This document shows, piece after piece, positions 1-47,949 of a stretch of 47,949 nucleotides of DNA. This DNA comes from Propionibacteriales bacterium. Lineage in GTDB: Bacteria; Actinomycetota; Actinomycetes; Propionibacteriales; Nocardioidaceae. The first letter of the stretch is position 1, and each line of letters starts with the position of its first letter. The translations under genes and the position numbers were made by a program. The stretch lies in the NCBI GenBank assembly GCA_009377795.1, contig WHTJ01000026.1, positions 1-47,949 on the forward strand. The letters are read 5' to 3'. The notes below the pieces were generated by a model, which saw only the letters and a list, made by a program, of their open reading frames with translations, made no database searches and was not told the DNA's origin.

Positions 1-30
1 TTCCAGGATCTCGTCAAGGAAGCTCCGTGA
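1..30 (+). CDS. 3' end of an upstream gene (partial)
   Basis: Frame 1 reads nine sense codons (FQDLVKEAP) and then TGA at 28-30, 22 bases before the next start. That spacing fits an upstream gene co-transcribed with the TctC-type lipoprotein. Too little remains to identify it. A random open frame of this length is quite possible, so the call rests on position only. Confidence 0.35.
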   Translation, partial: FQDLVKEAP

Positions 31-52
31 CGAAGCGAGAGGAGAGGCAGAC

Positions 53-1105
53 ATGCTAGGAGTGCGGGGCGCCAACCGATTACGAGGATGGGGTGGTCTG
101 CTCGCGGCGGTGCTTATGCTGGCCGCCGCATGCTCGGGCGAGACGCAGACAACGGCCTCGGGCGGTGGTGACGAGGAGGCGAGCTTCGAGGGGGAGACGA
201 TCACCTTCGTCGTGTCGTTCGCGCCCGGCGGCGGCTATGACACCATCGCCCGGGCCTTCGCGCCGTATCTGGAGGAGGAGCTCGGTGCGACGGTCGTGGT
301 GGAGAACGAGGACGGCGCCGGCGGGCTGCTGGCGGCGAGCCAGATCTACGCCGCCGAACCCGACGGGCTGACGATCGGCATCTTCGCCGGGCAGGGCATC
401 GCCGGCGCGGCGATGGCCGAGGCCGAGGGCGTGCAGTTCGAGCTCGCGGAGTACTCCTATGTCACCCGGCTCGCGGCGGAGCTGCGGGTGCTGGTGGCCA
501 CTCCGAACAGCGAGTACCAGGCGATCGAGGACGTGCGCGACGGCCAGGGTGTCAACTTCGCGAGCGCGGGTACCGGCGCGGCGGACAACATGGACGCCAC
601 CGTTCTCTACCCGGTGCTCGGGATCGACGGCCGCATCGTGACCGGTTTCGACGGCTCGGAGGAAACCGCTCTTGCGGTCACCTCCGGGGACGTCGCCGTC
701 GGCAGTGGCACGGTCTCGTCCCGGCTGGCCGCGATCAAGAGCGGTGACCTGCATCCGGTCCTCGTGATCGGCGACCAGGAGTCCCCGGACCTGCCGGATG
801 TACCGGTGCTGACCGATCTCGAGCTCGATGACGAGAGCAGGGCGCTGGCCGAGGCGCATCTGAGCCTGCAGGACATGGGGCGGATGGTCTGGGCGCCACC
901 CGGTGTCCCGGAGGACCGGCTGCAGGCGCTGGAGGACGCCTTCAAAGCCGCCAGCGAGAACCCGGACCTTATCCAGGAGCTGGCGCAGGCCGAGCAGGAG
1001 ATCGAGTTCACCCCGGGAGCGGAGGCCAAGACCGTGGCCGAGGACGTGTTGGACGCTCCGGACGAGTACGTCACGCTGATCAAGGAGGCCTTCGAAGGCC
1101 AGTGA
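53..1105 (+). CDS. TctC/Bug-family solute-binding lipoprotein
   Basis: Extracytoplasmic binding protein of the tripartite tricarboxylate transporter (Bug) family, which captures carboxylates for a TctAB permease. It has a basic N-terminus, a hydrophobic stretch and lipobox LAAAC with lipidated Cys27, then an acidic/Gly-rich linker. The mature part opens with the family signature of ITFVVSFAPGGGYDTIARA (about residues 50-68) followed by EDGAGGLLAASQIY. The length (350 aa) is normal for the family. A GAGAGGAG ribosome site precedes ATG 53. No tctA or tctB is visible; the membrane partners may lie upstream of the window. The bound ligand cannot be read from sequence; aromatic or tricarboxylic acids are typical. 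Confidence 0.85.
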   Translation: MLGVRGANRLRGWGGLLAAVLMLAAACSGETQTTASGGGDEEASFEGETITFVVSFAPGGGYDTIARAFAPYLEEELGATVVVENEDGAGGLLAASQIYAAEPDGLTIGIFAGQGIAGAAMAEAEGVQFELAEYSYVTRLAAELRVLVATPNSEYQAIEDVRDGQGVNFASAGTGAADNMDATVLYPVLGIDGRIVTGFDGSEETALAVTSGDVAVGSGTVSSRLAAIKSGDLHPVLVIGDQESPDLPDVPVLTDLELDDESRALAEAHLSLQDMGRMVWAPPGVPEDRLQALEDAFKAASENPDLIQELAQAEQEIEFTPGAEAKTVAEDVLDAPDEYVTLIKEAFEGQ

Positions 1106-1125
1106 TCGCGTAGGAGGGAGACCCG

Positions 1126-2190
1126 ATGGAGGGTTCCGGGCGCTCGGTGCGCGCGCCCGCGCACGTTGATGCACCGTCGCACTACGACGTCCAGCGTGAT
1201 CGACGGCGGACCTTCATCGAACGGTGGCGCGAGCGGCGCCAGGAGGTGATCCGGCCGTCCGATGTCGACATCGCCACGATCGCACCGGGCGTCCTCAGGG
1301 GCGGCTACCTCGGTACGGACGCCGGGCGTCCGACCCGGCTGGTGGACTGCGCGGTGCACCGGCTGGACGCCGGCGCGGTGACGGCGGCTCACCGCCATTC
1401 GTGGGACGCGGTGTTGTTCGTGCTGTCCGGGACGGGCTGGACGGAGGTCGACGGCCACCGGTACGCCTGGAAGCCGTGGGACGCCGTACACCTTCCGAGC
1501 TGGGCGGCGCACCGGCACGGCACCGACGATCCCCGGGGTGCGGAGTTCCTGTCGTTCTCCTCCGAGCCCGTCTTCGAGACCCTCGGCGCGGCGTGGATGC
1601 TGGCCGCGGACGAGCCGAGCCCCACGGCCGGCGCCTGGCCACGAGTCGTCGCGGGCGGCTTCGCCGACGCCCGGACGAGTCGCCTCGCGTCGGCCGCGCG
1701 GGCGGCCGGTGGCGGTCGCATCCACACCGACTACGACGAGATCCCATTGCGGCCCAACGCCAAGGGAACCCGCAGCAAGTTCCTGGTGGACCCCTCGATC
1801 GGGTCGGGCACCTCCGGTCTCACGATGGTGATGACGCAGTACGGCCCGGGGTTGTGGCAGGCCAAGCACCGGCACCCGGGTGAGGCCGTGCTGTACGTCG
1901 TCGAGGGGCGCGGGCACAGCTACTTCGGCGAGGACGTCGACGGGGGAACCGAGTACACGTGGCAGGCCGGTGATCTTCTGGTCGTGGACCACTTCCTGTG
2001 GCATCAGCACTTCAACGACGACCCGGAACGACCGGCCAGGCTCCTGCGCGTCCATCTCATGGAGACGATGCTCACCACGATGCAGGCGCTGCTCGATCCC
2101 CTTCCACTGCTCGAAGAACCACCCGAGGAGATGGCCAAGGCCCCCGACGCGACGGTCCCCGACTGGCCGGCCGACCGGCGGCCGGAGTGA
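1126..2190 (+). CDS. double-cupin protein (gentisate-dioxygenase-like bicupin)
   Basis: 354-residue bicupin. Cupin 1 carries HRH at residues 89-91 and a second HRH at 129-131. Cupin 2 carries HRHPGE (H248, H250, E254) and WHQH (H293, H295). Both domains therefore keep the His/Glu set that usually binds a metal. The family includes gentisate 1,2-dioxygenase-like ring-cleavage enzymes but also enzymes of unknown reaction, so the substrate is not assigned. It starts 20 bases after the TctC gene with GGAGGGAG as ribosome site, suggesting co-transcription. A paralogous bicupin lies at 35922-37061, but its first domain has lost the HxH. Confidence 0.7.
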   Translation: MEGSGRSVRAPAHVDAPSHYDVQRDRRRTFIERWRERRQEVIRPSDVDIATIAPGVLRGGYLGTDAGRPTRLVDCAVHRLDAGAVTAAHRHSWDAVLFVLSGTGWTEVDGHRYAWKPWDAVHLPSWAAHRHGTDDPRGAEFLSFSSEPVFETLGAAWMLAADEPSPTAGAWPRVVAGGFADARTSRLASAARAAGGGRIHTDYDEIPLRPNAKGTRSKFLVDPSIGSGTSGLTMVMTQYGPGLWQAKHRHPGEAVLYVVEGRGHSYFGEDVDGGTEYTWQAGDLLVVDHFLWHQHFNDDPERPARLLRVHLMETMLTTMQALLDPLPLLEEPPEEMAKAPDATVPDWPADRRPE

Positions 2191-2658
2191 CTACCGGGAG
2201 CGTGGGGGGCGCGGCACCCATCGCGGGACGCTGTCGCGATAGTGCCGATACTCGTCCCCGAAGAGCTCCTCGAGTCGGCGCTCGTCCTCGCGGGCGTGCC
2301 GGTCGTACCACGCGATGTTGCCTATCAGCAGCCCGGCGGCCAGTGGTGACCGGCTCATCGCCGCGAGGCCGGTCAGGAAGATCAGGTGGCCGAGATACAT
2401 CGGGTTGCGGGTGTATCGATAGATGCCGGTGTCGACGATCCGATCGGGGGGAATCGCCATCCCCGGCCCGCCGCCGCCGCGCTCGGTGCGGTAGTCACCC
2501 GCGAGCCGGTACTGCAGGAATCCCCAGGCGAGCAGCGGCGCCCACCGAAGCCGCAACCGCCGGCGAGTTCTCAGATGGTCGGCGGCCACCAGTGCCGGAT
2601 ACAGCGAGAATGCCCGCCACGAGGTCTTGCGGAGGCGGCGCGCCAGCCCGTTCGTCAT
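2191..2658 (-). CDS. ICMT/PEMT-like membrane methyltransferase
   Basis: Small integral membrane protein of the isoprenylcysteine carboxyl methyltransferase/phospholipid methyltransferase superfamily. The C-terminal half has the family pattern: TGIYRYTRNPMYLGH, a hydrophobic segment, then ERRLEELFGDEYRHYRDSVPR. The open frame runs further upstream, but I place the start at ATG 2658 because GGAGGAAGG lies about 10 bases before it and family homology begins there (155 aa). It is convergent with the bicupin gene (stops nearly touch) and divergent from the Rieske oxygenase gene, sharing the control region with the candidate operator at 2693. The methyl acceptor is unknown. Confidence 0.7.
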   Translation of the reverse strand: MTNGLARRLRKTSWRAFSLYPALVAADHLRTRRRLRLRWAPLLAWGFLQYRLAGDYRTERGGGGPGMAIPPDRIVDTGIYRYTRNPMYLGHLIFLTGLAAMSRSPLAAGLLIGNIAWYDRHAREDERRLEELFGDEYRHYRDSVPRWVPRPPRSR

Positions 2659-2692
2659 CGTCGGTTTGCTTCCTTCCTCCCGATCACGGCAC

Positions 2693-2707
2693 AATGGTAA
2701 TACCTTC
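2693..2707 (+). promoter_or_regulatory. candidate GntR/FadR-type operator (site A)
   Basis: AATGGTAATACCTTC keeps the TGGT-N3-ACC core of the perfect palindromes at 35873 and 38661. It lies in the divergent region between the ICMT-like gene and the Rieske oxygenase operon. With site B (22093) it shares an extended right flank: TACCTTCA, three variable bases, ATGG. Confidence 0.5.
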
Positions 2708-2790
2708 AACCATGGGGAGATGCCGCACGGCTTCCAGGTGGGCGGTTTGCGAGCACTATCGGCGGGCATTCGAAAGGCAGGACGACGGCG

Positions 2791-4083
2791 ATGCTCAAGC
2801 AAGAGATCAACGAGCTACTCACGCAGACCGGTCCCGGCACGCCCATGGGCGACCTCTTCCGGCAGTACTGGTTGCCGGCCCTGCTCGCCGACGAGCTCCC
2901 CGACAACGACGCGCCTCCGGTCCGGGTCAAGCTGCTCTCCGAGCGGTTGATCGCGTTTCGCGACAGTGAGGGCCGCTATGGGCTGATCGATGAGTTCTGC
3001 GCACATCGCGGCGTCTCCCTCTGGTTCGGGCGCAACGAGGAGTCCGGGCTGCGGTGTGCCTATCACGGGTGGAAGTACGACGTCACCGGACAATGCATCG
3101 AGGTGCCGTCCGAGCCCGACGAACGGCACAGCAGCCTGTGCAAGAAGATCAAGCTCAAGAGCTATCCCCTGGTCAAGATCGGCGACGTCCTCTGGGCCTA
3201 CATGGGTGACCCGGAGAAGACCCCCGATCTGCCCGAATGGGAGTTCGCAACGGTCCCGCCCGAGCAGACGTACACCTCCAAGCGCTGGCAGGAGTGCAAC
3301 TGGCTGCAGGCTCTGGAGGGCGGCATCGACTCGAGCCACGTGTCCTGGCTGCACTCCGGCGGCCTCAGGGATGACCCGCTGTTCAAGGGCGCACAGGGCA
3401 ACAAGTACAACCTGGCCGACCGCAGGCCGTTCTTCGAGGTGGTCGAGGCCGACGGCGGCCTCTTCATCGGCGCCCGGCGCAATGCCGAGGAGGGCCACTA
3501 CTACTGGCGGATCACGCCGTGGGTGATGCCGAACTTCACGCTGATTCCGCCGCGTGGCGATTACCCGATCCACGGCCACTTCTGGGTTCCGATCGACGAC
3601 GAGAACTGCTGGACGTACAGTTTCGATTACCACACCGTTCGCCCGCTCACGGAGGCAGAGCTCCAGGCGATGAGGGACGGGCACGGTGTGCACAACGAGT
3701 ACGTCCCGGGAACCTTCCGGCCACTGCAGAACAAGGACAACGACTACATGATGGACCGCGAGGCCCAGAAGCGCGGCGAGACCTACTCGGGGATCAAGGG
3801 CATCGCGATGCAGGACGCCTCGCTCCAAGAGAGCATGGGTCCGATTGTCGATCGTACGAAGGAAAAACTGGTCTCCACAGATACCGGAATCATCATGGCG
3901 CGGCAGAAGCTTTGGAAGGCGGTCGAGGCGCTTCGTGACGAGGGTGTACGACCGCCTGGAGTCGACGCCGAACACCACAAGGTGCGCTCGGCGGCCGTCG
4001 TGATCCCGAAGGACCAGGCCTTCATCGACGCCAGCCGTGAGGCGCTGACCGTACGCCCGGGCGTCCGGCACGCATCGGTGTGA
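2791..4083 (+). CDS. Rieske non-heme iron oxygenase, large subunit
   Basis: Oxygenase component of a ring-hydroxylating or O-demethylating Rieske system, closest in layout to the phthalate 4,5-dioxygenase type. The Rieske [2Fe-2S] ligands are C70, H72, C89 and H92 (CAHRG ... CAYHGW). The catalytic domain carries the bridging motif and mononuclear iron ligands in NWLQALEGGIDSSHVSWLH: N170, D180, H183, H188. The length (430 aa) fits the alpha-only phthalate class without a beta subunit. It heads an operon with 4085, 4613 and 5517. The required reductase is absent from the window; the small Rieske protein at 45239 could be an electron carrier but is 41 kb away. The substrate is not deducible; an aromatic carboxylate is the likeliest guess. 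Confidence 0.88.
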   Translation: MLKQEINELLTQTGPGTPMGDLFRQYWLPALLADELPDNDAPPVRVKLLSERLIAFRDSEGRYGLIDEFCAHRGVSLWFGRNEESGLRCAYHGWKYDVTGQCIEVPSEPDERHSSLCKKIKLKSYPLVKIGDVLWAYMGDPEKTPDLPEWEFATVPPEQTYTSKRWQECNWLQALEGGIDSSHVSWLHSGGLRDDPLFKGAQGNKYNLADRRPFFEVVEADGGLFIGARRNAEEGHYYWRITPWVMPNFTLIPPRGDYPIHGHFWVPIDDENCWTYSFDYHTVRPLTEAELQAMRDGHGVHNEYVPGTFRPLQNKDNDYMMDREAQKRGETYSGIKGIAMQDASLQESMGPIVDRTKEKLVSTDTGIIMARQKLWKAVEALRDEGVRPPGVDAEHHKVRSAAVVIPKDQAFIDASREALTVRPGVRHASV

Positions 4084-4084
4084 C

Positions 4085-4600
4085 ATGCAGCGTCGACCCA
4101 CGCTCCTGAACAGCTGTGCCATGGCGGCGACCGCCGCCGAGGCTCGATTCCGGATCGACTACCCGGACCAGACGACTCGGGCCTCGCGAATCATCGCCCT
4201 CGATCAGCAGGCGGCAGACGTCGTACGCCGGCTCTCCGGCCAGGACTGGAGGGGAGGACGCTTCCTCGTCTTCGAGGACGTGTTGCCGGTCAACGGCTCC
4301 GGACACGATCAGGTCGACGCGACCTTGCGCACCGCGGACGGCTCGCGGACGCTGCTCAGCAAGGAACTCGAGGACGCGGATGTCGCGGTCGCGATCGCCA
4401 CCGAGCACGTCCGGCCGGAGGCGGCGGCGGTCATCGGGGACGCGTGCGCGGCGCGGATGATCATGTCCGCCGGCCTGATCCTCGCCGGGAGTGAGCAGCC
4501 GGACGAGGCGGTCTCCGCCCTCCGGCCCAATGCGATGGTCCTGCTGATACTGCAGGATGAGAACGACATCCCTCCGATCCTCACCGCGCTGCGGGTCTAG
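4085..4600 (+). CDS. hypothetical protein in the Rieske-oxygenase operon
   Basis: Not recognised. 171 residues, starting one base after the oxygenase stop and ending 12 bases before the PanB-like gene, so it is almost certainly a real operon member. The N-terminal 60 residues are polar. The C-terminal part has alternating hydrophobic stretches (DVAVAIATEHVRPEAA, AARMIMSAGLILAG, AMVLLILQDEN) that look like a soluble Rossmann-like alpha/beta fold rather than membrane helices. An alternative start is ATG 4121. It could be an accessory or binding subunit for the oxygenase or the PanB-like enzyme; there is no direct evidence. Confidence 0.65.
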   Translation: MQRRPTLLNSCAMAATAAEARFRIDYPDQTTRASRIIALDQQAADVVRRLSGQDWRGGRFLVFEDVLPVNGSGHDQVDATLRTADGSRTLLSKELEDADVAVAIATEHVRPEAAAVIGDACAARMIMSAGLILAGSEQPDEAVSALRPNAMVLLILQDENDIPPILTALRV

Positions 4601-4612
4601 GCGCACAAGGAC

Positions 4613-5461
4613 GTGACCAAGCAAGCCATGGACGAGAAGATCACACTTCCGCTGCTGCAGCAGATGAATGACGACGGCCGCAAGATCGTCGCGGTCGTGG
4701 CCTGGGACTACCAGATCGCCAAGATCGCCGACCGGGCCGGCGTCGAGGTGGTCTCGGTCGGGGACTCGGTCGGCGTCAACCTCTGGGGTCATGCGAATCC
4801 GCTCGAGGTGACGATGGAGCAGATGCTCGTCGTCTGTCAGGCCGTACGACGAGGCGTGTCCAGGGCCCTGGTCAGCGTCGACTTTCCTTACGGTCCTGTG
4901 CAGGAGGGTCCCGACAGTGCGGTGCGGGCCGCGATCCGCCTGGTCAAGGAGGCCGGTGCCGACCTGGTGAAGATCGACGCCGCCGGCGACTACCCCGAGG
5001 CGGTGTCGGCCGTCACCCGGGCGGGCATCCCGGTCTGGGCGCAGTTCGGGATCACGCCGCAGACCGCGTTGCGGTACGGCATCGACTACTCCACCATGGC
5101 GTCGCGTGGTGTGCAGGTCCCGGTGGAGATGAAGGACGATCTGGTCGCGGAGGCGAAGCGCCTGCAGGAGGCCGGCGCGGCACTGCTCAACTTCACCAAC
5201 TCCGGACCGGTGGTCGGGCCGGAGGTCGCGCGTGCGGTCTCGATCCCGGTGCTCGGAGGATTCGGTGGCGGTCCGTGGCTCGACGGCCGGGTCCGCATGG
5301 CGCATGCGGCCATCGGGTACGCCGAGTCGGCCATCGACAAGCAGCCGGAGACGTACGCCAACGTCGCCCAGACCACACTGGATGCCCTCTCGGCCTTCGC
5401 CGACGACGTACGTTCCGGGCGTCAGATCAAGGGTGGTGTACCGGTCGACCCGGAGACCTGA
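4613..5461 (+). CDS. PanB-like (ketopantoate hydroxymethyltransferase family) enzyme
   Basis: TIM-barrel protein with clear PanB ancestry: AWDYQIAKIADRAGV, VSVGDSVGVN, TMEQML, VSVDFPYG and IPVWAQFGITPQ match the family order. The metal-binding Asp pair is present (D51, D90), as is K120. Two canonical residues differ: the Glu of KIEGG is D122 (KIDAAGD), and the catalytic Glu of LLVLECVP falls in LLNFTNSGP, where no acid is present. It is therefore unlikely to be housekeeping PanB. From context it may be a divalent-metal aldolase or lyase acting on a 2-oxo acid. Start is GTG 4613; ATG 4628 is the alternative. Confidence 0.75.
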   Translation: MTKQAMDEKITLPLLQQMNDDGRKIVAVVAWDYQIAKIADRAGVEVVSVGDSVGVNLWGHANPLEVTMEQMLVVCQAVRRGVSRALVSVDFPYGPVQEGPDSAVRAAIRLVKEAGADLVKIDAAGDYPEAVSAVTRAGIPVWAQFGITPQTALRYGIDYSTMASRGVQVPVEMKDDLVAEAKRLQEAGAALLNFTNSGPVVGPEVARAVSIPVLGGFGGGPWLDGRVRMAHAAIGYAESAIDKQPETYANVAQTTLDALSAFADDVRSGRQIKGGVPVDPET

Positions 5462-5516
5462 GCACACCCGAAGCCGGCCATCCGAGAGGAGCCGGCCAGC
5501 CGAAGGGAGATGCTTC

Positions 5517-6365
5517 GTGCCCCATGCCGTCATCGACGGGATCACCACGCGCTACGAAGTGGCGGGTTCCGGGCCGCCGTTGCTCATGTTCTCCCCTGGC
5601 GGATTCAACGCGGTGCGGGAGAACTGGTCCGCGCTCGGCATCTACCGCCGGCTGAACCTGCTGGAGCATCTCACCGAGCGGTTCACCTGCATCACCTTCG
5701 ACCGCCGTGAGTCCGGATTGTCCGGCGGGCGGGTCGAGCGGGTCACTTGGGCGGACTACGCTGCTCAGGGTAGGGGTCTGCTGGATCACCTCGACTTCGA
5801 GCGCGCGCATGTGATGGGTGGTTGTGCGGGCTGTTCGGTGGTCGCGGCGTTCGGGGTGGCGTACCCGGACCGGACGTCGAGCATGGTGATGTTCTCCCCC
5901 GCGGGTGGCGCGAAGTACCGGATGGCGCAGCACGCCCGCCTCGTTCAGCACCTGGCGTACGTCGAGCAGCACGGCCTCGAGGAGGTCGTCGCGCTCGCCA
6001 CCGGGTCGGAGCAGAGCTTCACTCGGGATCCGCGCGTAGGTCCGTGGGTCACGGTCATCCGCACCGACGACACGTTTGCGAAGGCGTACGGCCAGCTCGA
6101 TCCGGAGCGCTACCAGATCACGGTCCGCGGCATGGTGCGCCTGCTCTTCGACCGCGACACCGTGCCCGGCGCCGAGCCGGAGGACCTGCTCCGGCTGGAC
6201 ATCCCGGCGTTCATCGTTCCGGGGCACGACGACTCGCATGCGACGTCCGCGGCGAGGTACCTGGAGGAGTGCCTGCCCCGCGCCGAGTACTGGGACATCC
6301 CGGTTCCCGACCAGACCGAGGAGAACGTGCCCGGCCGTATCGGCGAGTTCCTCGCCTCGGCGTGA
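5517..6365 (+). CDS. alpha/beta hydrolase with a Cys at the nucleophile elbow
   Basis: 282-residue alpha/beta-hydrolase fold: oxyanion region LLMFSPGGFNAVREN, strand-turn FDRRESGLSGG, then the nucleophile elbow HVMGGCAGCS. The elbow places Cys103 where Ser is usual (G-x-C-x-G, as in dienelactone hydrolases). The acid loop is VPGHDDSHAT (D238/D239). No His occurs after H241, whereas the canonical catalytic His sits near the C-terminus; here that region reads DIPVPDQTEENVP. The reaction may be non-canonical. I start at GTG 5517 because AAGGGAGA precedes it and homology begins there. Last gene of the Rieske operon, followed by a hairpin at 6391. Confidence 0.75.
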   Translation: MPHAVIDGITTRYEVAGSGPPLLMFSPGGFNAVRENWSALGIYRRLNLLEHLTERFTCITFDRRESGLSGGRVERVTWADYAAQGRGLLDHLDFERAHVMGGCAGCSVVAAFGVAYPDRTSSMVMFSPAGGAKYRMAQHARLVQHLAYVEQHGLEEVVALATGSEQSFTRDPRVGPWVTVIRTDDTFAKAYGQLDPERYQITVRGMVRLLFDRDTVPGAEPEDLLRLDIPAFIVPGHDDSHATSAARYLEECLPRAEYWDIPVPDQTEENVPGRIGEFLASA

Positions 6366-6390
6366 CTCTTCGGTCGTCACGTCCTGGGGC

Positions 6391-6480
6391 CCACCGTCTT
6401 CCGACCCAATCACCGAAGACGGTGGCGGATCCGGCTCGTTGACCGCTGTTTCCCGACCCAATGGCGGAGGACGGTGGCGG
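6391..6480 (+). repeat. duplicated hairpin repeat, probable terminator
   Basis: Copy 1 (6391-6425) is an 11-bp perfect stem, CCACCGTCTTC against GAAGACGGTGG, with a 13-nt loop. Copy 2 (6443-6480) repeats the loop and right arm with changes: CCGACCCAAT is shared exactly and GACGGTGGCGG recurs. Copy 2's stem is imperfect. Lying 25 bases after the hydrolase stop, copy 1 probably ends that operon, though there is no T-run. Confidence 0.5.
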
Positions 6481-6533
6481 TCACCCCGTCAACGGCGTCG
6501 TCAGCCAATCTGGGTAAGCCGTCCGCCGGAACC

Positions 6534-6548
6534 TCTCATTTAGTGAGA
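6534..6548 (+). promoter_or_regulatory. possible LysR autoregulatory site
   Basis: TCTCATTTAGTGAGA is a 5-bp inverted repeat with a 5-base centre, flanked by direct AACCTCTC repeats, 130 bases upstream of the LysR start. The position and AT-rich centre fit a LysR-type site, but the T-N11-A pattern is not exact. Confidence 0.3.
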
Positions 6549-6678
6549 ACCTCTCCTACCCGGGCATGTGACGCCCCGGATATCCTGCCGATGGTTCGGA
6601 CTGCGCGCTGGACCGCGTTGGGACGGGCTGACCACCGCAGAGCCCGGCCGACTGTGCCGTGCCTGGTGGAGGTGCTGG

Positions 6679-7596
6679 ATGAAACGTCCGAGTATCCACC
6701 AACTCGAAGTGTTCTGTAAGGTCGTGCAGCTGGAGAGCATGGCCCGTGCGGCTGAGGAATTCAGCGTGGCCCCGTCCTCCGTCTCGATGCAGATCCAGGA
6801 GCTCGAGCGGCGCTTCCGGACGCCGCTGCTCGTCCGCGGTCCTCGACGGACGGCGCCGACCGCGGCCGGCACCGTGCTGTACACGCAGGCGTTGGCGCTG
6901 CTCGAAGGGCTCGATGCCGTCGAGCGGGAACTCAGTCAGCTGGGTGCACTGGAATCCGGGACGTTGCGGTTCGCGGCGAGCCGCACGATCGGTGCCGGAG
7001 TCGTCCGCCCCGTGTTGCAGTCCTTCGAGCGCGCGCATCCCAATGTGGACATCTCGTATCACGTCATGGCCAGCAGCCAGCAGGCCAAGACCGAGGTGCT
7101 GGACGAGCGGGCGGAGTTCGCGTTGGTCGGCCGCGCTGCCCCCGACTGGCCGTTAGCCGTCACGCCGCTGTTCGAGGAGCCACTGGTGGTGGCCATCTGC
7201 CCCGACCATCCGCTGGTCCACGATGACCTGCCGACGATCGAGAGCCTGGCCCCGCATGTCCTTCTGTTGCGAGAGTTCCCAGTGCTCGGTCACGAGCGGA
7301 TCAAACGCCTGTTGGAGCAGTCCGGTGTCAGGCCGACCATCTGCGAGTTCGGCAGCACGGAAGCGGTCAAGGCGGCAGCTCTGGCCGGGCGGGGAGTCGC
7401 GGTTCTTCCCCGCACGACCGTTGCGGACGAGCTCACGAGCGGCGCCTTGCTTTGTTGCTCTGTGGAGGGATTCGAGCCGTATCGTGCGGTCTTTCTGCTC
7501 TCACTGCCGAATACGCCGTTCTCGCCGGTGGCGGAGTCGTTCGTGTGCTTGATGCGCGAACGGTACGGTGCATTGGGTCAGCCGGTGTCAGGGTAG
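6679..7596 (+). CDS. LysR-family transcriptional regulator
   Basis: 305 residues. The N-terminal winged HTH (about 4-63) reads SIHQLEVFCKVVQLESMARAAEEFSVAPSSVS with the linker helix LERRFRTPLLVR. An effector-binding type 2 periplasmic-like domain follows (from about 90), with LPTIESLAPHVLLLRE and AVKAAALAGRGVAVLPRTT. I place the start at ATG 6679 because GGAGG precedes it and the HTH begins there; the open frame runs 37 codons further up. It is transcribed toward the CoA-transferase/thiolase/LigBA operon at 7865, which is its likely target, separated by a long hairpin. The co-inducer is unknown. Confidence 0.9.
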   Translation: MKRPSIHQLEVFCKVVQLESMARAAEEFSVAPSSVSMQIQELERRFRTPLLVRGPRRTAPTAAGTVLYTQALALLEGLDAVERELSQLGALESGTLRFAASRTIGAGVVRPVLQSFERAHPNVDISYHVMASSQQAKTEVLDERAEFALVGRAAPDWPLAVTPLFEEPLVVAICPDHPLVHDDLPTIESLAPHVLLLREFPVLGHERIKRLLEQSGVRPTICEFGSTEAVKAAALAGRGVAVLPRTTVADELTSGALLCCSVEGFEPYRAVFLLSLPNTPFSPVAESFVCLMRERYGALGQPVSG

Positions 7597-7716
7597 CCGG
7601 CGTGAGCATGCGTAGAGAATTCTTGAATTCGCGTTAGAGAATCTGCCTGTTGTTCGGATCATCGCGCTCCGCGTACGTTATGGCTCAACGAAATTGCCTG
7701 TGACAGGGCGAAAAAT

Positions 7717-7777
7717 GGCCGCGGCAGGCTGGCACAGGCGTACCCGGCGTTTGGCTGTGCCAGCCTGCCTAGCGGCC
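7717..7777 (+). terminator. long GC-rich hairpin between lysR and the 7865 operon
   Basis: A 15-bp perfect stem, GGCAGGCTGGCACAG (7723-7737) with its complement at 7755-7769, is extended by GGCCGC/GCGGCC (7717-7722, 7772-7777) across a 2-nt bulge; the loop is 17 nt. No T-run follows on the plus strand. It could terminate lysR or act as a leader structure for the downstream operon, whose start is 88 bases away. A smaller palindrome, CCTGTGACAGG, lies just upstream. Nothing coding is visible in 7597-7864. Confidence 0.5.
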
Positions 7778-7864
7778 GCTGCGTGCCCGTAATGGGAGGT
7801 CCGACGTGGGACATCGAGAGCGCGATGCGGAGACTCCGATGTCCCTGATGCGCGGGGTTGACGG

Positions 7865-9064
7865 ATGACCGCGCTCGAGGGCGTGAAGGTGGTGGAGTTC
7901 GCCAGCTACGTGGCTGGTCCTTACACGGGCGCATTGCTGTCCGACCTCGGCGCGGACGTGATCAAGGTGGAGGCGCCCCCGCACGGTGACCCGTATCGCG
8001 GGTGGGCCACCGGCAACTACAGCAGCATGTTCTGCTCACTGAACCGCAGCAAGCGCAGCATCCTCGCCGATCTCAAATCCGTGTGTGGGTTGGAGGTCGC
8101 CCGGTCCCTGGTCGCCGACGCCGACATAGTCCTGGAGAACTCGCGACCCGGCGCGATGGAGCGGCTCGGACTCGGCTACGAGCAGATCACGTCAGAGAAC
8201 CCTGGCCTGATCTACTGCTCCATCACTGGCTTCGGACTGAGCGGTCCCGACCACCAGCGTCCCGGCTACGACACGGTCGGGCAGGCCATGAGCGGTCTGC
8301 TGAGTCTGCTGACCGACCTCGACGATCCCCAGCCGATGGGGATCTCGCTGTCGGATCACCTCGCCGGCTTGTTCGGGGCGTACGGGGTACTGGCGGCCTT
8401 GGCCGCGCGCCTCCGAACGGGTAAGGGCCAGCGAGTCGACACCTCGTTGCTGCAGTCCTCGACGACATTCCTTGCCGAGAACATGGCCCGGTTCATGCAT
8501 GACGGCGGGCAGCCACCGACGCGCCGGACGCGGGCACGCACGGCGCAGGTCTACGCGGTGCGTGACGAGTCGGGCGCTCCCTTCGTGGTGCACCTGTCGT
8601 CGCCGGACAAGTTCTGGCGGTCGCTGTTGCAGGTCATCGACCGCCGTGACCTCGTCGGCGACGAGCGATTCATCAACCGGGGACAGCGCATCGCGCACCG
8701 AGAGGACATCCAGGCCCTCCTGGACGAGGCGTTCGCGACCGGGTCGCGCACTAGGTGGCTCAAGCGGCTTTGGGATGCCGATGTTCCCGCGGCTCCGCTC
8801 AACACCCTGGACGACGTGATCAAGGACGAGCAGATCCGCCACCTCGGACTTGTGCAGGAGGTCGAACATCCCTCGGCGGGACGCATGCAGCTCCTGGGCA
8901 GCGGCGTCAATCTGCACGGTACACCGACGCGTCTTGGACCGGCGCCGATCGTAGGGGAGGACACCGAGCGCATCCTTGCCGAACTCGGATTTCCCGCGGA
9001 CTACCTCCCCGCCACCACACCCGACCGTGCTGTGGCCACCGCGCACCAGAACCGGGAGGACTGA
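7865..9064 (+). CDS. CaiB/BaiF family III CoA-transferase
   Basis: Family III CoA-transferase, exchanging CoA between an acyl-CoA donor and a free carboxylate through an aspartyl-CoA intermediate. The N-terminus LEGVKVVEFASYVAGPYTGALLSDLGADVIKVE is diagnostic. Further motifs are SLNRSKRSILADLKS, ENSRPGAMERLGLGY and CSITGFGLSGP. The predicted nucleophile is D164 in SLSDHLAG. Length 399 aa is normal. First gene of an operon: its TGA overlaps the ATG of the thiolase-like gene. It probably activates a pathway acid as its CoA ester. Closely similar genes occur at 12007 and 26972. Confidence 0.9.
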   Translation: MTALEGVKVVEFASYVAGPYTGALLSDLGADVIKVEAPPHGDPYRGWATGNYSSMFCSLNRSKRSILADLKSVCGLEVARSLVADADIVLENSRPGAMERLGLGYEQITSENPGLIYCSITGFGLSGPDHQRPGYDTVGQAMSGLLSLLTDLDDPQPMGISLSDHLAGLFGAYGVLAALAARLRTGKGQRVDTSLLQSSTTFLAENMARFMHDGGQPPTRRTRARTAQVYAVRDESGAPFVVHLSSPDKFWRSLLQVIDRRDLVGDERFINRGQRIAHREDIQALLDEAFATGSRTRWLKRLWDADVPAAPLNTLDDVIKDEQIRHLGLVQEVEHPSAGRMQLLGSGVNLHGTPTRLGPAPIVGEDTERILAELGFPADYLPATTPDRAVATAHQNRED

Positions 9065-10227
9065 TGTATCAACGCAGTGCCGCGATCGTCGGCGCCGCCC
9101 ACTCACAGCTCGGCGAGGTGCCCGGCTCTACCGCGATCGGCCTGATGGCCGACGCCGCAGTGGCCGCCGTCGTCGACGCCGGGCTGACGCCCTCCGACAT
9201 CGACGGAATCGTCGTACGCGGGCCCGACGACGAGTACTGCTTCCACCAGCAGCTCGGAGAGCGCCTGGGACTCAACGCTTCGTTCAGCACCAGCCTGGAC
9301 AACGGGGGCGCGAGCCAGTCGCTCGCCGTGATCCTCGCATCGCTGGCGATCGAGGCCGGGCTCGCCACCGCCGTGCTGTGCGGCTACGCGCGAAACTCGT
9401 GGACCCGGACCCGCCGCAGCGGCAGCCGCAACGCCCGGATGAACCAGTCCACCCACGCACGCATCCGCGAGTGGCGCGATTCGTTCGGGTACTTCGGCGA
9501 ACCGGCCACCCACGCCCTCGGCGCACAGCGCCACATGGCCACGTACGGCACGACCAAGGAACACCTCGGCCACGTTGCAGTCTCCGTGCGCGAGCATGCG
9601 ACCCGCAATCCACACGCGCAGATTCGGTGGCCGCTCACCATGGACGAGTACATGGACGGGCGCCCGATCACGGATCCGTTCGGTATCTACGACTGTTCGT
9701 TGCGCACGGACGGCGCTGGCGCGGTCGTCGTCACCGATGTCGCGCGTGCCAGGGACCTTCCGCACACGCCGGTGATCGTTCGCGGCTTCGGCAGCCAGAA
9801 CAATCTCCGAGGGTGGACCGTCGACGACCACATGGTGCAGACGGCGGCCAAGGCCAGCGGCGAATTGGCCTACCGCAGCGCCGACGTCTCGCCCTCCGAC
9901 ATCGACACGGCGCAGCTCTATGACTGCTTCACCTACATGCTCTTGGTGCAGATCGAGGACTACGGCTTCTGCGAGAAGGGTGAAGGCGGCGAGTTCATCT
10001 CCGCCGGAGCCCTCGGGCTGGACGGCGAGATCCCTACCAACACCTCGGGCGGACAGCTGTCCGAGGGCCACGTCGAAGGCATGTTGCAGGTGGTCGAGGG
10101 CGTCCGGCAGCTACGACACGAGTACCCAGCGGAGCGGCAGGTGACCGACGCCGAGCTGGCGTTGGTCAGCGGACATGGGGGCAACACCGTGTGTCACAGC
10201 ACGCTGATTCTGGAGCGTGGCCGATGA
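9064..10227 (+). CDS. thiolase-like (SCP-x/Ltp type) protein
   Basis: 387-residue thiolase-fold protein of the lipid-transfer-protein/SCP-x branch. The usual nucleophile Cys motif is replaced by SLDNGGASQSLA, and the C-terminal Cys region is SGHGGN, so neither thiolase Cys is present. The YDCFTYM motif and SEGHVEG are kept. It is followed with an ATGA overlap by a DUF35 partner. In steroid side-chain degradation, Cys-less Ltp2 proteins pair with DUF35 domains and act as retro-aldolases, so an acyl-CoA aldolase is a better guess than a thiolase. Start ATG 9064 overlaps the CoA-transferase stop. Confidence 0.82.
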   Translation: MYQRSAAIVGAAHSQLGEVPGSTAIGLMADAAVAAVVDAGLTPSDIDGIVVRGPDDEYCFHQQLGERLGLNASFSTSLDNGGASQSLAVILASLAIEAGLATAVLCGYARNSWTRTRRSGSRNARMNQSTHARIREWRDSFGYFGEPATHALGAQRHMATYGTTKEHLGHVAVSVREHATRNPHAQIRWPLTMDEYMDGRPITDPFGIYDCSLRTDGAGAVVVTDVARARDLPHTPVIVRGFGSQNNLRGWTVDDHMVQTAAKASGELAYRSADVSPSDIDTAQLYDCFTYMLLVQIEDYGFCEKGEGGEFISAGALGLDGEIPTNTSGGQLSEGHVEGMLQVVEGVRQLRHEYPAERQVTDAELALVSGHGGNTVCHSTLILERGR

Positions 10228-10697
10228 GCACGTCAGCCTCAGAGACCACGGCCGAATCGGTCGGTGCCCCGCGGACCATCCCGCGACCGACCTCCGAGTC
10301 CCGGTACTTCTGGGATGCCTGCGCACGGCACGAACTGGTCATCCAACGCTGCACGTCCTGCGGACGGTGCTGGTTTCCGCCGAGCAACCACTGCCAGTAT
10401 TGCTGGAGCGAGGACTTCGCCTGGACGCCGGTGTCGGGACGTGGGGAGCTGTACACCTTCACCGTGTTCCGCCGCGCGTATGCGTCAGAGCTGGTCGAAC
10501 AGATTCCGTACGTCGTCGGGGTCGTCGAACTTGAAGAAGGCCCACGACTGATCACCAACATCACCGAGTGCGAGACCGCCCACGTGCGTGTGGGTATGCC
10601 CGTCGAGGTGGTGTTCAACGACATCGCGGAGGGCTTCACGTTGCATGCCTTCCGACCGCGAGAAGACCCGCAATCTCCTGGGACGGGAGCGGTGTAG
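10224..10697 (+). CDS. DUF35 Zn-ribbon/OB-fold protein, partner of the thiolase-like protein
   Basis: 157 residues. An N-terminal helix (ESRYFWDACARHELVIQRC) leads into a rubredoxin-like zinc ribbon with C43, C46, C57 and C60 (CTSCGRCWFPPSNHCQYC), then an OB-fold (GRGELYTFTVFRRAY ... IPYVVGVVELEEGPRLITNI). DUF35 proteins form complexes with thiolase-like enzymes and contribute to acyl-CoA binding. The start ATG 10224 overlaps the preceding TGA, so the pair is probably made in equal amounts. A longer frame from 10191 exists, but homology begins at 10224. Confidence 0.85.
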   Translation: MSTSASETTAESVGAPRTIPRPTSESRYFWDACARHELVIQRCTSCGRCWFPPSNHCQYCWSEDFAWTPVSGRGELYTFTVFRRAYASELVEQIPYVVGVVELEEGPRLITNITECETAHVRVGMPVEVVFNDIAEGFTLHAFRPREDPQSPGTGAV

Positions 10698-10724
10698 CGC
10701 TCTCACGAAAGGCTTGGAGGAACG

Positions 10725-11582
10725 ATGGCAAAGATCGTATCGATGATCGGTACCACGCATCACCCGTGGTATCACGCGAAGACGTCCAAGCCCGAGTCGG
10801 AACTCACTGAAGACGCGCGGAATCTGCTGGGGTGGTCGGCGCGGGTGCAGGAGTCGTTCCGCAGCACGAACCCCGATGTCGTGGTGATCGTGGCGAGCGA
10901 TCACTTTCATCAGTTCTTCTACAACAACATGCCCCAGTTCCTCATCGGCCGGATGAAGTCCTACCAGGGCACGTTCTACAACGAAGAGCGGGAGTTCGGC
11001 CTGCCGAGGGTCGAGCTGGGCGGCGACCGGCGGCTCGCGACGGACCTGGTCGAGGCCGGCTATGAGAACGGCTTCGACTTCGCGTTCTCCGACGAGATGC
11101 GTCTCGACCATGCCTGCGTGGTCCCGAGCCTGATCAGCCAGCCGTCGTTCGAGATCCCCGTCGTACCGCTGCTGACCAACTGCGGCGCGCCGCCGATCCC
11201 GCCGGGTCAGCGGTTCGTCGACCTCGGCAAGGCGCTGCGCAACGCGATCGAGTCGTCCAACGCTGTCGACCGCGTGGCGGTGGTGGTCAGCGGCAACCTG
11301 TCACTGGAGGTGGGCGGACCCGAGCAGATGATGCCCTACTCCGTGGACCCCGAGTTCGACGCCCTGGCAATGGACTGGCTGACCGATCGGGACTACGAGT
11401 CGCTGACGGCCGAGTCGACGTACGAGCGCCTGATGTTGCACGGCAACACGTCCTTCCAGTTCCTGAACATGTTGACGATGGCCTCGATGCAGGAGGACAT
11501 GACCTTGATCCACGCGGAGGCCATGAAGCGGCGCGGATCGCCCGCACCATGCTTCATCTACGAATCGGAGGTGCAGGAATGA
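10725..11582 (+). CDS. LigB-like class III extradiol dioxygenase subunit (altered active site)
   Basis: 285-residue homologue of the catalytic beta subunit of protocatechuate 4,5-dioxygenase. Iron-ligand positions equivalent to LigB H12 and H61 are kept (H13 in GTTHHPWY; H60 in ASDHFHQF), as is LDHACVVPS. By my alignment from memory, the catalytic His of TGGMSHQL is Leu194 (SGNLSLEVGG), and the third iron ligand, Glu of GVELVMW, is Gln245 (GNTSFQFLNML). It is therefore either a dioxygenase with modified metal chemistry or a related non-oxygenative enzyme. GGAGG precedes ATG 10725. Its stop overlaps the LigA-like start. Confidence 0.78.
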   Translation: MAKIVSMIGTTHHPWYHAKTSKPESELTEDARNLLGWSARVQESFRSTNPDVVVIVASDHFHQFFYNNMPQFLIGRMKSYQGTFYNEEREFGLPRVELGGDRRLATDLVEAGYENGFDFAFSDEMRLDHACVVPSLISQPSFEIPVVPLLTNCGAPPIPPGQRFVDLGKALRNAIESSNAVDRVAVVVSGNLSLEVGGPEQMMPYSVDPEFDALAMDWLTDRDYESLTAESTYERLMLHGNTSFQFLNMLTMASMQEDMTLIHAEAMKRRGSPAPCFIYESEVQE

Positions 11583-11980
11583 TCGACCATTACGCAGTCA
11601 ACAAGTTCCTGTACGACACCGACCGGAACGAGCATCTCGTGCGCCGGTACATCGACGACCCCGACGCGTACGTCGACTGGTACTTCGACGAGCGGTTGAG
11701 CCGCCTGCTCGACAACGAGAGCGAACAGTCGGCCGTCGAGTCTCCCGACGAGGCCACGCGTACCGCGCTCAAGACTTATGACTGCGCGATGTTGTATCGG
11801 GACGGGGCCCACCCCTTCATCCTGTGGACCCTGATGCTGCCGATCATCGAGGCGAAGCTCGCGTCGGGGGAGTTCGTGGTCGGTGAACAGCCGGAGAACG
11901 CCCGGGCCGAGAACCGCAAGCCGATGGCGTATTACCGGGAACGAATCCTGCCGCACGGTCGGCCGGACTTCCGCTACTAG
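11579..11980 (+). CDS. LigA-like small subunit
   Basis: 133 residues resembling the alpha subunit of LigAB extradiol dioxygenases: AVNKFLYDTDRNEHLVRRYIDDPDAYV at the N-terminus and the hallmark TYDCAMLYRDGAHPFILWTL. In LigAB this subunit caps the active site of the beta subunit. Start ATG 11579 overlaps the LigB-like TGA, which supports a heteromer. The order here is B then A. The C-terminal half (EFVVGEQPENARAENRKPMAYYRERILPHGRP) is not part of the usual LigA core that I recognise. Confidence 0.75.
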   Translation: MIDHYAVNKFLYDTDRNEHLVRRYIDDPDAYVDWYFDERLSRLLDNESEQSAVESPDEATRTALKTYDCAMLYRDGAHPFILWTLMLPIIEAKLASGEFVVGEQPENARAENRKPMAYYRERILPHGRPDFRY

Positions 11981-12006
11981 CCAACGAGTCCGGAGGTAGG
12001 CAGGAC

Positions 12007-13155
12007 ATGTCAGGCGGCCCTCTCGCCGGCGTCACCGTGATCGAGTGCGCCTCGTACATCAGCGGACCCTACGCGGGCTTGCTGCTGGCGCAGCTCGGCG
12101 CGGACGTCGTGAAGGTGGAGGCGCCTGGCGGCGGTGACTCGTTCCGCCGGTGGGGCGGCACCAGTCGCCGCACCCGCACCCGCCCGCAGTTCGCATCCCT
12201 GAACTACGGCAAGCGCAGTGTGACGATCGACCTTCGCGAAACCGCGGGCAAGGCCGCATATCTCGATCTGATCGAACACGCCGACGCGCTGGTCGAGAAC
12301 TTCCGGCCGGGCACGTTGGACCGCTTCGGCGTCGGCGAGGCCTCGGTGCGGGAACGCAACCCCGGCATGGTGTACTGCACCGTCACGGGCTTCGGACCCA
12401 CGGGCCCGTACGCGACACGTCCCGCCTACGACGCGATCGTGCAGGCGTTCAGTGGGCTGTGGAGTCTCCTATCGCCGATCTCCGAGCCGCGTGCGGTCGG
12501 CCCGGCGATGTCGGATGCGTTGGGCGGGCTCCACGGAGCCCTCGCGGTGGTCGCCGGACTGGCCGGCGCCGCCCGCGGGCAAGACTCCCCGCGCCGCTTC
12601 GATGTGAGCATGCTCGCCTCGTCATTGAGCTTGCTCGGCTCGACGGTGGCGAACTACGCGGAGTCCGGCGAGCTGGAGACGCCGTACTCCCGCGGCCGCC
12701 GTTCGCACTCGCTCGCCTTTCTGGCCGGTGACGGCCGACCCCTGGCGGTGCACCTGTCGTCACCGGAGAAGTTCTGGGTGCGTCTCACCGACGTCGTCGG
12801 CAGAGCCGACCTCCGCGAGAACGCGCGCTTCAGCACCTATCCGGCGCGGCTGGAGCATTTCGAGGAGTTGCGCGCCGAGCTCGAGTCGGCCTTCACCGCC
12901 AAGCCGCGGCACCAGTGGCTGGAGCAGCTGTACGAAGCAGACGTCCCTGCGGCGCCCCTGTACACGATCGACGAGGTGGTCACCGACCCGCACGTGCGGG
13001 AGACCGGCTCGATCAGGGATGCCACGGGACCGGCGGGAGAGCGCTTTCTCGTTCCGCGAACAGCGATCCGCTTCGCCGGGGATCTCGAGGCCTGCTCGAT
13101 GGAGGTGCCTCCACTGGGCGGGCGACTACATATCGAGGAGTTGACCACACGGTAG
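12007..13155 (+). CDS. CaiB/BaiF family III CoA-transferase
   Basis: 382 residues, with family motifs LAGVTVIECASYISGPYAG, LGADVVKVEAPGGGDSFRRWG, LNYGKRSVTIDLR, ENFRPGTLDRFGV and VTGFGPTGPYATRPAYD. The predicted catalytic Asp is D170 in AMSDALGG. Two CoA-transferases bracket the thiolase/DUF35/LigBA genes, which suggests that one loads CoA onto the substrate and the other moves it off a product, or that they form a heteromer as some succinyl-CoA:aromatic-acid transferases do. The 26-base gap after the LigA-like gene contains GGAGGTAGG before ATG 12007. Confidence 0.9.
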   Translation: MSGGPLAGVTVIECASYISGPYAGLLLAQLGADVVKVEAPGGGDSFRRWGGTSRRTRTRPQFASLNYGKRSVTIDLRETAGKAAYLDLIEHADALVENFRPGTLDRFGVGEASVRERNPGMVYCTVTGFGPTGPYATRPAYDAIVQAFSGLWSLLSPISEPRAVGPAMSDALGGLHGALAVVAGLAGAARGQDSPRRFDVSMLASSLSLLGSTVANYAESGELETPYSRGRRSHSLAFLAGDGRPLAVHLSSPEKFWVRLTDVVGRADLRENARFSTYPARLEHFEELRAELESAFTAKPRHQWLEQLYEADVPAAPLYTIDEVVTDPHVRETGSIRDATGPAGERFLVPRTAIRFAGDLEACSMEVPPLGGRLHIEELTTR

Positions 13156-13202
13156 CGAGGGACCGCGCGAGGGCTCCACGACAAGGCTGGAGGGCCGCAA
13201 AG

Positions 13203-14303
13203 ATGAAACAGCGTAAGTTATTGCTCTTCCTCGCCGTGATGCTGACCGGCGGGCTGTTAGCGGCCTGCGGCGGTGATGCCGGAGGCGGTGAAGCCAGCGA
13301 CGAAGGTGTGGTCACCCAGAGGGAGGGTGAGAGCCGGCAGGACTACATCGACCGGCTCTACGAGGCGGCCCAGGAAGAGGGCGCCGTGTCGTACTACCAG
13401 TCTGCCGATGAGGAGGAGCTGCAGGCGATCGTCGACTCGTTCACCGAGATGTTCCCCGAGGTGGAGTTCGAGCCGGTGAGCGCCACCAGCGGCACGATCC
13501 TCGAACGAGCGCTGCTCGAATCCGAGTCCGGCAATGTGCAGGGCGACGTTTACGGAGGCGGATCCGGAGACCAGGTAGCGCTGGAAGAGGCCGGGGCAAT
13601 TGAGGAGTACCGGCCGGTCAACGAGGCCGACGTCGCCGACGAGTTCAAGATGGACGGCCCCTACATCGCCGTGGGCTATCTCTCGTACCATCCGGCGTTC
13701 AACACCGACCTGGTCGACGAGGCGGACCTCCCCGACGACTGGATGGGCTACTGCGACGAAGAGTGGCACGGCGAGCTGGCCATCGACCAGGAAGGCGCGG
13801 AGTGGATAGCCGGGCTCCTGGCCGGCATGGGGGAAGAGGACGGCATGGAGTTCCTCGAGTGCCTCGCCGAGAACGAGCCGCGTCTGGTTCGTGGGTCGAC
13901 CACCCGTACGGAGCTGCTCGCGTCCGGCGAGTTCGGGGTCATGCTCGACGGCTACGGCCACCGGCTGTGGGAATTCGAACAGGAGGGCGCACCGATTCGC
14001 ACCCAGCGGCCGAGTCCCGCGCCCTTGCCGGTCGTGCTCGACATGGCCAGCATGCTCAGGGATGCACCCCATCCGAATGCCGCCCGGCTGCTGTTGGAAT
14101 TCTTCTTGACGCCTGAAGGCCAGGACGTCTTCTTCGCCCAGAACAAGGCCGGGTCGCTCGCCGGCGGCCAGCAGGAGCATCCGTACGGCGAGCTGATCGA
14201 GGACGCTGAGCTCGAGGTGCTCGAACCCGGTGCAGCCGACTTCGACGAGGCGTTCCAGATCTTCGGTGACACGTTCCTCGGCGGCGGAGCGCCCGCTCCG
14301 TAG
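13203..14303 (+). CDS. ABC transporter solute-binding lipoprotein (ferric/AfuA-FbpA type)
   Basis: 366 residues. Signal peptide with lipobox LLAAC (Cys22), Gly/Glu-rich linker, then a class-II binding-protein fold: RLYEAAQEEGAVSYYQSADEEELQAIVDSFTEMFPEVEFE, VQGDVYGGGSGDQVALEEAG, YLSYHPAFNTDLV and HPNAARLLLEFFLTPEGQDVF. Family members bind Fe(III), phosphonates, polyols or carboxylates, so the ligand is open; a metal-chelating aromatic acid would suit the neighbours. ATG 13203 has GGAGGG 8 bases upstream. It is followed by a hairpin and then the cognate permease and ATPase, making a complete importer. Confidence 0.9.
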   Translation: MKQRKLLLFLAVMLTGGLLAACGGDAGGGEASDEGVVTQREGESRQDYIDRLYEAAQEEGAVSYYQSADEEELQAIVDSFTEMFPEVEFEPVSATSGTILERALLESESGNVQGDVYGGGSGDQVALEEAGAIEEYRPVNEADVADEFKMDGPYIAVGYLSYHPAFNTDLVDEADLPDDWMGYCDEEWHGELAIDQEGAEWIAGLLAGMGEEDGMEFLECLAENEPRLVRGSTTRTELLASGEFGVMLDGYGHRLWEFEQEGAPIRTQRPSPAPLPVVLDMASMLRDAPHPNAARLLLEFFLTPEGQDVFFAQNKAGSLAGGQQEHPYGELIEDAELEVLEPGAADFDEAFQIFGDTFLGGGAPAP

Positions 14304-14321
14304 GAGTCACAGTGAACGAGC

Positions 14322-14355
14322 CATCGCGCCGGCGACCCGTCGCGCCGGCGCGATG
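14322..14355 (+). promoter_or_regulatory. intercistronic hairpin between binding protein and permease
   Basis: Perfect 13-bp stem CATCGCGCCGGCG / CGCCGGCGCGATG with an 8-nt loop, 18 bases after the binding-protein stop. Such hairpins commonly protect the upstream mRNA end and attenuate read-through, so the binding protein is made in excess over the permease. Confidence 0.55.
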
Positions 14356-14387
14356 ACCCACAACACCAGGGAGGCCGAGGTGGCAGG

Positions 14388-16187
14388 TTGACGGTCCAAA
14401 CCCCGAGGCCCGCGACTGCGAGCGAGCCGCCGGCTTCCGCAGCGCCGCGACGACGAGCACCACGCACGTTGCGCGGGTCACGCGACCCCCGCAAGATCAT
14501 CTTCATCGCCGTCGCGGCGATCCTGGTCTGGCAGATCGCCATCCCGCTCGCGATCCTGCTGTGGGGTTCTGTCAGCGACTCCCGGCCCGGCGCCGGCGAC
14601 TTCTTCTCGGTTACGTCCTTCACGCTCGACAACTTCGCGCGTGCCGTCGAGGGCGGGCGCACAACCGACGTGCTGATCAACACCACGATATTTGCGACCG
14701 GCACAACAGCCCTGGCGTTCGTCCTCGGCACCTATCTGGCGTGGGTGGTGGAGCGCACGAACACGCCCTTCCGTGCGTTCATCACGATCATGATGATCCT
14801 GCGCCTGATCCTTCCGGGCATCCTGACCACCATCTCGTGGATCTTCCTGGCGAGCCCTCGAGTGGGAACGCTCAATCACTGGGCCATGGACATCTTCGGA
14901 CTCAGCGAGCCACCACTGAACATCTACTCCATGGCCGGGATGATCTGGGTCGAGGCGATGGATATCCTGCCGCTGGTATTCCTGCTGATGGGTGCCGCGC
15001 TGCGGTCGATGGATCCGTCCCTGGAAGAGGCCTCTCTGGTCTCGGGTAAGGGGCTGCTGAGGACGACATCCCGCATCACGCTGCCGTTGATCCTCCCGGC
15101 GATTCTCGCCACGATCATCCTGGTGCTCATCCGCGGTATCGAGACGTTCGAGACGCCCGCGCTGATCGGCATCCCCGCACAGAAATTCACCTTTGTCGTG
15201 GAGATCTGGCGGCAGACTTCGACAACGCCAACCGACTTCGGCCTGGCGGCCGTCTACGCGGTGCTGATCCTTGCGTTCTGTTCGTGCCTGCTGTGGCTGT
15301 ACAACCGCATGACCCGGCACGCCGACATGTTCGCCGTGATCAGCGGCAAGGCGTTCCGTCCCCGTCGTACCGACCTCGGTGGCATGCGCTGGGTGACCTG
15401 CGGAGCCTCGATGGTGATCATCATGTTCTCGCTCGGCCTGCCGATGATCATTCTCCTGTGGGCGAGTTTCTACCCGCCGTACCGCGGGTTCCAGCCCATC
15501 ACCATGGATGCCGTCCCGCTGCTGTCCTGGGACAACTATCGAGAGGTTCTGGACAACGATCTCGTCCAGCGGGCATTCGTGAACTCAACGTTCCTCGGTC
15601 TCACCTCCGCCACAGTGACGGTCCTCCTGATCACGGTCGTGGCGTGGATCACCGTGAAGACCAAGATCCGCGGTCGCAAGTGGCTGGACCACCTGGCCTT
15701 CGCCCCGATCGCGATTCCCGCGATCACGATGGGTGTGGCGTTCCTCTGGCTGTACCTGACGCTGCCGATTCCCGTGTACGGCACGATTTGGATTCTCTTA
15801 CTGCTCTACATCGCTCGCTTCACCGCGGTTGCGATGCGCATCATGTCCGCATCGATGACCCAGGTGAACGACGAGCTGCACGAAGCGGCGGAGGTTGCGG
15901 GTGCCAGCTGGCTGCGGTCGTTCCGCACGGTGACGATGCCGCTGCTACGGCCGGGAATGCTCGCCGCCTGGATATTCGTGCTGGTGCACGCGTATCGCGA
16001 GTTGTCCGCATCGCTGATCGTGTATTCACACGGCAACGAGCCGATCGGTGTGGCGATCTTCGACATCTGGGAGAACGGCAGTTACGGCCTGCTCTCGGCC
16101 TTCGGAATACTCGTCGTGTTGGCCCTGGTCTTCTTCTCCATCGTCGCCCGTGTCGTGAGCGGTCGGTACGGCGTGAAAGACGAATAG
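14388..16187 (+). CDS. ABC transporter permease, fused double-domain (FbpB/ThiP type)
   Basis: 599 residues with two permease domains in one chain, the usual state of ferric-type importers. A basic cytoplasmic N-terminus of about 45 residues is followed by about six helices in each half. The two EAA loops that dock to the ATPase are EEASLVSGKGLLRTTSRITLPL (from about residue 212, split by the fold) and EAAEVAGASWLRSFRTVTMP (from about 497). I use TTG 14388, with GGAGG 14 bases upstream and no better in-frame ATG before the first helix. It works with the binding protein at 13203 and the ATPase at 16243. Confidence 0.9.
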   Translation: MTVQTPRPATASEPPASAAPRRRAPRTLRGSRDPRKIIFIAVAAILVWQIAIPLAILLWGSVSDSRPGAGDFFSVTSFTLDNFARAVEGGRTTDVLINTTIFATGTTALAFVLGTYLAWVVERTNTPFRAFITIMMILRLILPGILTTISWIFLASPRVGTLNHWAMDIFGLSEPPLNIYSMAGMIWVEAMDILPLVFLLMGAALRSMDPSLEEASLVSGKGLLRTTSRITLPLILPAILATIILVLIRGIETFETPALIGIPAQKFTFVVEIWRQTSTTPTDFGLAAVYAVLILAFCSCLLWLYNRMTRHADMFAVISGKAFRPRRTDLGGMRWVTCGASMVIIMFSLGLPMIILLWASFYPPYRGFQPITMDAVPLLSWDNYREVLDNDLVQRAFVNSTFLGLTSATVTVLLITVVAWITVKTKIRGRKWLDHLAFAPIAIPAITMGVAFLWLYLTLPIPVYGTIWILLLLYIARFTAVAMRIMSASMTQVNDELHEAAEVAGASWLRSFRTVTMPLLRPGMLAAWIFVLVHAYRELSASLIVYSHGNEPIGVAIFDIWENGSYGLLSAFGILVVLALVFFSIVARVVSGRYGVKDE

Positions 16188-16242
16188 GTCGAGTATCGAT
16201 GTCAGAGCTGGGTGATTTGATGTTCTCAATCGGGAGCGCGCG

Positions 16243-17379
16243 ATGATCGAAGTGACGAGCCTTCTAAAAACGTTCGAAGGTGGGGCTGTCCGTGCTGTGG
16301 ACGATATCAGCTTCACGGTACCGGCCGGATCTGTGCTCACGCTGCTTGGCCCGTCCGGGTGTGGCAAGACGACGACCATGCGCTCGATCGCCGGTCTGGA
16401 GAAACCGGACTCTGGTGAATTGAAGGTAGGCGAGAAGGTCGTGTACTCGTCTCGGCAGAAGGTGAACCTTCGACCGAACCGGCGGAACGTCGGCATGGTT
16501 TTCCAGTCGTACGCGATCTGGCCCCACATGACGGTATTCGACAACGTGTCGTACCCGCTGAAGGGCGAGACCGATAGGGCAGCGTTGCGGGAACGCACCG
16601 TGCGCGCGCTGCGCCTGGTCGATCTCGAGCACCTGGCGGATCGTCGGGCACCGAAACTCTCGGGCGGTCAGCAACAGCGCGTCGCGCTGGCTCGCGCGCT
16701 CGTCGCTGAGCCGGATGTGCTCCTTCTGGATGAACCACTCTCGAACCTCGACGCCAAGCTGCGCGACACGATGCGCAAGGAGATTCGCGAGCTGCAGCAG
16801 TCGCTCGACATCACGACTCTGTATGTCACCCATGACCAGTCGGAGGCTCTGGCTATCTCCGACCTTGTCGCCGTGATGTCGCAAGGCCAGATCGTGGACT
16901 TCGGGGATCCGGAACGGATCTACTCCAAGCCCCGTTCCCGCGCCGTAGCCGACTTCATCGGCATGGCGAACGTGGTCGACGTGTCGGGGATACGGATCTC
17001 GGACGGCTGGTGGCTCGGCGATTCGGGGCTCGGTCCGTTGGTCTTCCAGGGAGAGGGGGACACGCCGCACTCGTGCAGCGTGCTCATCCGCCTGGAGGAC
17101 CTGCAGCTGGTCGGCCCGGAGGAGGCCGACGAGGCCAACGTGTGGCCGGGCAACGTGGTTTCCGTGCTGTACCTCGGCGGCTACTGGGACTGCGTCATCG
17201 ACGTCAACGGTCAGCGGCTTCGGAGCCAGGTGCCGCGACGGCAGCGCCCATCGGCGGGCGATCGCGTCTACGTGCGGGTCTCGGCCCGGTCCTGCTACGT
17301 CCTTCCCGAGGACGAGAGCCAGCCCATTCTCGACGCGGACGCAGAAGAGCATCTTGCCGCCGAGAGCAGCACATCATGA
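16243..17379 (+). CDS. ABC transporter ATP-binding protein (FbpC/PotA type)
   Basis: 378 residues. Walker A GPSGCGKTT (36-44), Q-loop MVFQSYAIWPHMTV, signature LSGGQQQR (about 139), Walker B VLLLDEPLSNLD (about 158) and switch His in VTHDQSE (about 195). The C-terminal third (from about 240) is a TOBE-like beta domain typical of carbohydrate/iron/opine importers (PRSRAVADFIGMANV). There is no FbpC-like regulatory Cys/His cluster that I can see. It ends with an ATGA overlap with the MDR dehydrogenase, tying uptake and metabolism in one transcript. Confidence 0.93.
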   Translation: MIEVTSLLKTFEGGAVRAVDDISFTVPAGSVLTLLGPSGCGKTTTMRSIAGLEKPDSGELKVGEKVVYSSRQKVNLRPNRRNVGMVFQSYAIWPHMTVFDNVSYPLKGETDRAALRERTVRALRLVDLEHLADRRAPKLSGGQQQRVALARALVAEPDVLLLDEPLSNLDAKLRDTMRKEIRELQQSLDITTLYVTHDQSEALAISDLVAVMSQGQIVDFGDPERIYSKPRSRAVADFIGMANVVDVSGIRISDGWWLGDSGLGPLVFQGEGDTPHSCSVLIRLEDLQLVGPEEADEANVWPGNVVSVLYLGGYWDCVIDVNGQRLRSQVPRRQRPSAGDRVYVRVSARSCYVLPEDESQPILDADAEEHLAAESSTS

Positions 17380-18434
17380 GGGCCGTCGTACTGCGGGACT
17401 TCGGCGGGCCCGAGGTCCTCGACCTCGAGGAGGTGCCCGACCCCACACCCGAGGCGGGCGAGGTGGTCGTGAAGGTACACGCCGTCACGGTGAACCGGAC
17501 GCTGGACCTCAAGGTCCGGGAGAACGGCACCGCTCGTGGCGTCACCCTGCCGCACGTCCTCGGCGTCGATCCGGCGGGTGTCGTCGTAGCCCTCTCCGGC
17601 GACGTCCGGTCGGTCGAGATGGGGGCGCGGGTCGCGGTTCTTCCGCACATTCGCTGTGGCCAGTGCGAGTTCTGCACGATGGGGCGCGAGGAGCTGTGTC
17701 CGCGCTCGCGCCATATCGGCGTGCACCGGTGGGGCGGTTACGCCGAGTACGTCTCGGTGCCCGCCAAGAACCTCGTGCCGCTACCCGACGAGCTTCCGTT
17801 CGCGGACGCCGCGGTGATCCTGCGGCACGCCCCGACGGCGTTCAACCTGCTTCGCGGCCTGGCCGGGCTCAGGGCGGGTGAGTGGGTGCTCGTGATGGGC
17901 GCCACGGGAGGGCTGGGTGCGGCCGGCATGCAAGTGGCGAAGCTGCTCGGCGCCACGGTGATCGCCGGAGCGGGCGCGACTGCCCGCGTCGACTCGGCGC
18001 TGGCCAACGGAGCGGACCACGGTGTCGACTACCGCACAGACGACCTCGCCGAGGAGGTCGAGCGCCTCACCGGCGGACGCGGCGTCGACGTCGTGTTCGA
18101 GAACATCAGCGATCCGGCGCTGTGGCCCAAGGCGTTCGCATCCCTGGCGCACTCAGGTCGGCTGGTGACCGCCGGCGCGCACGGCGGAGGCACGGTGGAG
18201 CTCGACGTCCGGAGACTTTACGGCCGCCGGCTGCGGATCATCGGCGGCGCCGGTGCATCCAAGCCGGACATCGCCAGCGCCCTCGATGCCGCGGCGCAAG
18301 GCAAGCTCCGCGCCGTGATCGATCGGATCATGCCGCTGCACGCGGCCGCCGATGCACACCGGCTGTTCGAGAAGGAGGTCGTGCTCGGCAAGGTTGTGCT
18401 GGATCCGACGATGGCGCGAGGAGACGCGGGATGA
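17376..18434 (+). CDS. zinc-containing MDR alcohol dehydrogenase/quinone reductase-like
   Basis: 352-residue medium-chain dehydrogenase. MRAVVLRDFGGPEVLDLEEVPDP opens the GroES-like domain. The structural zinc lobe is CGQCEFCTMGREELC (C94, C97, C100, C108). The catalytic-zinc Cys seen in true alcohol dehydrogenases is absent (VTVNRTLDLKVREN at that place), so the enzyme may reduce enoyl or quinone substrates rather than oxidise alcohols. The NAD(P) motif GATGGLGAAG is at about 174-184. Start ATG 17376 overlaps the ATPase stop; the end overlaps the next gene (ATGA). Confidence 0.85.
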   Translation: MRAVVLRDFGGPEVLDLEEVPDPTPEAGEVVVKVHAVTVNRTLDLKVRENGTARGVTLPHVLGVDPAGVVVALSGDVRSVEMGARVAVLPHIRCGQCEFCTMGREELCPRSRHIGVHRWGGYAEYVSVPAKNLVPLPDELPFADAAVILRHAPTAFNLLRGLAGLRAGEWVLVMGATGGLGAAGMQVAKLLGATVIAGAGATARVDSALANGADHGVDYRTDDLAEEVERLTGGRGVDVVFENISDPALWPKAFASLAHSGRLVTAGAHGGGTVELDVRRLYGRRLRIIGGAGASKPDIASALDAAAQGKLRAVIDRIMPLHAAADAHRLFEKEVVLGKVVLDPTMARGDAG

Positions 18435-19333
18435 CGCGCACCCTACGACTGACGACCTTCTCCCGGCCGAGTGCCCTGCTCGCCGCCCAGTACCGCGGTT
18501 ATCTGGAGGAGGTCGGGCTTGCCCTGGACGTCGAGGACGCCAGAGGCTCGCGTCCGCAGCTGGAAGGGATGCTCGCGGGCCGCTGGGACCTCGCCCACAC
18601 CAACGCCGACAACGTGATGAAGTTCCGTGCGTTCGGGCACACCGACCTGTTCATCTTCCTCGTCATCGACCGAGGCATGGGGCAGAAGCTGATCGTGCAG
18701 CCCCACATCAAGGATTGGGAGGACCTGCGCGGAGGGCCGGTGGGCGTGGACGCGCCGGACTCCGGCTATGCGTTCGTGCTGTACGAGCTGCTGCGTCGTC
18801 ATGGTCTGGAGCAGGGCGACTACGAGGTGGTGCCGCTGGGAGCCACCGTGTACCGGTTGCACGGGCTGCAGCGCGGGGAGATCAACGCCGGGCTGCTCAG
18901 TCACCACCACGAGGCCACTGCGCTCCAGGACGGGTTCCACATCCTTGCGGACACGCGGGACCACTTCGCGAGGCACGCCGGGGTCACGGCGGCTGCGACG
19001 TATTCGTGGGCGGAGCTCAACCAGGACGCTTTGTACAAGTACGCGAGTGCGCTGTACGCGGCGGCCAGATGGACGCAGGATCCGGCCAACCATGACGAGG
19101 TGGTGAAGGTCGTCGCTGAGGGTCGCGGTATCGACGAGTACCAGGCCGAACGAGTGCTGGAGATCGAGAAGAGCAGTCGTACAGGCACGATCTCGTCGAT
19201 CGAGGAGGTCGAGGACAGCCTCGCCGCATCGGCCGCGTTGCGTGCGGAGTACACGGGCACGCAACCGACCGACTACTTCGACCCACGGGCGATGAGCAAG
19301 GCCCTGGCAGCACTCGGCCACGACGCGAGCTGA
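18431..19333 (+). CDS. signal-less NMT1/THI5- or DHP-decarboxylase-like binding-protein-fold protein
   Basis: 300 residues with a type II periplasmic-binding-protein fold (LAAQYRGYLEEVGLALDVEDA, LEGMLAGRWDLAHTNADNVMKF, WEDLRGGPVGVDAPDSGYAFVLYELL) but no signal peptide or lipobox: the protein begins MTRTLRLTTFSRPSALL directly at the domain. It is therefore probably cytoplasmic. Homologous folds without export signals include 4,5-dihydroxyphthalate decarboxylase and THI5-type enzymes, so a decarboxylase or lyase role is as likely as ligand binding. ATG 18431 overlaps the dehydrogenase stop, and the MFS gene follows 3 bases after its stop. Confidence 0.7.
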   Translation: MTRTLRLTTFSRPSALLAAQYRGYLEEVGLALDVEDARGSRPQLEGMLAGRWDLAHTNADNVMKFRAFGHTDLFIFLVIDRGMGQKLIVQPHIKDWEDLRGGPVGVDAPDSGYAFVLYELLRRHGLEQGDYEVVPLGATVYRLHGLQRGEINAGLLSHHHEATALQDGFHILADTRDHFARHAGVTAAATYSWAELNQDALYKYASALYAAARWTQDPANHDEVVKVVAEGRGIDEYQAERVLEIEKSSRTGTISSIEEVEDSLAASAALRAEYTGTQPTDYFDPRAMSKALAALGHDAS

Positions 19334-19336
19334 GCT

Positions 19337-20551
19337 GTGCCGGCCACGCCACCTCTGGGGGAGTCCGCCACCACGTGGCGACAGGCCTTCACGAGCCGCT
19401 GGGCCCTCTTATCGCTCGCGGCTCTGCTCTACTGGATCGCCTCGCATTCCCTGCGGCCATTCGTGGTGTTGCGGCTCGACACCCTCGGCGCCTCGGCCCA
19501 GGAGGTCGGTCTGGTCGCCGCGGCCTACGCGTCTTTGGCGCTCCTCCTCGCGATCCCGGGCGGACGCGCCATCGACCGCCTGGGCAGCACGCGCGTGCTC
19601 TACGGTTCGCTGATCGCGATGGTCGGCATCGGAGCCGCGTACGCGTTCGCCGACACGATCCCGCAGCTGTTCGCCCTGCAGATGATCAACGGCGTGGTCG
19701 AGCTGGGCGTGTGGCTGTCCTTGCAGACGCTGGCGAGCCACGCGGGCACCGGTGACGTCCTCGCACGGCAGCTGTCCATGTTCTCGTTCGCGTGGGGACT
19801 CGGGATCGCGATCGGCCCGACGGTGGGCGGGCTCGTCTACGAAAGCATCGGTTTCCCGGGCCTCGCCTTCACCTACAGTGCGCTGGCGGCGGGGATTCTC
19901 ATCGCCATGTGGTTCGCTCCGGCCGGGCCGGCGGGCATGCGGGCAAGAGGAGGTGGGCTCGGCCGCGACGCCCGGCAGACCGCGAGGCAGCCCGCGATTC
20001 GCAGCGTACTGCTGTCGAGCTTCGTAGCGATGTACATCATCTCGATCAAGAACACCTTCTACCCGCTGTCGCTGGAGGAACGGGGAATCACCGAGACCCG
20101 CATCGGCGTCCTGTTGTCGATCATGGGAGTGGCGTCCCTCGGAGTACGCGTGCTCGTGCCGATGTTATTGCGGCGCTTCGGTCCCCGGTTCGTACTCGTC
20201 GTCGGAACGAGCGTCGGCGTCGTCGGCATCAGCCTGACACCATGGATGCTGCACCCCGTGCTGCTGGTGGCGGCCGCAGTCTTCACCGGTGCGGGCTACG
20301 GATCGAACCCTCCGGTGGCGATGCAGCTCCTGGGCGAGCACAGCGCCGAGTCGAAGCGGGGGCTCGTCATGGGTCTACGCGCGGCTTCGACCCGTCTCGC
20401 CCAAGTGCTGCAGCCCCTCGTGTTCGGATCGCTGGCGGCTGCAGCGGGAACCGGATTGGCGTTCCCCATCTCGGGCGTGATCCTGGCAGCGATGACCCTG
20501 CGGACGCGTCGTGACCTGCGGGCCCTGAGTTCCCGTCCTGGTGCTGGTTGA
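19337..20551 (+). CDS. MFS transporter
   Basis: 404 residues, about 12 hydrophobic helices. The loop after helix 2 reads GGRAIDRLGSTRVLYG, the D-R-x-G signature of the major facilitator superfamily, and a second-half copy reads VPMLLRRFGPRFVLV. Substrate unknown; either uptake of an aromatic acid or efflux of a product fits. GTG 19337 is 3 bases after the previous stop. Its last 185 bases are covered on the opposite strand by the extended rpiB reading frame. Confidence 0.85.
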   Translation: MPATPPLGESATTWRQAFTSRWALLSLAALLYWIASHSLRPFVVLRLDTLGASAQEVGLVAAAYASLALLLAIPGGRAIDRLGSTRVLYGSLIAMVGIGAAYAFADTIPQLFALQMINGVVELGVWLSLQTLASHAGTGDVLARQLSMFSFAWGLGIAIGPTVGGLVYESIGFPGLAFTYSALAAGILIAMWFAPAGPAGMRARGGGLGRDARQTARQPAIRSVLLSSFVAMYIISIKNTFYPLSLEERGITETRIGVLLSIMGVASLGVRVLVPMLLRRFGPRFVLVVGTSVGVVGISLTPWMLHPVLLVAAAVFTGAGYGSNPPVAMQLLGEHSAESKRGLVMGLRAASTRLAQVLQPLVFGSLAAAAGTGLAFPISGVILAAMTLRTRRDLRALSSRPGAG

Positions 20552-21104
20552 TGCGCTCAGCGACGCTTTCTCCTTCGCGCCGAGATTGCACATCTGTCCG
20601 GTTTCGACCTGGGCCAGATGTGCAATCTCGGCGCGAAGACGCAATCTCAGGCCGGGAGAGTGGCTCGCCGCGCTCCAGCGCGGCGATCTGTTCGACACGG
20701 CGCTGGTGGCGGCCGGCCTTGAACGGCGTGGTCAGCCAGATCTCGGTGATCCGTTCCGCCAGCCCGGCCGCCACGATCTTGGCGCCCATCACCAGCACGT
20801 TGGTGTCGTTGTGGGCGCGCGCGATCTCGGTCGTGTACAGGCAATGGCAGAGCCCGGCTCGTACACCGGGGATCTTGTTGCACGCGATCTGCTCACCGGA
20901 GCCGGTGCCGCCGATCACGATGCCGCGATCCGCGTGACCCTCGACGACCCGGTGTCCGACGTCGGCGCAGAGCGGCGGGTAGTCCACGGTCTCGGTGTCG
21001 TGCGTACCGCGATCGTCCACCTCGTGGCCCTGGCCGGTCAGCCAGTCGATGAGGTGCGACTTCAGGGCCAAGCCGTTGTGGTCGGCCGCGATGGCGATCC
21101 GCAT
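20367..21104 (-). CDS. rpiB: RpiB/LacAB sugar-phosphate isomerase with a palindromic-element C-terminal extension
   Basis: Residues 1-146 form a complete RpiB: AADHNGLALKSHL, GTGSGEQIACNKIPGVRAGLCH, AHNDTNVLVMGA, FKAGRHQRRVEQIAALE. The E. coli-type catalytic Cys is Gly here, and Glu71 (GSGE) matches the Glu base of the mycobacterial type. It interconverts ribulose-5-phosphate and ribose-5-phosphate or related sugar phosphates. The frame then continues about 100 residues: S157-E177 is encoded by the palindromic element (SRRDCTSG ... DVQSRRE), and the rest is antisense to the end of the MFS gene. The stop is at 20367-20369. The extension is low-complexity and unlikely to be catalytic. Confidence 0.85.
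   Translation of the reverse strand: MRIAIAADHNGLALKSHLIDWLTGQGHEVDDRGTHDTETVDYPPLCADVGHRVVEGHADRGIVIGGTGSGEQIACNKIPGVRAGLCHCLYTTEIARAHNDTNVLVMGAKIVAAGLAERITEIWLTTPFKAGRHQRRVEQIAALERGEPLSRPEIASSRRDCTSGPGRNRTDVQSRREGESVAERINQHQDGNSGPAGHDASAGSSLPGSRPRWGTPIRFPLQPPAIRTRGAAALGRDGSKPRVDP
20574..20637. repeat. palindromic repeat element, copy 1 (inside rpiB)
   Basis: Perfect 23-bp inverted repeat: the left arm starts TTCGCGCCGAGATTGC (20574-20596), the right arm is its complement (20615-20637), with an 18-nt spacer. A degenerate extra arm (GCAATCTCAGGCCGGG) follows at about 20641. It lies between the MFS stop and the rpiB domain and is translated as part of RpiB. Confidence 0.9.
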
Positions 21105-21118
21105 GTGCTTTCGTCCCT

Positions 21119-22066
21119 TCAGGCGGTCAGGTCGTGGGTGCTTTCGGGGAACAACGACTCGACGGATACGGGCCGGTCGAGGATGCGCTGGTCGACGGCG
21201 TACCGGACGAGCTGCTCGATCATCGACCGGTTGGGTTCTATGCCGTACGGCAACGGGTCGCCGCCGGTGATGTCCATGACCCGCTTGTACATGGCGTCGG
21301 TCGGAGACGGGTCCTCGATCGCGTCGTCGCGGAGCCGCTCGACGTACTGTCGCTTGGCCTCGGCGAACGCACCGAACACGTCGGCGGCGAGGTCAGGATG
21401 AGCGTCCAGGAGCTCGTCGCGTACGACGACCAGATGGTTGATCGGATAGAGGTCGCGCCGTCGCAGTGCCTCGAAGCCGGCCTCCGACGCGTCCGGGATC
21501 AGCGGCTCGACCTCCGGATGATCGGTGCCGACCCCGATCCCGGCCGCGAGCTCGCCGGCAGCCACCAGATCCTGGAGGTCAGCGCCCTCGGGCATCGGCA
21601 CGACGTTCGCCGGCGGCCGGTACTCGGCCACATGCTCGTCGCCGGACAGCACCCAGGTCACCCGGCCGAGATCGACGTCGTACTCGTCCCGCAGGATGCC
21701 CCGGGCCCACACGCCGGTGGTGACGGTGTAGCCGCGGTTGACGCCGACCCGGCGCCCCTCGAGGTCCTTCGGCTCCTTGACTCCGGACGTCGTACTGGTG
21801 ACCACGGCGCCGTGGTGGAACCCCCGTACCAGGAAGACCGGCAGCGCGGTGAAGGGCTTGCCGTGGGCCCTCGCGCAGAGGTACGTCGTGAACGCCATCT
21901 CGCTGACGTCGAACTCGAGGCCGCGCACCATCCGGCGGAACGCATGGACGAGGACCGGCACCTCCTCGAACTCGAACGCAACCCGGCGCCCGGTGACGGT
22001 GCCGTCCTTGAGGGCCCGGTTGTTCCCCTGGGTCCGGGTCACGGTTCTCAGAGTGAGAGCGGCCAT
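21119..22066 (-). CDS. 4,5-dihydroxyphthalate decarboxylase-like protein
   Basis: 315 residues, same family as 25001-25993: AFEFEEVPVLVHAFRRMVRGLEFDVSEMAFTTYL, LPVFLVRGFHHGAVVTST, KDLEGRRVGVNRGYTVTTGVWARGIL and INHLVVVRDELL. No signal peptide. The family has a periplasmic-binding-protein fold and includes the enzyme that turns 4,5-dihydroxyphthalate into protocatechuate; many members have unproven substrates. It is followed 14 bases later by rpiB. The divergent control region with the MDR gene carries operator B and, on this strand, a TATAAT at 22102-22097. The ribosome site is weak. Confidence 0.75.
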   Translation of the reverse strand: MAALTLRTVTRTQGNNRALKDGTVTGRRVAFEFEEVPVLVHAFRRMVRGLEFDVSEMAFTTYLCARAHGKPFTALPVFLVRGFHHGAVVTSTTSGVKEPKDLEGRRVGVNRGYTVTTGVWARGILRDEYDVDLGRVTWVLSGDEHVAEYRPPANVVPMPEGADLQDLVAAGELAAGIGVGTDHPEVEPLIPDASEAGFEALRRRDLYPINHLVVVRDELLDAHPDLAADVFGAFAEAKRQYVERLRDDAIEDPSPTDAMYKRVMDITGGDPLPYGIEPNRSMIEQLVRYAVDQRILDRPVSVESLFPESTHDLTA

Positions 22067-22092
22067 CGAGGGGACCCTAGCATAAAATGACA

Positions 22093-22107
22093 GACCATTA
22101 TACCTTC
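22093..22107 (+). promoter_or_regulatory. candidate GntR/FadR-type operator (site B)
   Basis: GACCATTATACCTTC keeps the right half TTATACC of the consensus; the left half is degenerate. The flank continues as TACCTTCAGTTATGG (22101-22115), matching site A at 12 of 15 positions. It overlaps a perfect TATAAT read on the minus strand and sits 43 bases before the MDR start. Confidence 0.45.
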
Positions 22108-22149
22108 AGTTATGGTGAGCAGCCCGGCCCCGAGAGGAGAGCATCGGTG

Positions 22150-23268
22150 ATGGACGAGCACGTGCTGGCGGCCGTGAGGACCGGACCCGGCCGGACCGAG
22201 CTGCGCACCTTCCCGATGCCCGACCTCCCGGACGACGCTGCCCTCCTCAAGGTCGAGGTTGCCGGAATCTGCGGCACCGACGTCAAGATATACGCCTCGC
22301 CGCCCTCGGACGATCCGGTCATCATGGGCCACGAGAACATCGGCGTCATCGCGAAGGCCGGGCCGGAGTTCGCCGAGCGTCAGGGCGTACGGGAGGGCGA
22401 CCGGGTCTTCGTCGAGCACTACGTGCCGTGCATGCGATGCGAATGGTGTCACCTCGGGGAGTACCGCCACTGCGAGTACACCGACTGGCGGACCAACCCG
22501 GACGCCCGTCGGTACGGCTACACGTCCGCCGAGAACCCGTTCCATCTGTGGGGAGGGTTCGCGCACTACATGTACCTGCCGTGGAACGCCGTCGTACACC
22601 ACGTGCCCGACGGTGTGTCGGCCGAACTTGCCGGCATCGTGACTCCACTCTCCAACGGGATCGAATGGGCGCTGTTCGACGGCGGCGTCGGCTACAACTC
22701 CACGGTCCTGATCCAGGGACCGGGTCAGCAGGGGCTCTCGCAGACCGTCGCGTGCAAGCAGGCGGGCGCGTCCCTCATCATCGTCACCGGCACCAGCCGG
22801 GACGCCGCCCGGTTGGAGCTCGCGAAGACGCTCGGCGCGGACTTCGTCATCGACGTCCAGCAGGAGGACCCGCTCGAGCGGATCATGCAGGTCACCGGCG
22901 GCGCGGGCGTCGACGTCGTACTCGACTGCACCGCGGGCGCCGGCACCACGCCCATCCTGCTCGGCATCGACGCGCTCAAGCGACGGGCCGGAACCCTCCT
23001 GATCCAGGGGGAGATGGCCGCCTTCCCCGACTTCCCGGTGAAGAAGGTGACCGAGAAGGCGATCACCGTCAAGAGCGCGCGCGGCCACAGCTACCGGGCC
23101 TGCGAGCTGGCGCTCGCCCAGCTCGCCTCCAAGCGGTTCCCGCTCGACCTGCTGACCACCCACACCTTCGGCCTGAGCGAGGTCGACCGGGCGATCCGTG
23201 CGGTCGGCGGAGAGACCGACGAGGATGTCATCCATGTCTCGTTACTCCCCTGGAAGGATGCCGATTGA
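22150..23268 (+). CDS. zinc-dependent MDR dehydrogenase (threonine/polyol dehydrogenase-like)
   Basis: 372 residues. Catalytic zinc ligands are present: C41 (GICGTD), H61 and E62 (GHEN). The structural zinc lobe is [15 protein letters not shown] (C94, C97, C100, C108). The NAD domain reads [22 protein letters not shown]. This is a full alcohol dehydrogenase type, unlike the paralogue at 17376. I start at ATG 22150 (GTG 22147 is also possible) after GAGAGGAGAG; the longer frame from 22087 would run through operator B. First gene of the LigK/LigJ operon, so it probably oxidises an alcohol or hemiacetal intermediate. Confidence 0.88.
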
Positions 23269-23957
23269 TGGGAGTCGTCGTACAGAACATCCGCCGTACC
23301 GACCGGGCCACCGCCGACGCGTTCGCCGAGTTCGGGGTGGCGACGATCCACGAAGCCCAAGGGCGCAAGGGACTTCTCGCCCCGCGGATCAGCCCGATCT
23401 ACCCCGGCGCCCGCATCTCGGGTACCGCCGTGACCGTGAGCGTCCCGCCCGGCGACAACTGGATGGTCCATGTCGCCGTCGAGCAGTGCCAGGACGGCGA
23501 CGTGCTCGTGGTCGCGCCGACCTCCCGGTGCGACGACGGCTACTTCGGCGAGCTGCTCGCCACTGCGTTGCACGCGCGCGGCGTGCGCGGGACGGTCATC
23601 GACGCCGGCTGCCGCGACATCGCGGAGCTCACGGAGATGGGGTTCCCGGTCTGGTCGAGGTGCGCGTCGGCGGCCGGAACGGTCAAGGAGACCCTCGGCG
23701 ACGTGAACACACCGGTCGTGTGCGCCGGCCAGCTGGTCGAGCCCGGCGACGTGGTGGCCTGCGACGACGACGGCGTCGTGATCGTTCCGCGACGGAAGGC
23801 GGCGGACATGCTCCAGGCCTCCCGTGCCCGGGAGGAGCGCGAGGCCGAGGTCCGCAAGCGATACGCGGCGGGCGAGCTCAGCCTCGACCTGAGCGACATG
23901 CGCGGGCGGCTCACCGAGAAGGGGCTCGAGTACGTCGACCAGCCACCGGAAGACTGA
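23268..23957 (+). CDS. ligK: 4-carboxy-4-hydroxy-2-oxoadipate aldolase (LigK/GalC, RraA family)
   Basis: 229 residues of the RraA-like class II pyruvate aldolase family: [56 protein letters not shown] and [15 protein letters not shown]. The metal/substrate motif VIDAGCRDI includes R116 and D117. These enzymes cleave 4-carboxy-4-hydroxy-2-oxoadipate to pyruvate and oxaloacetate and also decarboxylate oxaloacetate. The PGDNWM and [10 protein letters not shown] segments fit the LigK/GalC branch rather than RNase-inhibitor RraA. ATG 23268 overlaps the dehydrogenase stop, and LigJ follows directly. Confidence 0.87.
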
Positions 23958-23975
23958 GCACTGAGCGGAGCCGCG

Positions 23976-24998
23976 ATGATCATCGACTGCCACGGCCATT
24001 TCACGACAGCGCCTCCCGCCCATCGGGAGTTCCGCGACGCCCAGCTCGCCAGGCTGGCCGACCCGAACCTGCCGGCGCCGGAGCCGGCCCGGATCGGCGA
24101 CGACGAGATCCGGGAGAGCGTCGAGACCAACCAGCTGCGGCTCCTGCGCGAACGCGGCGGCGACCTGATGATCTTCTCGCCACAGGCGTCCGCCATGGCA
24201 CATCACGTGGCCGACCCGGACACGGCGCGGGTCTGGGCGCGCGCGTGCAACGACCTCATCCACCGGGTGGTGGAGCTGTTCCCGCGCAACTTCGCCGGTG
24301 TCTGCCAGTTGCCGCAGTCGCCGGAGGCGCCTCTGAAGTACGCCGTCGAGGAGCTGGAGCGGTGTGTCGAGGAGCTCGGCTTCGTCGGCTGCAACCTGAA
24401 TCCGGATCCGTCCGGCGGGCACTGGACGTCCAAGCCGCTGACCGACAAGTACTGGTACCCGCTGTACGAGAAGATGGTCGAGCTGGACGTCCCGGCGATG
24501 ATCCACGTCTCGGCGTCGTGCAACCCGAACTTCCATGCGCTGGGGGCGCACTACCTGAACGCCGACACGAGCGCGTTCATGCAGCTGATCGAGGGCGACC
24601 TGTTCGCCGAGTTCCCTACCCTGCGGTTCGTGATCCCGCACGGCGGCGGAGCCGTGCCGTACCACTGGGGCCGTTACCGCGGCCTCGCCGACCGGCTGAA
24701 GCGGCCGCCGCTCGACGGGCACCTGATGCAGAACGTCTTCTTCGACACCTGCGTCTACCACCAGGCCGGCATCGACCTGTTGTACCGGGTCATCGACGTC
24801 GACAACATCCTGTTCGCGTCGGAGATGCTCGGGGCCGTGCGCGGAGCCGACCCGGAGACCGGCATCCCCTGGGACGACACCAAACGGTACGTCGACCGGC
24901 TCGACCTCGACGAGACCGACCGCCGCAAGATCTTCGAGCTGAACGCCCGGCGGGTCTATCCGCGCCTCGACGCGCGGATTCGTGAACTGGGGCTGTGA
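23976..24998 (+). CDS. ligJ: 4-oxalomesaconate hydratase LigJ
   Basis: 340 residues, amidohydrolase superfamily. Long stretches match Sphingobium LigJ as I remember it: MIIDCHGHFTTAP, GFVGCNLNPDPSGGHWTS, AMIHVSASCN, ALGAHYLNADTSAFMQ, FVIPHGGGAVPYHWGRYRGL and ILFASEMLGAVRG. The zinc ligands are H6, H8, H177 and E283; the Glu in SEM, where most amidohydrolases have Asp, is the LigJ hallmark. It hydrates 4-oxalomesaconate (or its tautomer) to 4-carboxy-4-hydroxy-2-oxoadipate, the LigK substrate encoded just upstream. This is the firmest pathway assignment in the window. Confidence 0.93.
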   Translation: MIIDCHGHFTTAPPAHREFRDAQLARLADPNLPAPEPARIGDDEIRESVETNQLRLLRERGGDLMIFSPQASAMAHHVADPDTARVWARACNDLIHRVVELFPRNFAGVCQLPQSPEAPLKYAVEELERCVEELGFVGCNLNPDPSGGHWTSKPLTDKYWYPLYEKMVELDVPAMIHVSASCNPNFHALGAHYLNADTSAFMQLIEGDLFAEFPTLRFVIPHGGGAVPYHWGRYRGLADRLKRPPLDGHLMQNVFFDTCVYHQAGIDLLYRVIDVDNILFASEMLGAVRGADPETGIPWDDTKRYVDRLDLDETDRRKIFELNARRVYPRLDARIRELGL

Positions 24999-25000
24999 AA

Positions 25001-25993
25001 ATGGCGAGGCTCAGATTCACGTTGGCATGCGGAGACTACGACCGTACGAGAGATCTGGAGGAGGGGACGGTCCGGCCGGACGGCATCGAGCTGACCTATC
25101 TGCGGCTGCCGGTCGAGGAGACGTTCTTCCGCATGCTGCGGCATCGGGAGTTCGAGGTCGCCGAGATGTCGATGTCGTCGTACGTCGTCTCGCTGCAGGA
25201 AGACCCGGCGCCGTTCGTGGCGCTGCCGGTGTACACGTCGCGGATGTTCCGGCACGGGTCGGCGTACGTCAACACGAACGCCGGGATCACCGCACCGGAA
25301 GACCTGCGCGGCAAGACCGTCGGCGTACCCGAGTACCAGCTCACCGCCAACGTGTGGATCAGGGGGATCCTCGCCGACCAGCACGGCGTTCCGGTCGACT
25401 CGGTCTCCTACCGCACCGGCGGACAGGAGACGCCCGGACGTGTCGAGAAGGCCAAGCTGGACCTCCCGGACAGCATCCAGATCGAGCCGATCCCACCGGA
25501 GAAGACCCTGTCGGCGATGCTGGCCGAGGGCGAGATCGACGCGCTGTACTCACCGCGCATCCCCCGGCCGTTCGCCGAGCGCGACCCGCGGGTCGCGCGG
25601 TTGTTCCCCGACGTGGTCGCCGCGGAGAAGGAGTACTTCGCCGCCACCGGGATCTTCCCGATCATGCACGTCGTCGTGATCCGGCGCGATGTGTACGAGA
25701 CGCACCCGTGGGTGGCGCAGTCGTTGTACAAGGCGTTCGTCCGGGCCAAGGCCTCGGTCTTCGACCGGCTCTACGACACGTCCGCGCTGCGCTTCGTGCT
25801 GCCCTGGATGACCCAGCAGCTGGAGGAGGCCCAGGAACTGCTCGGTGACGACTACTGGTCGTACGGCCTGGAGGCCAACCGCGACGTGCTCGCCGCGTTC
25901 CTCCGCTATCACCACGAGCAGGGGCTGTCGAAACGGCTGCTCCAGCCCGAGGACCTGTTCGCACCCGAGTCGACCGAGTCGGCCGTGATCTGA
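25001..25993 (+). CDS. 4,5-dihydroxyphthalate decarboxylase-like protein
   Basis: 330 residues: RLRFTLACGDYDRTRDLEEGTVRPDGIELTYL at the N-terminus, then FRMLRHREFEVAEMSMSSYVVSL, LPVYTSRMFRHGSAYVN, EDLRGKTVGVPEYQLTANVWIRGIL and IMHVVVIRRDVYETHPWV. These are the family signatures of DHP decarboxylase, and no export signal is present. With LigJ/LigK directly upstream, decarboxylation of a vicinal dihydroxy-dicarboxylate to protocatechuate is a natural role, though family members also act on other diacids. Start ATG 25001; GTG 24995 overlaps the LigJ stop and is the alternative. Confidence 0.82.
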   Translation: MARLRFTLACGDYDRTRDLEEGTVRPDGIELTYLRLPVEETFFRMLRHREFEVAEMSMSSYVVSLQEDPAPFVALPVYTSRMFRHGSAYVNTNAGITAPEDLRGKTVGVPEYQLTANVWIRGILADQHGVPVDSVSYRTGGQETPGRVEKAKLDLPDSIQIEPIPPEKTLSAMLAEGEIDALYSPRIPRPFAERDPRVARLFPDVVAAEKEYFAATGIFPIMHVVVIRRDVYETHPWVAQSLYKAFVRAKASVFDRLYDTSALRFVLPWMTQQLEEAQELLGDDYWSYGLEANRDVLAAFLRYHHEQGLSKRLLQPEDLFAPESTESAVI

Positions 25994-26007
25994 GCCCGGA
26001 GGCGGAG

Positions 26008-26877
26008 ATGAGTACGGCGATAACCGCGATCGACGTACACGTCCATGTGCACGATGCGCGTGCCCGGGAGCTGCGGGGTCCCGAGGCCCAGCGGCGGGAC
26101 GAAGAGCGGGCGGCGTACTTCAAACGGGGCACGCAGTCGGAGTCGCTGGAAGAGCAGGCCGAGCAGTACCGCAAGCGGAACATGATGGCCGTCCTGATGA
26201 ACGGGACGGACGAGACCATTACCGGGATCAAGGCGATCCCGAACGACTTCATCGCCGAGGCGGTGCAGACGTACCCGGACGCGTTCCTGGGGTTCGGGAT
26301 CATCGACCCGTGGCAGGGGGAGCTGGCGCGGCGGGAGATCCGGCGTTGCAAGGAGCTGGGTCTGCACGGCATCGGGGAGTTCAACCCGGCCCGGCAGCAT
26401 TTCTATCCCAACGACACCCGCTTCTACCCGCTCTGGGAGGAGGCCGAGCGGCTCGGGCTGCCCGTGCTGTTCCACAGCGGGTATGCCGCCGCCGGGTCCG
26501 GCCGGCCGGGTGGGCGCGGGGTCAAGCTGAAGTACACCCAGCCGCTGCACCTGGACGACGTGGCCGCGGACTTCCCGGACCTCACGATCATCAGCGCGCA
26601 TCCCTCGTGGCCATGGACCGCCGAGAGCCTGGCCATCGCGCGGCACAAGGCGAACTTCTACATCGACCTCTCGGGATGGGCTCCGAAGTACTTCCCCGCG
26701 GAGCTCGTCCAGCAGGTCAACACCCTGCTCCAGGACAAGACGCTGTTCGGCTCCGACGCGCCGTCACTGCCGCTGGACCGGTGGCTGCGGGAGTTCGAGG
26801 AGCTGGAGATCAAGCCCGAGGTCCGGCAGAAGGTGATGCTGGACAACGCGAAGCAGCTGTTCGGGCTGGACCGATGA
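26008..26877 (+). CDS. metal-dependent amidohydrolase/decarboxylase (ACMSD-related)
   Basis: 289 residues, amidohydrolase-2 fold: HxH in DVHVHVHD (H11, H13), LGLHGIGEFNPARQHFYPNDTRFYPLW, LPVLFHSGYAA, LTIISAHPSWPW and LFGSDAPSLPLDRW. All expected metal ligands (HxH, two later His, Asp) are visible. Such enzymes decarboxylate aromatic or muconate-type acids or hydrolyse lactones. As the pathway's LigI lactonase is missing, this protein is a candidate replacement, but the sequence is not LigI-like. GGAGGCGGAG lies just before ATG 26008. Confidence 0.8.
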   Translation: MSTAITAIDVHVHVHDARARELRGPEAQRRDEERAAYFKRGTQSESLEEQAEQYRKRNMMAVLMNGTDETITGIKAIPNDFIAEAVQTYPDAFLGFGIIDPWQGELARREIRRCKELGLHGIGEFNPARQHFYPNDTRFYPLWEEAERLGLPVLFHSGYAAAGSGRPGGRGVKLKYTQPLHLDDVAADFPDLTIISAHPSWPWTAESLAIARHKANFYIDLSGWAPKYFPAELVQQVNTLLQDKTLFGSDAPSLPLDRWLREFEELEIKPEVRQKVMLDNAKQLFGLDR

Positions 26878-26914
26878 CGGCACGTGCCGTGATCTCGTCA
26901 TCGAGCGTCCCCCA

Positions 26915-26945
26915 TTGCACGGACCCGCCGGCGGGTCGCGTGCAA
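26915..26945 (+). terminator. compact palindromic hairpin between amidohydrolase and CoA-transferase
   Basis: TTGCAC (26915-26920) pairs with GTGCAA (26940-26945) around a perfect 16-bp palindrome GACCCGCCGGCGGGTC (26922-26937). No T-run. It could be an attenuator between the two gene groups. The TTGCAC/GTGCAA arms plus CTCGG to the right resemble the core of the palindromic repeat element, possibly as a decayed copy. Confidence 0.4.
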
Positions 26946-26971
26946 CTCGGGCCACTCGGCGGGGAGGCCAT

Positions 26972-28144
26972 ATGACCGCAGCCGCGATGTTGCCGCTGAG
27001 TGGGGTCCGGGTCCTGGACCTCGGTCAGTACATCACCGGGCCCTGCGCCGCCGTACTGCTGGCCGAGATGGGCGCAGACGTGATCAAGGTCGAGCCGCCC
27101 TCGACCGGCGACCCGTTCCGGTCCTGGGAGAGCGGCGGACTCAACGCCACGTTCGTCGCGTTCAACCGGGGCAAGCGTTCCGTCGTCCTCGATCTGAAGT
27201 CCCCGGAGGGAACGCGCCGTCTGTTCGGCCTGGTGAGGTCCGCGGACGTGCTCGTGGAGAACTTCCGGCCCGGTGTGATGGCCCGGCTCGGCATCGACTA
27301 CGACACGCTCCAGCAGCACAATCCGCGGTTGGTGCATTGCAGCATCACCGGTTTCGGCAGCAGCGGGCCGTACCGGAAACTCCCGGCGTACGACGGGGTC
27401 GCCATGGGGTACAGCGGCCTGGCCGGGCTGCTGATGGACCCAGACGATCCGCAGGCCAGGGGTCCGGCGCTGGCGGACGCGATCGCCGGGCACTCGGCCG
27501 CGTTCGCGACCCTCGCCGCGTTGCACCAGCGGGACCGGACCGGTACCGGTCGGCACGTCGAGGTGACCATGTTCGGTGCGCTGGCGCATTTCCTGCATTC
27601 GGCCGTGGCGAAGCAGATCGTGGACGGGCGCGAGGAGGGCCCGTACACCCGGGTGCACAGCTCGCAGGCGCATGCCTTCGCCACCGCCGACGGCAAGGCA
27701 CTGCTCATCCACCTCTCCTCGCCGGCGAAGTTCTGGGAGGCGTTGTGTACGGCGGTCGATCGCCCAGACCTGATGACGGATCCGCGCTTCGCGACCAGGC
27801 CGGACCGGCGGGGGCACTACGACGCACTGCACGAAGAGCTCAAGCCGATCTTCGCGACCCGTGATCGCGCGGATTGGCTAGAGATACTGCAAAAACACGA
27901 GGTGCCGTGTGCGCCGGTCAACGGTATCGCGGACATGCTGGCCGACGAGCAGATGCGGCATCTCGGCATCATCGACGCCACCGATGAGCCCGGCATCGGC
28001 ACGATGCCGCGGATCCGCCCGCCGGTCCGATTCGACGGCTCGGTGCTGCCGCCGAGGTCGCGCGCGCCGTACCTCGGTGAGAACACTCAGGAGGTGCTGG
28101 ACGAGGTCGGCGTACGCGACGCACGGGACGAGCCGGGACCATGA
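26972..28144 (+). CDS. CaiB/BaiF family III CoA-transferase
   Basis: 390 residues: LSGVRVLDLGQYITGPCAAVLLAEMGADVIKVE, AFNRGKRSVVLDLKSPEG, ENFRPGVMARLGIDYD and SITGFGSSGPYRKLPAYDG; predicted nucleophile D169 in ALADAIAG. I use ATG 26972 because GGGGAGG is just upstream and the family N-terminus begins there. The stop overlaps the start of the carboxyltransferase gene (ATGA), so a CoA ester may be the substrate or product of the carboxyltransferase/BCCP pair. Confidence 0.9.
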   Translation: MTAAAMLPLSGVRVLDLGQYITGPCAAVLLAEMGADVIKVEPPSTGDPFRSWESGGLNATFVAFNRGKRSVVLDLKSPEGTRRLFGLVRSADVLVENFRPGVMARLGIDYDTLQQHNPRLVHCSITGFGSSGPYRKLPAYDGVAMGYSGLAGLLMDPDDPQARGPALADAIAGHSAAFATLAALHQRDRTGTGRHVEVTMFGALAHFLHSAVAKQIVDGREEGPYTRVHSSQAHAFATADGKALLIHLSSPAKFWEALCTAVDRPDLMTDPRFATRPDRRGHYDALHEELKPIFATRDRADWLEILQKHEVPCAPVNGIADMLADEQMRHLGIIDATDEPGIGTMPRIRPPVRFDGSVLPPRSRAPYLGENTQEVLDEVGVRDARDEPGP

Positions 28145-29625
28145 GGCAGATCAAGTTCGTCGACACCACGATCCGGGACGGCCAGGCGAGCCTGTGGGCG
28201 ATGAACATGCGGACGGCCCACATGCTGCCCGCGATGCCGTATCTCGACGCGGCCGGTTTCGACAGCATGGAGTTCATCGCGACCGGCAGCCGGATGAAGA
28301 AGTTCGTCCGGCATCTCAAGGAGAACCCCTGGGACTGGATCAAGCAGGGCGCGGCGGCCGCCAGGCACACACCACTGCGCTGGCACGGTCCGATCGACGG
28401 GCCGAGCATGAGTGGCCGGGTGCCGCCGGAGGTCGGCGAGCTGCTGATCTCGAAGGCGGTCGAGCTGGGCATCCGCTACACGCGCACGGGGAACAACTGG
28501 AACGACTTCTCCGCCATGGGTAGTCAGCTGGAGCGGTTCGAGCGGCTGGGCATGACGCCGATCATCAACGTGATGTACTCGGTATCTCCCCGGCACACCG
28601 ACGATTACTTTGTCACCAAGACAAAAGAGGTCGCCGCCCTGAAGCCGTACCGGCTCTGCTTCAAGGACGTCGGAGGCCTGCTCACTCCGGATCGGACCCG
28701 CGAGCTGCTGCCCAAGATGATGGCCGTCGCGGGCGACATCCCGTGGGAGTTCCACGGGCACTGCAACAACGGCCTCGGCCCGCTGAACGCCATCGAGGCG
28801 GTGCGCGCCGGTGCCGAGTACGTCCACACTGCCGTGCCGCCGCTCGCCAATGCGAACTCGCAGCCGTCGGTCTACAACGTGGCACGCAACCTTCGCGAGC
28901 TGGGATTCGACGCCGCGGTCGACGAGGAGGCGGTTCGTCCGGCCGGCGCGCACTTCGAGTTCGTCGCGAAGCGTGAAGGGTTTCAGCTCGGTACGCCGTA
29001 CGAGTACGACGAGCGGCTCTACCGGCATCAGATCCCCGGCGGCATGATCTCGAACCTGCAGTACCAGTTGCGGCTCGCCGGAGTGGAGGACCGGCTGGAG
29101 GAGGTGCTGGAGGAGACCGCGCGGGTGCGTGCCGACTTCGGCTATCCGATCATGGTGACGCCGTTGTCGCAGTTCGTGGGCAGCCAGGCGGCGATCAACG
29201 TGATCGTCGGCGAACGTTATCGCCAGGTCACCGACAAGACGATCGAGTACGCCCTCGGGCGGCATGGGGGCGACGAGGCGTTGAACGCCATGGATCCCGA
29301 CGTACGCGACAAGATCCTCGACCGGTCGCGTGCCCGCGAGCTGGCGAAGGAGCCGGAGCCTCCGCCGACCCTGGCCGATCTCCGGGCCCGGTACGGGCAC
29401 GATGTCTGCGACGAGGACCTCATCCTGATGGCGATCGTCGGCGACGACGCGGTCGACGTGGTGGGCAGCGCGAGCGAGCCACGCCGGTACGTCACGTCGG
29501 ACCGGCCCCTCGTACAGCTGGTCCGCGAGCTCGCCGAGCGCGGCAGCCACCGGTTCGTCTCGATCCGGCGGGAGGATTTCTCGCTGACCATGCGGAAGGG
29601 AGCGGATCGTGGAACTGACTCATGA
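28141..29625 (+). CDS. HMGL-like carboxyltransferase (pyruvate carboxylase B/oxaloacetate decarboxylase alpha/5S type)
   Basis: 494-residue TIM-barrel carboxyltransferase. FVDTTIRDGQASLWA (residues 7-21) is the DxxxRDGxQS motif. The carbamylatable-Lys position is K175 in CFKDVGG; the metal-binding His pair is H205 and H207 in FHGHCNN. The C-terminal domain (TLADLRARYGHDV) is that of PycB/5S subunits. These enzymes move CO2 between a 2-oxo acid and biotin. The biotin carrier overlaps its 3' end, but no biotin carboxylase is present, so it must work as a transcarboxylase or decarboxylase, or borrow a carboxylase encoded elsewhere. Oxaloacetate from LigK is one possible donor. Confidence 0.85.
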   Translation: MRQIKFVDTTIRDGQASLWAMNMRTAHMLPAMPYLDAAGFDSMEFIATGSRMKKFVRHLKENPWDWIKQGAAAARHTPLRWHGPIDGPSMSGRVPPEVGELLISKAVELGIRYTRTGNNWNDFSAMGSQLERFERLGMTPIINVMYSVSPRHTDDYFVTKTKEVAALKPYRLCFKDVGGLLTPDRTRELLPKMMAVAGDIPWEFHGHCNNGLGPLNAIEAVRAGAEYVHTAVPPLANANSQPSVYNVARNLRELGFDAAVDEEAVRPAGAHFEFVAKREGFQLGTPYEYDERLYRHQIPGGMISNLQYQLRLAGVEDRLEEVLEETARVRADFGYPIMVTPLSQFVGSQAAINVIVGERYRQVTDKTIEYALGRHGGDEALNAMDPDVRDKILDRSRARELAKEPEPPPTLADLRARYGHDVCDEDLILMAIVGDDAVDVVGSASEPRRYVTSDRPLVQLVRELAERGSHRFVSIRREDFSLTMRKGADRGTDS

Positions 29626-30088
29626 GGAGGTGCTGGAGATCCTCGACCTGGTCGACCGCTCGGACGTGGAGTATCTCGAGCTCGAGGTGGGACGCACCAG
29701 GCTGGTCGCCGACAAGACCGGGACGGGAATGTCGCGCCGAGATTGCACATCTGGTCGACCAGATGTGCAATCTCGGCGCGAGGATGAGACGGCGCCCGCG
29801 GAGACGGCGCCCGCGGAGCCGACGTCCGGCGATTCCGACCTGGTGACGGTCGACGCTCCCGTCGTCGGGGTCTTCTACCGTTCGCCGGAGCCTGGTGCGC
29901 CGCCGTTTGTGGAGGTCGGGATGCAGGTGGACGAGGACACCACGGTGGGCCTCGTCGAGGTGATGAAGATGTTCAACAGCGTGCCGGCCGGAGTACGCGG
30001 TGAGGTGGTGGAGCTCTTCGCCGAGAACGAGGCCTTCGTCGAGTACGGCCAGCCCTTGATGGCGATCCGGCCGCAGGACGCGGGGTGA
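29609..30088 (+). CDS. biotin carboxyl carrier protein with a palindromic-element insertion
   Basis: 159 residues. The N-terminal domain (HEEVLEILDLVDRSDVEYLELEVGRTRLVADK) is typical of AccB-type carriers. The C-terminal biotinyl domain (from about 75) has VDAPVVGVFYRSPEPGAPPFVEVG and the biotinylation motif EVMKMF with K120. Between them, where carriers have a flexible Ala/Pro linker, residues 42-58 are encoded by a perfect 50-bp palindrome. GTG 29609 lies inside the carboxyltransferase gene (17-base overlap) after AAGGGAG. It presumably shuttles carboxyl groups for 28141 and possibly to the HyuA/HyuB enzyme next door. Confidence 0.88.
   Translation: MELTHEEVLEILDLVDRSDVEYLELEVGRTRLVADKTGTGMSRRDCTSGRPDVQSRREDETAPAETAPAEPTSGDSDLVTVDAPVVGVFYRSPEPGAPPFVEVGMQVDEDTTVGLVEVMKMFNSVPAGVRGEVVELFAENEAFVEYGQPLMAIRPQDAG
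29732..29781. repeat. palindromic repeat element, copy 2 (in-frame inside the BCCP gene)
   Basis: Perfect 50-bp palindrome with no spacer. It starts TCGCGCCGAGATTGC, is centred on GGTCGACC (SalI site GTCGAC), and ends with the exact complement. It begins exactly on codon 42 of the carrier gene and reads SRRDCTSG ... DVQSRR with no stop. Confidence 0.95.
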
Positions 30089-30096
30089 GGGGCGCG

Positions 30097-32202
30097 ATGT
30101 CCGAGCGGTCGACGCGCTATCGGGTTACCGTCGATACCGGTGGTACGTTCTCTGATTTTGTCGTGTTCGAAGAGAAAACCGGTGCGTACCGAATCTTGAA
30201 GGTGCCATCCACACCGGACGACCCGGGGCGCGCCGTACTGAACGGCCTCGACGTCCTTCGGGAGGAGGGCGTTCGACCGCACGAGATCACGTTCTTCTCA
30301 CACGGCACGACGGTCGCCACCAACGCCCTGATCGAGGAGCGCGGTGCCCGGGTCGGACTCGTGATCACGTCCGGCTTCCGGGGAATCTACGAGACCATGG
30401 AGCAGAGCCGGCCGTACGGACCGGCGGTCTTCGATCTCGGCTACGAGAAGCCGCGCCTCCTCGCCCCGGCCAGCCGGACCGCGGAGGTGACCGAGCGCAT
30501 CGGCTCGAAGGGCGAGGTCCGCGTCGCCCTCGACGAGCACTCGGTCAGGGACGCCCTCGCGCTTCTCGAGGCCGAGCAGGTCGAGTCGGTGGCGATCTGT
30601 TTCCTGTTCTCGTTCATGAACCCCGATCACGAGCGGCGGGTGCGCGAGTCGCTCGAGGCCGCGCATCCGGAGTGGTGGGTGTCGACGTCCAGCGAGCTGC
30701 TCCCGCAGATCCGGGAGTACTACCGCCTCAGCACCGTGGTCACCAACGCGTACGTCTCACCCGTGCTCGGCCGCTATGTCCAGCAGCTGGAGCAGCGACT
30801 CGACGAGCGCGGGATCGCTCCTGCGCGACGCTTCACGATGCAGTCCAACGGCGGCTCTTCTCCCTTTCACAGCACGGCATCCCGGGCAGTGGTCACCATC
30901 CTCTCCGGCCCCGCCGGTGGTGTGACGGCTGGCAGCGCGCTCGCGGCCACGGCGGGAATCGACGACATCATCACCTTCGACATGGGCGGTACGAGCTGCG
31001 ACGTGTCGCTCATCCAAGGTGGCGAGCCCGTGGTCACCGACCGCAGCAAGATCGGCGGTCGCGACATCGCGGTACCGATGCTCGACATCAACACGGTGAG
31101 CGCGGGTGGCGGGACTCTCGCGGAGGTGGACCCGCAGGGTGCGCTGCACGTGGGTCCGCAGAGCGCGGGCGCGGTTCCGGGCCCGGCCTGCTACGGGCGC
31201 GGAGGCGAGCTCCCCACCGTGACCGACGCGAACGTCGTACTGGGATATCTGAGCCCGGGCGAGCTGCTCGGCGGCGCCATGAGCATCGACGCCATGGCCG
31301 CGCACAAGGCGATCGACGGCCACGTCGCCCAGCCGCTGGGCATCGACGTCGTACGGGCGGCGGACGGAATCGTCAAGATCGTCAACGTGAAGATGGCCCA
31401 GGCGATCAAGGCGATCTCCACCGAGCGCGGTTTCGACCTGCGCGACTTCACCCTCGTACCGTTCGGCGGTGCCGGGCCGGTGCACGCCTGCCAGATCGCG
31501 CTGGACCTCGGTCTGCCCAAGCTCCTGATCCCGCCCGCGCCCGGCGCGAACTCCGCGCTAGGCCTGCTGATGTCGGACGTCAAGCACGACTACGTCCGGA
31601 GCCGGCTCGCGGACATCGCAGAAATCTCCGCGGACGAGGCGACCGCTCTGTTCCACGAGCTCCAGACCGCGGCCAAGGCACAGCTCGAGGGGGAGGGCTT
31701 CGGCCACGACGAAATGCGGTTCCGCCATTTCCTGGACATGCGGTACGCCGGCCAGGGCTACGAGAACCCGGTTCCGCTGGACGGCATGCCGATCACCCCG
31801 GACGACGTGGGGAGATACCGCGCCCGGTTCGACGACATCCACCGGATGTGTCACGGGCATGCCGCGCCGGGACAGCCGGTGGAGGTGGTGAACTACCGGA
31901 TCGAGGCCGTCGGACTGGTTCCTCGGGTCGAGCTGGCCCGGCTGGAGCCCGCCGAGGGTCCCCCCGAGGACGCCCAGCTCGGCACCAGGAGCGCGTACTT
32001 CTCGTCCCCGGACCACCCGAACCAGTCGACCGGCCTGACCGACGTACCGGTCTATGACCGCGACAAGCTCCGCGCCGGCCACCGGTTCAGCGGGCCCGCG
32101 CTGGTCGACCAGTACGACGCCACCACGGTCGTGGCGCCCGGGCAGGTGGTCACCGTCGACCCGTTCGGAAACCTCCTCGTGGAAGCCGTCGACACACCAT
32201 GA
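30097..32202 (+). CDS. hydantoinase/oxoprolinase A-type ATPase subunit (HyuA family)
   Basis: About 701 residues, ASKHA-fold: VTVDTGGTFSDFVVFEE (phosphate 1), FFSHGTTVATNALIEERGARVGL, LSGPAGGVTAG, IITFDMGGTSCDVSLIQ (phosphate 2) and LVPFGGAGPVHAC. HyuA subunits pair with HyuB in ATP-dependent N-methylhydantoinases, 5-oxoprolinases and acetone/acetophenone carboxylases. In this setting, next to a carboxyltransferase and BCCP, a carboxylase-type role is attractive. GTG 30085 overlaps the BCCP stop, but I prefer ATG 30097 with GAGGGG upstream. Confidence 0.9.
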   Translation: MSERSTRYRVTVDTGGTFSDFVVFEEKTGAYRILKVPSTPDDPGRAVLNGLDVLREEGVRPHEITFFSHGTTVATNALIEERGARVGLVITSGFRGIYETMEQSRPYGPAVFDLGYEKPRLLAPASRTAEVTERIGSKGEVRVALDEHSVRDALALLEAEQVESVAICFLFSFMNPDHERRVRESLEAAHPEWWVSTSSELLPQIREYYRLSTVVTNAYVSPVLGRYVQQLEQRLDERGIAPARRFTMQSNGGSSPFHSTASRAVVTILSGPAGGVTAGSALAATAGIDDIITFDMGGTSCDVSLIQGGEPVVTDRSKIGGRDIAVPMLDINTVSAGGGTLAEVDPQGALHVGPQSAGAVPGPACYGRGGELPTVTDANVVLGYLSPGELLGGAMSIDAMAAHKAIDGHVAQPLGIDVVRAADGIVKIVNVKMAQAIKAISTERGFDLRDFTLVPFGGAGPVHACQIALDLGLPKLLIPPAPGANSALGLLMSDVKHDYVRSRLADIAEISADEATALFHELQTAAKAQLEGEGFGHDEMRFRHFLDMRYAGQGYENPVPLDGMPITPDDVGRYRARFDDIHRMCHGHAAPGQPVEVVNYRIEAVGLVPRVELARLEPAEGPPEDAQLGTRSAYFSSPDHPNQSTGLTDVPVYDRDKLRAGHRFSGPALVDQYDATTVVAPGQVVTVDPFGNLLVEAVDTP

Positions 32203-33971
32203 ACGCCGAGCCGACAGTGGACGCGATCACCGTCGAGGTGATCGGCCAGAGCCTGGCCGGGATCGTCCAGGAGATGCAGAATTCGCTTTTTTGCACGGGA
32301 TATTCCACGATCATCCGCGAGTCGCGGGACGCGAGCTGCGCGATCCTCGATCCGTCCGGCCGGGTGCTGTCACAGTTCACCGTGCTGCCGTTGCACCTCG
32401 GCGCGTTCCCGGCCTGTGTGGAGGCTCTGCTGCGGTTCTACGGGGCCGAGGAACTGCGCGACGGTGATGCGTACGTCGTCAACCACCCGTACCACGGCGG
32501 CAGCCCGCACGCGCCGGACATGGCCGTCGTCTCGCCGATCGTGGTGGACGGTGAGCTGTTCGGCTTCAGCGCGAGCATCGCGCACAAGAGTGACATCGGC
32601 GGCCTGGTCCCCGGCAGCAGCTCCGGCCAGGCGCGGGAGATCTTCCACGAGGGGATCATGGTGCCGCCGGTCCTGTTCTTCCGCGAGGGCGCGATCGTGC
32701 GTGAGGTCGAGACGCTGCTGCGGGCGAACAGCCGTACGCCCGAGCTGGTGCTGGGCGACCTGCGTGGTCAGGTCGGTGCGACCGCCCTGGGTGTGGCGCG
32801 GATCGGCGAGCTGTGCGGTAGGCACGGCGCGGCGACGGTGGCGGCCGCCGGCGAGCGGCTGTATCTGCAGACTGAGGAGAGGGTACGGGCGGCGATCGCG
32901 GAGTGGCCGGACGGCGAGTTCGATGGGTCCGCGACGCTGCACAGCGAGGGCCTGGAGGGTGGGCGTCCGGTCTGGGTGCGGGTGACCGTGCGGATCGAGG
33001 GCCGGCACGCGACGTTCGACTTCTCGGCCTCCGACGACCAGGTGAGCGGCCCGTACAACATCCGGCCGCCGCTGGTGCGCGCGGTGTGCAGCTACGCGCT
33101 GAAGTGCCTGATCGATCCCGAGTTGCCGTCGAACCAGGGTCTGAGCCTGGCGGCCGGCCTCGTGGTGCGTCCGGGCTCGGTGCTGTCTCCCGAGATGCCG
33201 GCACCGGTGAACACGTACATGCCGATCGCGAACGTGGTCGCGGAGGCGGTGTTCGACGCGCTGGGGACCGTTCTGCCGCGGGCGCGTATCGCCGAATCCA
33301 GTCGCGGGGTGAGCGGCACGCTGTCGCACATCACGCCGGGTCGGCAGTACCCGCTCGTTCAGTACGAGCTGCCGGCCGGGGCGGTGGGTGCGCGGGCCGG
33401 CAAGGACGGCGTCTCCGCGTCGAAATCCCATGTGGCGAACGGAACCATCACCCCGGTGGAGATCCTGGAGTCGGAGTTCCCGGTGGAGCTGGTGCGGTTC
33501 GAGCTGGTGCCCGACTCGGGTGGTGCGGGGCGCTTCCGGGGCGGACTGTCCTACGTGCGCGAGTACCGGATGCACGGGGAAGGGCAGTTCTCCGTACGCG
33601 GTGGTCACCTCCGTACACCGCCACGCGGGAAGGACGGCGGCGAGCCCGGCGGCAGCGGGGCGACGGTCGTCAACCCGGGTACGCCGGAGGAGCGCCGGGT
33701 GAAGGCCGGCGACGGGAACGTCCGGCTGCATGCGGGTGACGTTCTGCGCCGCGAGATGACCGGTGCCGGTGGTTACGGGGACCCGTTCGCCCGCGAGGTG
33801 GATCGGGTCCTCGACGACGTGCGGGAGGGTTACGTCTCCCCCGAGGCCGCACGCGGGTTGTACGGCGTCGTCGTACGGCGCAAGGCGCACACCTGGGTCG
33901 TGGACGAGACGGCCACCGCCGAGCTGCGCGCCGGCCGCCCGGGGACGGGCAGAAGCGCAATCTCGACGTGA
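32199..33971 (+). CDS. hydantoinase B/oxoprolinase-type subunit (HyuB family)
   Basis: 590 residues: EVIGQSLAGIVQEMQNSLFCTGYSTIIRESRDASCAILDPSGRVLSQ, HLGAFPACVEALL, GDAYVVNHPYHGGSPHAPDM and PYNIRPPLVRAVCSYALKCLIDPELPSNQGL are classic HyuB. The C-terminus SVRGGHLRTPPRGKDGG and GAGGYGDP is complete. ATG 32199 overlaps the HyuA stop (ATGA). The last codons and the TGA (33969-33971) are supplied by a mutated arm of the palindromic element. The NHPYxGGxHxPD block holds the metal-binding residues of the acetone carboxylase/hydantoinase B group. Confidence 0.9.
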   Translation: MNAEPTVDAITVEVIGQSLAGIVQEMQNSLFCTGYSTIIRESRDASCAILDPSGRVLSQFTVLPLHLGAFPACVEALLRFYGAEELRDGDAYVVNHPYHGGSPHAPDMAVVSPIVVDGELFGFSASIAHKSDIGGLVPGSSSGQAREIFHEGIMVPPVLFFREGAIVREVETLLRANSRTPELVLGDLRGQVGATALGVARIGELCGRHGAATVAAAGERLYLQTEERVRAAIAEWPDGEFDGSATLHSEGLEGGRPVWVRVTVRIEGRHATFDFSASDDQVSGPYNIRPPLVRAVCSYALKCLIDPELPSNQGLSLAAGLVVRPGSVLSPEMPAPVNTYMPIANVVAEAVFDALGTVLPRARIAESSRGVSGTLSHITPGRQYPLVQYELPAGAVGARAGKDGVSASKSHVANGTITPVEILESEFPVELVRFELVPDSGGAGRFRGGLSYVREYRMHGEGQFSVRGGHLRTPPRGKDGGEPGGSGATVVNPGTPEERRVKAGDGNVRLHAGDVLRREMTGAGGYGDPFAREVDRVLDDVREGYVSPEAARGLYGVVVRRKAHTWVVDETATAELRAGRPGTGRSAIST

Positions 33972-34004
33972 GAGCAACGGCCAGATGTGCAATCTCGGCG
34001 CGAG
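33957..34004. repeat. palindromic repeat element, copy 3 (end of hyuB)
   Basis: Two arms in direct orientation: a mutated one at 33957-33972 (GCAATCTCGACGTGAG) and a full one at 33982-34004 starting CAGATGTGCAATCTCGGC. The first arm differs from the consensus by changes that create TGA, the hyuB stop. It is thus a rearranged or decayed copy spanning the gene end. Confidence 0.8.
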
Positions 34005-34119
34005 GGCGGGGCCCTTTGCATCGATTGCGACAATGTCCGACTCCGTGTGGGTGGGACCGTCTCAGTAATGTGGACGCGGCCCTTCTCCGGGTTCGGGATG
34101 CACACCAGTGTCGGTGCGT

Positions 34120-34881
34120 ATGAGCAGCTCGAGGTTCGAGGACAAGGTCGCGATCGTCACCGGAGGCGGACGCAACGTCGGCCGTGCCGTCGCGCGCAGG
34201 TTCGTCGAGGAGGGCGCCCGGGTCGCGGTCGTGGATCTTGACCCCGGCCGTGGAAAGAGTGTCGCCGACGAACTCGAGAGCGCTCGCGCGGGTTCGGCGG
34301 CGTTCTTCCAGTGCGACGTGTCCTCCTCCGAGGACGTCCAGCGGATGGTCGGCCAGGTGGTGGACGCGTTCGGCGGCGTCGACGTACTCGTGAACAACGT
34401 CGCGATCAGCGACCGCGGGCACACCGTGCTCGACCTCGACGAGGACCTGTGGCACCGGGTGCTCGCGGTCACCCTCGACAGTGTGTTCCTGTGCAGCAAG
34501 TACGTCGGCCGCCGGATGGTGTCTCAGGGCCGCGGCGGTGCCATCGTCAACATCGGCTCGACCTCCGGGCTCCGGGGCCGGCGGAACGCGACGGCGTACT
34601 CGGCGGCGAAGGGCGCCGTCCTCAACCTCAGCCGATCGCTGGCCGGGCAGCTCGGGCAGTACGGCATCCGGGTCAACACCGTGACGCCCAACAAGGTCGG
34701 CTCACCGGTCGGCGAGGACGAGGAGCCCGCCGACCGCAAGCGGGTCAACCTCCTCGGCCGCGGTGCGGTTCCCGCCGACATCGCGAACGCGGTGGCGTTC
34801 GTGGCCTCCGGCGAGGCCGGATTCGTCACCGCCGCGGATCTTCTGGTGGACGGCGGATCGCTGTACGGCGGAGCAGGCTGA
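34120..34881 (+). CDS. short-chain dehydrogenase/reductase (SDR)
   Basis: 253 residues: classical SDR with TGGGRNVGRAVA cofactor motif (14-25), D-containing strand end AVVDLDPG (suggesting NAD(H) preference), NNVA, and catalytic S147, Y160, K164 (GSTSG; YSAAK). The C-terminus (VAFVASGEAGFVTAADLLVDGGSLYGG) is complete. It probably oxidises or reduces a hydroxy/keto intermediate. It follows hyuB after a 148-base gap with palindromic copy 3. GTG 34108 is an alternative start; I take ATG 34120 from the family N-terminus. Ribosome site weak. Convergent with the next gene. Confidence 0.87.
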   Translation: MSSSRFEDKVAIVTGGGRNVGRAVARRFVEEGARVAVVDLDPGRGKSVADELESARAGSAAFFQCDVSSSEDVQRMVGQVVDAFGGVDVLVNNVAISDRGHTVLDLDEDLWHRVLAVTLDSVFLCSKYVGRRMVSQGRGGAIVNIGSTSGLRGRRNATAYSAAKGAVLNLSRSLAGQLGQYGIRVNTVTPNKVGSPVGEDEEPADRKRVNLLGRGAVPADIANAVAFVASGEAGFVTAADLLVDGGSLYGGAG

Positions 34882-34903
34882 CCGCCGCGGAGCCGGTTGA
34901 CGA

Positions 34904-35728
34904 TCAGCGAAGGGCCGCGAGATCGTCGGCGGTCATCTCGGCCATGAGCGGCGCGAGGCTCTTGATGAACGGCACGTCGACGCCGGCCTCCTCGGCCAGC
35001 GCCAGGGCCACCTCGAGATCCTTCTTCGGCCACCGCAGGCGCTGCGCACCCCACTCGGCCAACGGCCGGTTCGCGCCGCTGCCGATGTTGAGGAAGGCGC
35101 GCAGCTTGCCGGGATGTACGCCGAGCTTCTTGGCCAGGCTCAACGCCTCGTAGTCCGCGCGGATGCAGCTCCACAGCAGAAGATTGTTCGCCGTCTTGGC
35201 GATCTGGCCGGCGCCGATGTCACCGACATGGCAGACGTCGATGGCGAACGCGGAGAACGCCGACAGGCACGCGTCGACGATCTCGGCCGGACCGCCGCAC
35301 ATGAGCTTCAGCGCACCGGCTTCCGCCCCGCGTTCCCCGCCGACCAGCGCCACGTCGATCACGTGCACTCCCTGCTGAGCGGCGACCTCGGCCATCTCGG
35401 CGCAGGTGTCCGGCCGCACGGAGGGGCAGATGGCCACGATGGTTCCGGGCCGGGCGGTCTCGAGTACGCCGCCCGGACCGGCGATCGCCTGCTTGACCTG
35501 CTCGTCGTCCACGACCACGAGCATCACGAGATCGCTGGACGCGGCCACCTCCGCGACTCCGCCGACGACTGTCGCACCGGCGTCCTCGGCCGCGGCACAG
35601 GCATCGGCCGACGGGTCATAGGCGACGACGTCCCAGCCGCCCTTGACGGCGTGCAGCCCGATCATGCCGCCCATGCGCCCCCATCCCACGAGACCGATGG
35701 TGGCGACTTCGCGAATGTCCGCGGTCAT
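34904..35728 (-). CDS. 3-hydroxyisobutyrate dehydrogenase-like beta-hydroxyacid dehydrogenase
   Basis: 274 residues. NAD(P) motif TIGLVGWGRMGGMIG at the N-terminus, Rossmann fold to about 160, then the substrate motif DVALVGGERGAEAGALKLMCGG and the catalytic Lys region GAGQIAKTANNLLLWSC typical of the beta-hydroxyacid dehydrogenase family (3-HIBDH, tartronate semialdehyde reductase). I start at ATG 35728 because AAGGGA lies 6 bases upstream; ATG 35743 is an in-frame alternative. Divergent from the cupin/EutA operon, sharing the control region with operator C. The substrate is probably a 3-hydroxy or 2-hydroxymethyl acid. Confidence 0.85.
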   Translation of the reverse strand: MTADIREVATIGLVGWGRMGGMIGLHAVKGGWDVVAYDPSADACAAAEDAGATVVGGVAEVAASSDLVMLVVVDDEQVKQAIAGPGGVLETARPGTIVAICPSVRPDTCAEMAEVAAQQGVHVIDVALVGGERGAEAGALKLMCGGPAEIVDACLSAFSAFAIDVCHVGDIGAGQIAKTANNLLLWSCIRADYEALSLAKKLGVHPGKLRAFLNIGSGANRPLAEWGAQRLRWPKKDLEVALALAEEAGVDVPFIKSLAPLMAEMTADDLAALR

Positions 35729-35856
35729 CTGGTATCCCTTCATCGCTCCGCCCCGGCGCCGGTCGCCCGAGCTTCGGCCATGGCAGCGCACGGTCCAGGA
35801 CCGGTCAAGGAAGACCGCCAACCATCTGAGACACCGCCGCGACCCGGGTGGGGCGT

Positions 35857-35887
35857 TTGATCGCTGGAAGCCAATGGTTATACCATT
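35857..35887 (+). promoter_or_regulatory. promoter with GntR/FadR-type operator (site C)
   Basis: The operator is AATGGTTATACCATT at 35873-35887, a palindrome around TAT. A candidate -35 TTGATC (35857-35862) lies 16 bases before TATACC (35879-35884), so the operator covers the -10 box. The start of the cupin gene is 35 bases downstream. It may also control the divergent dehydrogenase. Confidence 0.65.
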
Positions 35888-35921
35888 ATGCGGCCGGCTC
35901 AACCGCGAGGAAGGAACGTCA

Positions 35922-37061
35922 ATGGCCAAGGACGGGCTCGTCTCGGAGGAACTGGCGTCCAAGTTCGCCACCGAGAAGGACTCGCCGTACACCCGATGGG
36001 TGCGCGACGAGGGTCTCGAGATCATCAGCGCGCAGTACGTACCCGATCTCGGCACGGTCGAGCTGTTGCCGTGGGAGCGCCGGGGTGGTTCCGGGGTCTT
36101 CATCAACCACGAGGCGTCCCGCACCTCGAACGACTGCTACGTATGCGAGATCCCCTCGGGCGGCAAGCTCGCGCCGCAACGCCAGCTGTACGAGGAGATG
36201 ATCCTGATACTCGAGGGTCAGGGCTCCACCACCGTATGGAACGACGCGGGCGCCGAGGTGAGCTTCGAGTGGGGCAAGGGCGCGATCTTCGCGATCCCGC
36301 TGAACACCTGGCATCAGCACTTCAACGCCTCCGGGTCGAAGCCCGCTCGGTACGTCGCCGTGACCGACCTGCCCCCGGTGATGAACCTGTACGAGGACGT
36401 CGACTTCATCTTCAACACGTCGTACGACTTCACCGGCCGGTTCAACGGCGAGCCGGACTACTTCACCAACAAGGGCGAGCAGAAGGGTTTGCTGCTGGAG
36501 ACCAACTTCGTCGCCGACGCCGTCAATCTGCCGTTGTTCGCCGCCAAGGAGCGCGGGGCGGGCGGCGGCCACACCCGGTTCCAGATGGCGAGGGGTTCGT
36601 TGAACAGCCACATGTCGCAGTTCCCGCCGGCGACGTACAAGAAGGCACACCGGCACGGTCCGGGCGCGCACGTGATCGTCCTCTCCGGCGAGGGGTTCAG
36701 CCTGATGTGGCCGGAGGGCGAGGAGCCGAAGCGGTACGACTGGCGGCCCGGATGCATGATCGTCCCCCCGAACATGTGGTTCCACCAGCACTTCAACACC
36801 GGCCCGGAGCCGGCCCGCTACCTCGCGTTCAAGCATGAGGGAGTGTCGCTCCGCAACGCCCAGGGCGTGCCGAAGGCGTGGATCAGCCAGCGGGTCGGCG
36901 GCGACCAGATCGACTACGCGGACGAGTCGCCCACCGTACGCAAGCTCTTCGCCGAGGCCCTCGCCGAGCACGGGATCGGGCCGAACATGGACAGCGCGTA
37001 CGAGGCCGAGCTGGCGGACCTGCCGCCGAAGGCGGACGAGTCGCCGGCGCATCCCGCGTGA
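35922..37061 (+). CDS. double-cupin protein
   Basis: 379-residue bicupin related to 1126-2190. Cupin 2 has HRHGPGAH and WFHQHFN, an intact metal site. Cupin 1 has PQRQLYEEMILILEGQGS where HxH is expected, keeping only the Glu and the later WHQHFN, so it may be structural. The function is open; bicupins near aromatic pathways include ring-cleaving dioxygenases. ATG 35922 follows GAGGAAGGAA and sits just downstream of operator C. Its stop overlaps the EutA-like gene (GTGA). Confidence 0.72.
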   Translation: MAKDGLVSEELASKFATEKDSPYTRWVRDEGLEIISAQYVPDLGTVELLPWERRGGSGVFINHEASRTSNDCYVCEIPSGGKLAPQRQLYEEMILILEGQGSTTVWNDAGAEVSFEWGKGAIFAIPLNTWHQHFNASGSKPARYVAVTDLPPVMNLYEDVDFIFNTSYDFTGRFNGEPDYFTNKGEQKGLLLETNFVADAVNLPLFAAKERGAGGGHTRFQMARGSLNSHMSQFPPATYKKAHRHGPGAHVIVLSGEGFSLMWPEGEEPKRYDWRPGCMIVPPNMWFHQHFNTGPEPARYLAFKHEGVSLRNAQGVPKAWISQRVGGDQIDYADESPTVRKLFAEALAEHGIGPNMDSAYEAELADLPPKADESPAHPA

Positions 37062-38590
37062 CCGGCCGGGAGTCCGGCGAGGAGACCGTCGAGGAGACCG
37101 TCGAGGAGACTGTCGAGCCGATCGAGCAGAACCCGATCTGGCAGCAGGACAACGTCACGCTGCGCAGTGTCGGCATCGACATCGGTTCCTCCGGTACCCA
37201 GGTCGCGTTCTCCCGGCTGCACCTTCGCCGGCTCGGCGAGGACCTGACCAGCCGGTACACCGTGGTGCGGCGTGAGACCCTGTTCCAGTCGCCGGTTCGG
37301 CTCACGCCGTACGCCGACGAGCGCCGGATCGACGACACCGGCGTGGCCGCGATCGTCGGTGAGGCGTACCAAGCGGCGCAACAGCATCCCGACGACATCG
37401 ACACCGGCGTACTGATCCTGACCGGCGAGGCGCTGCGCCGCGAGAACGCCGGCCGGATCGCCGAGGCGCTCTCCGGCCAGGGCGGCGACCTGGTCTGCGC
37501 CACCGCGGGTCACAACATGGAGGCGATGCTCGCCGCGTACGGCTCCGGGGCGGCCCGGGCCTCGTACGACCGCAAGGCCCGCATCCTCAACGTCGACATC
37601 GGCGGCGGTACGACGAAGCTCGGACTGGTCGACGGCGGCCGGGTCGTCGCCACCGCGGCCGTGCACGTCGGCGGGCGACTGCAGGTGGTGGACGGCGACC
37701 GCCGCATCGTGCGCCTGGACCCGGCCGGTAAGGAACACGCGAGCCGGGCCGGGTTCGCCTGGTCGCTGGGCGCCGAGGTGGAGCCGGCCGACCTGGACCG
37801 GGTCGCGGACTCGATGGCGGACGCACTGGTCGCGGCGATCGCCGAGCGGCCGGTGCCCGAGGCGGTCCGTGCACTGTTCCTCACCGAGCCGATCGACGAC
37901 TACGGCCGGCTCGACGGGATCATGTTCTCCGGCGGTGTCGGCGAGTACGTCTACGGCCACGAGGAACGGGAGTTCGGTGACCTCGGCAGCCGGCTGGGCA
38001 GGGCCCTGCGGGCCCGCGTGGACGCGGGACGGTTCCCCGCTCCGTTGCTCCCGGCGGGTGAGTGCATCCGGGCGACGGTGATCGGCGCATCGGAGTACAG
38101 CGTGCAGCTGAGCGGGAACACCAGCCACATCTCGCACCCGGAGGCGCTGCTGCCGCGCCGGAATCTCCAGGTCGTCAGGCCGGAGTACGCGTTGGGCGAG
38201 CACGTCGATCCGGAGGTGCTGGCCGGCGCGATCCGTACCCGCCTCGCCGCCTTCGACCTGGACGCCACGGCCGAGATGGCGATCGCCCTCCGATGGGAGG
38301 GCGCTCCGTCGTACGAACGGCTGGCCGGGTTCGCCCGCGGGATCAGCCGGGGTCTGGCGGAGCGGATCGACCGGCGGCTCCCGCTGTACCTGATCCTCGA
38401 CGGCGACGTCGCGCTGACCCTCGGCTCGATCCTGCGCGACGAGCTCGGTGTCCACAGCGAGTTGCTGGTGATCGACGGGATCCGGCTCTGGGACTTCGAC
38501 TTCATCGACATCGGCCGGCTCCGGGAGCCGTCCCACACGGTGCCGGTGACCATCAAGTCGCTCGTGTTCAACCACGATCCGCGCGGCTGA
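37058..38590 (+). CDS. EutA-like (ethanolamine ammonia-lyase reactivase family) ATPase
   Basis: 510 residues, ASKHA fold: SVGIDIGSSGTQVAFSR (phosphate 1), LNVDIGGGTTKLGLVDGG (phosphate 2), IMFSGGVGEYVYG (adenosine), and the C-terminal LYLILDGDVALTLGSIL and VIDGIRLWDFDFIDIG typical of EutA. EutA exchanges inactivated cobalamin in EutBC using ATP. No EutBC or other obvious B12 enzyme is encoded here, so this protein may reactivate another enzyme or be a repurposed ASKHA protein. GTG 37058 overlaps the cupin stop. The first 22 residues contain a tandem acidic repeat. Confidence 0.82.
   Translation: MTGRESGEETVEETVEETVEPIEQNPIWQQDNVTLRSVGIDIGSSGTQVAFSRLHLRRLGEDLTSRYTVVRRETLFQSPVRLTPYADERRIDDTGVAAIVGEAYQAAQQHPDDIDTGVLILTGEALRRENAGRIAEALSGQGGDLVCATAGHNMEAMLAAYGSGAARASYDRKARILNVDIGGGTTKLGLVDGGRVVATAAVHVGGRLQVVDGDRRIVRLDPAGKEHASRAGFAWSLGAEVEPADLDRVADSMADALVAAIAERPVPEAVRALFLTEPIDDYGRLDGIMFSGGVGEYVYGHEEREFGDLGSRLGRALRARVDAGRFPAPLLPAGECIRATVIGASEYSVQLSGNTSHISHPEALLPRRNLQVVRPEYALGEHVDPEVLAGAIRTRLAAFDLDATAEMAIALRWEGAPSYERLAGFARGISRGLAERIDRRLPLYLILDGDVALTLGSILRDELGVHSELLVIDGIRLWDFDFIDIGRLREPSHTVPVTIKSLVFNHDPRG
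37079..37114 (+). repeat. 12-bp tandem repeat (x3) in the EutA-like gene
   Basis: GAGGAGACCGTC occurs three times head to tail (the third with one C-to-T change), encoding EETVEETVEETV in the N-terminal tail. Probably a slippage-prone tract. Confidence 0.9.
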
Positions 38591-38643
38591 CGGGCATCCG
38601 ACCCGCCTGCGCAACACCGTTGTAACGAAATGGGCTCGAACTG

Positions 38644-38675
38644 TTGACGGACCGAGATCCAATGGTTATACCATT
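38644..38675 (+). promoter_or_regulatory. promoter with GntR/FadR-type operator (site D)
   Basis: TTGACG (38644-38649), a 17-base spacer and TATACC (38667-38672) form a good sigma70-type promoter. The palindrome AATGGTTATACCATT (38661-38675) lies over the -10 box, so binding would repress. The binding-protein gene starts 40 bases downstream. Confidence 0.7.
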
Positions 38676-38715
38676 AGTCGATCGGGGCCCACACGCGCAA
38701 GCGAGGAGCCAAATC

Positions 38716-39864
38716 ATGAGATCGAAGCTCGGTGCGGTTGCCACTGTCATCGTCTCGATGGCTGTTATTGCCGGCTGCAGCCAGTCCCCGACTAGCGGCG
38801 AAAATTCCGAGGACAGTGGCGCCGATTCCGAGGACGGTGGAGCCGCTGATGCCCTGGAGGAGATCTACGCCGAAGTCGAAGGACTCGAGGGCGAAGACCG
38901 GCTGAAGAAGCTCGAGGAGCTCGCCGCGGAGGAAGACTCGGCGCCGACGTGGTACACCTCGGAGAACCTCGACGACTCCGAACCCCTCATCAGCGCATTC
39001 GAGGACGAGTATGGCATCGAGCCCGAGATCTACCGTGCCTCGTCGTCGGACGTCTTGCTGCGGGTGATGCAGGAGGCCGACGCCAACTACGCCGGTGCGG
39101 ACGTGGTGTCGCTCAATGGTCCGGAGATGAACATCCTCGATCGCGAGGAGCTGCTGTTGCCCCTGGAGATATCGACTAGGGACGACATCTTCGAAGGCGC
39201 GCAGTTCGATACCTGGTTGGGAATCTACCTGAACGTGTTCACCTCGGCGTGGAACACCGACGCGCTCGACGAGAGCGAGTACCCGAGCTCATGGGAGGAC
39301 GTGCTTACCGGTTATCCGGGCGACCTCGCCATGGAGGTGGGGGACTGGGACTGGTTCGCGACACTGGTGGAACAGCATTTCATGGCCGAGGAGGGCATGA
39401 GCGAGGACGAGGCGGTCGACCTGTTCCGTGAGGCTGCTAGCCAGGCCGTCTTCGTCGACGGCCACACCACCATGGCCGAGTTGATGGCCGCCGGTGAGTT
39501 CGACCTCGTCTCCTCCGCCTACCAGCACCGCATCAGCCAGCTCGAAACGGAGGACGGTGCGCCGGTGGCCTGGGAGAAGCCGGTCGAGCCAGTGATCGTC
39601 CGGCCGAACGGGATCGGCATCCACCGCGACACCGATGCGCCGGCGACCAGCTTGCTGTTCATCGAGTACGCGCTGTCCGACGGGCAGCAGCTCATCGCGG
39701 ACCAGTTCCGTACGCCGGCGAACACCGAATACGGCGGAGTGCCGGAGAGGTACGAAACGGTCACGGTCGACCTCGAGAAGCTGAACGACGAGCGTGACAG
39801 GTGGGAGAAGCTCTACGAGGAAGTTGTCCGCGAATCCAAGACGGATGTCATCGAGGAGGACTGA
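38716..39864 (+). CDS. ABC solute-binding lipoprotein, orphan paralogue 1
   Basis: 382 residues. Lipobox VIAGC (Cys21), acidic linker, then EEIYAEVEGLEGEDRLKKLEELAAEEDSAPTWYTSENLDDSEPLISAFEDEYG and AWNTDALDESEYPSSWEDVL, the ferric/AfuA-type binding fold. Closely related to the next gene and to 42999-44165. No permease or ATPase is adjacent; the only full importer is at 13203-17379. Starts at ATG 38716 after GAGGAG, downstream of operator D; its stop overlaps the next gene. The ligand is presumably a pathway substrate or metal chelate. Confidence 0.87.
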   Translation: MRSKLGAVATVIVSMAVIAGCSQSPTSGENSEDSGADSEDGGAADALEEIYAEVEGLEGEDRLKKLEELAAEEDSAPTWYTSENLDDSEPLISAFEDEYGIEPEIYRASSSDVLLRVMQEADANYAGADVVSLNGPEMNILDREELLLPLEISTRDDIFEGAQFDTWLGIYLNVFTSAWNTDALDESEYPSSWEDVLTGYPGDLAMEVGDWDWFATLVEQHFMAEEGMSEDEAVDLFREAASQAVFVDGHTTMAELMAAGEFDLVSSAYQHRISQLETEDGAPVAWEKPVEPVIVRPNGIGIHRDTDAPATSLLFIEYALSDGQQLIADQFRTPANTEYGGVPERYETVTVDLEKLNDERDRWEKLYEEVVRESKTDVIEED

Positions 39865-41003
39865 TGGCCATGCGGATAGAGCGCGCAGCGGTACCCGCGG
39901 TCGTCGTACTGGCACTCGGGCTCGCCGGTTGCGGTAGCCCGACCGCCGACGAGGACGCGAGCGGAAGCGGGGACGCCGAGGGCTCCGTCGAGTCCCTGGA
40001 CGGCGTCTACGCGGAGCTGGAGGGGCTCGACGGGCAGGAGCGCCTGGACAGGCTCCAGGAGCTCGCCGCCGAGGAGGACGCGGAGGTGACGTGGTACACC
40101 ACGACTCCCCTCGAGGACTCCGAACCGATGGTCGACGCGTTCGCCGAGGAGTACGGCATCGACGTCGAGCTCTTCCGGGCGTCGTCCTCCGACCTCCTGC
40201 AGCGCCTGCTTCAGGAGGCCGACGCCGGCCGCTCCGATGCGGACCTGGTGACGAACAACGGCGAGGAGCTGCATGCCCTCGACAGCGAGGGGCTGCTCGC
40301 GCCGCTCGAGACCCCGCTCAGGGACGACATCGCCGATAAGGCTCGGTTCGACACCTGGCTGGGGATCTACCTGAACGTCGCCGCCGCCGCGTGGAACACC
40401 GACGGGCTCGACGAGAGCGAGTACCCGACGACCTGGGAGGAGGTGCTCACCGACCATCCCGACTCGTTCGCCCTGGAGGCGAAGGCGTGGGACTGGTTCG
40501 CGACCCTCGTGCAGGAGTACTTCGTGGCCGAGAAGGGCATGACGGCGAAGGAGGCCATCGACCTCTTCCTCGAGGCCGCGCCCGGGGCCGCCGTCGTGGA
40601 CGGGAACACCGGCATCGCCGAGCTGATGGCCGCCGGCCAGTACGACTTGGTCACGCCCACCTACAAGAACCACGTCAGCGTGCTCGCTGATGACGGCGCG
40701 CCGGTGGCCTGGGAGCCGCCGGTCGAGCCGCTCATCCTGACCGTCAACGGCACCGGCATCCACAGCGGCACGGACGCGCCGGCGACCTCGCTGCTGTTCA
40801 CCGAGTACCTGCTGACCGGCGGGCAGGAGATACTCGCGGACGTGTACCGAGTGCCGGCCAACACGGAGTACGGCGGCCTGCCTGAGGAGTACGAGACGAT
40901 CACGGTCGACGTCGACCGGTCGGTCCGGCTGCGGCCCAGGTGGGAGCAGCTCTACGACGAGATCATCCGCGAGTCCGGCTCGGAGATCATCGAGCCGGAC
41001 TAA
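39864..41003 (+). CDS. ABC solute-binding lipoprotein, orphan paralogue 2
   Basis: 379 residues, lipobox GLAGC (Cys23). DGVYAELEGLDGQERLDRLQELAAEEDAEVTWYTTTP and AWNTDGLDESEYPTTWEEVL align with paralogue 1 throughout, so this pair is a tandem duplication. The binding-pocket region differs (VTPTYKNHVSVL against VSSAYQHRISQL), so the ligands may differ. ATG 39864 overlaps the preceding TGA. A strong hairpin at 41020 ends the unit. Confidence 0.87.
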   Translation: MAMRIERAAVPAVVVLALGLAGCGSPTADEDASGSGDAEGSVESLDGVYAELEGLDGQERLDRLQELAAEEDAEVTWYTTTPLEDSEPMVDAFAEEYGIDVELFRASSSDLLQRLLQEADAGRSDADLVTNNGEELHALDSEGLLAPLETPLRDDIADKARFDTWLGIYLNVAAAAWNTDGLDESEYPTTWEEVLTDHPDSFALEAKAWDWFATLVQEYFVAEKGMTAKEAIDLFLEAAPGAAVVDGNTGIAELMAAGQYDLVTPTYKNHVSVLADDGAPVAWEPPVEPLILTVNGTGIHSGTDAPATSLLFTEYLLTGGQEILADVYRVPANTEYGGLPEEYETITVDVDRSVRLRPRWEQLYDEIIRESGSEIIEPD

Positions 41004-41019
41004 GCCTTCGAATGCTCGC

Positions 41020-41055
41020 ACGGTCGCGCGCGGGTGGCCGATCGCGCGCGACCGT
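41020..41055 (+). terminator. GC-rich terminator-like hairpin after the tandem binding proteins
   Basis: Perfect 13-bp stem ACGGTCGCGCGCG / CGCGCGCGACCGT with a 10-nt loop, 17 bases after the stop codon. There is no T-run, as is common in actinobacteria. It separates the binding-protein pair from the ThDP enzyme. Confidence 0.6.
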
Positions 41056-41113
41056 TCGGGTCCGAGACCGGACGGCTGTCGTCAGCCCGCCCATCAATAG
41101 GGAGCAGGACAGC

Positions 41114-42859
41114 ATGACCTATGAGAAGCCAAGGTACGGCTCGGACGTGATGGTCGACGCCATGAAGGCACACGGCCTGCGGTACGTGAGCCTCAACCCG
41201 GGTTCGTCGTTTCGCGGGCTGCATGACTCGATCGTCAACTACGGCGGCAACCAGCCGGAGATTATCGAGTGTCCGCACGAAAAGGTCGCGGTCGGGCTGG
41301 CGCACGGCTACGCCAAGGCCAGTGGCGAAGCCATGGGTGTGATCCTGCACAACGTCGTCGGGCTGCTGCATGGCGCGATGGGCATCTACTACGCGTACCT
41401 GGACCGCGCCCCGGTGGTCGTCTTCGGCGGGACCGGTCCGATGGCTCTCGAGCGACGGCGTCCCAACATCGACTGGATCCACACCGCGAACGTGCAGGGC
41501 AACGCGGTCCGTGACTTCACCAAGTGGGACGACCAGCCGGCCACCGTGCGCTCGGTGCCGGAGACGATCGCGCGCGGGTACCGGGTCGCGATGAGCGAGC
41601 CACGCGGGCCGGTTTACCTCTGTCTCGACGCCGGACTGCAGGAGGACGAGCTCACTGAGGAGATCCCGCCGGTCGACCCGGAGCGCTATAAGGTCCCGAG
41701 CCGCCTGGGTGCAGACCCGGCCGCGCTCGACGAGCTCGCGTCGATGCTGGTGGCCGCGGAGCGGCCGATCATCGTCCCCGGGTACGCCGGGCGGGACCCG
41801 GAGGCGTTCCACCAGCTCGTGGAGCTGGCCGAGCTGCTCGGCGCTGGGGTCGTCGACACCAACATCCGGCTGAACTTCCCGAACCGCCACCCGCTCAATG
41901 TCACCGGATCGGACGCCATCACCGATGCCGACCTGGTGTTTTTCGTCGACGTCAAGGACATGGGCAAGCCGACCCAGGAGCTCGACCGGCTGACCCGCAC
42001 GATCCGGTCCCTGATCCCGGACACCGCGAAGGTGGTCGACCTCGGGTTCAACGACCTGGAGATCTCGTCCTGGTCGCACGACTTCACCGCCCTGCATCCG
42101 ACGGACCTGCAGGTGACCGCGGACACCGCCGTGGCGCTTCCGCAGCTGCTGGAGCGCTGCCGGGAGTACGAGCAGCGGGATCCGGATCGCCGTACCGCCA
42201 GGGAGGAGAGGCGCCGCCGGCTGGCCGACGTTCACGACGCCACGTGGGAGGGATGGCAGCGGCAGGCAAAGGCCGACTGGGACCTCACTCCGGTGTCGAC
42301 CGCCCGGCTGGCGGCCGAGGTGTGGGAGGCGGTGCGGGAGTACGACTGGGTCCTGACCGCCGGCACGGCGGCCGGCTGGGCGCTGCGCACGTGGGACTTC
42401 GACAAGCCGTACCGGCACCCCGGGGGCAGCCTGGGTACGGCGACGCAGATCTCGATCTCGACGGGTGTGGCGCTGGCGCACAAGGGATCCGGCAAGCTGG
42501 TCGTCGACCTGCAGCCCGACGGAGACCTGATGTTCGACCTCGGATCGCTGTGGGTGGCGGCGTACCACAAGATCCCGATGCTCGTCGTCATGTTCAACAA
42601 CCGCGCGTACTACAACGACTGGGAGCATCAGGAGCGGATCGCCCGCCATCGCGGCACACCCGTGGAAAATGCCTATCTCGGCATGGAAATCGACGGCCCT
42701 CCGCCGGACTTCGCAAACGTCGCCCGCTCGCTCGGCTGGTACGGCGAGGGCCCGATCACCGATCCCGGCGGGGTCCAGGAAGCCGTACGCCGAGCGGCCG
42801 AGGTCGTCATATCGAGCGGGCAGCCGGCGATGGTCGACGTGGTGTGCCAGCCCGCATGA
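41114..42859 (+). CDS. thiamine-diphosphate-dependent enzyme (2-oxo acid decarboxylase/acetolactate synthase-like)
   Basis: 581 residues with the three-domain ThDP layout. PYR domain: SLNPGSSFRGLHDSI and catalytic Glu56 in CPHEKVAVGLAHGYAKASG. Central domain: RPIIVPGYAGRDPEAF. PP domain: PGGSLGTATQISISTGVALAHKG and the Mg/ThDP motif GDLMFDLGSLWVAAYHKIPMLVVMFNN (from about 468). Benzoylformate-decarboxylase-like enzymes share this form; a 2-oxo acid from the pathway is the likely substrate. ATG 41114 has GGAG 9 bases upstream; the longer frame would run through the hairpin at 41020. Confidence 0.87.
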   Translation: MTYEKPRYGSDVMVDAMKAHGLRYVSLNPGSSFRGLHDSIVNYGGNQPEIIECPHEKVAVGLAHGYAKASGEAMGVILHNVVGLLHGAMGIYYAYLDRAPVVVFGGTGPMALERRRPNIDWIHTANVQGNAVRDFTKWDDQPATVRSVPETIARGYRVAMSEPRGPVYLCLDAGLQEDELTEEIPPVDPERYKVPSRLGADPAALDELASMLVAAERPIIVPGYAGRDPEAFHQLVELAELLGAGVVDTNIRLNFPNRHPLNVTGSDAITDADLVFFVDVKDMGKPTQELDRLTRTIRSLIPDTAKVVDLGFNDLEISSWSHDFTALHPTDLQVTADTAVALPQLLERCREYEQRDPDRRTAREERRRRLADVHDATWEGWQRQAKADWDLTPVSTARLAAEVWEAVREYDWVLTAGTAAGWALRTWDFDKPYRHPGGSLGTATQISISTGVALAHKGSGKLVVDLQPDGDLMFDLGSLWVAAYHKIPMLVVMFNNRAYYNDWEHQERIARHRGTPVENAYLGMEIDGPPPDFANVARSLGWYGEGPITDPGGVQEAVRRAAEVVISSGQPAMVDVVCQPA

Positions 42860-42872
42860 CCATACGCCGTCC

Positions 42873-42902
42873 TTGACTGATTGGTGCGATGTTCATACCA
42901 TC
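42873..42902 (+). promoter_or_regulatory. promoter with GntR/FadR-like operator variant (site E)
   Basis: GATGTTCATACCATC (42888-42902) keeps the ATACCAT half of the consensus and part of the left half. TTGACT at 42873-42878 lies 17 bases before TACCAT, giving a plausible promoter for the third binding-protein gene 97 bases downstream. Confidence 0.45.
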
Positions 42903-42998
42903 ACATCAATTGCTTCCGTGCGGTCCGAGCATCGCCACCGCTCCTCGGGGCTCTACGCCCGTCGACCTGGCGTCGTTTGGACCAGGGAGAAGGCCACC

Positions 42999-44165
42999 GT
43001 GGCTCGTATCCGACGCCCGAACTCGGGGTTGCTCACCAGGTATGCCTGTCCAGTCGTCCTCGCGTACACGCTGCTGATCGCGGGGTGCAGTGGGGCGCCG
43101 ACCGCGGAGGGGGGTGCCGATACCGAGGGCGAGCCCGACGAAGGTGGGGCGATGTCCCTCGACGACGTCTACGCCGAGCTCGAGGGTATGACCGGTGACG
43201 AACGACGCGAGCAGCTCGTCGAGCTCGCCACGGGCGAGTGCGACCAGCAGATCACGGTCTACACCACCATGAACGTCGAGGACATCTCTCCGGTGCTGGA
43301 GCAGTTCTCCGAGGACACCGGTCTGGACGTCGAGCAGTACCGTGCACCCAACCAGAACATCGTCCGTCGCGTCCTGCAGGAGGAGGATGCGAACGTCGCC
43401 GATGTCGCCGATGTGATCGCGGTCAACGACGTGGAGCAGGAGATCCTGGCCCGGGAGGGCATCCTCGCACCACTGAACACCCCCGCAACGGAAGCCAACG
43501 CGGTGGTGGAGGACACCTGGGCCGGCGCATACCTGGCCGTCTACATTGCGGCGTGGAACACCGACGAGGTGGACGACAGCGAGGCGCCGACGTCGTGGGA
43601 AGAGGTGTTAGAGACCGACGGGATGGCTTACCAGTTCGGCGACTTCGCTTGGTTCGCGACCCTGATCAACGACTGGTACGTCGAGGAGCAGGGCATGACC
43701 GAAGGCGAAGCGGTGGAGCTGGTCAAGAACGCCGTACGCGACGGAGCCCAAGCGGTCGACGGCCACACCCTCGGAGCCGAGCTCCTGGTCGCCGGAGAGT
43801 ACTCGGCCGCGTCGTCGCTCTACCACCACACCATCGCGCCGCTGATCGAGGACGGCGCGCCCCTGGCCTGGGAGCCGGTCGTGGAGCCGATGATCGTGCG
43901 CTCCAACGGGGTCGGCATGCATCGGCGTACGCCATGCCCGGCCACGTCCCTGCTGCTGACGGAATACATGCTGACCGACATGCAGGAGATGCTGCCGGAG
44001 TTCGGCCGAACTCCCGCGGTGCAAGGCATACCCGGAGGATTCCCGGCGGAGTACGACACGATGCCGATGAACCTCGACCTGGTCCTCGACAACCAGGAAA
44101 AGTGGGAGTCGGTCAACGAAGAGATCACCGCAGCGATAGGCGGGGAAGTCCTTGAAGAGGACTGA
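42999..44165 (+). CDS. ABC solute-binding lipoprotein, orphan paralogue 3
   Basis: 388 residues from GTG 42999 (GGGAGAAGG about 5 bases upstream). Lipobox LIAGC (Cys30). DDVYAELEGMTGDERREQLVELATGECDQQITVYTTMNVEDI and AWNTDEVDDSEAPTSWEEVL show clear homology to the pair at 38716-41003, but it is more diverged and has an extra Cys in TGECDQQ. No transport partner is next to it. It is followed 18 bases later by an amidohydrolase gene, with which it is probably co-transcribed from site E. Confidence 0.85.
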   Translation: MARIRRPNSGLLTRYACPVVLAYTLLIAGCSGAPTAEGGADTEGEPDEGGAMSLDDVYAELEGMTGDERREQLVELATGECDQQITVYTTMNVEDISPVLEQFSEDTGLDVEQYRAPNQNIVRRVLQEEDANVADVADVIAVNDVEQEILAREGILAPLNTPATEANAVVEDTWAGAYLAVYIAAWNTDEVDDSEAPTSWEEVLETDGMAYQFGDFAWFATLINDWYVEEQGMTEGEAVELVKNAVRDGAQAVDGHTLGAELLVAGEYSAASSLYHHTIAPLIEDGAPLAWEPVVEPMIVRSNGVGMHRRTPCPATSLLLTEYMLTDMQEMLPEFGRTPAVQGIPGGFPAEYDTMPMNLDLVLDNQEKWESVNEEITAAIGGEVLEED

Positions 44166-44183
44166 CCGCGAAGGTAGGAGACG

Positions 44184-45236
44184 ATGACCGTAGTCGACCC
44201 CGACGCGCACTACATGGAGGACACCCGGCAGCTTGCCGAGTACCTCCCCGAGCCCATGCGTACGCGGATCGGGTCGGCTTCGCCGTCCTACCTGCTGTCG
44301 AACAGCGTCGGTGACCGATGGGTGATGGGCCGGATCAGTCGACCCGAGGTCAACTACCCCGACGCCTACTCGGAGCCGGAGGAGATCCCCGGCATCATGA
44401 AGTTCCTCGGCGTGGACATATCCGTCCAGCTGCCCAACCGGATGTTGCAGCTCTCCACCACCGGGCAGAAGGACGTCGCCGTGGCCCTGGCCGATGGCTT
44501 CGCGCGGTACATGGGTGACCGGGTGGTGAACCCGGCGGAGGGCGTGTACTCGATGATCATCGCGCCGTTCCAGGATCCTCCTCGCGCGGCCGACATCATC
44601 TACCGGCACGCCCAGAATCCCGGCATGTGCGCGGTGTGCCTGATCACCGGCGGGGTGTCGCCGCCCCTGGGAGACACTCGGTACGACCCCATCTACCGTG
44701 CGGCGCAGGATGTGGAGCTGCCGATCGTCTATCACGCCAACGGCGGGTCGATTGACCACTTTCCGATCCGCGGGTTCCAGCAGTTCCTCGAGACCCACAC
44801 GCTCGGATTTCTCTTCTACAACCTGGCCACGTTGACCAGCATGCTCGTCCAGGGCGTGCCCGAGCGGTTTCCCCGGCTGCGATTCGCCTTTCAAGAGGCC
44901 GGCCTGTTCTACATTCCGATGCTGATGCATCGCCTGGACGCCGCCTACCGTAAGCGTCGCGCAGAGGCGCCGCTGCTGAAACACCTTCCCAGCGAGTACA
45001 TGCGCGACTTCCGGTACGGCACTCAGCCGATGGAGGAGCCGAACAAGGAGGAGCATCTCGAGATGATCTTCGAGATGATCGACGGACCGAACACCCTGGT
45101 CTTCTCCACGGACTACCCGCACTGGGACTACGACCTGCCCAGCAAGATCACGAACCTGAGCTTCCTGAGCCAGACGGACAAGGAACAGATCCTGGGAGGG
45201 AACGCTCTGAACTTCTACCGTTTCGAGGGGCGTTAG
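44184..45236 (+). CDS. amidohydrolase-2 family protein
   Basis: 350 residues. VVDPDAHYMED stands where HxH is usual, so only one of the first two His is present, with E12 nearby. Later motifs are intact: PIVYHANGG, FAFQEAGLFYIPMLMHRLD and LVFSTDYPHWDYDLPSKI. The PDAHxxE form occurs in a subgroup of amidohydrolases from aromatic pathways, often decarboxylases or hydrolases; this one cannot be assigned further. GGTAGGAG precedes ATG 44184. The Rieske ferredoxin follows 2 bases after its stop. Confidence 0.78.
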   Translation: MTVVDPDAHYMEDTRQLAEYLPEPMRTRIGSASPSYLLSNSVGDRWVMGRISRPEVNYPDAYSEPEEIPGIMKFLGVDISVQLPNRMLQLSTTGQKDVAVALADGFARYMGDRVVNPAEGVYSMIIAPFQDPPRAADIIYRHAQNPGMCAVCLITGGVSPPLGDTRYDPIYRAAQDVELPIVYHANGGSIDHFPIRGFQQFLETHTLGFLFYNLATLTSMLVQGVPERFPRLRFAFQEAGLFYIPMLMHRLDAAYRKRRAEAPLLKHLPSEYMRDFRYGTQPMEEPNKEEHLEMIFEMIDGPNTLVFSTDYPHWDYDLPSKITNLSFLSQTDKEQILGGNALNFYRFEGR

Positions 45237-45238
45237 CC

Positions 45239-45610
45239 GTGAGCTCGGAATCGGTGCGGGTGAACGTCGAGGACGTCCAGCGGGAAGGGCGCATGGAGCT
45301 GGAGCTCGGCGGCCGGACCGTGGTGGTGTTCGCCGTCGACGACCGCTTCGTCGCCTACGTCGACACGTGTGCGCACCTCGGTGGCCCGGTCTGCTCGCAG
45401 GGGTCGCGGCATCGTTTCTACACCGCCAGGGTCCAGCAGGACGGACGGGTCGAGCCGTACTTCGCTCCCGGCGGAGAGGTCGTGATCGTGTGTCCCTGGC
45501 ATGGGTGGGAGTACGACCTGAACAACGGAGTGTCGCTCGCCGACCGAACCAAGTCGCTGAAGGCGGCGACCGTGACCCACGACCGAGACGAGCTCGTCGT
45601 CTCGCTCTGA
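45239..45610 (+). CDS. Rieske-type [2Fe-2S] ferredoxin
   Basis: 123 residues, a single Rieske domain with C44, H46 (CAHLGG) and C85, H88 (CPWHGW). The 38-residue spacing between the two ligand pairs is longer than in most ferredoxins (roughly 17), with an insertion around HRFYTARVQQDGRVEPYFAPGGE. Likely electron carrier for a Rieske oxygenase, or a Rieske domain serving the amidohydrolase encoded just upstream. GTG 45239 is used; no ferredoxin reductase is nearby. It ends convergent with the minus-strand dehydrogenase. Confidence 0.82.
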   Translation: MSSESVRVNVEDVQREGRMELELGGRTVVVFAVDDRFVAYVDTCAHLGGPVCSQGSRHRFYTARVQQDGRVEPYFAPGGEVVIVCPWHGWEYDLNNGVSLADRTKSLKAATVTHDRDELVVSL

Positions 45611-45636
45611 TCACGGGTGTCGCGGGCTCGTCCTCG

Positions 45637-46659
45637 CTAGGCCGGCGCTGGGAACCGTGCCCGCCAGGCCGGTACGGCGTCCCGGTTCAGGACGTGCTCG
45701 GGTACCTCTCCGGCGAGGACGGCGGTGACGGACTCGACCGCCATTCGTAGGCCGGCCTCACCCGACGCGTGAGTGTTCGCAATGGTGTGGGGGGTGAGGA
45801 TGACCCGTTCGGGCGGGAATCTCCGTAGCGGGCTGTCCATCGGGAGCGGCTCGACCTCGAACACGTCAAGGGCGGCGCGACTCAACCGACCGTCCTCGAG
45901 CGCGTCGACCAGCGCCGGCTCGTCGACCACGCCGCCGCGCGACGTGTTGATCAGCATCCCGCGAGGCTTCATCAATGCCAGCTGTTCCCGGCCGATCATC
46001 CTCCGGGTCTCGTCGTTGAGGACGACATGAAGGCTGACGACGTCGGCGCGGGAGAGCAGCTCCTCCAGCGGCAGCAGCTGGACGCCCTGCTCGGCCGCTT
46101 CCGCCCGGTCCCGGTACGGGTCACTCGCGAGGATCTCCATGTCCCAGGTCGAGAGCCGGTGGGCGACCGTCGATCCGATCCGTCCGAAGCCCACCAGACC
46201 CAACGTGGTGCCGGCCAGCAGGTCTCCCCTCGACGTCCTCGTCTTCCAGCCACCCCCGCGTAGGGTCTGCTCCACCGCGAACATCCGCTTGCTGTGCGCG
46301 AGCATGAGGCCGACGACGGCCTCGGCCACGCCGATGTAGTTCTCTCTGGACGGACTGTTGACGACCAGGACGCCGGCCTCGGTCGCCCCGGCCAGGTCGA
46401 TGCGGTCCACGCCGATGCTTGCCTTCACCACCGCCCGGAGGCGGGGCGCGTCCCGTAGGTCCTCGCCGCGCAGCCGGTCCCGGGAGGCCACCAGCATCGC
46501 GTCGGCGTCGCTCAGGTAGCGCCGCCACTCCTGTGGAGTGAACCGGTGCCGGGGACTCTCCTCGACACCCGGACCGCTGACCACCTCGAAGCCCTGCTCG
46601 GTGAGCAGGCGGACGTCGCGGCGGTCTCGGTGCGGACCGGACACGAAGACCTTGGCCAC
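45637..46659 (-). CDS. D-isomer-specific 2-hydroxyacid dehydrogenase
   Basis: 340 residues. Rossmann motif TTLGLVGFGRIGSTVA (about 152-166); catalytic R241 (NTSRGGVVDE), E270 (DVFEVEP) and H291 (TPHTIAN). It reduces a 2-oxo acid or oxidises a D-2-hydroxy acid with NAD(H). The open frame continues far upstream over the FMN oxidase gene, but I place the start at GTG 46659 because AAGGAGA lies just before it and the domain begins with AKVFVSGPH. It shares a likely operon with the FMN oxidase, giving two ways to handle a 2-hydroxyacid. Confidence 0.88.
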   Translation of the reverse strand: MAKVFVSGPHRDRRDVRLLTEQGFEVVSGPGVEESPRHRFTPQEWRRYLSDADAMLVASRDRLRGEDLRDAPRLRAVVKASIGVDRIDLAGATEAGVLVVNSPSRENYIGVAEAVVGLMLAHSKRMFAVEQTLRGGGWKTRTSRGDLLAGTTLGLVGFGRIGSTVAHRLSTWDMEILASDPYRDRAEAAEQGVQLLPLEELLSRADVVSLHVVLNDETRRMIGREQLALMKPRGMLINTSRGGVVDEPALVDALEDGRLSRAALDVFEVEPLPMDSPLRRFPPERVILTPHTIANTHASGEAGLRMAVESVTAVLAGEVPEHVLNRDAVPAWRARFPAPA

Positions 46660-46673
46660 TAGATCTCCTTCCC

Positions 46674-47834
46674 CTACGCGGGTGCGGTCATCACGCTCTC
46701 CGGACCGAGCGCACTCACCGTCGTCACGCCCAACTGAGCCATCGTGACCGAGACCTCCTCCTGCAACAGGTGCAGTGCGTGCTCCAGCCCCTGCCGGCCA
46801 CCGGCCGCGAGTGCCCAGCACATCAAGCGTCCGATCGCCACCGCATCCGCTCCCAGTGCCAGGGCCTTGACCACGTCCGTCCCGCGTGCGAAGCCGCCGT
46901 CCACGATGACCTGTGCTCGCCCGGCGACGGCCTGTACCACGGCCGGGAGCATCTCGATTGTGGCGGGCGCATGGTCCAGCTGGCGGCCGCCGTGATTGGA
47001 CACGTAGATCGCGTCGGCTCCCAGCTCGGCCGCCAGGCCGGCGTCCTCCGGCGTCAGGATTCCCTTGACGACAAGCGGAAGTTCGGTGATGCTCCGCAGC
47101 CACCCGAGTTCGTCCCAGTCGAAGCTCATGCGGAAGCGTCCAGCGTCCCGCCCGGTCGACGGGCGGCTCGTACCGGTCAGGTTGGGACGCTCGCGGGCTT
47201 TCTCCGGGACGAAGTCGTTGCGGATGTCGCGTTCCCGGCGCGGATGTATCGGCGTGTCGACGGTGACGGCCAGTGCGCTGAACTCCGCTGCCTCCACCCG
47301 CCGGACCATCTCCGTCAGCCAGGATCGGTCCCCTTGCACGTAGAGCTGGAAGAACAACGGACCGTTCACGTCGGCGGCGACGTCTTCCAGGCGGGGACTG
47401 GTCAGGATGCCGACGAAGGGAACGATGCCGGTGGCGTGCGCGGCATACGCCACCGAGAGTGCGCCCTGTGGGGTGAACAGGCTCAACCCACCGACCGGCG
47501 CGAGCACCACCGGAAACGCGAGCGGCGTTCCCAGCAGGGTCGTGGTGGTGTCGCGGTCGGCGACGCCACGGAGCATCCGCGGGCGTAGCAGCAGGCGGTC
47601 GAGCGCCTTCCGGTTGCGCCGTACGGTCGCCTCGGTACCCGCGCCCCCGCACACGTAGTCCCAGATCTCGGCCGACAGCGCCTGGTGAGCGGCCGGCGCG
47701 ATGTCGGAGAGTGTCCGGAAGCCGTTGATGCGGCGGGACCGGTTCGTGCGCCCGCTCGGCCCCGGCGACGTGGTGAGCTCTCCGCGTGCGTCCAGGTCCG
47801 CGGCGGTCACCTGGCTGGATGGATCCGGTATCAC
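46674..47834 (-). CDS. FMN-dependent alpha-hydroxyacid oxidase/dehydrogenase
   Basis: 386 residues, glycolate/lactate oxidase family: IWDYVCGGAGTEATVRRNRKALDRLLLRPRML, PVVLAPVGGLSLFTPQGAL, PLFFQLYV, LAVTVDTP, VVKGILTPEDAGLAAELGADAIYVSNHGGRQLDHAPATI with the catalytic His-Gly-Gly-Arg, and VIVDGGFARGTDVVKALALGADAVAIGR. Active-site Tyr in DYVCGG. It oxidises an L-2-hydroxy acid to the 2-oxo acid. GTG 47834 overlaps the stop of the upstream gene (GTGA), which supports this start. Confidence 0.9.
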   Translation of the reverse strand: MIPDPSSQVTAADLDARGELTTSPGPSGRTNRSRRINGFRTLSDIAPAAHQALSAEIWDYVCGGAGTEATVRRNRKALDRLLLRPRMLRGVADRDTTTTLLGTPLAFPVVLAPVGGLSLFTPQGALSVAYAAHATGIVPFVGILTSPRLEDVAADVNGPLFFQLYVQGDRSWLTEMVRRVEAAEFSALAVTVDTPIHPRRERDIRNDFVPEKARERPNLTGTSRPSTGRDAGRFRMSFDWDELGWLRSITELPLVVKGILTPEDAGLAAELGADAIYVSNHGGRQLDHAPATIEMLPAVVQAVAGRAQVIVDGGFARGTDVVKALALGADAVAIGRLMCWALAAGGRQGLEHALHLLQEEVSVTMAQLGVTTVSALGPESVMTAPA

Positions 47835-47949
47835 GAGATGTATTCGGGTGCGTTTTCGAGGTGGGTGACGGTGTTGTAGCCGAGGTTGCGGAAGAGTCGG
47901 TTTTGGGCGCTGAGGAGGAGGACGTCGGAGTTTTGGTCGGCCACGTGCT
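47831..47949 (-). CDS. 3' end of an unidentified gene (partial)
   Basis: Reading in from the right edge on the minus strand gives 38 codons (HVADQNSDVLLLSAQNRL and on to NAPEYIS) and TGA at 47833-47831, overlapping the FMN oxidase start. The regular overlap argues for a real, co-transcribed gene. Codons CAA, AAA and GAA are commoner than in its neighbours. I do not recognise the family from this tail. Confidence 0.55.
   Translation of the reverse strand, partial: HVADQNSDVLLLSAQNRLFRNLGYNTVTHLENAPEYIS

Follow-up and report, generated by a model that had tools for sequence, protein, structure and literature searches.

Probable loss of the rpiB stop codon at a rearrangement joint marked by a palindromic element in an actinobacterial genome

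In the window, the 47,949-nt stretch of DNA analyzed here, the rpiB gene probably lost its stop codon at a rearrangement joint marked by a palindromic repeat element, because the right edge of a 14-kb gene block is the palindrome at the end of rpiB. The stop loss is in itself a modest event, and the element family to which the palindrome belongs is the more novel part.

Results

The rpiB ORF (20367-21104, minus strand) consists of 245 codons. Its RpiB domain comprises codons 1-149 (20658..21104, minus strand) and ends with ALERGEPL, as judged from the PF02502 match, the ends of the relatives, and the AlphaFold model. The product scored as a member of the LacAB-RpiB isomerases, with matches above the cut-offs to Pfam LacAB_rpiB PF02502 (residues 3-140, 169 bits, cut-off 24.7) and TIGR01120 (147 bits, cut-off 138.65). 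The Pfam, NCBIfam, and PDB matches all end within residues 140-147, with the RpiB chains in PDB aligning to residues 1-147 at most, and residues 1-150 were modeled with pLDDT mostly above 90. The enzyme domain is intact. The usual, though not defining, size of RpiB is ~145-160 aa with the end after the last helix, a size that the 245-codon frame exceeds. Stops fall at codons 145-157 in every one of the 27 tabulated relatives, and those without the element are ~150 aa long, so the length comparison called for by the sequence-only reading of this DNA came out in its favor. The endings among the relatives include ALERGESLS-stop (the closest one, 82% identical and 150 aa), GEPLG-stop, and GEPLV-stop; the window reads ALERGEPLS-RPEIASSRRDCTSG... 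and then enters the palindrome. Leu149 is the last residue clearly common to the relatives, and Ser150 matches the final residue of the closest one. That earlier reading had placed the end of homology at about residue 146, which holds for the domain end (145-150) but not for the shared sequence, since the latter reaches Leu149/Ser150. There is a second rpiB-like gene in the genome, on contig C9, and it may relax the constraint on the gene in the window.

Downstream of the domain, the ORF coordinates agree with the earlier description of a frame that runs to residue 245 through the palindrome and then antisense to the last 185 bases of a major facilitator superfamily (MFS) gene (20367..20551, minus strand), the stop codon being at 20367-20369. 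The tail (codons 151-245; 20370..20654, minus strand) had no match in Pfam or PDB. It had been called compositionally odd, and it is: the coding log-odds per codon was -0.42 in the tail vs +0.29 in the RpiB body, and GC3 was 0.58 vs 0.91. AlphaFold predicted it to be disordered, without secondary structure. In this GC-rich genome, 29-41% of the frames followed from the end of a gene have no stop for at least 96 codons, and the length of the tail is by itself unremarkable; the missing stop, the repeat, and the synteny break are the parts not attributable to chance. The tail probably represents a disordered appendage that is neither selected nor functional. That it might instead be a functional, selected extension is scarcely credible: the part encoded by the element does use the VQSRRE frame, as do the other genic copies (p ~0.0005 for eight copies under random frames), but the strongly negative codon score, the low GC3, the predicted disorder, and the mostly antisense position relative to a conserved transporter all argue against selection.

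The element at the rpiB end (20573..20638) is a two-arm palindrome with 27-nt arms, 96% complementary, around a 12-nt gap, and its predicted RNA hairpin has an energy of -54 kcal/mol. It starts within a few codons of the point where the relatives of RpiB end (~150 aa). Next to it is a possible decayed outer half-unit (20640..20652, minus strand), GCCTGAGATTGC vs the consensus GCCGAGATTGC, whose local alignment was better than that of 99.2% of shuffled flanks; GAGATTGC is present in only 2 of 276 outer flanks. This candidate half-unit contains an out-of-frame TGA (20649-20647), which is 13 nt from the element and inside the usual stop-to-element distance of the family. In the relative at locus L067, CTCATCCCGGGCTGA is found at the site where the window reads CTCTCCCGGCCTGA.

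The joint is also a break in synteny. In ~28 actinobacterial loci, including one in G009, a genome of the same family, the rpiB gene and an alpha/beta hydrolase gene are arranged tail-to-tail, and in several of these loci the two stops are only a few bases apart. The orthologue of this hydrolase gene is at 5517..6365 (plus strand) in the window, where its upstream neighbors are colinear with L066 and L067. Between it and rpiB lies a 14-kb block (6709..20551, plus strand) of 12 genes that are colinear with contig C277 of G009 (tblastn to L304/L305, 71-91% identity, order kept). Its last gene encodes the MFS transporter (PF07690; 19337..20551, plus strand), which has its own stop intact and is 80% identical to its counterpart on C277; there, the MFS gene ends against an amidohydrolase gene instead. 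The right edge of the block is the palindrome against the last codons of rpiB. Because the adjacent order of hydrolase and rpiB is widely distributed, we infer that the block moved into this site. No close relative with the same rpiB-element-MFS joint was found. Recombination between elements as the cause of the block position was unsupported, as neither the hydrolase gene (6365) nor the amidohydrolase gene (26877) is followed by a copy. A hairpin-like inverted repeat, CACCGTCTTC...GAAGACGGTG, lies at 6370-6480, soon after the hydrolase stop and at the left edge of the block.

These observations suggest the following course. A 14-kb block with the MFS gene and an element at its end would have been placed between hydrolase and rpiB, a position given by synteny, and the joint would have removed or frame-shifted the rpiB stop. 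Since the element has no stop in the rpiB frame, translation would continue across it, next run antisense to the MFS gene, and end at a chance stop 95 codons on. The sequence-only reading had the element part the domain from its stop. The ~150-aa relatives that lack the element, the position of the element within a few codons of their end, and the non-coding-like tail are consistent with that claim; the joint, however, is also the edge of the block, so a rearrangement, rather than a simple hop of the element, probably did it.

We favor, with somewhat better than even confidence, the reading that the joint, or the decayed outer half-unit, replaced the stop in combination with the rearrangement. 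It is rather unlikely that the element already stood 13 nt behind the TGA at 20649-20647 and that a later 1-nt deletion, or another small indel, immediately ahead of this native stop shifted and thereby opened the frame. Such an indel would fit the family, in which 12-14 nt is a common distance, and the near-match to the gene end in L067, from which the window is one base short; but the codons up to Leu149/Ser150 match the relatives in frame right to the joint, a chance stop in another frame within 10-20 nt is not rare, and the TGA overlaps the apparent decayed half-unit. One added base would bring the same TGA into frame, and the genome is a draft in 182 contigs, which together raise the thought of a one-base assembly or sequencing error hiding the stop of a true RpiB of ~151-152 aa. 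We consider such an error improbable, as the region has no long homopolymer and comparable element-derived ends and fusions occur in other genes of the genome.

Replacement of the stop at the joint, the preferred reading, involves an element of which the source genome (G000, 4.58 Mb) has many copies: a pattern search allowing up to three mismatches found 424 arms vs none for the reversed control pattern. Placement was surveyed in 1.84 Mb, of which 0.77 Mb was nearly whole contigs picked among known copy carriers and the remainder lay around known copies. The 203 clusters in this part comprised 63 between convergent, 103 between tandem, and 16 between divergent genes, 13 overlapping called genes, and 8 at edges; copies were enriched between convergent genes. 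Of the intergenic copies next to the 3′ end of a gene, 48% start 10-20 nt after a stop codon, vs 6% with random intergenic placement. The family (~50-66 bp) marks gene 3′ ends in this actinobacterium. Two-arm copies are mostly 52 or 62-64 nt long, and compensatory changes between the arms occurred in 54 cells vs 24.5 expected, and 500 partner shuffles gave at most 36. Stops were found in only 0-3 of the 65 two-arm copies per frame in each of the six frames, and only 2% of shuffles were open in all six.

In a DNA search of a 396-genome phylum sample and 198 family genomes, G000 was the one genome with clear copies, and G009 had a sister variant. The variants are genome-specific, with A at arm position 9 in G000 and G in G009; all 45 arms in the G009 loci read carry the variant GAGGTTGCAC. 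At the G009 loci L133, L135, L136, and L139, the sister family shows the G at position 9 together with a compensating change in the other arm, and is arranged as tandem arrays of half-units with a 32-nt period. Rfam yielded nothing in the window, and a literature search for the arm sequence returned unrelated papers only. Two tandem half-units are also present in the window (33947..34008), and the hydantoinase-B gene (32199-33971) has its stop inside the first; this stop seems to have arisen through decay of a half-unit, from GGCGCGA to GACGTGA.

Copies were also found in frame inside genes. The second copy in the window, a perfect 25+25 palindrome (29732..29781), encodes SRRDCTSGRPDVQSRRE in the linker of a biotin carboxyl carrier protein (BCCP; gene at 29609-30088), which matched TIGR00531 at residues 6-154 with a score of 107.8 bits, short of the curated cut-off (115.2). 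On contig C159 of G000 (L226), an MCC-like biotin carboxylase (2737-4845) and BioD (17881-18756) each carry an in-frame copy; their PDB alignments are interrupted at the element, the PDB relatives have no insert there, and the carboxylase of G009 is without it. An FdrA-like ORF carries two in-frame elements, and in a CoxM-CoxS fusion (G000 C53 24298-25737; L209:4298-5737) the FAD and 2Fe-2S subunits of CO-dehydrogenase type are one ORF across the element. An IclR regulator on C67 has the element at its C-terminus. In eight in-frame cases, including rpiB, translation of the last arm gives (V/L)QSRR(E/G); a GT87-like ORF in L241, with arms in the other orientation, was left out of this count. 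In-gene matches of a scan allowing four mismatches (GpsA on C46, L241 11460, and L246) were set aside as probably chance single-arm matches. Because copies sit in frame in the BCCP, carboxylase, BioD, FdrA-like, and CoxM-CoxS genes, their sequences imply, short of proof, that ribosomes and polymerase can pass the hairpin in the source genome.

Discussion

We tentatively propose, at slightly less than even confidence, that these copies represent an undescribed actinobacterial family of coding palindromes that is stop-free in six frames, is directed to the 3′ ends of genes, and has repeatedly altered proteins. If so, a mobile palindrome remodels gene ends in this lineage, giving peptide inserts in enzymes, a gene fusion (CoxM-CoxS), and new C-termini (rpiB and IclR), with rpiB as a clear example of stop loss. 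Rickettsia and Wolbachia are the main organisms from which coding palindromes are known, and there the tolerance of these elements may be due to genome decay. A family that has hundreds of copies in a 4.6-Mb actinobacterium, is stop-free in all frames, and is placed shortly after stop codons offers a second independent system for studying the entry of mobile repeats into proteins and their effects on the ends of genes.

The nearest counterparts are the palindromic elements of Rickettsia (RPE; Ogata et al., 2000), of which PMC2229807 and PMC10969869 give accounts. As judged by organization and description, RPE and their Wolbachia analogue resemble the present family in being dispersed palindromes that lie between genes as well as in frame in conserved protein genes (here BCCP, the MCC-like biotin carboxylase, and BioD), with the frame of the host enzyme kept. 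On the other hand, RPE are 105-150 bp vs 50-66 bp here. Other differences from RPE are that most copies here are stop-free in all six frames and mostly lie 10-20 nt behind stop codons, with tandem half-units, and that the host is a 4.6-Mb GC-rich actinobacterial genome.

Intrinsic terminators share with the family a strong hairpin soon after stop codons and enrichment between convergent genes; however, whichever direction is read, the 12 nt following the hairpin are rich in G and A, purines in place of a U-tract, and an identification with terminators was rejected on this feature. Unlike terminators, copies also lie within genes whose transcription has to proceed past them. Among bacterial MITEs, those with coding capacity include ERIC, YPAL, and the Neisseria 107-bp element (PMC2229807). 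They, too, are small elements with inverted repeats; they can become fused in frame to genes of the host and may be located behind upstream genes. Assignment to MITEs was rejected with respect to target-site duplication, as the direct repeats flanking 65 copies were not above shuffled pairings and none was at least 4 nt long. We know of no partner transposon for the palindrome family.

REP/BIME sequences are palindromes as well, short and extragenic; they are found at the 3′ ends of genes, are enriched where genes converge, and have genome-specific variants. They differ from the present family in that their GTAG/CGTC tag was not seen here and that copies here occur in frame within genes. A REP/RAYT system was rejected because the sole Y1_Tnp matches are of the IS605 type, beside TnpB and without element copies nearby. 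The IS605-type TnpA at C26:3672-4038 of G000 (L299 and L300) is split over two frames and lies beside TnpB-like and integrase-type transposase ORFs.
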